Shown: one piece after another, positions 1-26,077 of the stretch
How the letters are laid out: each line of letters begins with the position of its first letter
How positions within the stretch are numbered: position 1 is the stretch's first letter
Source: a virus
Virus record (IMG/VR): IMGVR_UViG_3300027896_004357
Coordinates: 1-26,077 of that record
Strand: one strand, 5' to 3'
Length of the DNA stretch: 26,077 nt
The notes under the pieces: generated by a model
What the model saw: the letters and a program-made list of their open reading frames with translations, nothing else
What the model was told of the DNA's origin: nothing
The model's database searches: none
Program-made: the position numbers and the translations under genes

Positions 1-15
1 CTTTTTGGATTCCAT
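1..15 (-). CDS. Start of an unidentified gene running off the left edge
   Basis: Only the first five codons are visible (M-E-S-K-K). The start is an ATG at 15-13 on the minus strand, preceded by GAGG with a six-base spacer, which is a good ribosome site. The gene continues outside the window, so no product can be given. It follows the terminator at 101-137 and would have its own promoter in between; a weak candidate is TTGGAT (81-76), a 17-base spacer and TGTAGT (58-53). By analogy with T4-type order downstream of the portal it might be a head gene, but that is only inference. Confidence 0.45.
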
Positions 16-100
16 ATAATTCCTCACTATATTCAGTTTAACTTGTTTTCACACTACATTTCAACAAATTTCACTATCCAACCTATCACCTATGAAATTT

Positions 101-137
101 GTAAAAAATTCTTGCCCCCATTTCTGAAGGCAAGAAT
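101..137 (-). terminator. Rho-independent terminator after the 269-residue protein gene
   Basis: On the minus strand ATTCTTGCC (137-129) pairs perfectly with GGCAAGAAT (116-108) across a 12-base loop. The stem runs straight into a T-rich tract (about 110-102). It lies 16 bases past the stop of the 153-962 gene. This is the clearest terminator in the window and separates that gene from the next one at the left edge. Confidence 0.85.
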
Positions 138-152
138 CATTCTTTTACCAAA

Positions 153-962
153 TTAGGAGATAATCTCCTCGTACTGCTCATACGCTTCGCGGAAGAGTTT
201 TGAAGCCGTCTTAAGGTGCTCATCGGCCTTTTCTTCATTCAAATCATCAAGGCTCTCTTCGATACTGTTAAGCTCTGTTTCAAGCCTTTCAACAATCGAA
301 TCGAAATCATTCATTGCATGATCCAACTCTTCTCCAAGATCGTCAATGTTCTTTACCGTACCATTGACACTCTCTTCGACATCATCTTCATCTTCATACT
401 CACATTCACAGTTTTCGTAATCTTCTCCACAATCCGGGCAGACATCATCATCCTGCTCAACAATCGCACCGATGTCATCCATCAAACCATCAATGCTTTC
501 ATGCATTCTGGTAATACCGTCCTCAATCTTTTGTGCAGTATCAGCAATTTCACTGACTCTCAGAATACCTTCGTACCCCTCAATAATCATGTTTGCCAAT
601 TTGACATCGGTATCAGAAACTTGAATACGCTTCCCCTTCCCAACTTTTCCCTGAAATCGGGTAAGAGCTTTTTTGTATTTCTTCATGAAGCGTTTGCCGG
701 AAGCGGACTTTTTGAATTTCTTCACTTTTCTCTTGATGGATGCCTTATGTTTGCGATAATACATCTTCGCTTTTTTCTTCGCTTTTCTTGCTTTGGAACC
801 ACGGCGTTTTTTAACCAACTTCACAGCCTCATCAAGTTTCCCCTTGTCGCCATTCTTCTCTGTCTGTGATTCATCACCCTCATTCAAAGGTTTTTGAGCA
901 ACCTTGATACCAAGAGCGGCAAAATCTTCCTGCAATGATTGAACTTTTGAATTCGTATACAT
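153..962 (-). CDS. Unrecognised charged protein with basic and acidic halves and a zinc-ribbon-like motif
   Basis: No family is recognised. The protein is 269 residues if it starts at the ATG at 962, which has GGGAG five to six bases upstream; an in-frame TTG at 974 gives a longer reading but lacks this spacing. Residues about 45-115 are extremely Lys/Arg-rich (clusters such as KKRRGSKARKAKKKAK). The C-terminal half is acidic, with a CPDCG...CEC cluster that could bind zinc and then predicted helices rich in Glu and Asp. It is the second gene after the portal, separated from its neighbour by its own promoter and leader and followed by a strong terminator. Strong charge polarity and position would suit a prohead core or scaffold-type protein, but this is inference. 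A nucleic-acid-binding protein is an alternative. Confidence 0.8.
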   Translation of the reverse strand: MYTNSKVQSLQEDFAALGIKVAQKPLNEGDESQTEKNGDKGKLDEAVKLVKKRRGSKARKAKKKAKMYYRKHKASIKRKVKKFKKSASGKRFMKKYKKALTRFQGKVGKGKRIQVSDTDVKLANMIIEGYEGILRVSEIADTAQKIEDGITRMHESIDGLMDDIGAIVEQDDDVCPDCGEDYENCECEYEDEDDVEESVNGTVKNIDDLGEELDHAMNDFDSIVERLETELNSIEESLDDLNEEKADEHLKTASKLFREAYEQYEEIIS

Positions 963-1149
963 AAACTCTCCCAAAAATAAGGTTAAACGCTTTTAAATAA
1001 TTAAAATCAATGCTTTGTAAAAAACTCTTAAAAAATCACCTCACACTAATAATCATAATATAATAAATATCAAGCGTTTCAACCTATCAATAATATCAAT
1101 CACGCCAAACATGACACTATGACGTGACCTCCTTTCAATGCAATCAATT
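963..1149 (-). promoter_or_regulatory. Promoter and leader of the 153-962 gene
   Basis: This AT-rich intergenic stretch carries a sigma70-like promoter on the minus strand: TTGAAA (1082-1077), a 16-base spacer and TATTAT (1060-1055). That predicts a start near 1048 and a leader of about 85 bases before the ATG at 962. The sequence TGATAGGTTG at 1089-1080 overlaps the -35 box and recurs at 88-79. No gene is seen in the stretch. Confidence 0.55.
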
Positions 1150-1467
1150 TCACTTTATGGTTAATTTCTTAGAAAAAACTTCCAATTTTGCTCTTGTTGC
1201 ATGGACGTAATCAGACGAAATCTCACCACCATTCAAAAAACCATGCGACTTTGCAATTCTTATAAACAACGTCTTTATTCTATCTTCCATTTCATTTGCA
1301 AAATCTTTCTGCTTCTTATCTTCATTAGTTTCATCCCTTTTATCCTTATCAGCAATATCCCCAATTTTCCCCTTGTCAACAACCTTTTGCACATCATCTT
1401 CTTCATCGAAAATAATAGAACTGTGGTTTCTGTCCTCAACAAGCGAATGAATTATTGTGTTTAACAT
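1150..1467 (-). CDS. Small unrecognised acidic/basic protein downstream of the portal
   Basis: No family is recognised. The 105-residue product is hydrophilic, with a run of Asp/Lys/Glu in residues 20-60 and a C-terminal part that reads as helical (MEDRIKTLFIRIAKSHGF). There is no signal peptide or membrane segment. The ATG at 1467 is preceded by a GATAGGT-type ribosome site, and the gene has its own promoter just past the portal stop codon. In T4 the small genes 67 and 68 follow the portal and encode prohead core proteins; the position is suggestive but there is no visible sequence support. Confidence 0.75.
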   Translation of the reverse strand: MLNTIIHSLVEDRNHSSIIFDEEDDVQKVVDKGKIGDIADKDKRDETNEDKKQKDFANEMEDRIKTLFIRIAKSHGFLNGGEISSDYVHATRAKLEVFSKKLTIK

Positions 1468-1492
1468 AAAATATACCTATCACCTATAATAT

Positions 1493-1521
1493 ATAATACA
1501 TTTCAGTAAAACCGTTGTCAA
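1493..1521 (-). promoter_or_regulatory. Sigma70-like promoter for the 105-residue protein gene
   Basis: On the minus strand TTGACA (1521-1516) is followed by a 17-base spacer and TATTAT (1498-1493), a near-consensus promoter. It sits between the portal stop (1527) and the ATG at 1467. ATAGGTGATAGGT follows it at 1487-1475, overlapping the predicted start region and ribosome site. Confidence 0.7.
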
Positions 1522-1526
1522 ATTAA

Positions 1527-3782
1527 TTAATCAACAAATCTTTTGGATGACATATTATTCTTTGCCATATCAACCATCAGATTTCTCAAATTCTCTACTC
1601 TTTTCGATAATTTTTTATTCGATTCAAGTATCCCATCAATCTTACCACTCATCTCGCGTTCTTTTCTCAAAGACCCTTCCGTAAACTCCTTATCAGAAAA
1701 AAGCAACTTACCATTCTTCCTTGAATACGACTCCCTTCTTACTCGCGGCCCTTTCTTTTCACCCTCCGAACCACCAGAGCCAATAGTACTAGAATCAACA
1801 CCGTACTTCTTATCAGTCTTATACTGCGTTTCCATCTGCTTTTCCATTATCTCATTTTCAACATCCGATTGATCCAACGTCTCCTTATCTTTCTGACCAA
1901 CAATCTCATTTATCTCTGAAGGAGTCAGTTTCAAAATGTGCTCCATTATCCATTGCCTTGAAAACATCTCTTGCATTTCATTAGCAAGTTGCACCCTTAA
2001 CTGCATAAGCTCAATATAAGCCGTCTCCATAACCTTAGTTGGTGCAGGCAAATAAACAGTATACCCAGCACTCTTTGGACTAATATTGTTAGCTGCAAGC
2101 TCTACATTACATAGCTGTCTAAGCCCACCCTTCATCATCTGCTGCAACCTCATTACAGTACGGGCATATCGAACATCCTCAGAAGCAAGAGAATATCTTG
2201 ATCCTATCAATTCGTCATACCCAAGATAGCTCTTAGGAATAGCCAATGCCGAAAACAGCTTTGACTGAAAATACTCAATATCATCTATTGAATTATAGTC
2301 AGGCCCCGCAAGAGCTTCAACCCTTGTTCTATCCTTTCCCTCACGGACAGGAAGGTAAATATCATCACTTTCGCTATTCTTCACAAATACACCAGAATCT
2401 TTATTAACATCACCATCTGAACCAACTGATAGCATTGCAAAGTTATGCAGCCCTTGCACATTCATACAATACATATCACAATTTTCAACAACCTCAATTC
2501 TTTTAACTTTTTGCTCGCACGCGATTTCATCTAACGTGGTGTTATATCCCATTAACAAGTCATTAGCTTTAAGAGAACCTGCTACTACCTCACTTCCATC
2601 ACTTAAAATAAATGGATGAATAGGATCAACGATATTATAGCTGTCATCACTATAAACAACCTTTATTGCCTTTCCAGAACCATCTGACTTTCCGCACCAT
2701 AAAACCTTACCCTGCGAAATTCTATTCTTACTATTCCTATCAACAGCATATACGAAATTGTCTTTTCCATCATCCCATTCTTTGGCAAGAGACTCTATTG
2801 TTATGTTTCTTCCATCAATCAGAGGTATTGAAGTGTTAAAAGCTATCGGCATTGGATTGAAACGCAAATCTATCTTTCCGTTCCTTGGATTAATAAACTT
2901 CGTTCTCTTCAACTTCTGCTTAACTTTTTCAATATATGCAAGTGCTTCTGTCGGAGGTAATGCACCAGTATCAAGATAATAAACATACCTGCTTGGAGCC
3001 TTTGTAAGCCTAAACAACAGTGTCGCATCTTCCATCAACACCAGACGTTTCCAACACCAACGGGCAGGCTCACCGTAACTATACCCATAAAATGCCCCTC
3101 TATTGCTTGATCTATTTCTCCAATGCACAACCTGCCAACCCTCAAATACCGCATTCATCTGACCCGTATAGGCACCAGCATCAACACCATTTAATCTCAC
3201 ATCCTTACCTTCTTGCTGATCCTTTATCTTCTTAAAAACCTGCTCTGCATTACTCGGACTCGCTGTTCCTGAAAAGTCACAGTAAAAAGCAGTATCGCCC
3301 TCCTTCTCTGCCCTTCTCATAATAACAGGAGGAAGATACACAATTCCTTTTATCCCATTTTCTCCAATGTCAATATACTCAAAATCATTTCCATACTTCA
3401 AAGCTGTGCGAACAATTTCCCAAATATTCTCGTCAATCTTTATCCTATTAAACATGTCCTCCAAAATAAACTCTGATCTCTTACTCTCTGCCTCTACCAT
3501 TACAGTTTTATTCTCTATATAATCAGTAATAGTGCAATCATCCGCAAGAACATTATATGCCGCCGCAATCGTTGAATAATTGTCCATGTCCTCATAATCA
3601 GCATATCTTGTCATCAAATCATCATCTATCTTTAATGCATGACCAACAGAAATCCCAAACACATCATTTGACCCAAACACTCCCGCCATTCCAGACATTT
3701 TAACAGGAGCCTTTGCCTTCTCTTCTATCCTATCCCCCCAAGAAGCACGAATTCTTTCTTTGATATTGCCAATAATACTCAT
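1527..3782 (-). CDS. Portal protein (T4 gp20-like) interrupted by a mini-intein
   Basis: This is the dodecameric vertex protein through which DNA is packaged and to which the tail attaches. The precursor is 751 residues; removing the intein (residues 314-469) leaves about 595, in the usual range for large phage portals. T4 gp20-like features include the DTGALPP...AYIEKVKQKLKR segment, then NPRNGKID and FNPMP before the intein, and DDIYLPVREGKD followed by SIDDIEYFQSKLF after it. The C-terminal tail is charged and helical. The ATG at 3782 overlaps the terminase stop as ATGA and has GGAG seven bases upstream, so terminase and portal are translationally coupled. The intein lies in a conserved core region, so splicing should be needed for a working portal. 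Confidence 0.9.
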   Translation of the reverse strand: MSIIGNIKERIRASWGDRIEEKAKAPVKMSGMAGVFGSNDVFGISVGHALKIDDDLMTRYADYEDMDNYSTIAAAYNVLADDCTITDYIENKTVMVEAESKRSEFILEDMFNRIKIDENIWEIVRTALKYGNDFEYIDIGENGIKGIVYLPPVIMRRAEKEGDTAFYCDFSGTASPSNAEQVFKKIKDQQEGKDVRLNGVDAGAYTGQMNAVFEGWQVVHWRNRSSNRGAFYGYSYGEPARWCWKRLVLMEDATLLFRLTKAPSRYVYYLDTGALPPTEALAYIEKVKQKLKRTKFINPRNGKIDLRFNPMPIAFNTSIPLIDGRNITIESLAKEWDDGKDNFVYAVDRNSKNRISQGKVLWCGKSDGSGKAIKVVYSDDSYNIVDPIHPFILSDGSEVVAGSLKANDLLMGYNTTLDEIACEQKVKRIEVVENCDMYCMNVQGLHNFAMLSVGSDGDVNKDSGVFVKNSESDDIYLPVREGKDRTRVEALAGPDYNSIDDIEYFQSKLFSALAIPKSYLGYDELIGSRYSLASEDVRYARTVMRLQQMMKGGLRQLCNVELAANNISPKSAGYTVYLPAPTKVMETAYIELMQLRVQLANEMQEMFSRQWIMEHILKLTPSEINEIVGQKDKETLDQSDVENEIMEKQMETQYKTDKKYGVDSSTIGSGGSEGEKKGPRVRRESYSRKNGKLLFSDKEFTEGSLRKEREMSGKIDGILESNKKLSKRVENLRNLMVDMAKNNMSSKRFVD
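2376..2843 (-). other. Mini-intein in the portal with Ala at position 1
   Basis: The 156-residue insertion (portal residues 314-469) has an intein layout: AFNTSIPLIDGR as block A, HPFILSDG in block B, MYCMNV...HNFAM in block F and GVFVKN just before Ser+1. It has no endonuclease domain. The splicing residues are unusual. Position 1 is Ala rather than Cys/Ser, the block B TxxH motif reads DPIH, and the penultimate residue is Lys instead of His. Block F carries Cys where Asp is usual (the D of the VYD motif). Ala1, block-F Cys and Ser+1 recall class 3 inteins, which use that Cys as nucleophile, but the class 3 Trp after the block B His is absent. Active class 3-like and degraded inteins both remain possible. 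Confidence 0.85.
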
Positions 3783-6700
3783 AAATAATCTCCGGGATAA
3801 ATAAGTTGCGACCCGACATCTCTTGCGTCCTCATCATCACTTATCAACATATCAAGCGGATCAGCCCTTCCAACAGAACTCTTCTTTATCACTTCTTGTA
3901 TCTTGCCCTTTATCGCGTCCTCATTAAAAGACTGGCTATACATAGAAATCGGCATCTCAGCATAAGAACTATTACTTAATGTATACACAACCCCAGCCAA
4001 AGAGTCGCTTACATCCTTTGATGAATCCTCTCTGTGATCCACCTTCTTTTTCCTTACGCTATACTCCAACTCCCTCAATTCTGTTATTACGGGATCGTAC
4101 CTATACATTCTCAACCTATTATCATACAAACAATCTTTCAACGTCTGGTATGGAATAACAGATAAATCCATACTAACATGCGCCGCCTTAAACCCTTTGC
4201 TACTCAAAATCTGTATAGGGTCTGCCTTAATATAACTATCCATCGACACAAATCCAATAGAAAACCCATGTTCATGAAATTCATAAACAAGATTTCTAAG
4301 CTCCGCTATCACTATTTCACCACCGGGAGGCGGTATAATCTTTAGCAAAAAATCTATCACAATAAATGGCGCACGTTCTACAGTCATCTCATTCATCACA
4401 TCACGCCTTCTCACATTAACATAACTTTCAATATGACCAACCGCGAACCCAGCACTATCCCCCGTCAAACTTGGGTCTATATGAATATGCCTAACTGCAT
4501 TCGGATTCTGCAATGGCTTAATAACACCATCAGTCTTCCTTACAAGCCTCTCCCACTGTATCTCAAGCGGCTCCCCAAACACCCACTGAACACTAACACA
4601 AGGATGCACTGCCGTCAAATCAATACATTCTTCTATCTTCTCACGCTTCCTGATAAAAGGATAAACTGACTCAGTTGCAACTCCCGCCAAATCCCTTAAA
4701 CTCTGGTCTAAATCTTTCTCAAAATCAGACTTGAAATCAACAGGAACATCTATTACCCTGCACTCTTTTTCTTTAGCCTCTACCAAGTCTTCGTCATACC
4801 TAACAATCCTCGATCCAAAATTTTCATTCCCAACAATAACTTTAAACCTCAATGCTCCTTCATATCTCTCAGGCTTTGCCTCCCACAACGATCTTTCTGA
4901 TACAAAAACATGTCTCTCATCACTTGCCTCTAAAATTCTTCTCTCGGTAAAATCTGAAACAGTACGCTTTGAAGAAATAAGCAACAGAATACCGGGCAAT
5001 CTTCCAAACATCTCAAATCGTGACTTAATCCTCCTCTTAATTGACGTATAGAGAATCTGTGCATTATCTATATGCTCCCATTTTTTATATCCTGATCTCT
5101 GCTCTTTGGACAATTCACCCATGAAATTAGTTTCATCAAGTATCGCTGCAATAACATTAAGACCAAGCACGGAATGAGGAGAACTTGAACTGCATGTAAC
5201 CCATATATTTTTCGGAAATCGCAACTCAGACTTTGTTCTCTCAGGGTTAAAATTCTTACTAAACCACGGACTCATTTTAATATTTTCACTTATCGCGTCA
5301 AATACTACTTTTTGAGCCAATTTCTCCGACACAGAGAAATTAACAAGAGCAATTGTACTCCCTGATCTTAACCCATACGTCCTCTGCGGATTTCTTAAAC
5401 AACCAATCTCATAAAGCTGCCTACATAACGAAATTTCTCCGAGAGTCGAATTATGAACAATAATCCCATTTGCAACAAAATTCCTATTTTTATTAACCTC
5501 TATATCGTATACTTTTCTCTTGCCAGCATCCTTAATACTAACTGCTTCATCCCAATAAATATCTCCCACTAACCACTTCCACTTATCACCAAGAGAAAGA
5601 GACTCGCACAACTTAGCAAAACCCTTTCTTCCATAATGCTGTCCCTTTGGAACTCTTATTTTATACCACACTTCCTTTGAAATACCTCCAACATCTTTTC
5701 TTATCTCCTTCATCTCTTCATATCCAACAGGAACTATATCAACATTAGTATTATGCTTAACAGAATTACACATTAACAATGCATCTTTACACTTTTCCTC
5801 TTTAGCACGTATAAATCCAATATTGTCAAAAAATGTCTTAACCTCTTCACCTAAAACATTCAACGTCCACGCATCAAACTTCTTCTCTTTTATCTTTTTA
5901 GGTGTAGAAGACTTCGCAGAATGAATACCAAATCTAAGCAGTAAAAACTGAATATCATCTATAAATTTTTCGCTTGCCAATGTTATAGAAACAGAGTACG
6001 GAGACTTACCAATCCATCCATCACATGCAAATAACCTATTAATAAATAAACCTAATTGCCTATCAGAAAGCCCATAAAAAATCGCCGGTATTCTTTTATT
6101 CTTCGATAAAACATTAAGTTCTTTGTACTTTCTCTTAATCCACTTACATCCTCTTGGATAATAAGTACCACGCTTTTTCTCAGATACTCCTGCTTTTCCT
6201 CTTTGATGCCACTTATCATTCTTTCTAAAATCAGCCAAAGAAGTCGCCACAAATCTAAACTCTTCGACTATACAATCATCAAAATTGGTGAAACCAAAAT
6301 TACCCGAAGTACATGCCCCCTCTGCAAGCATGTAAGCAACAAATACAACTTCAGCATCACTAATTTTTAACTCGTTTATTGGCCTTGGAACAAACCTTGG
6401 AGTAGCTATCAATTTACCACAACAACTACCTGCATCAACCCATCCGTTTCTTGTAAGAAGTGGATGGTTTGAGGTACAAATCAATCTCTTACCACTTCTT
6501 GTAACAATCTCTATACAACTCTTCTCGCCAGAAAAAACATGCCCTGTTGATATTGTCTTTTTCGATTCCCCAAATACACTGAATGACTGAATTATTGATC
6601 TATCACTTTTCCAGTCCTTTATTTCTACTCTTTTACCACTATTTATATCATAAATATCAGAATCTTCGCTTAAACATTTGCCCACGCCGATAGCCCCTGA

Positions 6701-7018
6701 CAAAATAACTTCGTTATAATCACCACTATGTATCTCCAAAAGGTCTTCCCTAATGGATTGCCATAATCCTTCGCATGGCCTACCAAAATAATAATCATCC
6801 TCCATCCACTGTTTCATTGGAACAGGTATTTCATCGTACTGCTCCTTCTCTCCAACATCTAACGCTACACTTCTTCCTTTTGACTCAAAATCTTCAAGAA
6901 TCTGAAGCAGGCATTCCCTCTCCCTTGGACTCATTTTCTCAAAATCAGTCCTCAAAATATCAATCACTTCATCGTCAGTTCTTTTAGTCCTGACTCTTTC
7001 CCCATCACTCAGAAGCAT
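3779..7018 (-). CDS. Terminase large subunit (packaging ATPase/nuclease) with an intein in the P-loop
   Basis: This is the motor ATPase and headful nuclease of DNA packaging. The precursor is 1079 residues; excising residues 115-523 gives about 670. The spliced ATPase site is GAIGVGK joined to STLG, a Walker A motif. Walker B is the ILDET stretch (Asp628, Glu629). The C-terminal RNase H-like nuclease shows HIDPSLTGDSAGFAVGH, a later MDSY motif and the family's final KDVSDSLAG motif. The ATG at 7018 overlaps the end of the upstream gene by 14 bases, and the stop overlaps the portal start. Without splicing the P-loop is broken, so packaging should depend on the intein. The ribosome site is weak, fitting coupled translation. 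Confidence 0.95.
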   Translation of the reverse strand: MLLSDGERVRTKRTDDEVIDILRTDFEKMSPRERECLLQILEDFESKGRSVALDVGEKEQYDEIPVPMKQWMEDDYYFGRPCEGLWQSIREDLLEIHSGDYNEVILSGAIGVGKCLSEDSDIYDINSGKRVEIKDWKSDRSIIQSFSVFGESKKTISTGHVFSGEKSCIEIVTRSGKRLICTSNHPLLTRNGWVDAGSCCGKLIATPRFVPRPINELKISDAEVVFVAYMLAEGACTSGNFGFTNFDDCIVEEFRFVATSLADFRKNDKWHQRGKAGVSEKKRGTYYPRGCKWIKRKYKELNVLSKNKRIPAIFYGLSDRQLGLFINRLFACDGWIGKSPYSVSITLASEKFIDDIQFLLLRFGIHSAKSSTPKKIKEKKFDAWTLNVLGEEVKTFFDNIGFIRAKEEKCKDALLMCNSVKHNTNVDIVPVGYEEMKEIRKDVGGISKEVWYKIRVPKGQHYGRKGFAKLCESLSLGDKWKWLVGDIYWDEAVSIKDAGKRKVYDIEVNKNRNFVANGIIVHNSTLGEISLCRQLYEIGCLRNPQRTYGLRSGSTIALVNFSVSEKLAQKVVFDAISENIKMSPWFSKNFNPERTKSELRFPKNIWVTCSSSSPHSVLGLNVIAAILDETNFMGELSKEQRSGYKKWEHIDNAQILYTSIKRRIKSRFEMFGRLPGILLLISSKRTVSDFTERRILEASDERHVFVSERSLWEAKPERYEGALRFKVIVGNENFGSRIVRYDEDLVEAKEKECRVIDVPVDFKSDFEKDLDQSLRDLAGVATESVYPFIRKREKIEECIDLTAVHPCVSVQWVFGEPLEIQWERLVRKTDGVIKPLQNPNAVRHIHIDPSLTGDSAGFAVGHIESYVNVRRRDVMNEMTVERAPFIVIDFLLKIIPPPGGEIVIAELRNLVYEFHEHGFSIGFVSMDSYIKADPIQILSSKGFKAAHVSMDLSVIPYQTLKDCLYDNRLRMYRYDPVITELRELEYSVRKKKVDHREDSSKDVSDSLAGVVYTLSNSSYAEMPISMYSQSFNEDAIKGKIQEVIKKSSVGRADPLDMLISDDEDARDVGSQLIYPGDYL
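5450..6676 (-). mobile_element. LAGLIDADG-type intein in the terminase Walker A motif
   Basis: The 409-residue intein begins with Cys115 right after GVGK and ends IIVHN at residue 523 before Ser+1. Splicing motifs look complete: Cys1, TSNH (TxxH, residues 182-185), VYDIEV...NRNF as block F, penultimate His and terminal Asn. The middle contains two LAGLIDADG-like helices, VFVAYMLAEGA (about 225-235) and GLFINRLFACDGW (about 323-335), so homing activity is plausible. The second motif and the LLLRFGI segment closely resemble the DnaB intein of this genome, suggesting common descent. Confidence 0.92.
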
Positions 7019-7796
7019 CGCTTATTTCTTTCTTTTCTTCATTTATAACCTCTACATCTACCGGTTCCGCGCCACTTACATCACCAAACCCTTTAATAAT
7101 ATCTCCAGATAAATCCGGCCTCGCAAGCAACCTCCTTACCGCACCTATCACCTTTCCACGCGAAACAGGATCGCGCATCACCTCTTCAATAGCCTTACTC
7201 TTATATGGAAATTCTGTCCTCAATGTATGGTCAACCTCTACTGTGCCAAGATCACGCCTCATCAAACCCAAATCCTGCTTTAAATTAGCCGTTATCTTTA
7301 ATATACCCATAGCTATAGCTATTTCATTCCCAGTAGTCTTAAATAATTTATGAATCTTTTTTTCTGTTGCATAATCTATCTCTATTCTATCCTTCTGCAA
7401 CGTATATAAATATTCAAGCTCTTTGATCTCATCAACTCCATCCTCCATCTTTTTCTTAAGCTCTGTAATAGATTCTGGAAGTGTTTTAGATAAAATCTCG
7501 CTCGCCTTAAATGTACCCTTAAAATCGTAAAGAAGATCACGCAGACTCTCTTTTGTCCTTATCCTTGTAAACTTGTCAAACTCTTTTGCCTCATCAATAA
7601 TAAACTTGGCAACATCACCGGGAGTATGACCATGCAAAAGCCTACTTTTTACCATATCAAAGCATTCAAGTGCTCGAAGCTCGTCAAACCTATCTGATAC
7701 TCTTACGGATTTCTTTGGATCATCCTTAAGAGAAATCTCATCCCTCGCCTCATCAAGAGCATCTTTTCTAATCTTTATAGTATCTCCAAAAGCCAT
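7005..7796 (-). CDS. Possible terminase small subunit
   Basis: No family is recognised directly. The 263-residue protein is mostly helical and charged, with a segment resembling a small helical DNA-binding domain near residues 55-75 (LLHGHTPGDVAKFIIDEA) and a coiled-coil-like stretch near 105-140. It lies immediately upstream of the large terminase and overlaps it by 14 bases, the usual place of the small terminase that recognises phage DNA and regulates the ATPase. The ATG at 7796 shares TAATG with the stop of the ParB-like gene. The assignment rests on gene order and helical character only. Confidence 0.45.
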   Translation of the reverse strand: MAFGDTIKIRKDALDEARDEISLKDDPKKSVRVSDRFDELRALECFDMVKSRLLHGHTPGDVAKFIIDEAKEFDKFTRIRTKESLRDLLYDFKGTFKASEILSKTLPESITELKKKMEDGVDEIKELEYLYTLQKDRIEIDYATEKKIHKLFKTTGNEIAIAMGILKITANLKQDLGLMRRDLGTVEVDHTLRTEFPYKSKAIEEVMRDPVSRGKVIGAVRRLLARPDLSGDIIKGFGDVSGAEPVDVEVINEEKKEISDASE

Positions 7797-8614
7797 TAAT
7801 ACTCAGCCCCTTCTGTGTTTTCAACAATGTCCACATTAGGCTCTATATCATCAATTCCGGTATCCTTCCAATTCTTCACAAACTTACCAATAGCAGTATC
7901 AGCCTTTATATTCTTCTCCTTTGCAGTATCCAAAAGACTCTTCACGGAATTATAAACAGCACCATCCTCACACATTACAAATATACCCTCTTTTGACCCA
8001 AAACTAAAAGAAACGAAATTAAACCGCAGAGTATCACCATGCTCATTAAATATCTTATTAAGAACAGAACTAAGACCGTCTACTGTTTTTATTTCCTTCA
8101 TTGACTCATCAAACTTCTCTATCTGCTTCTTTGTCATCCCAGAACTTTCAAGAGAGTCTCTTATGCTCGAAGTCAATTTATCCCAAGCAAACTTATCCGT
8201 AAAACCCATCAAATCCATTAATGACTCTGACCCATACTTCTTTTCCATCTCATCGTACAAAACAGCAAATTTCTCAGGGTCTATCTTTCCATGAATGATA
8301 TTAAGTCTAACGCTGACAAGCTTTTGCAAATCCTCATCTTTCCACTTTTCATCTGTAACAACAGTGCAATCAATTTCAGTATACCCCAAAACCTTTGACG
8401 CTTCCCATCTATGCTGTCCACCTATGATTCTATACTTCTCCTCCGGTCCCTCTATTGGAACAACATCTATTGGGGTTATAAATCCAAGCTCTCTAATCTC
8501 CTGAACAAGCCTTGCAAACTCAATATCATCCATTTTATTAACATTCCACACATTCGGAACAATCTTATCAATAGCAATCTTCCTATGCTCATTCTCCCGT
8601 ATTCCTTCAATCAC
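7796..8614 (-). CDS. ParB-like N-terminal domain protein
   Basis: The first 100 residues match the ParB/sulfiredoxin-like fold. They contain IVPNVWNVNKMDD, then LVQEIRELGFITPIDVV, then the signature GGQHRWEA (residues 65-72), which in ParB proteins forms the nucleotide-binding pocket. The remaining 170 residues are helical and unassigned. The start is GTG at 8614, chosen because GGAGG stands four bases upstream and no nearby ATG exists; it overlaps the end of the 8607-11288 gene. ParB-fold proteins are common beside phage terminase genes, where they may bind DNA or regulate transcription. Whether this one is a CTP switch, nuclease or DNA-binding factor cannot be told. Confidence 0.8.
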   Translation of the reverse strand: MIEGIRENEHRKIAIDKIVPNVWNVNKMDDIEFARLVQEIRELGFITPIDVVPIEGPEEKYRIIGGQHRWEASKVLGYTEIDCTVVTDEKWKDEDLQKLVSVRLNIIHGKIDPEKFAVLYDEMEKKYGSESLMDLMGFTDKFAWDKLTSSIRDSLESSGMTKKQIEKFDESMKEIKTVDGLSSVLNKIFNEHGDTLRFNFVSFSFGSKEGIFVMCEDGAVYNSVKSLLDTAKEKNIKADTAIGKFVKNWKDTGIDDIEPNVDIVENTEGAEY

Positions 8615-11288
8615 ACAAAACCTCCACTCCTAAAATGTTATCTATTTCTTTCTTAACATCTTCAACAGATATATCCTTCATACATTTTCCATCAATAGGA
8701 CATTCCCCACCACTAACCTTGGATACGTCTGGATTCTCTCTATGACATGGTTGACAATCAATACCTTTATAAATATTAACATTCTGGTCATATCCAAAAC
8801 CAATCGGCTCGGTACTTCCGAACAAAATTATTGACTTTTTCTTAACCGCAAAAGACGCATGATTCGTAAAACTATCTATTCCTATATGTAAATCTGAATG
8901 CTTTATTAAAGACACAGCCTCCTTAAAAGACCGTCCTATAAAATTACTAACCTCTGGAAGCAATCTTTCCTGTATGCCTCCGATCTGAACCGGCATATAA
9001 TGTATCTCTCTTAAATACTTGGCAATATCAACCCATCTATCATATATCCAATCCTTATAGACAGACCAACCAGACTGAATATGCATTGTCACATACCCCT
9101 TAAAAATTGGCTTAGAAAATCTTGCGGTACTCATACCAACCATCTCTTCGTCAGAACTCAATGTGCATTCCAAATCCATACTATTATCAGGCAATCCAGC
9201 GCACTCATTGAATATTTTCACCAAATGCCTTGACAGTGGCTTTTCAGGCCAGCCTTCGTTCTTCAAAGACGAATTCTTGTCTGGATACGAGAAATAAATT
9301 TTCACATCCGCATCAAACTTTGACTCCGATACCAATTCATCTATATACTTATTTCCCTCTAATATTCCAAAATTATTCGGGTGAGTAATGTACCTTATCT
9401 TACATCCCTTATACTTTTCCTTCAATCCCCTCAGTGCTGCCGTTGTCATCAAACAGTCGCCAATAGCACCCCATCGGTAACATTCAATTACCTTTATAGC
9501 GTCCTTAACTTCGCTCTTCGGCATTAATCCATAGAAATATTCTACCCTATTTTTAAGCCATTCATCATCCGGACATAACTCGAATGCCTTCTTCGCATGT
9601 TTCCAAGCCTGCAAATAATTTCCCTGTATATCAAAACAGGCAAATAAATATCTGTATGGCGCATGAGAATAAATCGTTGTCTCTTTCCATAAAACCTTTT
9701 TCTTCTCTTCAAGATTAATGCACTCATACATCTTCTTAACACAATCTTCATATCTTCCAAGATAGAAATAACATTCTCCAATGTAATAAATCGGCTCCTT
9801 CCATCCAGCGTCAAACCATGCACATTTCTCAAAAGCCTCTATAGCAAGAGTGTACATTTTCAATTGCATGTACGTCTGTCCAATGTACTTCTGCGACATG
9901 AATTTTTCTTCCGCAAAAGTAGAATAATGCTGGTACCTCAAAAACATCCCAACAGCTTCGTCAAATCTTCCAACATCCTTCAACGATGTTGCTAAATAAA
10001 ACAACGTTCTTGAATCATTTGGGTTGTCTTCGTTCTCTTTAAGCAATATCCGTAGGTTCCTATCACCCCTATTCTCAGCACACACCTTATGCGTTTTATG
10101 ACGTACATTCAAATCTGAAAATTTCTTGTTCCTACCAATTAAAACAGGATACTCATGCACCCTACCTCTAAAGTGTATCCCCATTCCATTTCTAAATAAT
10201 CTTGAATGCTGAAACACTTCACTTCCATACAAAAGATTACATCCAAAAGAATCATAAGGCTCTTTCATCATTTTTAATATTTCTTCTGGATTTTCAACAA
10301 CATCATCACAGTCCATCCATAGCAGCCATTCACCTGTAGCTTTACGAAGCGAATAATTTCTTGCTGCTGCAAAATCATCAACCCACAAAAAATCATATAT
10401 CTTTACATTTTTAAACTTTCCAACAACTTTTTTCGTATCATCGGTCGATCCAGTATCAACCACTATTATCTCATTAGCAATATTCTTAATACTATTCAAA
10501 GCATCCGTAATATTCTCTGCTTCATTTTTTGCTATCATGCATACTGATAACTTTATGCTCTTACCAATCCTTGTTACTACCCTGCGTTTTCTCAAATAAA
10601 AATCGCTTTGTCCTGCACCAGGTAGATGATCTACCTTAAATATCTCTAATCCTACTTTATCAGCCAGTATATCCATCGAAGCGGTAGAATAGATGTAAGG
10701 ATGTATACTTAAATGATGATCTGTTAAATGCCTGTTTACTCCTTCTATATCAATGTTTGGAAGCCTTACAAAAACAATCCCCTCATCTGACAAACATTCA
10801 TTAACTTTCTTCATTGTCTCTATTGGATGATAAAAATGCTCTACAACATGAATCAGCGTTACAAGATCAAACTTGCCTTTCAACCACTCGCTAAACTCTA
10901 CAACATCCATCTCCTCAAAATCTTCACATACAGCATTAACGCCAAGTTCTTCTCCGTACTTTAAAACATCTTCTATTCCATCCAGCGCCAGTACATACGC
11001 CCTATCTTTTATACAGCTCAAAAAATATGGGTATTTTGATCCTATATCTAAAACAGTTTTCGGCGAATAAATCTGGTAAAGAGCATTCGCGAGTGCTCTA
11101 TTTACTGCCTTATCATGGTCACTCATTAAATGACCAGACTTAGGGCCAACTCCCCCCTCCTTTGGCCCTTCATACACCTTTTTTGGCAGTGTTTCCTGCA
11201 TACAAAACCCACATGAATCACATACCTTATAAGCAGGAAACTCCTTCAAATCCTGAAACGATTCTTTTTCACAAATTGGACAAATCAC
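8607..11288 (-). CDS. Fusion protein: methyltransferase, family 2 glycosyltransferase, TPR repeats and GT9-type glycosyltransferase
   Basis: An 893-residue multidomain enzyme. Residues 1-30 are a Cys4 zinc ribbon (CPIC...CDSC), followed by a class I SAM methyltransferase (VLDIGSKYPY at 79-88, LIHVVEHFYHP about 145-154). Residues 246-400 form a GT2 domain: LSVCMIAKNEAENI, EIIVVDTGSTDDT, and the metal-binding DCDD motif (326-329). Residues about 410-600 are TPR-like repeats. Residues about 625-885 resemble GT9 heptosyltransferases (RWGAIGDCLMTTAALRGL, IGIDSFTNHASFA, ILFGSTEP) and include a Cys-rich CQPC...CPIDGKC segment. It probably modifies a surface sugar or a virion component; the substrate is unknown. 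The GTG start at 11288 overlaps the preceding stop as GTGA. Confidence 0.88.
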   Translation of the reverse strand: MICPICEKESFQDLKEFPAYKVCDSCGFCMQETLPKKVYEGPKEGGVGPKSGHLMSDHDKAVNRALANALYQIYSPKTVLDIGSKYPYFLSCIKDRAYVLALDGIEDVLKYGEELGVNAVCEDFEEMDVVEFSEWLKGKFDLVTLIHVVEHFYHPIETMKKVNECLSDEGIVFVRLPNIDIEGVNRHLTDHHLSIHPYIYSTASMDILADKVGLEIFKVDHLPGAGQSDFYLRKRRVVTRIGKSIKLSVCMIAKNEAENITDALNSIKNIANEIIVVDTGSTDDTKKVVGKFKNVKIYDFLWVDDFAAARNYSLRKATGEWLLWMDCDDVVENPEEILKMMKEPYDSFGCNLLYGSEVFQHSRLFRNGMGIHFRGRVHEYPVLIGRNKKFSDLNVRHKTHKVCAENRGDRNLRILLKENEDNPNDSRTLFYLATSLKDVGRFDEAVGMFLRYQHYSTFAEEKFMSQKYIGQTYMQLKMYTLAIEAFEKCAWFDAGWKEPIYYIGECYFYLGRYEDCVKKMYECINLEEKKKVLWKETTIYSHAPYRYLFACFDIQGNYLQAWKHAKKAFELCPDDEWLKNRVEYFYGLMPKSEVKDAIKVIECYRWGAIGDCLMTTAALRGLKEKYKGCKIRYITHPNNFGILEGNKYIDELVSESKFDADVKIYFSYPDKNSSLKNEGWPEKPLSRHLVKIFNECAGLPDNSMDLECTLSSDEEMVGMSTARFSKPIFKGYVTMHIQSGWSVYKDWIYDRWVDIAKYLREIHYMPVQIGGIQERLLPEVSNFIGRSFKEAVSLIKHSDLHIGIDSFTNHASFAVKKKSIILFGSTEPIGFGYDQNVNIYKGIDCQPCHRENPDVSKVSGGECPIDGKCMKDISVEDVKKEIDNILGVEVLCD

Positions 11289-12160
11289 TTCTCTTCAACT
11301 CCCTTATCATTTTCCTTATCGTCAGCAACTATATCATTTCCATGTATCACCTTTCCATCCTTTATACAAATTATCTGCACATCAAGCTCTTTCTCCACTC
11401 TGGAAAGGTATGTCTGAAAACCATCAACGTCTTTCTTAACAAAATCAGAATTATTCGCTATAAACTCAAGGCATATCAAACTCATATTATTGCTCTGAAC
11501 ATCAGACCTTGAAATTTCTTTCGCTATTGCAAGTGCATCAATAACATTCTGGTTCTGCACATCAGAAAACTTAAACGACACATAATGCTCTTTCTCAACC
11601 ATTTCTTTTGCCGCATCCAATGCCTGCTTATGCTCTGCCTTGGTCATATCAACACGGCCAGTTATGACATCCTTTTTTGCAAGAACATCATTCTTATACA
11701 TCTTAACAGCCCTTGTGAAATCATTCGCATTCATCTCGTGCGCCAACTTCACTATATAATCCTTATTCTCTCTGTTCGCTAAATATAACACTTCTTTTAG
11801 CTTTGTCCATCCAATAGAGGACATCTCCTTCAACAACTCTGGGTCTTTTAAAACCTCATTGAAATATTTCTGGATTGCAAGAAGATATTGGCACCTTCTT
11901 TTACTTGAATCCAAATCTGCTTCAAGATAGTCCTCAAATGTTTTAAAACCCCACGAAACAAACAACTTTTCCTTATAAACCACATATAAACTACTTCCTA
12001 TCTCTGCCGACATCTCTTCAATCTTGTCACACAGATTCTTAATCTTATCCCTTAACTCAGCCCTCTCCCCAATAGTCCCAACTCTACCATCATCATTATC
12101 TAAACCATTCTCAACCTCTGTGAATTCAACAAGTTCTCCAGCTCCATCCATATCACTCAT
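11285..12160 (-). CDS. Unrecognised protein between SSB and the glycosyltransferase fusion
   Basis: No family is recognised. The ATG at 12160 is preferred because GGAG lies five bases upstream; an in-frame ATG at 12175 overlaps the SSB stop as ATGA but has no ribosome site. The 291-residue product starts with an acidic segment, then a predicted coiled coil. Next comes WGFKTFEDYLEADL followed by SSKRRCQYLLAIQKYF, which reads like a small helix-turn-helix module. The second half alternates helices and strands. Position in the recombination block suggests a DNA transaction role, but this is inference. Confidence 0.7.
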   Translation of the reverse strand: MSDMDGAGELVEFTEVENGLDNDDGRVGTIGERAELRDKIKNLCDKIEEMSAEIGSSLYVVYKEKLFVSWGFKTFEDYLEADLDSSKRRCQYLLAIQKYFNEVLKDPELLKEMSSIGWTKLKEVLYLANRENKDYIVKLAHEMNANDFTRAVKMYKNDVLAKKDVITGRVDMTKAEHKQALDAAKEMVEKEHYVSFKFSDVQNQNVIDALAIAKEISRSDVQSNNMSLICLEFIANNSDFVKKDVDGFQTYLSRVEKELDVQIICIKDGKVIHGNDIVADDKENDKGVEEK

Positions 12161-12171
12161 AACATCTCCAA

Positions 12172-12498
12172 TCATTTAGAGTCATCAAGTGTTTTAGCCA
12201 ATTGTTCATCGGCCCAAATAATATCCGAACAACGAATATCTATAAAAGTTATATCTCCCTCGGCCTTTCTTCTTGACATCAGCTCTCCCTTTACAAATAC
12301 ATAGACACCACGCTTGAGACTTCCTATACATCTCTTCGCATATTCTCCATAAACATTAACTCTCACAAGTAAAGGTTGAGAAGATTTCGGGGCAAGCGAC
12401 CTTAACGTAAAAGAGCAGGCCGGTACATCATTCCTCGTCTCACCAAAATTAACCGAATTTACCCTACCAGTAATGCATACATTGTTTATGTCATACAT
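12172..12498 (-). CDS. ssb: Single-stranded DNA-binding protein (OB fold)
   Basis: The 108-residue protein has the layout of an SSB OB fold. It opens with INNVCITGRVNSVNF, then a strand with ACSFTLRS, then PLLVRVNVYGEYAKRCIGSLKRGVYVFVKGEL, and closes with a final strand before an acidic tail. It lacks the long flexible linker and DDDIPF-type tip of bacterial SSB, so it is a short form. It should coat ssDNA during replication or RecA-dependent recombination. The ATG at 12498 has AAGGA only a few bases upstream, and its stop overlaps an in-frame ATG of the next gene. Confidence 0.8.
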   Translation of the reverse strand: MYDINNVCITGRVNSVNFGETRNDVPACSFTLRSLAPKSSQPLLVRVNVYGEYAKRCIGSLKRGVYVFVKGELMSRRKAEGDITFIDIRCSDIIWADEQLAKTLDDSK

Positions 12499-12540
12499 TT
12501 TCCTTTTCCATATCCAATTCCGACCACCAGGTTGAAATAT

Positions 12541-13431
12541 CTATAACGGATACCACAAATCCATGAATTTTTCTCTTCCAAAATATTCTACGACCGTCTT
12601 ATTCATATCAGTAACATCAGTGCCTTCCTTTATTTTCCCACTCATCATACATCTATAATAATAATTATACATTACAAGACACCTTGTTACCAAATCTTCG
12701 TCATATTTAATTCCAAACTCAAGTTCGCTCGAATCATTCTTATTAAGATAGTAAATTCTTCCAAACATCTTGCTTTCGCTTGGCAACAACTCTCGTTCAC
12801 CAAAAGCAATACGCCTCTCAATATCATTTTTAACAAGAAACATGTACATTATCACCTGTACAATATATTCGGGCGAAGGTCCAAAATTCTTCAGGTTCTT
12901 GAAATTATTATCATTTATTGTCTTAATGTCAATAATAAATACTCCAGCATTTCCATCCTCATAATCCAAAAGAACTTTTATCAAATCTGGATGCCCACCA
13001 ATATGAATTCCACTCCCATACTTAAGATAAACCTCTTTGTACTTAAATCTTCCAGTAAATGTACACGCCGGACAAACACAAATATCTATCCCGGTAGAAA
13101 TCGCTCTACACTTCGGACATTCCCAATCAGCAAATAAACTCTTTCCATTTTTTGCAACCAATGTCTGTATCATATCATGAACTGCATGGCCTATTCCAAA
13201 CGTCAGATATAGCCTCTTGGTTATTACCTTTTCTTTCTCTACAACCATTCCCTTTGAACATCTATGGGCAAGCATCGTATTGGTAAAATCAACTGTCTTA
13301 ATATACCCAAACTGACTTACTCTCATGCTTAAATCAATCTCTTCTTTATCAGGCGCATCTTCTTCTATTACCCTTTTGAGCTGCTCCTTAAACTGCCATT
13401 GGGCCTTTCCAAGCGTACTACTTTTTCCCAT
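12541..13431 (-). CDS. RecB/Cas4-like PD-(D/E)XK nuclease with a zinc-ribbon insertion
   Basis: The 296-residue protein shows the ordered motifs of the RecB/Cas4/exonuclease branch of the PD-(D/E)XK fold. These are a His in GIGHAVHD (about 79-86), Asp149 in GGHPDLI, the catalytic DIK triad (168-170), and a helical Q-x3-Y motif in YIVQVIMYMF. Between the first two lies a four-Cys cluster (CPKC...CVCPAC, 105-123) that could bind zinc. It likely degrades or processes DNA ends in phage recombination. It overlaps the resolvase-like gene by 14 bases; the ATG at 13431 has AAGGAG ten bases upstream. Catalytic residues appear intact. Confidence 0.82.
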   Translation of the reverse strand: MGKSSTLGKAQWQFKEQLKRVIEEDAPDKEEIDLSMRVSQFGYIKTVDFTNTMLAHRCSKGMVVEKEKVITKRLYLTFGIGHAVHDMIQTLVAKNGKSLFADWECPKCRAISTGIDICVCPACTFTGRFKYKEVYLKYGSGIHIGGHPDLIKVLLDYEDGNAGVFIIDIKTINDNNFKNLKNFGPSPEYIVQVIMYMFLVKNDIERRIAFGERELLPSESKMFGRIYYLNKNDSSELEFGIKYDEDLVTRCLVMYNYYYRCMMSGKIKEGTDVTDMNKTVVEYFGREKFMDLWYPL

Positions 13432-13747
13432 TATCGGTAATCTCCTTAAAATGACCCATCGACATTACAACCCAATCCTTCGCTGTAAAAACACCGACCG
13501 TGGGAAGCTCTATAAATAACAAAGGCAACTTCCCTTGGGAAACTGCCTCTTTCGTAATCTTATCGAGATATTCTGCCTTTATGCTTATGCTCTTTTTATC
13601 AGTTCTCTTGCATTCAATAACGTAATTTTCTCCAGACCCATCACCTTTTGCAAAAAAGAGAGCACCTGAAGCTGCATGTCTTTTACCACCTACAGAATCA
13701 GATGCTCTTGTTTCTTGCTTCTTTATTTTCAATCTAAACTTGCTCAT
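13418..13747 (-). CDS. Holliday junction resolvase-like nuclease
   Basis: The 109-residue protein resembles small PD-(D/E)XK resolvases of the archaeal/phage type. It has a basic N-terminus, GGKRHAASGALFFAKGDG, the E-x-K signature in YVIECKRTDKKSISI (Glu45, Lys47), and LDKITKEAVSQGKLPLLFIE, a typical helix-strand ending. Such enzymes cut four-way DNA junctions, which fits its place directly after RecA. The ATG at 13747 is preferred over an in-frame TTG at 13750; AGGCGG lies upstream. It has its own promoter past the RecA stop. A general PD-(D/E)XK nicking or restriction-type nuclease is an alternative. Confidence 0.75.
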   Translation of the reverse strand: MSKFRLKIKKQETRASDSVGGKRHAASGALFFAKGDGSGENYVIECKRTDKKSISIKAEYLDKITKEAVSQGKLPLLFIELPTVGVFTAKDWVVMSMGHFKEITDNGKK

Positions 13748-13776
13748 CAAACCGCCTATTTATCATTGTTAGATTT

Positions 13777-13805
13777 AATATAATATCAAACTATTCATAC
13801 TGCAA
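13777..13805 (-). promoter_or_regulatory. Sigma70-like promoter for the nuclease-SSB gene group
   Basis: On the minus strand TTGCAG (13805-13800), a 17-base spacer and TATATT (13782-13777) lie between the RecA stop (13812) and the ATG at 13747. Just downstream GATAAATA (13766-13759) is one base off the T4 late -10 motif TATAAATA, though such AT-rich words are expected by chance here. Confidence 0.5.
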
Positions 13806-13811
13806 TTAATT

Positions 13812-14939
13812 TCATAAATTTATCATTACTTCAACAACAGCCCTCCTCAATGCTTTTGCAACGTCCTTATTCTTTATAAGAAAATCTACTGCATCCTCAC
13901 CCTTTGTTCCAAGATCATATTCACCAAACTTCTGCATTTTTCCATCTTTCTTCAAAAGACCCATGTAAAATGCATCAGTTATCAAAGCCTTCTCGTCAGC
14001 TATTTCTCCAGGCATTTTACCAGCGTTCTCTCTCAAACATAGTTTGTATGCACCCTCTGCCTTTGATGCCCCATAACGCCTCTTATTGATTAAAAACGAT
14101 ATGTCTATAATAATTGGCTTACTTTCAAACAATTCATCCTTAATTGACTCTGGCTTTTCCTTTGCATAAAACTTAATTTCAAGAGCCGTGGCAAATCCTA
14201 TAGCCATTCCTCCGGGCTTAATTTCGTTTGACCCAAACATAACACCTATTTTCTGTCGTGTCTGATTCACAAAAAGCATTGTAGCTGTTCTTCCAAACTG
14301 TCTCTTATTATCTACTATTGCAGAATACAACTTTCTATGAAACTTACCAAGCACACGCGCCTGCGCCCCTTGTTGCATATCACTCATTGTACCAGCAGCC
14401 TCAGCCTCCGGTATTAGTGCAGCTATACTATCCAAAATAACAAGATCAACCTTTCCAGACCTCACAATATCAAGGTACACATCACAGCATTCTTCGGCAG
14501 TGTTTGGATAAACAGGAACAAGTCTATCCTCCGAAATACCAAGATTTTTTGACCAATTGGTAAACGTAATATCTTCTGCGGCAAAATATGCCGTTACAAA
14601 CTCTTTTGTTTTCTTACATTTACACTCTTCCAAAAGATCAAGGCATAATGCGCATCTTTTATTCGCCTCTCCTATTACTCTCATGCATGAAGTAGTTTTT
14701 GCAGAGCCGGGATTCCCCCAAAACAACGATGCATTACCTACTGGAATTCCTCCTCCTATCATTCCATCAATCTTATAAATTCCTGTCGGTATATGCTTTA
14801 TAACATCTATCTTACATTCTCTTGCGACATTACTCTTCTTAAGCTTTGAATTTATAAGAGAGATCATATCCTGCGTATCAGTTACTTGGTCAGTACCACT
14901 CTTTTTTGGCTCCTGCTGTTCCTTCTGTTTCTTTTCCAT
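13812..14939 (-). CDS. recA: RecA-family recombinase
   Basis: The strand-exchange ATPase of phage recombination and repair. About 375 residues from the ATG at 14939, which has AGGG eight bases upstream; a TTG at 14966 would extend it further into the preceding gene. Walker A is GNPGSAKTT (about 75-83). Walker B is VDLVILDS with the RecA-typical continuation IAALIPEAE. MSDMQQGAQARVLGKFHRKL and an L2-like loop (VNQTRQKIGVMFGS, then KPGGMA) follow. A Cys cluster (CALC...CKC, about 96-108) after Walker A is not a standard RecA feature and could bind zinc. Alternatives within the family are UvsX-type proteins. Confidence 0.92.
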   Translation of the reverse strand: MEKKQKEQQEPKKSGTDQVTDTQDMISLINSKLKKSNVARECKIDVIKHIPTGIYKIDGMIGGGIPVGNASLFWGNPGSAKTTSCMRVIGEANKRCALCLDLLEECKCKKTKEFVTAYFAAEDITFTNWSKNLGISEDRLVPVYPNTAEECCDVYLDIVRSGKVDLVILDSIAALIPEAEAAGTMSDMQQGAQARVLGKFHRKLYSAIVDNKRQFGRTATMLFVNQTRQKIGVMFGSNEIKPGGMAIGFATALEIKFYAKEKPESIKDELFESKPIIIDISFLINKRRYGASKAEGAYKLCLRENAGKMPGEIADEKALITDAFYMGLLKKDGKMQKFGEYDLGTKGEDAVDFLIKNKDVAKALRRAVVEVMINL

Positions 14940-15369
14940 CGCTCTCGCCCTTTTCCTTTGCTTCAAGACTCTTGTTAATTACATCAAATTCTTTATTCAT
15001 AATGTCTGTTACTATTCCAGAAACAAACTGATAACAATCCTGTACCTCTTCCTTATAACACGGCATTCTTACCGATACCCTAACCTCTACCGGCTCAAAC
15101 TTAACTATCATTTTCTTTGAACCATACGTTACCTCAACCATTGCCGGTTCTGTCAAAAACTTGTGAATATCGATAGTTGTTTCTTCATCCTTATCGTCAA
15201 CTCCTTTTCTATCCGCAACATTTTTTGGAATAGTTCTTGAAACAACCAACTTCGATTCCGTTATATACACCCCTTCTTTTTTATCCTCTTCAAATTTCTT
15301 CTCTTCAAAGAAAGAGGTTTTTGGCACAAACTTTTTAATTGCTCCATCATCTTTTAAGTGTTCACTCAT
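14890..15369 (-). CDS. Unrecognised protein preceding RecA
   Basis: No family is recognised. The 159-residue product has a hydrophilic Lys/Glu/Asp-rich first half. The central part, rich in predicted strands (AMVEVTYGSKKMIVKFEPVEVRVSVRM), is the likely folded core. A helix and a Gly/Glu-rich tail end the protein. The ATG at 15369 has GGGAG with a seven-base spacer and a strong promoter just upstream. Its last 50 bases overlap the RecA reading frame, so the two are tightly coupled and it may be a recombination accessory factor, by position only. Confidence 0.75.
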   Translation of the reverse strand: MSEHLKDDGAIKKFVPKTSFFEEKKFEEDKKEGVYITESKLVVSRTIPKNVADRKGVDDKDEETTIDIHKFLTEPAMVEVTYGSKKMIVKFEPVEVRVSVRMPCYKEEVQDCYQFVSGIVTDIMNKEFDVINKSLEAKEKGESDGKETEGTAGAKKEWY

Positions 15370-15404
15370 AATAATTCTCCCTCTTGTTAATTTTTATAAT
15401 AAGT

Positions 15405-15432
15405 AATATAATATAAATAATTGTTTTGTCAA
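15405..15432 (-). promoter_or_regulatory. Sigma70-like promoter for the RecA gene pair
   Basis: On the minus strand TTGACA (15432-15427) is followed by a 16-base spacer and TATATT (15410-15405). It lies directly after the helicase stop codon at 15436 and upstream of the ATG at 15369. The sequence TTGACAAAAC is identical to that of the promoter at 26045-26017. Confidence 0.72.
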
Positions 15433-15435
15433 TAA

Positions 15436-16248
15436 TTATTTTATCCATCCTTGTTCGATATAATATTTTTCTCTGCTTTTCCATCTTCTCATACATAATT
15501 CATCATTGGCATCTATAAATTCTACCACTATCGGCCTCTTCTTTGTATCGCATACCCTTAAAATACGCCCAACACTCTGAACCACATCTCCTTTAGGCGA
15601 AGCAAGATAAAGCGTATCCAAATCATGAATATCCAGCCCTTCGGCGGCCATACTGAATGTGGCAAAAATCACACTTGCCTTTGCTGCAACTCTAAGCTCT
15701 TCTTCTTTTCTCCCACCAACATAGAAATCAATACTTCTCGCCATTTTTCGTTCATTCAACAACTCGCCTAACTTTACAGAAAGAATATCTAAGTGATCCA
15801 ATCTATCACTTAAAATTAAACACTTTCTACTCTTCTCACACGCAAGGAATATCTCATTCACTATTAATCTATTACGCTCACCATTCTTACAAAGTATCGT
15901 AATCTTTCTTTCATCACTCGGCTTATAATCACCTTTTACAGACATCTTAAATGGCGCTGCTATTTTACGAATACCTACATCAATTTTATCCAAATGGCCT
16001 TTATAAATAACGTCACCAGTAGTATTAAAAAACACTCTCTCCGTACAATCCTTGCGACTTGGGGTAGCAGAAAGGCTAAGCCTGAATCTTGGATTGAATC
16101 TTGGCATTGCCTGTGAGAACGAAACGGCACTTGCGTGATGACAATTATGTACTAACCCACATGTCGTAAAAAAATTATGATTTTTTTCTACTTCTATATC
16201 AAAAACATTTTCTAGCTCCTGTACAACAGACTTTCTTACTATTTTCAT
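15436..16248 (-). CDS. C-terminal part of a split SF2 helicase, starting with a C-intein
   Basis: This 270-residue gene supplies the second half of the helicase encoded at 17174-18106. Residues 1-35 are a C-intein (VFDIEVEKNHNFF as block F, GLVHN at the end). From Cys36 the helicase resumes with CHHASAVSF, completing the DECH motif II with the other half. Motif III is SAT (60-62), and motif VI is QSVGRILRV near the C-terminus. Trans-splicing would give a helicase of about 448 residues, similar in plan to phage UvsW and other COG1061 enzymes that unwind branched DNA. The ATG at 16248 directly follows the endonuclease stop (TAAATG), with GGGGA eight bases upstream. Each half alone lacks motifs needed for activity. 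Confidence 0.92.
   Translation of the reverse strand: MKIVRKSVVQELENVFDIEVEKNHNFFTTCGLVHNCHHASAVSFSQAMPRFNPRFRLSLSATPSRKDCTERVFFNTTGDVIYKGHLDKIDVGIRKIAAPFKMSVKGDYKPSDERKITILCKNGERNRLIVNEIFLACEKSRKCLILSDRLDHLDILSVKLGELLNERKMARSIDFYVGGRKEEELRVAAKASVIFATFSMAAEGLDIHDLDTLYLASPKGDVVQSVGRILRVCDTKKRPIVVEFIDANDELCMRRWKSREKYYIEQGWIK
16144..16248 (-). other. C-terminal half of a split intein (35 residues)
   Basis: The segment has block F with the usual Asp (VFDIEV), the HNFF motif and block G GLVHN with penultimate His and terminal Asn. Cys follows as the +1 extein residue. Its length matches the 35-40 residues of natural C-inteins such as those of cyanobacterial DnaE. Its N-terminus is basic (MKIVRKS), opposite to the acidic end of the N-intein, as seen in natural split pairs that associate electrostatically. 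Confidence 0.9.
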
Positions 16249-17121
16249 TTAAGATTTCCCCAATTTATATGCCATTGAATCAAAAATATATGGCTTAACA
16301 ATATTAATTAATTTTCCGCTCTCCTCAACATTCATCCTTAAATACCAATATTTCCCTTTGGTAAAAGAAGGAATCGTCAAAATATCGAATTTTCTTTTTA
16401 TCATATCTGACATTAAAAACACTTCGTCTTTTTTATATCTCTCTGTATGAAAACTTGCACTTTTCTTAGAAATACTCCCATCATCCATATACCACCATGC
16501 CATCACCTTTTCATTTAACAAGTCATAAATATTTTCGCATATTATTTTTCTACTTCTTTTCTCTACCTTCTCATAAAAAATATTAAAATATTCTTTAAAT
16601 ACCGGACTACAACTAGTTGTCAGCCTTGAATTAAAATCACCATATCCACCATTTTCAACAATATTAATATTCGCACCAAATCTTTTTAATATTTTTTCTT
16701 TTTCTAAATTATATCTATGTTGAATATATCCATGATTTATCACCAATCTTGGGTAATCAGATGTTCCATGTGGATACTGAATACTTCCATCACCCAAACA
16801 ACTCCCAACAATTAAATCTCGCTCTTCGCCAGAAACAACAAAACCTACGTTAATTTTTCTATTGCTATGGCCTGGACAAAATCTAGAATATTTGTAATTT
16901 TTAATTCTTCCTTTTAAAATAACATGCTCAACAACACCAATTTTTTCCCCACACCCACATTCACAAAACGGTGCATTTCTTTTAAATTCTTCTACTCTTT
17001 TTAATCTCTCATCATAACCTACAACTCTACTACTATGCCCTCTTGTATACTCTATTAATTTACCATTAACAAACTTGTTTTCTTCAACCAACTTTTCACA
17101 TCCACACTTACAAAACTTCAT
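16249..17121 (-). CDS. Freestanding LAGLIDADG homing endonuclease between the split-intein halves
   Basis: The 290-residue protein has two LAGLIDADG motifs of the kind found in intron-type endonucleases: DLIVGSCLGDGSIQ (about 103-116) and VMAWWYMDDGSIS (about 208-220), both keeping the catalytic acid. Its N-terminus has two copies of an FCxCGC...GH unit (FCKCGCEKLV...RGHSSR and FCECGCGEKI...PGHSNR), probably zinc-binding DNA-contact modules. It likely cuts helicase genes lacking the split intein so that the whole cassette is copied in by repair. The ATG at 17121 has GGAGG six bases upstream, but both are buried in a hairpin (17115-17174). Its stop TAA directly abuts, in frame, the start of the C-intein gene. 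Confidence 0.9.
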   Translation of the reverse strand: MKFCKCGCEKLVEENKFVNGKLIEYTRGHSSRVVGYDERLKRVEEFKRNAPFCECGCGEKIGVVEHVILKGRIKNYKYSRFCPGHSNRKINVGFVVSGEERDLIVGSCLGDGSIQYPHGTSDYPRLVINHGYIQHRYNLEKEKILKRFGANINIVENGGYGDFNSRLTTSCSPVFKEYFNIFYEKVEKRSRKIICENIYDLLNEKVMAWWYMDDGSISKKSASFHTERYKKDEVFLMSDMIKRKFDILTIPSFTKGKYWYLRMNVEESGKLINIVKPYIFDSMAYKLGKS

Positions 17122-17174
17122 TGCGTACCTCCATTGTATTTATTTATAAATATAATGGATACGTGCAATGAAGT
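17115..17174 (-). promoter_or_regulatory. RNA hairpin hiding the endonuclease ribosome site, with a late-type promoter in its loop
   Basis: On the minus strand ACTTCATTGC (17174-17165) pairs perfectly with GCAATGAAGT (17124-17115), which contains the endonuclease ATG. Inside, GTA/TAC and TCCATT/AATGGA extend the stem, the latter covering part of the SD GGAGG. The 18-base loop contains TATAAATA (17148-17141), identical to the T4 late promoter -10 element. The predicted start about six bases downstream would give a transcript lacking the 5' arm, freeing the ribosome site. T4 endonuclease genes are known to use this arrangement. The 5' arm begins at the last base of the N-intein stop codon, so terminating ribosomes could also open it. 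Confidence 0.75.
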
Positions 17175-18106
17175 CAATAAATATCGTCGCTTTCATTAAG
17201 ATTTATTGCCTCCACCCAGCCTCTATTTAATGTAAAAAACATGTGTTCTGGGGTACACCTTATAATATGTCCATCCTCCACTTCTATCTCTATTACCTCT
17301 CTTATCCCTTTTCTATAAACATTAACAACTGGCATATACTCTTTTTTGCCACTTACCTCATTAAAACTCAATACATCAATAGTTTCTCCATTCTCAAATT
17401 TCTCAACTATTTTACCAATATATTCAATTCCTTTATTTGTCATAACTTTTGCGTCATAAGCAAGACACTCGTCCACCCCAACTAACCCAAACCTATCATA
17501 TATCTCACCATATTCCCTTGACGCAAGAGAGTGAATCATACCTATTACAATTTCCTTATCATCAACATCACAAACATCTTGCTGTATTCTACCTATTCTT
17601 GCTCTCGGTAAAAACTCCTTAATCCTATTGCTCCACTGATTAACTAAAAACTCCTTATGCACAATAACAAGCGTTTTTAATTTTAATTCACTTACAGCCT
17701 TCAAAAAAATTGTTGTTTTCCCGGCTCCACATGGCAGTGAGATTATTCCACCATAAAAATCATCCCTATCAATCTTGCTGACAAAAGAATTAAATGGTGC
17801 TATCTGACCTTCTCTTAACTCGCCCTTAAATCCTAGCATATCACCATCTATAGCATCACCGTAAGAAACATCAATTTTTAAATCCAACTCTTCTTTCTTA
17901 GGCATTGTCTTCAAAAAGAAAAAAAGAGGAACCCCAAAAAGATTCCTCCTTTTATCCTCTACATACGTTATAATCACAGAAGGCTCCGAATGTATTGACG
18001 TTGCTCTTTGCTTGATAGTCAATACTCTTCTCAAAATATCAAGTTTCTCTGGACTAACATCATCCATGTTAATCCATGCCATATTACTTATTGTTACTCT
18101 TATCAT
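17174..18106 (-). CDS. N-terminal part of a split SF2 helicase, ending with an N-intein
   Basis: The first 213 residues are the front of an SF2 helicase: an N-terminal accessory domain, the LREGQIAPFNSFV Q-like segment, Walker A SLPCGAGKTT (123-132), motif Ia-type TLVIVHKEFLVNQW, and motif II cut after VGVDE (209-213). Residues 214-310 are an N-intein, after which the gene stops. The rest of motif II (CHH) is encoded at 16143 and below, beyond an endonuclease gene. Fusion by trans-splicing restores DECHH. The ATG at 18106 overlaps the upstream stop as TGATG, so translation is coupled. This is a genuine split rather than a frameshift: a full N-intein ends in a stop, and the second half has its own start and C-intein. 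Confidence 0.93.
   Translation of the reverse strand: MIRVTISNMAWINMDDVSPEKLDILRRVLTIKQRATSIHSEPSVIITYVEDKRRNLFGVPLFFFLKTMPKKEELDLKIDVSYGDAIDGDMLGFKGELREGQIAPFNSFVSKIDRDDFYGGIISLPCGAGKTTIFLKAVSELKLKTLVIVHKEFLVNQWSNRIKEFLPRARIGRIQQDVCDVDDKEIVIGMIHSLASREYGEIYDRFGLVGVDECLAYDAKVMTNKGIEYIGKIVEKFENGETIDVLSFNEVSGKKEYMPVVNVYRKGIREVIEIEVEDGHIIRCTPEHMFFTLNRGWVEAINLNESDDIY
17177..17467 (-). other. N-terminal half of a split intein (97 residues)
   Basis: It begins with Cys214 after VGVDE. Block A-type residues CLAYDAKVMTNKG follow, then the TPEH motif (TxxH) in block B and RGWVEAINL before the end. The length fits natural N-inteins (about 100 residues). It ends in an acidic tail (NESDDIY) complementary to the basic start of the C-intein. 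Cys1, the TxxH motif and the partner's HN-Cys+1 together make splicing plausible. Confidence 0.92.
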
Positions 18107-18726
18107 CAGTACGGAACTGCCTCTGTGTCATGTTCAGAATCCTTCGCCTTTGCAACTATTATTTTCAGCCTGTCAGCCTGCTCAGGCTTCAGTATTTCCT
18201 CATATTGATATGGTGAAATATCAACTGACGGAAACTGCTTAATCAGTTCAACCTTTTCAACAAAATCAAAATCATCTCCAACCGCCGAAGACTTTGCCGA
18301 AGCCCCTCGCGTCACGTCAAAGATACAACCTGTCAACCCACCATGCTTCTCGTCCTTTCTTGACAACTTCTCAAGAATAGGTATCTTTGCAGGAAACAAC
18401 AATTTCTCGTTTACATGCTTAACACCCTTCTTATCTGTATACCCCGTCATATCAAGAATCGTATAAAACCCAACATAGTACGGTCTGTTATCACTTGAAC
18501 ATAAAGCACATTCCTCCCCAAGATTCTCTCTTAAACATACAAACCAGTTCTTCCACGACCCATCAATACATACGTTATGCTCCCAGAATCTAAATGCAAA
18601 ATTATCAAGAAAACAAACCTTACGACTATCTCCTTGCTTAAGCCAAAATCTTTTAACAATCTCCTTCTTTGAGGAATGATCCATGTCATCTCTCAACCCT
18701 TCAGTACCTTTCTTATACCATGTCAT
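18106..18726 (-). CDS. Zinc-ribbon phage protein, probable ssDNA-binding protein
   Basis: The 206-residue protein opens MTWYKKGTEG, continues with FWLKQGDSRKVCFLD, NVCIDGSWKNWFVCLRE and a CALC pair, then PYYVGFYTILDMTGYTD and KLLFPAKIPILEKL. The layout, an OB-like barrel with a Cys pair and aromatic strands (Phe/Trp/Tyr), fits phage ssDNA-binding proteins of the gp32-like kind, and I recall similar phage proteins carrying that label. The acidic C-terminal region would also fit. It is coupled to the split helicase (TGATG). The ATG at 18726 has AAGGAGG six bases upstream. The family assignment is from memory of its pattern, not from an alignment. Confidence 0.6.
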   Translation of the reverse strand: MTWYKKGTEGLRDDMDHSSKKEIVKRFWLKQGDSRKVCFLDNFAFRFWEHNVCIDGSWKNWFVCLRENLGEECALCSSDNRPYYVGFYTILDMTGYTDKKGVKHVNEKLLFPAKIPILEKLSRKDEKHGGLTGCIFDVTRGASAKSSAVGDDFDFVEKVELIKQFPSVDISPYQYEEILKPEQADRLKIIVAKAKDSEHDTEAVPY

Positions 18727-18727
18727 T

Positions 18728-18919
18728 CTAAGCCTCCTTAATACGCTTCAACCATTGTTTATGATGTCTACTTATCGTTTGATAAGAAACACCTGTTATT
18801 TTCGCAAGAACAGTATACGGTGAAATCGGATTCTTCTTAAAAAAATCGTTTATCCCGCTATACCCAAGTTTTATAACTTTCTCACTAAGCTCTCTTTCAC
18901 TCTTTCTTATTTTTCTCAT
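18728..18919 (-). CDS. Small helix-turn-helix protein
   Basis: The 63-residue basic protein contains SPYTVLAKITGVSYQTISRHHKQWL, a typical helix-turn-helix in which VSYQTISRH would be the recognition helix. It overlaps the preceding gene as ATGA at 18919, with GGAGAG five bases upstream, and ends one base before the next ATG. It could be a small transcription regulator. Its target is unknown. Confidence 0.75.
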   Translation of the reverse strand: MRKIRKSERELSEKVIKLGYSGINDFFKKNPISPYTVLAKITGVSYQTISRHHKQWLKRIKEA

Positions 18920-19377
18920 TTCAACTCTCCTGCAAATGCTCTCCTTACCCTATCAGCAAGCACCTCTCTACGCATCTTAATCTTATACTTACCGACAGCC
19001 TTATCCACAGCATTTATATAATCCTCTCTATACCAACATCTTCCTAAATCATCAACATCAGGAGGCATTGGTAAAATACCCCACTTATGCCAATTGTCAA
19101 TAGTGATCCTTGTCACTCCTATCTTACGTGCAAAAGCCGCACGATTTAAAACTGATATACTCTTTCCTTCAATAACAACAACTTTCACTCTTTCCTCAAA
19201 AATATCTGTCTTAATCCTTGGACTAAGAACCCTATTAATAATCCTCCTCTTTCTTGTCTTATTGACAAGACTCTCTCTATACAAAGGGTCTGTCCAATAA
19301 CGATTCTTTCTCTTTTCGAGAATTTCCTTTCTATGCGACTTCGCATACTCTCTGTTATACTCCCTAATGTCTGTCAT
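18916..19377 (-). CDS. DNA-binding protein with a MerR-like helix-turn-helix
   Basis: The 153-residue protein starts at the ATG at 19377, which has AAAGGA nine bases upstream; the longer reading from 19413 would overlap iscB and lacks such a site. Residues 1-45 are very basic (EYAKSHRKEILEKRKNR...), resembling the DNA-contact tails seen with phage HNH-associated proteins. Residues about 75-125 read NRAAFARKIGVTRITIDNWHKWGILPMPP...RCWYREDYINAV, a MerR-like winged-helix signature. No nuclease motif is seen. It lies directly downstream of iscB and may be a regulator. Function is not assigned beyond DNA binding. Confidence 0.72.
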   Translation of the reverse strand: MTDIREYNREYAKSHRKEILEKRKNRYWTDPLYRESLVNKTRKRRIINRVLSPRIKTDIFEERVKVVVIEGKSISVLNRAAFARKIGVTRITIDNWHKWGILPMPPDVDDLGRCWYREDYINAVDKAVGKYKIKMRREVLADRVRRAFAGELK

Positions 19378-19400
19378 AATACTACATCCTTTAACGACCC

Positions 19401-20756
19401 TTATTGTTTCCAAATTAGGCTTCCAGAACTATATATTCTCTCTACATTTTTTGAAGGTACAACCCTCTTACTTCCATATTTACAAAAGCAATAAATATTC
19501 ACACCTCTATTTGCAATACCTCCGCATAAATATCTTTTACCTTTTATCCAAACAAAATCTCTATTCTGTATCTTATGTCTTTTTCTACGAATTGATGGAA
19601 TAAAACCCTTTCTATTCAATTGCAACTTTCTGTTATTTCTTCTCTTCTGCTCAATATCAATTGAATCAACTCTCTTCTGACCAACACCACCAGCTATGAC
19701 AAAAGCATCATTATAATGCGTTTTTTCTAATCTCTGCTTATTTCTGTTTGCATTTGTTATATAACCATAAGTAAACTCAAAATCTAAAATCTCTTTGAAT
19801 CTTTTACCAATAATCGACATAAACGTCTCTGTTTTATATTGCTTTGATTTCTTTAGTTTACTAAATAACTTTTCTTCATGCAATCTTTTATGGCAAGATT
19901 TGTGTAATAAAGCAATGTTTGAAGGCTTGTCAGTACCGCCGTCTTTTCTTGATATAACGTGATGAAGGTGTCCACTATTCTCTTTTGTCATTTCTTTGCC
20001 ACATAACTGACACTTATTCTTTTCTCTACTTGTTATAAAACTTCTTAAATTATAATACCCTAACAAATCCCCTTCTTGATATTCCTTACCTGCTATTTCT
20101 GGATTTTCTATCTTCTGAATATCGAAATTACCTACTTCAATTGTTACTTTACTTATCGGTAAAAATTTCTTTAAAGTATTAATCAAAGTTAAATGTGTAT
20201 CAAACTTTCTCTGTATTGAAGGTGGTAAATAACCAACATCCTTCTTTCTATTACTAAAACGTGGCTTTCTATACCTAAGCCTTCTTCTTCTACTTCTTCT
20301 ATACATTCCCTTTTCTATCAATCTTTCAGATGTTTTCTGATCTAAAATAAGTGTTCCTGAAATTAATTCTTTCTTATCAGTTATCACTGAAAAACCCATA
20401 TTCTTAAAACCAGAGTCTATTCCCAATGAACAGCATTGAACCTGATTCTCACACTCAAAATTCAACTTGATTACAAATGGATTCTGCTTTACAACATGAG
20501 CTTTTCCTCCTTCTAAAAGATGTCTCGCCTTTGCACTTGTACAAGGCATTAATGGTTTCCCTGTTACTGATAATACAAACAAAATGCTTTTAAAGCCGGG
20601 TGTTTGTTCCCGTTGATTCACTTCGGGATTGTTACAATCCAGTACTTTATCTTGTACACTGTCGCTTTCGCTCCTGTTTAATACAAGATTTGTAGAGCTA
20701 CAGACTAGTGAAGTATCCGTAGGTACGTTCTTTAACTCTAATTGTAACGTCTGCAT
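19401..20756 (-). CDS. iscB: IscB RNA-guided nuclease (RuvC + HNH)
   Basis: IscB is the ancestor-type relative of Cas9 that uses an omegaRNA to cut DNA. All parts are visible. There is the PLMP domain (GKPLMPCTSAKARHLLEGGK, from 66) and RuvC-I with Asp114 (SLGIDSGFKNMG). The Arg-rich bridge helix follows (RRSRRRRLRYRKPR, 153-166), then RuvC-II Glu207 (VTIEVGNFD). HNH has zinc Cys249/252, His265-His266, Asn280 and His289. RuvC-III has His347 and Asp350 (THYNDAF). Catalytic residues are intact. The ORF runs from ATG 20756, but the first ~57 residues are unlike IscB and coincide with the omegaRNA; the real start may be TTG at 20582. No tnpA is nearby. Confidence 0.93.
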   Translation of the reverse strand: MQTLQLELKNVPTDTSLVCSSTNLVLNRSESDSVQDKVLDCNNPEVNQREQTPGFKSILFVLSVTGKPLMPCTSAKARHLLEGGKAHVVKQNPFVIKLNFECENQVQCCSLGIDSGFKNMGFSVITDKKELISGTLILDQKTSERLIEKGMYRRSRRRRLRYRKPRFSNRKKDVGYLPPSIQRKFDTHLTLINTLKKFLPISKVTIEVGNFDIQKIENPEIAGKEYQEGDLLGYYNLRSFITSREKNKCQLCGKEMTKENSGHLHHVISRKDGGTDKPSNIALLHKSCHKRLHEEKLFSKLKKSKQYKTETFMSIIGKRFKEILDFEFTYGYITNANRNKQRLEKTHYNDAFVIAGGVGQKRVDSIDIEQKRRNNRKLQLNRKGFIPSIRRKRHKIQNRDFVWIKGKRYLCGGIANRGVNIYCFCKYGSKRVVPSKNVERIYSSGSLIWKQ

Positions 20757-20800
20757 AGTTTAACTAAGCTCCCTAGTCTCCAATAATATCATTTTAAAAT
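20585..20800 (-). ncRNA. Candidate omegaRNA (HEARO-type) of IscB
   Basis: IscB loci carry a structured RNA just upstream of and overlapping the ORF start; this region has the expected density of pairing on the minus strand. Examples: AGACTAG (20779-20773) with CTAGTCT (20708-20702), and GAGCT (20771-20767) with AGCTC (20699-20695). GTTACAAT (20748-20741) can pair with ATTGTAAC (20638-20631). CTTGTA/TACAAG encloses a GCGAAAGC hairpin. GGATTG-TAA-CAATCC lies at 20640-20626. CCCG/CGGG and a competing GGG/CCC pair follow near 20628-20597. Several pairings are mutually exclusive, as in pseudoknotted omegaRNAs. The guide would lie at the 5' end, around 20790-20820. Both ends are approximate. Confidence 0.65.
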
Positions 20801-20871
20801 CTATTATAGGGCTTGATTTAGAATCGTTTGATCTCAAAATAAACCTCTCATTCATAAATTTTAAAAATCCA

Positions 20872-21843
20872 TTATAAGGATTCAATATGGTTCTTAATTT
20901 CAATCGGCTCCATATCTCCAGGATCAACACCATCTTTTATATCGACCACGTTGATCTTAATTCCATGCTCTACTAATTTATTGTGAACACAAAGATTCAA
21001 TTCTCTTCCTGCCTTATCACCATCTCCCATTACAAATCCTTGCATACCACCACATAAATTCACAATCTTACTCGCGTGATTATCTGAAAAATCACCTCCC
21101 AATGTAGACAGCGGATTATATCCCGCCATCCATACCTTCAAAGCATCAAATGCACCCTCCACGATAATAAACTTATTACTTCTTTCCTTGTTAATCATCC
21201 CCTCGCCATATAATATTTTCTTCCTCTTTAATCCCGGCATGTGAAAATACGAATTCTCATCCTCTTTAACATGTACCCATCTAATAGAGTACCCAACAAA
21301 TCTCTTTTCGCTATCAAGTATCGGGAAAAACACCCCATGCCTTCCACGCTTCCAGAAACCTATCTTCCATGCCTTTATTGCCTCTATACTTATTTTTCTA
21401 ACATCAATCACATACTTAGGAACTACACCAAGACAATCGCCATACTCGGTAATATCCAACTCATTCAACTTTCCCCTTCTTGCAAGCCAGATATGCGCTA
21501 TATCGCTTCCATACCTCAAATGTCTTATCGAATCATAAGGCTTAAAAACAGGCTTATACACACCACCAAACTCTAACGACTTTACCTCACTAACCAATCC
21601 CACGCATCCTACAACTTTCTCAAATTCATACGCAAGACCAACAATGCTTCCCTTAAATTTACAGCCAAAACAATATACAAGTGACACTCCATTATCATTA
21701 ATCTTTATTGACATTGACGCTTTACGATCACCTTTTTCATGTCGATGTTTCAAAACACAATTACACATCACATTACCGCTTGCAACTGTCCTTGGCTTTG
21801 CACCCATCATGTCAATAACTTTAATTATATTTTGCTCTGTCAT
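20872..21843 (-). CDS. DnaG-like primase (zinc finger + TOPRIM)
   Basis: This makes RNA primers for phage replication. About 323 residues from the ATG at 21843, chosen because it has AAGGA a few bases upstream and overlaps the previous stop as ATGA; a GTG at 21873 is an alternative. The N-terminal zinc-binding module has CNC...HRH (about 27-35) and CFGC (58-61). The TOPRIM domain has Glu in FIIVEGAFDALK and the DGD motif in GFVMGDGDKAG. It is shorter than bacterial DnaG and lacks a visible C-terminal helicase-binding domain, as is common in phages. It belongs to the helicase loader-helicase-primase group. A possible weak terminator hairpin (GAATCC/GGATTT then T's) overlaps its stop. Confidence 0.9.
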   Translation of the reverse strand: MTEQNIIKVIDMMGAKPRTVASGNVMCNCVLKHRHEKGDRKASMSIKINDNGVSLVYCFGCKFKGSIVGLAYEFEKVVGCVGLVSEVKSLEFGGVYKPVFKPYDSIRHLRYGSDIAHIWLARRGKLNELDITEYGDCLGVVPKYVIDVRKISIEAIKAWKIGFWKRGRHGVFFPILDSEKRFVGYSIRWVHVKEDENSYFHMPGLKRKKILYGEGMINKERSNKFIIVEGAFDALKVWMAGYNPLSTLGGDFSDNHASKIVNLCGGMQGFVMGDGDKAGRELNLCVHNKLVEHGIKINVVDIKDGVDPGDMEPIEIKNHIESL

Positions 21844-22118
21844 TTCTTCCTTTGCTTCAACACCTTGTTCCACAAACTCTCAAAATGATCTATTACAGCC
21901 TTAACCTCTTTTTCTCCTATTAACTTTTTATCATACAATCTTATCACCCTATCTATTATCCCGTCAACAAAACCATCACCTGTCATTTCATGTATCTCTC
22001 TCATAAATCCTGTTTTTGTCCCAAAATCAATCCTATCACTATTCTCATAATAAACAACAGATATTCTCATTATAGCATCACTCAAATATTTAATCGGAAA
22101 CTCATCAAGTCTTCCCAT
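21840..22118 (-). CDS. Small unrecognised protein between helicase and primase
   Basis: No family is recognised. The 92-residue protein is mostly helical, with a hydrophobic heptad-like first half and a basic C-terminus ending KVLKQRKK. The ATG at 22118 shares TAATG with the helicase stop and has GAGGTG eight bases upstream. Its stop overlaps the primase ATG. Tight coupling on both sides suggests a replication accessory protein made in step with helicase and primase, by position only. Confidence 0.75.
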   Translation of the reverse strand: MGRLDEFPIKYLSDAIMRISVVYYENSDRIDFGTKTGFMREIHEMTGDGFVDGIIDRVIRLYDKKLIGEKEVKAVIDHFESLWNKVLKQRKK

Positions 22119-24607
22119 TAAAAAGGCACCTCATCTTCATCAAAGGTTTTAACAATAACTTCGCTAAAATCAACATTCTCAAAATCCCACTTCAATATCA
22201 TCTTCTCCATAACATCACCTTCTCTAACCTTAATGGACTGAATGTTCATTATCTTATCAGCCCTCATATCAACGTCCTGAACCATTACAAACACATAATC
22301 CGAATCCATTAAAAAAGCATCCGTAAAAGAAAGCATATCATCTCTTACATCTTTCTTTCCAGAAGCCTTTCTATTTAATTGTGACGCACCCACAAATGGT
22401 ATCGAATACTTTTTACTAAACCCTTTCAACGAATCAACAACATGAGCAATTCTATCATGCTTCTCAAGGCGTGTATTTCCCCTCTCCATCAAATACACAC
22501 CATCAACAAAGACTATTTCAGGCTCCGTCACTATTATCGCCTTTTCAAGAGCGGCAAGAGATGAACCAAAATCCTTCCCGATTATTTTAAATCTTCCATC
22601 ATCATCCTTAAGCAATCTGTCAACCATGTCTCTCATCTTGCTCTCCATCATACTACCCAGCTTACCCCTACGCATCGACTCATAATTTGCTCTCACATGA
22701 TTAGAAAGAAATCTTGCCAAAATTCTTGAATTCGACAATTCGGGAGAAACAAATAATACTTTCTTCTTGTCAACCTCCCATGCATGTTTCGCAAGCAATA
22801 TTAAACACCACGAATTATGAACAACAATATCATTTGCTATAAAATTATGCGTATCCTCTATTTCAAGATCATATACCTCTTTTTCTCCAACTTCATATAT
22901 GTTGACAATTTCATCAAACACAATCTCTTCTTCAGACATTCTTCTAAAATCTTCTATACCAGTTATATCAAAAAAACTTTTCGCTCTCTCTCTACTTATT
23001 CCATGTGATACATTTTTCTCATTTCTAAAAATATCGTATGTTCCAGTTATCCCCAAACTCTTTGCAATTTCTCTTGACCTAACATTTAATTCATCACTAA
23101 CAAAAAACATGTCAAAATTAGAATTTCTCTTTACCTCACATGATAAATTTAATTTGTCAGATTTCTCTCTTATAACAAAACCTATTCTATCCTTAAAAAT
23201 AGACACATTGCTACCAAAAATATCTACTATATAAGACCCACTAAAATCATTTCTTTTAAATCTTATTTTTGCAACTATACCAAATCTCAACAATAAAGAA
23301 TAAACATCATTCGCAAGTCTCTTAGAAACAGAACAATATCCCACACACCCATTTTTATCAATCCATCCGTCACAACTAAATAAAACCGACAAAAAATAGG
23401 CAACATTATCATCATTCATTTCAAACACTTCTTTTGGAATAAACTTATCATGAGATAATTTTCCAAGTAATCCATAACTACTAATTAATTTAACCGCATC
23501 ATTTGACTCATATCTTTTTAACTTCCTTGACGTAACAAAAGTATAATTAAGACTACTTCCTCTCTCCTTAACAACACAATCAAGTCTCTTTGCCGCCTCT
23601 TTCATAATATCCAATATTTCACTACTTCCGGTACTGAACGAAACCTCTCTACTACCACACTTTCTTATTCTCGTATGACCCTCTGCTATAATAACAGCAA
23701 GCATTCCTATAAAATCGCCATTCTCACTCGAAACACCATTTGCTCTAATTATTCTTGGAATAGCTATTCTATCACCAATCTTTAACCCATCATCAATTTT
23801 CATCCATTTCCTATGATACTCAAAAAATGGGTGACAAGACGTAACATCAATACATCTTCCTGTCCTTGTTATAACTCTAAAACATTTTTTAACACCAGAA
23901 TTAATCCATGCAACAACATTCCTGTATACAATCTTACCACTCTTTTCATTATAAGATGGTATCTCTCTCTCCCTAATATTACAAAATTCTTTTATGGTAA
24001 TTCTTCTTCCATTCTTACACTGAACAATAGAATCCCAAGACACACACTTCCCCAAACCAGACCTTGCAACAAACATCGCCAAATCTTCTGGTTGCCAACC
24101 CCCGGTCGTATCATTCAATGTTTTCCAAGGTGTCGATATTCCAGACAATCCTTCCTTTGCCCTCTCGTATGACTTCCATACATCTTCACCATAAGAAAAC
24201 AAACTCTTTATTTCTTCAGGTGAAGTAAGCCCCCTACTTATCTCTTTAATACCATCATTCATTTTTTCGAGTGCTTCTATACCCTTGCCCCTATCCATCA
24301 ATGGATATATCTCACCCAGCTTAATCGTCATCTTATTATAAACATCACGATTAATTATCTCACTCGAATAAAATCCAACTTCAGCGTCACATTCAACAAA
24401 AAAACTTGCGGAAAAAGCATCCTCTAAAATACTAAATGTGGGTATCTTTCTATACTTTCCAAAATAATCTATACAAAAACGATAGGCCCCTCTTTCCGGC
24501 TCCTTAATCATCTCAGGTGCAATAGATGTAATACACTCGGCAAACACCTTAACATCTGCTACCTCTATCAACTTACTAAGAAAAAACTTATCAATCGAAA
24601 CCGTCAT
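22118..24607 (-). CDS. DnaB-like replicative helicase interrupted by an intein in Walker A
   Basis: The hexameric replicative helicase. The precursor is 829 residues, about 418 after excision of residues 188-598. N-terminal helical domain (1-130), then STPWKTLNDTTGGWQPEDLAMFVARSGLGK, the RecA-like core with Walker A split by the intein; the other half is SWCLILLAKHAW. Walker B is EIVFVDGVYLM (697-707). GASQLNRK (740-747) matches the conserved DnaB motif with Gln and Arg. The last residues are acidic (DEDEVPF). It is preceded by its likely loader with a six-base gap. The ATG at 24607 has AGGATAGGG upstream. Since the P-loop is broken, splicing is required for unwinding. Confidence 0.93.
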   Translation of the reverse strand: MTVSIDKFFLSKLIEVADVKVFAECITSIAPEMIKEPERGAYRFCIDYFGKYRKIPTFSILEDAFSASFFVECDAEVGFYSSEIINRDVYNKMTIKLGEIYPLMDRGKGIEALEKMNDGIKEISRGLTSPEEIKSLFSYGEDVWKSYERAKEGLSGISTPWKTLNDTTGGWQPEDLAMFVARSGLGKCVSWDSIVQCKNGRRITIKEFCNIREREIPSYNEKSGKIVYRNVVAWINSGVKKCFRVITRTGRCIDVTSCHPFFEYHRKWMKIDDGLKIGDRIAIPRIIRANGVSSENGDFIGMLAVIIAEGHTRIRKCGSREVSFSTGSSEILDIMKEAAKRLDCVVKERGSSLNYTFVTSRKLKRYESNDAVKLISSYGLLGKLSHDKFIPKEVFEMNDDNVAYFLSVLFSCDGWIDKNGCVGYCSVSKRLANDVYSLLLRFGIVAKIRFKRNDFSGSYIVDIFGSNVSIFKDRIGFVIREKSDKLNLSCEVKRNSNFDMFFVSDELNVRSREIAKSLGITGTYDIFRNEKNVSHGISRERAKSFFDITGIEDFRRMSEEEIVFDEIVNIYEVGEKEVYDLEIEDTHNFIANDIVVHNSWCLILLAKHAWEVDKKKVLFVSPELSNSRILARFLSNHVRANYESMRRGKLGSMMESKMRDMVDRLLKDDDGRFKIIGKDFGSSLAALEKAIIVTEPEIVFVDGVYLMERGNTRLEKHDRIAHVVDSLKGFSKKYSIPFVGASQLNRKASGKKDVRDDMLSFTDAFLMDSDYVFVMVQDVDMRADKIMNIQSIKVREGDVMEKMILKWDFENVDFSEVIVKTFDEDEVPF
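22814..24046 (-). mobile_element. LAGLIDADG-type intein in the DnaB-like helicase P-loop
   Basis: The 411-residue intein runs from Cys188 (after SGLGK) to Asn598 (IVVHN) with Ser+1. Splicing residues look complete: Cys1, TSCH in block B, VYDLEI...THNF in block F, and HN at the end. The endonuclease region has IGMLAVIIAEGH (about 300-311) and AYFLSVLFSCDGW (about 403-415) as LAGLIDADG helices. It shares layout, size and segments (CDGWI, LLLRFGI) with the terminase intein, consistent with paralogous inteins targeting two P-loops. Confidence 0.93.
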
Positions 24608-24613
24608 TCGACC

Positions 24614-25240
24614 CTATCCTTTAGTTGCTTCACGATTCTCCTGCAAACGGTAATTATCATCACTTGTAAATGTAACTATTAAACTACATCCACCAATTAA
24701 ATCCCAAAACTTCTCTCCAAAAGAATATGCCTTTACAAACGAAGTCTGGTCAATCAAATTAGTTGTAACTATCGTTCTCTTCAGATTATTCGCCCTAAAC
24801 TTAAAAATATCAAAAACATTATCTGCCTCATATTTTTTCTCGCTCCCAAGATCATCAAGAACAAGAAGATCGACCTCTTTCATTCTCTCTTCCATTCTCT
24901 TGTTCTCACTCATAAACTCAGAACGCATAAAGTCATCATCCATCTCTCTTGCATCAACAAACAGTCCTCTAAATCCAGCCTTCATCGCTTTCATTCTTTT
25001 TAAGATAGCACACGCATTATACGTCTTTCCATTCGAAAATCCACCTCTAAAAAAAGCTCCAAATCCCGGCTTTTCATTTTCAATAAAAATATCATATATC
25101 CTCTCCATTTTTGATCTCATCTCATCATCTCTTATAAAATCTATTGAAGACAAATGATACCTTGCAGGTATCCTCATAATCTCAAGATCAATTGGAGTTA
25201 ATTTATGAACAGCCTCAATTTTTTTTACCTCTAACACCAT
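24614..25240 (-). CDS. DnaC/IstB-like AAA+ helicase loader
   Basis: The 208-residue protein has the AAA+ core of DnaC-type loaders: Walker A GGFSNGKTYNA (about 66-76), Walker B VDLLVLDDLGSE (about 124-135), and sensor-1-like RTIVTTNL. It lacks the N-terminal zinc region of transposon IstB. Being immediately upstream of the DnaB-like helicase supports a role in placing it on DNA. The ATG at 25240 is chosen for AGGA seven bases upstream; a TTG precedes it. Confidence 0.85.
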   Translation of the reverse strand: MVLEVKKIEAVHKLTPIDLEIMRIPARYHLSSIDFIRDDEMRSKMERIYDIFIENEKPGFGAFFRGGFSNGKTYNACAILKRMKAMKAGFRGLFVDAREMDDDFMRSEFMSENKRMEERMKEVDLLVLDDLGSEKKYEADNVFDIFKFRANNLKRTIVTTNLIDQTSFVKAYSFGEKFWDLIGGCSLIVTFTSDDNYRLQENREATKG

Positions 25241-25252
25241 CAAATATTCCTA

Positions 25253-25687
25253 TTAAAATTCTAAAAAATCTTTCTTTTCATTATTTATCTTTTTTTCTTC
25301 CGGTATTGCATACCTCATACATCGTGCAAGTATATCTCCAATAACCGGAACACCACTTAACCCTATCTCTCTTGAAATCCAACTCCAATTTGCAAAAACA
25401 TACCTTACTAACTTTTCGGCTCTATCAGCATCCAACTTTGTTATCAAATTTTTAAACTGTCCAAGTTCTCTTCTTCCAAATATCGGCGGCTTTACCTTGT
25501 AATTCTTTTCATAAAGAAAAACATATACTTCGGCTATCTCATATACATCGCTTTTCTTATTGATCTTCGGAGTCCTATTTGTAACTCCTCTCTTTTCTCT
25601 TTTCTCTCTCTTCTTTTTTATGTGACACAGCGCATTCTCTTTTGATTTTTCAACTAACTTTCTAATTTCCTCGACCCTATCTTCCAT
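25253..25687 (-). CDS. Unrecognised protein upstream of the helicase loader, possible replication factor
   Basis: No family is recognised with confidence. The 144-residue product has a very basic N-terminal third (KKKREKREKRG...) and a helical remainder with FGRRELGQFKNLITKL, then VRYVFANWSW. The latter reads somewhat like the helical domains of phage replication initiators or DnaD-like proteins. The ATG at 25687 has AGAGG eight bases upstream and overlaps the preceding gene by 34 bases. Position next to the loader, helicase and primase supports a role in origin recognition, but this is inference. Confidence 0.72.
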   Translation of the reverse strand: MEDRVEEIRKLVEKSKENALCHIKKKREKREKRGVTNRTPKINKKSDVYEIAEVYVFLYEKNYKVKPPIFGRRELGQFKNLITKLDADRAEKLVRYVFANWSWISREIGLSGVPVIGDILARCMRYAIPEEKKINNEKKDFLEF

Positions 25688-26010
25688 TGTATGAACCTCT
25701 CTTTGTGATACCTAACAAGTAATGGAAATGACCTAATATACCACAGCACTTTTGAAAATCTCAATCTAAAAAATTTTCTTGTCCTATGCTTAATCAACCA
25801 TGAAACTCTTGGGTTTTTAATAAGAATAGCACCTTCAAAAAGACCAACATAAACCTTGCAAAACCTACAGTAATTCTTCCTACCTTCAGCGTCATACTCT
25901 TCACTAAAATTTCTTCTCGTTGTACGATACCTTGCCCCACATGTACAGGTAACAATTAATCCAGAATACTCCCCATTATTATAAATCTCTTTTTCTTTTA
26001 CTTTTTTCAT
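25654..26010 (-). CDS. Small basic zinc-ribbon protein
   Basis: The 118-residue protein has a Cys4 cluster (CTCG near 22-25 and CRFC near 48-51) that should form a zinc ribbon, followed by a strongly basic, aromatic C-terminal half. No family is recognised; it may bind nucleic acid. It is the first gene of the replication group. The ATG at 26010 has no visible SD and lies right where the upstream promoter predicts the transcript start, so the message may be leaderless, or a further promoter exists outside the window. Confidence 0.7.
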   Translation of the reverse strand: MKKVKEKEIYNNGEYSGLIVTCTCGARYRTTRRNFSEEYDAEGRKNYCRFCKVYVGLFEGAILIKNPRVSWLIKHRTRKFFRLRFSKVLWYIRSFPLLVRYHKERFIQWKIGSRKLES

Positions 26011-26016
26011 AAATAT

Positions 26017-26045
26017 AATATACGTGTAAAGATAAGTTTTGTCAA
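26017..26045 (-). promoter_or_regulatory. Strong sigma70-like promoter for the replication gene group
   Basis: On the minus strand TTGACA (26045-26040), an exact 17-base spacer and TATATT (26022-26017). The predicted start falls at or very near the ATG at 26010. The stretch TTGACAAAAC is repeated in the promoter at 15432-15405, suggesting the two are used together, probably early by the host polymerase. Confidence 0.75.
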
Positions 26046-26077
26046 ATAGTTATTAACTTTCATTCCTTTTTTCCTGA

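Follow-up and report, generated by a model that had tools for sequence, protein, structure and literature searches.

A split intein predicted to interrupt the DECH box of a UvsW-like viral helicase, with a LAGLIDADG endonuclease gene and a start-site hairpin between the gene halves

Introduction

Phage genes fractured at a split intein were reportedly described by Dassa and coworkers in 2009, with the host gene in two cistrons and an endonuclease gene between them, and the title of that report is said to name a new endonuclease family. The locus analyzed in this work resembles those genes in that the host gene is contiguous in its relatives and an endonuclease gene lies between the halves. It differs from them in its endonuclease, which is of the LAGLIDADG_2 (I-SceI-like) type and not of the family named in the 2009 title, in its host gene, which encodes a UvsW-like DExH helicase and is broken within Walker B, and in a hairpin over the endonuclease start. 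As a kind, genes fractured by split inteins have been known since 2009, as the citation in PMC7090010 indicates. How split inteins originate from contiguous ones is an open question.

Two further systems are relevant for comparison. The ShiLan element is a hidden HNH endonuclease in a phage methylase for which neither an intein nor an intron was found (PMC11855218); it is like the nested endonucleases reported below in occupying another frame of a host ORF, and unlike them in being an HNH enzyme without an intein (PMC11855218). In T4-like phages, hairpins hide the start sites of I-TevI, I-TevII, I-TevIII, segB and mobE, and in phage T4 the hairpin of I-TevI is arranged together with a late promoter (PMC2988022).

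Results

The window, that is, the whole stretch of 26,077 bases that was analyzed (positions 1-26,077 of IMG/VR virus record IMGVR_UViG_3300027896_004357; 36% G+C), carries genes for a T4-like portal, a UvsX-like recombinase, a DnaB-like helicase, a primase and a DnaC-like loader. Three consecutive genes on its minus strand make up the locus: an N-half (17174-18106), an endonuclease gene (16249-17121) and a C-half (15436-16248). The N-half encodes a helicase N-extein of 213 aa ending in ...FGLVGVDE (17468-18106), with motif I CGAGKT and the first half of motif II, and a 97-aa N-intein, CLAYD...DDIY (17177-17467), with Cys1 and block B CTPEH, followed by a TGA stop (17174-17176). The C-half starts at its own ATG with a 35-aa C-intein, MKIVRKS...GLVHN (16144-16248), in which block F reads VFDIEVEKNHNFF, and continues as a C-extein of 235 aa that begins CHHAS (15439-16143) and holds motif III SATP and motif VI QSVGRILR, with the stop at 15436-15438. 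Between them lies a gene for a 290-aa homing endonuclease with two LAGLIDADG motifs, which matches LAGLIDADG_2 (PF03161) with an E-value of 2.1e-22. A preliminary description, made from the letters of the window, had given the same anatomy, including a LAGLIDADG gene between the halves; it was exact, ORFs and coordinates agree, and the PF03161 match bears out the identity of the middle gene.

In Pfam searches the N-half matched ResIII (1.3e-15) and Intein_splicing (1.4e-9), and the C-half gave weak matches (0.001-0.004) to the tail of Intein_splicing, to ResIII and to Helicase_C (0.004). The motifs CGAGKT, DECH (once joined), SATP and QSVGRILR are those of an SF2 DExH helicase of the UvsW/COG1061-like type. 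The endonuclease gene ends directly before the ATG of the C-half, the two genes being in the same frame (TAA|ATG), and the 52 nt between the N-half and the endonuclease gene are filled by an inverted repeat. No Rfam match pointed to an RNA intron at the locus. Across the 309 codons that separate the N-half stop from the C-half start, 44 stops lie in the frame of the N-half and 25 in the third frame, and the endonuclease frame alone is open. These counts bear on the extremely improbable reading that the locus is a contiguous intein, with its endonuclease in or out of frame, disrupted by a sequencing or assembly error. Such inteins do exist, as L041, L042 and L046 are contiguous at DE|C with the endonuclease in the -1 frame. 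Nevertheless, since the N-half frame carries 44 stops ahead of the C-half, the locus is not an assembly slip: rejoining the halves would need many changes and not one, the number of stops is that of neutral expectation, which is not so in contiguous alleles, and the counts already refute an error unless the whole stretch is chimeric.

All the residues of a class-1 splicing reaction are present, namely (i) Cys1 at VGVDE|CLAYD, (ii) the TxxH of block B in CTPEH, and (iii) His, Asn and Cys+1 at GLVHN|C. The two intein parts are separate ORFs that end at the usual intein split point and, when joined, match the PDB inteins NrdJ-1 (1.6e-14), DnaE and gp41-1. Together with the Intein_splicing profile match, this upholds the split intein proposed in the preliminary description, and protein trans-splicing would be the most likely means of uniting the two halves. 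Helicase relatives were searched with the joined extein, which found four, and with an alignment of those four, which found further ones. Intact full-length relatives (36-41% identity) align to the joined extein without a gap at the junction, and their motif II reads DEAH, DEVH, DETH or DECH with no insertion (L007, L008, L011, L012, L014, L016, L017 and L027 are uninterrupted there; L014 reads DECH). This comparison, which had been suggested beforehand, places the break inside motif II as claimed, with the relatives reading straight through DE|xH; that no active helicase would exist without trans-splicing is sound as reasoning from that position.

The same observations weigh on the possibility that the locus is decaying, with the middle of the intein lost, the helicase dead and the two halves mere relics. 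Phage genes do decay, and the helicase is perhaps dispensable; against this, no splicing residue or helicase motif is damaged, the three reading frames are intact, both halves possess a start codon and break off where inteins are usually split, and other phages retain the same arrangement, which makes decay very unlikely. No DNA-level relatives were found in phage records, and this exact locus was seen in one contig only, with no close allele to gauge selection on it.

The endonuclease scores 80.3 bits against LAGLIDADG_2, for which the curated score is 25. Its two motifs are LIVGSCLGDGS and VMAWWYMDDGS, in which both D are invariant in alignment A4, and its N-terminus carries two CxCGC knuckles. 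An AlphaFold model built with 18 sequences has a pLDDT of 86, and its best PDB matches are I-WcaI (TM 0.76) and I-SceI (TM 0.73). In a single-sequence search of viral contigs the CxCGC knuckles alone were matched, without close relatives. This endonuclease might be no more than a freestanding gene that came to lie between the halves and plays no part in mobilizing the split intein. Its own start site and hairpin, like those of freestanding phage endonuclease genes, would suit such an origin, as would the finding of its N-terminal CxCGC knuckles elsewhere among phage genes, including an HNH-like one. However, its full-length relatives (residues 4-287) sit in inteins at DE|C, in helicases and dnaX, and since they do, the endonuclease belongs to that site; a freestanding origin is thus unlikely. 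The DNA around the insertion has GAYGAR|TGYCAY, or nearly, in common between helicases and dnaX, and these shared codons are also expected from the shared DECH residues.

The gap ahead of the endonuclease gene forms a near-palindromic hairpin on the minus strand (17115-17174), with arms of 29 nt (17146-17174 and 17115-17143) that are 79% complementary. Its 5' arm begins at the N-half stop, and its 3' arm pairs the endonuclease ATG and part of the GGAGG at 17128-17132. The predicted fold has -32.8 kcal/mol in a 101-nt stretch (z -6.1), and the 65-nt core has the lowest energy among 3065 low-GC 65-nt segments of the minus strand. The preliminary description had not mentioned this inverted repeat. 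From this pairing, the hairpin likely sequesters the endonuclease start site, just as the hairpins of I-TevI, segB and mobE conceal where translation of those phage homing endonucleases starts (PMC2988022); it probably differs from the I-TevI type in lacking a T4-type late promoter. A promoter of that type, acting with the hairpin as for I-TevI, was convincing at first, as TATAAATA, the T4 late promoter box, occurs exactly in the hairpin loop, 8 nt upstream of the Shine-Dalgarno sequence, in the I-TevI arrangement (PMC2988022). It was dropped, and we now regard it as quite unlikely: TATAAATA is either missing from seven related contigs (~838 kb) or occurs in them at control level, for which reason no late promoter is claimed; within the window it was not found upstream of other minus-strand genes; and the box belongs to an AT-rich palindrome. 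A sigma-70-like match, TTGACT-17-TATATT (17149-17177, minus strand; 10/12 positions), lies over the 5' arm and the loop, in a region where such matches show no excess over chance. The idea that the hairpin travels with the endonuclease was likewise discarded, as L033 and L035 have no comparable start-site hairpin. L034 has a GC-rich structure nearby whose pairing differs from that of the window.

Other relatives of the helicase carry inteins at other motifs, so that this helicase is an intein hot spot and the site in the window is one of at least three. Contiguous inteins occur at motif I in L009, L010, L020, L022 and L023, and L029/L030 have a second intein just before SATP in addition to a contiguous, endonuclease-free mini-intein of 145 aa exactly at DE|C. 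Contiguous inteins with the endonuclease nested in the -1 frame were found at DE|C in L041, L042 and L046 (UvsW-like as in the window) and in Xanthomonas phage FoX3. Split inteins at DE|C were found in L033, L035, L037, L047 and L049. The phage records nearest in endonuclease include Pectobacterium phages Amona, Ymer, Koroua, Abuela and Sabo and Escherichia phages AN_ECEAS and ES; Amona (L033) and AN_ECEAS (L035) were analyzed in full, and Ymer, Koroua, Abuela and Sabo are near-identical to Amona. In Amona and AN_ECEAS, a split intein interrupts a helicase of another family at the same DE|C codon and the endonuclease gene overlaps the ends of both halves, an arrangement shared by viral contigs L047 and L049. 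The UvsW-like helicase of Yersinia phage fHe-Yen9-02 (L037) is likewise split at this codon, and its splicing domain is the nearest to that of the window (41%); unlike in the window, the gene between its halves lies on the other strand and does not belong to LAGLIDADG, showing a weak match to DUF7487 and a nuclease-like motif at its C-terminus.

The nested form was also found in 46 cyanobacterial loci, in dnaX, at VYVIDE|CHML; the dnaX identity was established in L060 by matches to DNA_pol3_delta2 and DNA_pol3_gamma3. Counting four phage helicases together with the 46 dnaX loci of cyanobacteria, the same endonuclease family thus occupies the same Walker-B DE|C codon, out of frame, with an identical frame offset in 50/50; the terminase L044/L045 shows the other offset. 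No relatives of the nested endonuclease were found on plasmids. Production of the out-of-frame endonuclease by programmed frameshifting is not favoured, because most cyanobacterial copies share the start MDTSK, or a similar one, at the same place. Endonuclease frames are broken or shortened in 6/46 of the cyanobacterial loci and the intein frames are open, the pattern expected if a homing gene decays and splicing must go on.

Dual coding was assessed by shuffling the synonymous codons of the endonuclease and counting the stops that fall in the frame of the intein. Ten nested loci had 0 stops where 2-10 were predicted, a result reached in 0-7% of the shuffles for each. In the five split loci the observed and predicted counts were close: 24 and 25.1 in the window, 13 and 12.1 in L033, 10 and 11.9 in L035, 11 and 11.9 in L047, and 17 and 18.9 in L049. 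The two non-endonuclease frames of the window gave 24 vs 25.1 and 42 vs 45.8. These comparisons with the shuffles indicate selection on the intein frame where it runs across the endonuclease in unbroken alleles, and freedom from it in split ones.

In a 40-row tree, the nested alleles and four split alleles of the Pectobacterium/Escherichia type formed one group (99/94) in which the split alleles were next to FoX3 (97/89), with the window just outside. In a 30-row tree the window moved and lay on a long branch, so that the position of its endonuclease is unstable. A single clade of all split alleles was not favoured by the trees and not rejected either (AU p 0.19). Taken together, the two trees support one fracture or more out of a nested ancestor, a conclusion that does not extend to the direction of change in the window. 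The proximity of the fHe-Yen9-02 splicing domain hints at an exchange of endonucleases between split alleles. The joining of the splicing domains of the window and fHe-Yen9-02 is one of two long branches.

Discussion

We interpret the locus, with a probability of about 0.92, as a split class-1 intein in a UvsW/COG1061-like helicase, with trans-splicing, endonuclease homing and a hairpin at the endonuclease start. The intein interrupts the helicase exactly between the DE of Walker B and the Cys of the DECH box, and two polypeptides would be made whose 97-aa and 35-aa intein parts would associate and form the Hint fold; trans-splicing would then join VGVDE to CHHAS and yield a helicase of 448 aa. 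The separately translated I-SceI-like endonuclease most likely cuts intein-less helicase genes at motif II, with the core GAYGAR|TGYCAY, and repair would then copy the whole three-gene block. The hairpin probably restrains endonuclease translation from read-through operon mRNA; its release by the ribosome terminating on the N-half, or by an internal promoter, is guesswork. The sequence and the models made from it show directly the architecture of the genes, the catalytic residues, the precise position of the junction, the lack of a continuous frame, the predicted endonuclease fold and how stable the hairpin is, whereas splicing, cleavage, homing and regulation are inferred.

The preliminary description had suggested that this might be a new example of a fractured gene. 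The combination of a UvsW/COG1061-like helicase with a LAGLIDADG partner stands, although the kind was already known and the Pectobacterium and Escherichia phages share the architecture and the codon in another helicase family. Amona and AN_ECEAS are alike to the window in their split intein at a helicase DE|C and in the LAGLIDADG_2 gene with the CxCGC motif between the halves; apart from the helicase family, they are unlike it in that the endonuclease overlaps both halves in the -1 frame, the N and C parts are still in one frame and no strong hairpin covers the endonuclease start. L041, L042, L046, FoX3 and the cyanobacterial DnaX loci share the endonuclease family and the codon context with the window and differ from it by one continuous intein frame with the endonuclease nested at -1. 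Searches of full texts outside the subscription literature, to which the first DnaX intein reports belong, turned up no account of an intein with an out-of-frame endonuclease in it; the nearest case was the hidden HNH gene of the ShiLan element. As far as we searched, the hairpin over the endonuclease start of a fractured gene is new, and so is the out-of-frame LAGLIDADG_2 gene in unbroken DE|C inteins of helicases and dnaX.

It is tempting to speculate that one endonuclease lineage, specific for GAYGAR|TGYCAY, spread out of frame in inteins between unrelated ATPase genes (phage helicase families and cyanobacterial dnaX) and that, on resolution of the overlap, the intein broke and a natural split intein resulted, with the window and the Pectobacterium and Escherichia phages as end states. 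We hold this tentatively, at somewhat under even odds. The shortness of the core could explain how the endonuclease passed between genes otherwise unrelated. At one and the same codon, the alleles form a series of empty site, mini-intein, nested endonuclease, overlapping split and full separation; if the proposed succession is true, it offers a concrete and testable route from contiguous to split inteins. The dnaX cases also raise the prospect that a mobile endonuclease may sit unannotated in a core replication gene of many cyanobacteria, and the split intein pair of the window is a candidate for protein ligation. As for the surroundings of the locus, the gene upstream of it (phrog_17226, function unknown; 18106-18726, minus strand) overlaps the N-half ATG with its stop by 1 nt, and L009 and L010 likewise have a gene similar to it in sequence ahead of the helicase.

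Inteins in related helicases, in cyanobacterial dnaX and in other phage genes

In the phage helicases of the related loci L034 (1761-4298), L041, L042 and L046, a contiguous intein occupies the DE|C site within motif II, and an endonuclease gene is nested inside it in the -1 frame. The helicase of L029/L030 (2454-5642) carries two contiguous inteins, of which the one at DE|C has 145 aa and the other, which is large, precedes SATP (motif III); motif I inteins were found in the helicases of L009, L010, L020, L022 and L023. A helicase split at DE|C is present in Yersinia phage fHe-Yen9-02 (L037, 1769-4866); the halves of this UvsW-like protein are separated by an antisense gene, which has a weak match to DUF7487 and a nuclease-like C-terminal motif.

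Nesting was also found in 46 cyanobacterial dnaX loci (L057-L101 and L103), where a contiguous DnaX intein inserted at VYVIDE|CHML holds a LAGLIDADG_2 endonuclease gene in the -1 frame, with a conserved start near MDTSK. The nested gene is broken or short in six of the 46, in which the intein frame is still open.

Other phage genes are interrupted as well. The terminase large subunit of L044/L045 (2570-5848) has an intein-like insert following IDE|S, with a nested LAGLIDADG gene in the +1 frame, that is, at a separate offset. The PolB gene of L002 (3142-8216) contains a contiguous first intein and a split second one at YGD, the N-half of the latter being fused to a Vsr/DUF559-like nuclease domain. 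In Klebsiella phage KP13-7 (L038), a split intein breaks the ribonucleotide reductase gene nrdA, and the gene separating the halves resembles GIY-YIG.

Other features of the window

Besides the helicase split intein, three more inteins lie within the same 26 kb. Those of the DnaB helicase (22118-24607) and the terminase (3779-7018) are contiguous, with LAGLIDADG_3 in frame and insertion after GK of Walker A, and the portal protein (1527-3782) has a divergent mini-intein, seemingly ending KN|S.

An IscB-like ORF (RRXRR and HNH) spans 19401-20778, with a HEARO/omega-RNA match at 20612-20778 on the (-) strand (score 82 bits, cut-off 83; E 4.8e-16). Together the two make up an OMEGA-like system, here carried by a phage contig.

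A terminator-like stem of 15 pairs with a T run (17921-17953, (-) strand) lies inside the coding sequence for the N-half of the helicase. Other strong hairpins of the coding (-) strand, at 13653-13722 and 88-172, rank among the most stable 65-nt windows.

What the first reader, a model, noticed from the sequence alone, without database searches (positions are those of the whole stretch)
19401..20850. Phage replication operon carrying an intact-looking IscB and omegaRNA
All IscB parts and catalytic residues are present (RuvC Asp114, Glu207, Asp350; HNH His265/His266, Asn280, His289; bridge helix; PLMP domain), and the upstream region has omegaRNA-like pairing. IscB is usually part of an IS200/IS605-type element; here it lies between primase and phage DNA-binding genes on the same strand. 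It could be a selfish element, or a phage tool that cuts competing phages lacking the insertion, as homing endonucleases do.
Basis: partly seen in the sequence, partly recalled or inferred. Interest (0 to 1): 0.76.

Follow-up and report, generated by a model that had tools for sequence, protein, structure and literature searches.

The report
Phage IscB translated through its guide RNA
A virus of bacteria carries a small Cas9-like, RNA-guided DNA cutter (IscB) whose guide-RNA scaffold, normally non-coding, also encodes the first 57 amino acids of the protein; this arrangement recurs in a large, mostly viral group of IscB genes, so one RNA may serve as message and as guide.

Summary
In detail: 19401-20756(-) encodes IscB (NCBIfam guided_IscB, 305.8 bits; all catalytic residues present), preceded by a HEARO/omegaRNA (Rfam RF02033, E 1e-16; 82.0 bits, one below the curated cut-off because its 5' domain is a compact hairpin). 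In related phages primase is directly followed by the ssDNA-binding protein, so IscB (with a small HTH gene and a 63-aa ORF) is an insertion. No TnpA was seen. Phage-borne IscB/HEARO is already known.

In 36 distinct relatives the frame has 0 stops (expectation 36.5; the other two frames equal expectation). Spacing from start codon to the 3' RNA motif varies over eight lengths, always by multiples of three (33/33). Yet RNA pairing covaries strongly (28 of 37 pairs) and the peptide is disordered and barely conserved. Other HEARO/IscB loci, and three nested losses, keep the RNA with the frame closed.

Most likely this is a selfish RNA-guided homing element whose mRNA and guide RNA compete for one sequence. 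Homing was not shown: no empty site was found. Function is untested.

The parts
19387..20811 (-). Proposed IscB element (about 1425 nt) from left end CCCTATAATAG to right end AAAGGA
   Evidence: Left end: start of the sequence shared with L132, L135, L136. Right end by homology to L135 (13/17) at the position where L132/L136 have 15/17 terminal inverted repeats; in the window the inverted repeat itself is not significant (10/17).
19401..20756 (-). IscB ORF, 451 aa, ATG start (20756-20754) inside the omegaRNA
20586..20756 (-). Codons 1-57: N-terminal extension encoded by the omegaRNA scaffold; predicted disordered (pLDDT about 30)
19404..20585 (-). IscB domains: PLMP, RuvC-I (D114), bridge helix, RuvC-II (E207), HNH (H265/H266, N280, H289), RuvC-III (D350), C-terminal WED/TAM-interacting region
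   Evidence: domain names after PMC9640706
20612..20778 (-). HEARO/omegaRNA core (Rfam hit)
   Evidence: RF02033 82.0 bits, E 1e-16; in 18 group A relatives 92.3% of cells paired, 28 of 37 pairs with two-sided changes
20778..20811 (-). Compact 5' hairpin (guide-adaptor-hairpin-like), replacing the larger 5' domain of most HEARO RNAs
   Evidence: Shared with L132, L135, L136; Rfam alignment lacks about 50 model positions here; OgeuIscB has a 14-bp guide adaptor hairpin directly after the guide (PMC9640706)
20586..20612 (-). Candidate 3' terminal hairpins of the omegaRNA (CGGG..CCCG and GCTTT..AAAGC), also coding
   Evidence: read from the sequence; inference by analogy with TH1/TH2 of OgeuIscB omegaRNA
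20812..20828 (-). Candidate guide AACGATTCTAAATCAAG (17 nt; 3' boundary uncertain by up to 5 nt)
   Evidence: Sequence just 5' of the conserved RNA start
19387..19403 (-). Candidate right end TAAGGGTCGTTAAAGGA, including the IscB stop codon
   Evidence: 13/17 identical to the L135 right end
19382..19385 (-). Candidate TAM GTAG (fits NNRR only after a 1-nt shift)
   Evidence: Sequence after the right end; L132 CTAA, L136 TTAA, L135 ATAG fit NNRR
20872..21873 (-). DNA primase (Toprim/DnaG-like), upstream neighbour
18916..19377 (-). MerR/HTH-like gene, downstream neighbour
   Evidence: phrog_19880 4.8e-09; in L021, L027 and L062 its homologue lies between helicase and RecA
18106..18726 (-). ssDNA-binding protein; directly follows primase in related phages

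Best explanation
A phage-borne IscB/omegaRNA element without a visible tnpA, inserted co-directionally between primase and ssDNA-binding-protein genes of a replication operon. It belongs to a mainly viral group of IscBs in which translation starts inside the omegaRNA, so the scaffold core and terminal hairpins are also the coding sequence for a disordered N-terminal extension of about 57 residues. Shown by sequence: intact IscB, omegaRNA, insertion by synteny, frame kept open in step with RNA evolution. Inferred: read-through from the primase gene supplies an RNA beginning with a guide copied from the left flank; the same transcript is either translated (unfolding the RNA) or folded and bound by IscB; the complex cuts DNA that carries guide match plus TAM, i.e. 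the site without the element in a co-infecting or sister genome, and repair from the occupied copy spreads the element. Binding of IscB to the folded RNA would cover the start codon and limit further synthesis.
For: IscB. omegaRNA. Insertion: primase and SSB are adjacent in RcZahn, RHph_TM16, JP1 and L021, L022, L027, none with IscB between. Dual coding: frame 0 has 0 stops in 36 sequences against a column-permutation expectation of 36.5 (sd 4.3), while frames 1 and 2 equal expectation (171 vs 164, 153 vs 154); spacing changes all multiples of three, 33/33, against about 7/8/7 in other loci; SD-like motif before the ATG in 17/36 against 3.7 shuffled; several loci lack any start codon at the domain boundary; control HEARO loci have all three frames closed; nested losses L162, L164, L166 keep HEARO. 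Mobility: two copies in one phage contig, at different sites (L132, L136); relatives sit beside unrelated genes such as tail fibre.
Against: No expression or cleavage data. No empty site or guide target found. The window's own Shine-Dalgarno is weak (GGGAG ends well over 10 nt before ATG) and its inverted terminal repeats are not significant. A TTG just inside the domain boundary could be an alternative start. The extension peptide shows no codon-position bias within the RNA part (pN/pS 0.91), so it probably has no function of its own. Autoregulation is inference.
Confidence: 0.72

Rival explanations
1. An ordinary IscB whose translation begins at the domain boundary (TTG at codon 59 or a nearby GTG) after a non-coding omegaRNA; the open frame upstream is a by-product of RNA conservation.
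For: Many group A loci have GTG or TTG within a few codons of the boundary; solved IscBs lack the extension; the peptide itself is barely conserved and predicted disordered.
Against: RNA conservation does not keep the frame open: other HEARO loci have stops in all three frames, stops are depleted only in frame 0, all length changes are multiples of three, Shine-Dalgarno motifs precede ATGCAG, and some loci have no start at the boundary.
Confidence: 0.12
2. A domesticated phage gene: IscB kept by the phage as a weapon against competing phages or the host, not as a mobile element.
For: Same strand as the operon; catalytic residues intact; no tnpA in the ORFs scanned.
Against: Relatives sit at unrelated sites in other phages, twice in one genome, and related replication operons lack it, as expected of a mobile element. 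The same window holds several inteins with homing endonucleases. Guide targets are unknown.
Confidence: 0.2
3. A decaying, non-functional remnant whose omegaRNA has lost its 5' domain.
For: HEARO score just under the curated cut-off; 5' domain about 50 nt shorter.
Against: The compact 5' hairpin is shared with L132, L135 and L136, with a stem kept through sequence change; ORF intact, catalytic residues invariant; OgeuIscB also has a single 5' guide adaptor hairpin.
Confidence: 0.07

Closest known systems
IscB-omegaRNA (OgeuIscB; HEARO nucleases such as MG35-1)
   Same: Same domains and catalytic residues, same HEARO core fold, guide at the RNA 5' end, adjacent to the gene
   Different: There the omegaRNA is described as 5' UTR (PMC9755519) and the protein starts after it; here the scaffold encodes residues 1-57, and the RNA 5' domain is compact
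TnpB and its omegaRNA (AmaTnpB, PMC10278001)
   Same: Guide RNA made from the nuclease's own mRNA, with a proposed cis-regulatory effect
   Different: Unrelated RNA and nuclease architecture; in TnpB the guide RNA comes from the 3' end of the message, here from the 5' end around the start codon
HEARO-bearing Silviavirus phages of Staphylococcus (PMC13346280)
   Same: IscB-like HNH nuclease and HEARO RNA in lytic phages
   Different: About 30% identical proteins; that paper only lists the RNA
Phage homing endonucleases and inteins
   Same: Proposed outcome: cut the uninterrupted site, be copied in
   Different: Target chosen by RNA rather than by protein; homing not shown here

Membership tests
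IscB (RNA-guided nuclease) | RuvC triad, HNH motif, bridge helix, PLMP domain | tested here: met
   NF040563 305.8 bits, cut-off 175; invariant D114, E207, D350, H265, H266, H289; fold match to solved IscBs
IscB (RNA-guided nuclease) | Associated HEARO/omegaRNA upstream, same strand | tested here: met
   E 1e-16, 82.0 bits against gathering score 83; covariation in relatives
IscB (RNA-guided nuclease) | omegaRNA is non-coding and the protein starts after it (descriptive of published cases, not required for membership) | tested here: not met
   Start codon inside the RNA in the window and 35 other distinct loci
IscB (RNA-guided nuclease) | RNA-guided cleavage next to a TAM | not testable with these tools
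   NNRR-like sequence after the right end in three relatives, in the window only with a 1-nt shift
IS200/IS605 transposon | Y1 transposase TnpA in the element | tested here: not met
   No Y1 transposase among the window ORFs scanned with Pfam; the record is a fragment
IS200/IS605 transposon | Structured ends bounding the element | tested here: inconclusive
   L132, L136 15/17 and L135 13/17 inverted repeats; window 10/17, not significant
Homing element | Guide or target matches the uninterrupted site of relatives | tested here: inconclusive
   No near relative with an empty site found; synteny shows insertion

The most novel reading that the evidence does not exclude
A phage-enriched IscB lineage uses one sequence as both guide-RNA scaffold and coding sequence, making a built-in switch: early transcripts are translated, then IscB binds the folded scaffold, blocks its own start codon and turns the same RNA into guide, so that nuclease dose is capped at the amount of its RNA partner.
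Probability: 0.35. Interest if true: 0.8.

Novelty: new variant of a known kind. Interest (0 to 1): 0.62.

Why it matters
IscB is the presumed ancestor of Cas9, and its omegaRNA is treated as non-coding. A large lineage in which the scaffold must satisfy both base pairing and an open reading frame raises a testable question: how one RNA is divided between ribosome and nuclease. It also parallels TnpB, whose guide RNA is cut from its own message, and it means annotated or cloned IscB proteins of this lineage may carry or lack a 57-residue tail depending on start choice, with the RNA hidden inside the gene.

Tried and rejected
Near relatives of the phage by primase and RecA peptides in viral contigs: none. 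Near DNA match in phages: none. RecA alignment search gave only about 30% identical relatives, useful for synteny but not for DNA-level empty sites. Empty-site probe: 0 hits. Relatives of the genes flanking L004 and L002, to define element ends by comparison: only the same contigs or very distant ones. SNORA8 and SNORD115 weak Rfam hits: chance. Decay of the 5' RNA domain: rejected, since the compact hairpin is shared by relatives. The permutation null ignores relatedness; frames 1 and 2, which match it, serve as control. L176 and L198 are open upstream but have a start codon at the domain boundary and a different upstream peptide, so they were left out of group A. The B spacing test included three bad anchors (L123, L178, L195), ignored in the quoted 7/8/7. 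The literature searches found no description of omegaRNA inside the IscB reading frame, but the first IscB-omegaRNA paper is not held, so prior mention cannot be excluded.

Full report
OBSERVATION. The minus-strand ORF 19401-20756 (451 aa) is IscB: NCBIfam NF040563 305.8 bits (cut-off 175) over aa 60-355, Pfam RRXRR and HNH. Rfam HEARO is at 20612-20778(-), 82.0 bits, E 1e-16, one bit under the curated threshold.

SETTING. The window is a 26,077-base viral record. Gene order DnaB, primase, [IscB, HTH, 63-aa ORF], SSB, helicase, RecA, Cas4-like matches phages of about 100 kb such as Rhodobacter RcZahn, Rhizobium RHph_TM16, Agrobacterium JP1, and many IMG/VR contigs, where primase is followed directly by SSB and no IscB is present. 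IscB is therefore an insertion in this lineage. No TnpA was found among scanned ORFs. Viral HEARO nucleases are known: over 16% of fragments in one survey (PMC9755519), and Silviavirus (PMC13346280).

THE OMEGARNA IS INSIDE THE READING FRAME. The IscB fold starts at residue 57-60, yet the frame is open upstream to an ATGCAG inside the HEARO core. The same was seen in all 13 first-found viral relatives and in MAG contigs from several phyla. Expanding with 80 viral and 28 genome loci gave 85 distinct sequences for the tree: 40 with the in-frame extension (group A), the rest without. In 36 group A sequences with ATGCAR (mean nucleotide identity 0.62), frame 0 has no stop; shuffling letters within alignment columns gives 36.5 (sd 4.3, minimum 26), whereas frames 1 and 2 show 171 and 153 stops against expectations of 164 and 154. 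The distance from ATGCAR to the 3' RNA motif takes eight values (131-164), all equal modulo three, in 33 of 33; in other HEARO loci the distances spread over all three classes. A Shine-Dalgarno-like motif precedes the ATG in 17/36 (shuffled 3.7, maximum 9), strongest in L114, L101, L102. Some group A loci (L004, L008, L011, L012, L132, L158) have no start codon near the domain boundary.

CONTROLS. HEARO RNAs of other loci have stops in all three frames. Three loci nested in the main A clade (L162, L164, L166) have closed frames but keep HEARO, so RNA conservation does not by itself keep the frame open. On the 85-sequence tree 32 of the 40 group A sequences fall in one clade of 35; the label needs six changes, so one origin with losses or a few gains are both possible.

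BOTH LAYERS ARE UNDER SELECTION. In 18 group A RNAs 92.3% of cells pair, 28 of 37 pairs show two-sided changes, covariation score 0.579 against 0.218 shuffled and at most 0.159 when slid. The peptide is hardly conserved in the RNA part (pN/pS 0.91, no codon-position bias), somewhat in the linker (0.69), clearly in the domain (0.43), and residues 1-56 are predicted disordered. So selection keeps the frame open, not the peptide.

ENDS, GUIDE, TAM. The window, L132, L135 and L136 share a compact 5' hairpin in place of the larger HEARO 5' domain, comparable with the guide adaptor hairpin of OgeuIscB (PMC9640706). L132, L136 (15/17, 0 of 1000 shuffles) and L135 (13/17, 9 of 1000) have terminal inverted repeats, the right one starting at or after the IscB stop; the window's right end resembles that of L135 (13/17), but its own repeat is not significant. 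This places the element at about 20811-19387, the guide at about 20828-20812 and a GTAG that could be an NNRR TAM. L132 and L136 are two copies in one 141-kb contig, at different sites; relatives neighbour unrelated genes.

MECHANISM. Shown: anatomy, insertion, dual constraint. Inferred: guide taken from the flank by read-through transcription; RNA-guided cutting of the unoccupied site and copying by repair (homing); competition between ribosome and IscB for the same RNA, giving negative feedback. No empty site was found, so homing remains a hypothesis.

NOVELTY. A new variant of a known kind: IscB membership is firm, while the coding omegaRNA was not found in the held literature (the founding paper is not held). 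The nearest parallel is TnpB, which makes its guide RNA from its own mRNA (PMC10278001).

Noticed in passing
15436-18106 (-): The helicase gene, contiguous in related phages, is split: 17174-18106 carries the N-extein and an intein N half, 16249-17121 is a LAGLIDADG_2 homing endonuclease ORF, 15436-16248 starts with an intein C half followed by the C-extein. This looks like a 'fractured gene' split intein with a LAGLIDADG nuclease between the halves.
   Followed up: partly
22118-24607 and 3779-7018 (-): DnaB and a 1079-aa ORF each contain a full intein with a LAGLIDADG domain; the T4-like portal gene 1527-3782 matches its family in two stretches and has a weak intein-type hit. Unusually many homing elements in 26 kb.
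   Followed up: partly
18916-19377 (-): The HTH gene downstream of IscB has homologues between helicase and RecA in L021, L027, L062 rather than next to primase; it may have moved or been carried.
   Followed up: no
L132 and L136 (contig IMGVR_UViG_3300032070_000613): Two diverged copies of the compact-omegaRNA IscB element in one phage genome.
   Followed up: partly
L161:215-463 and L161:1397-1657: Two HEARO RNAs about 1.2 kb apart upstream of one IscB; the first may be a solitary guide RNA.
   Followed up: no
L001:7103-8248 (+): A transposase of phrog_506 (possibly TnpB) lies about 2 kb downstream of the IscB.
   Followed up: no
8607-11288 (-): 893-aa protein with glycosyltransferase and TPR-like matches.
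   Followed up: no
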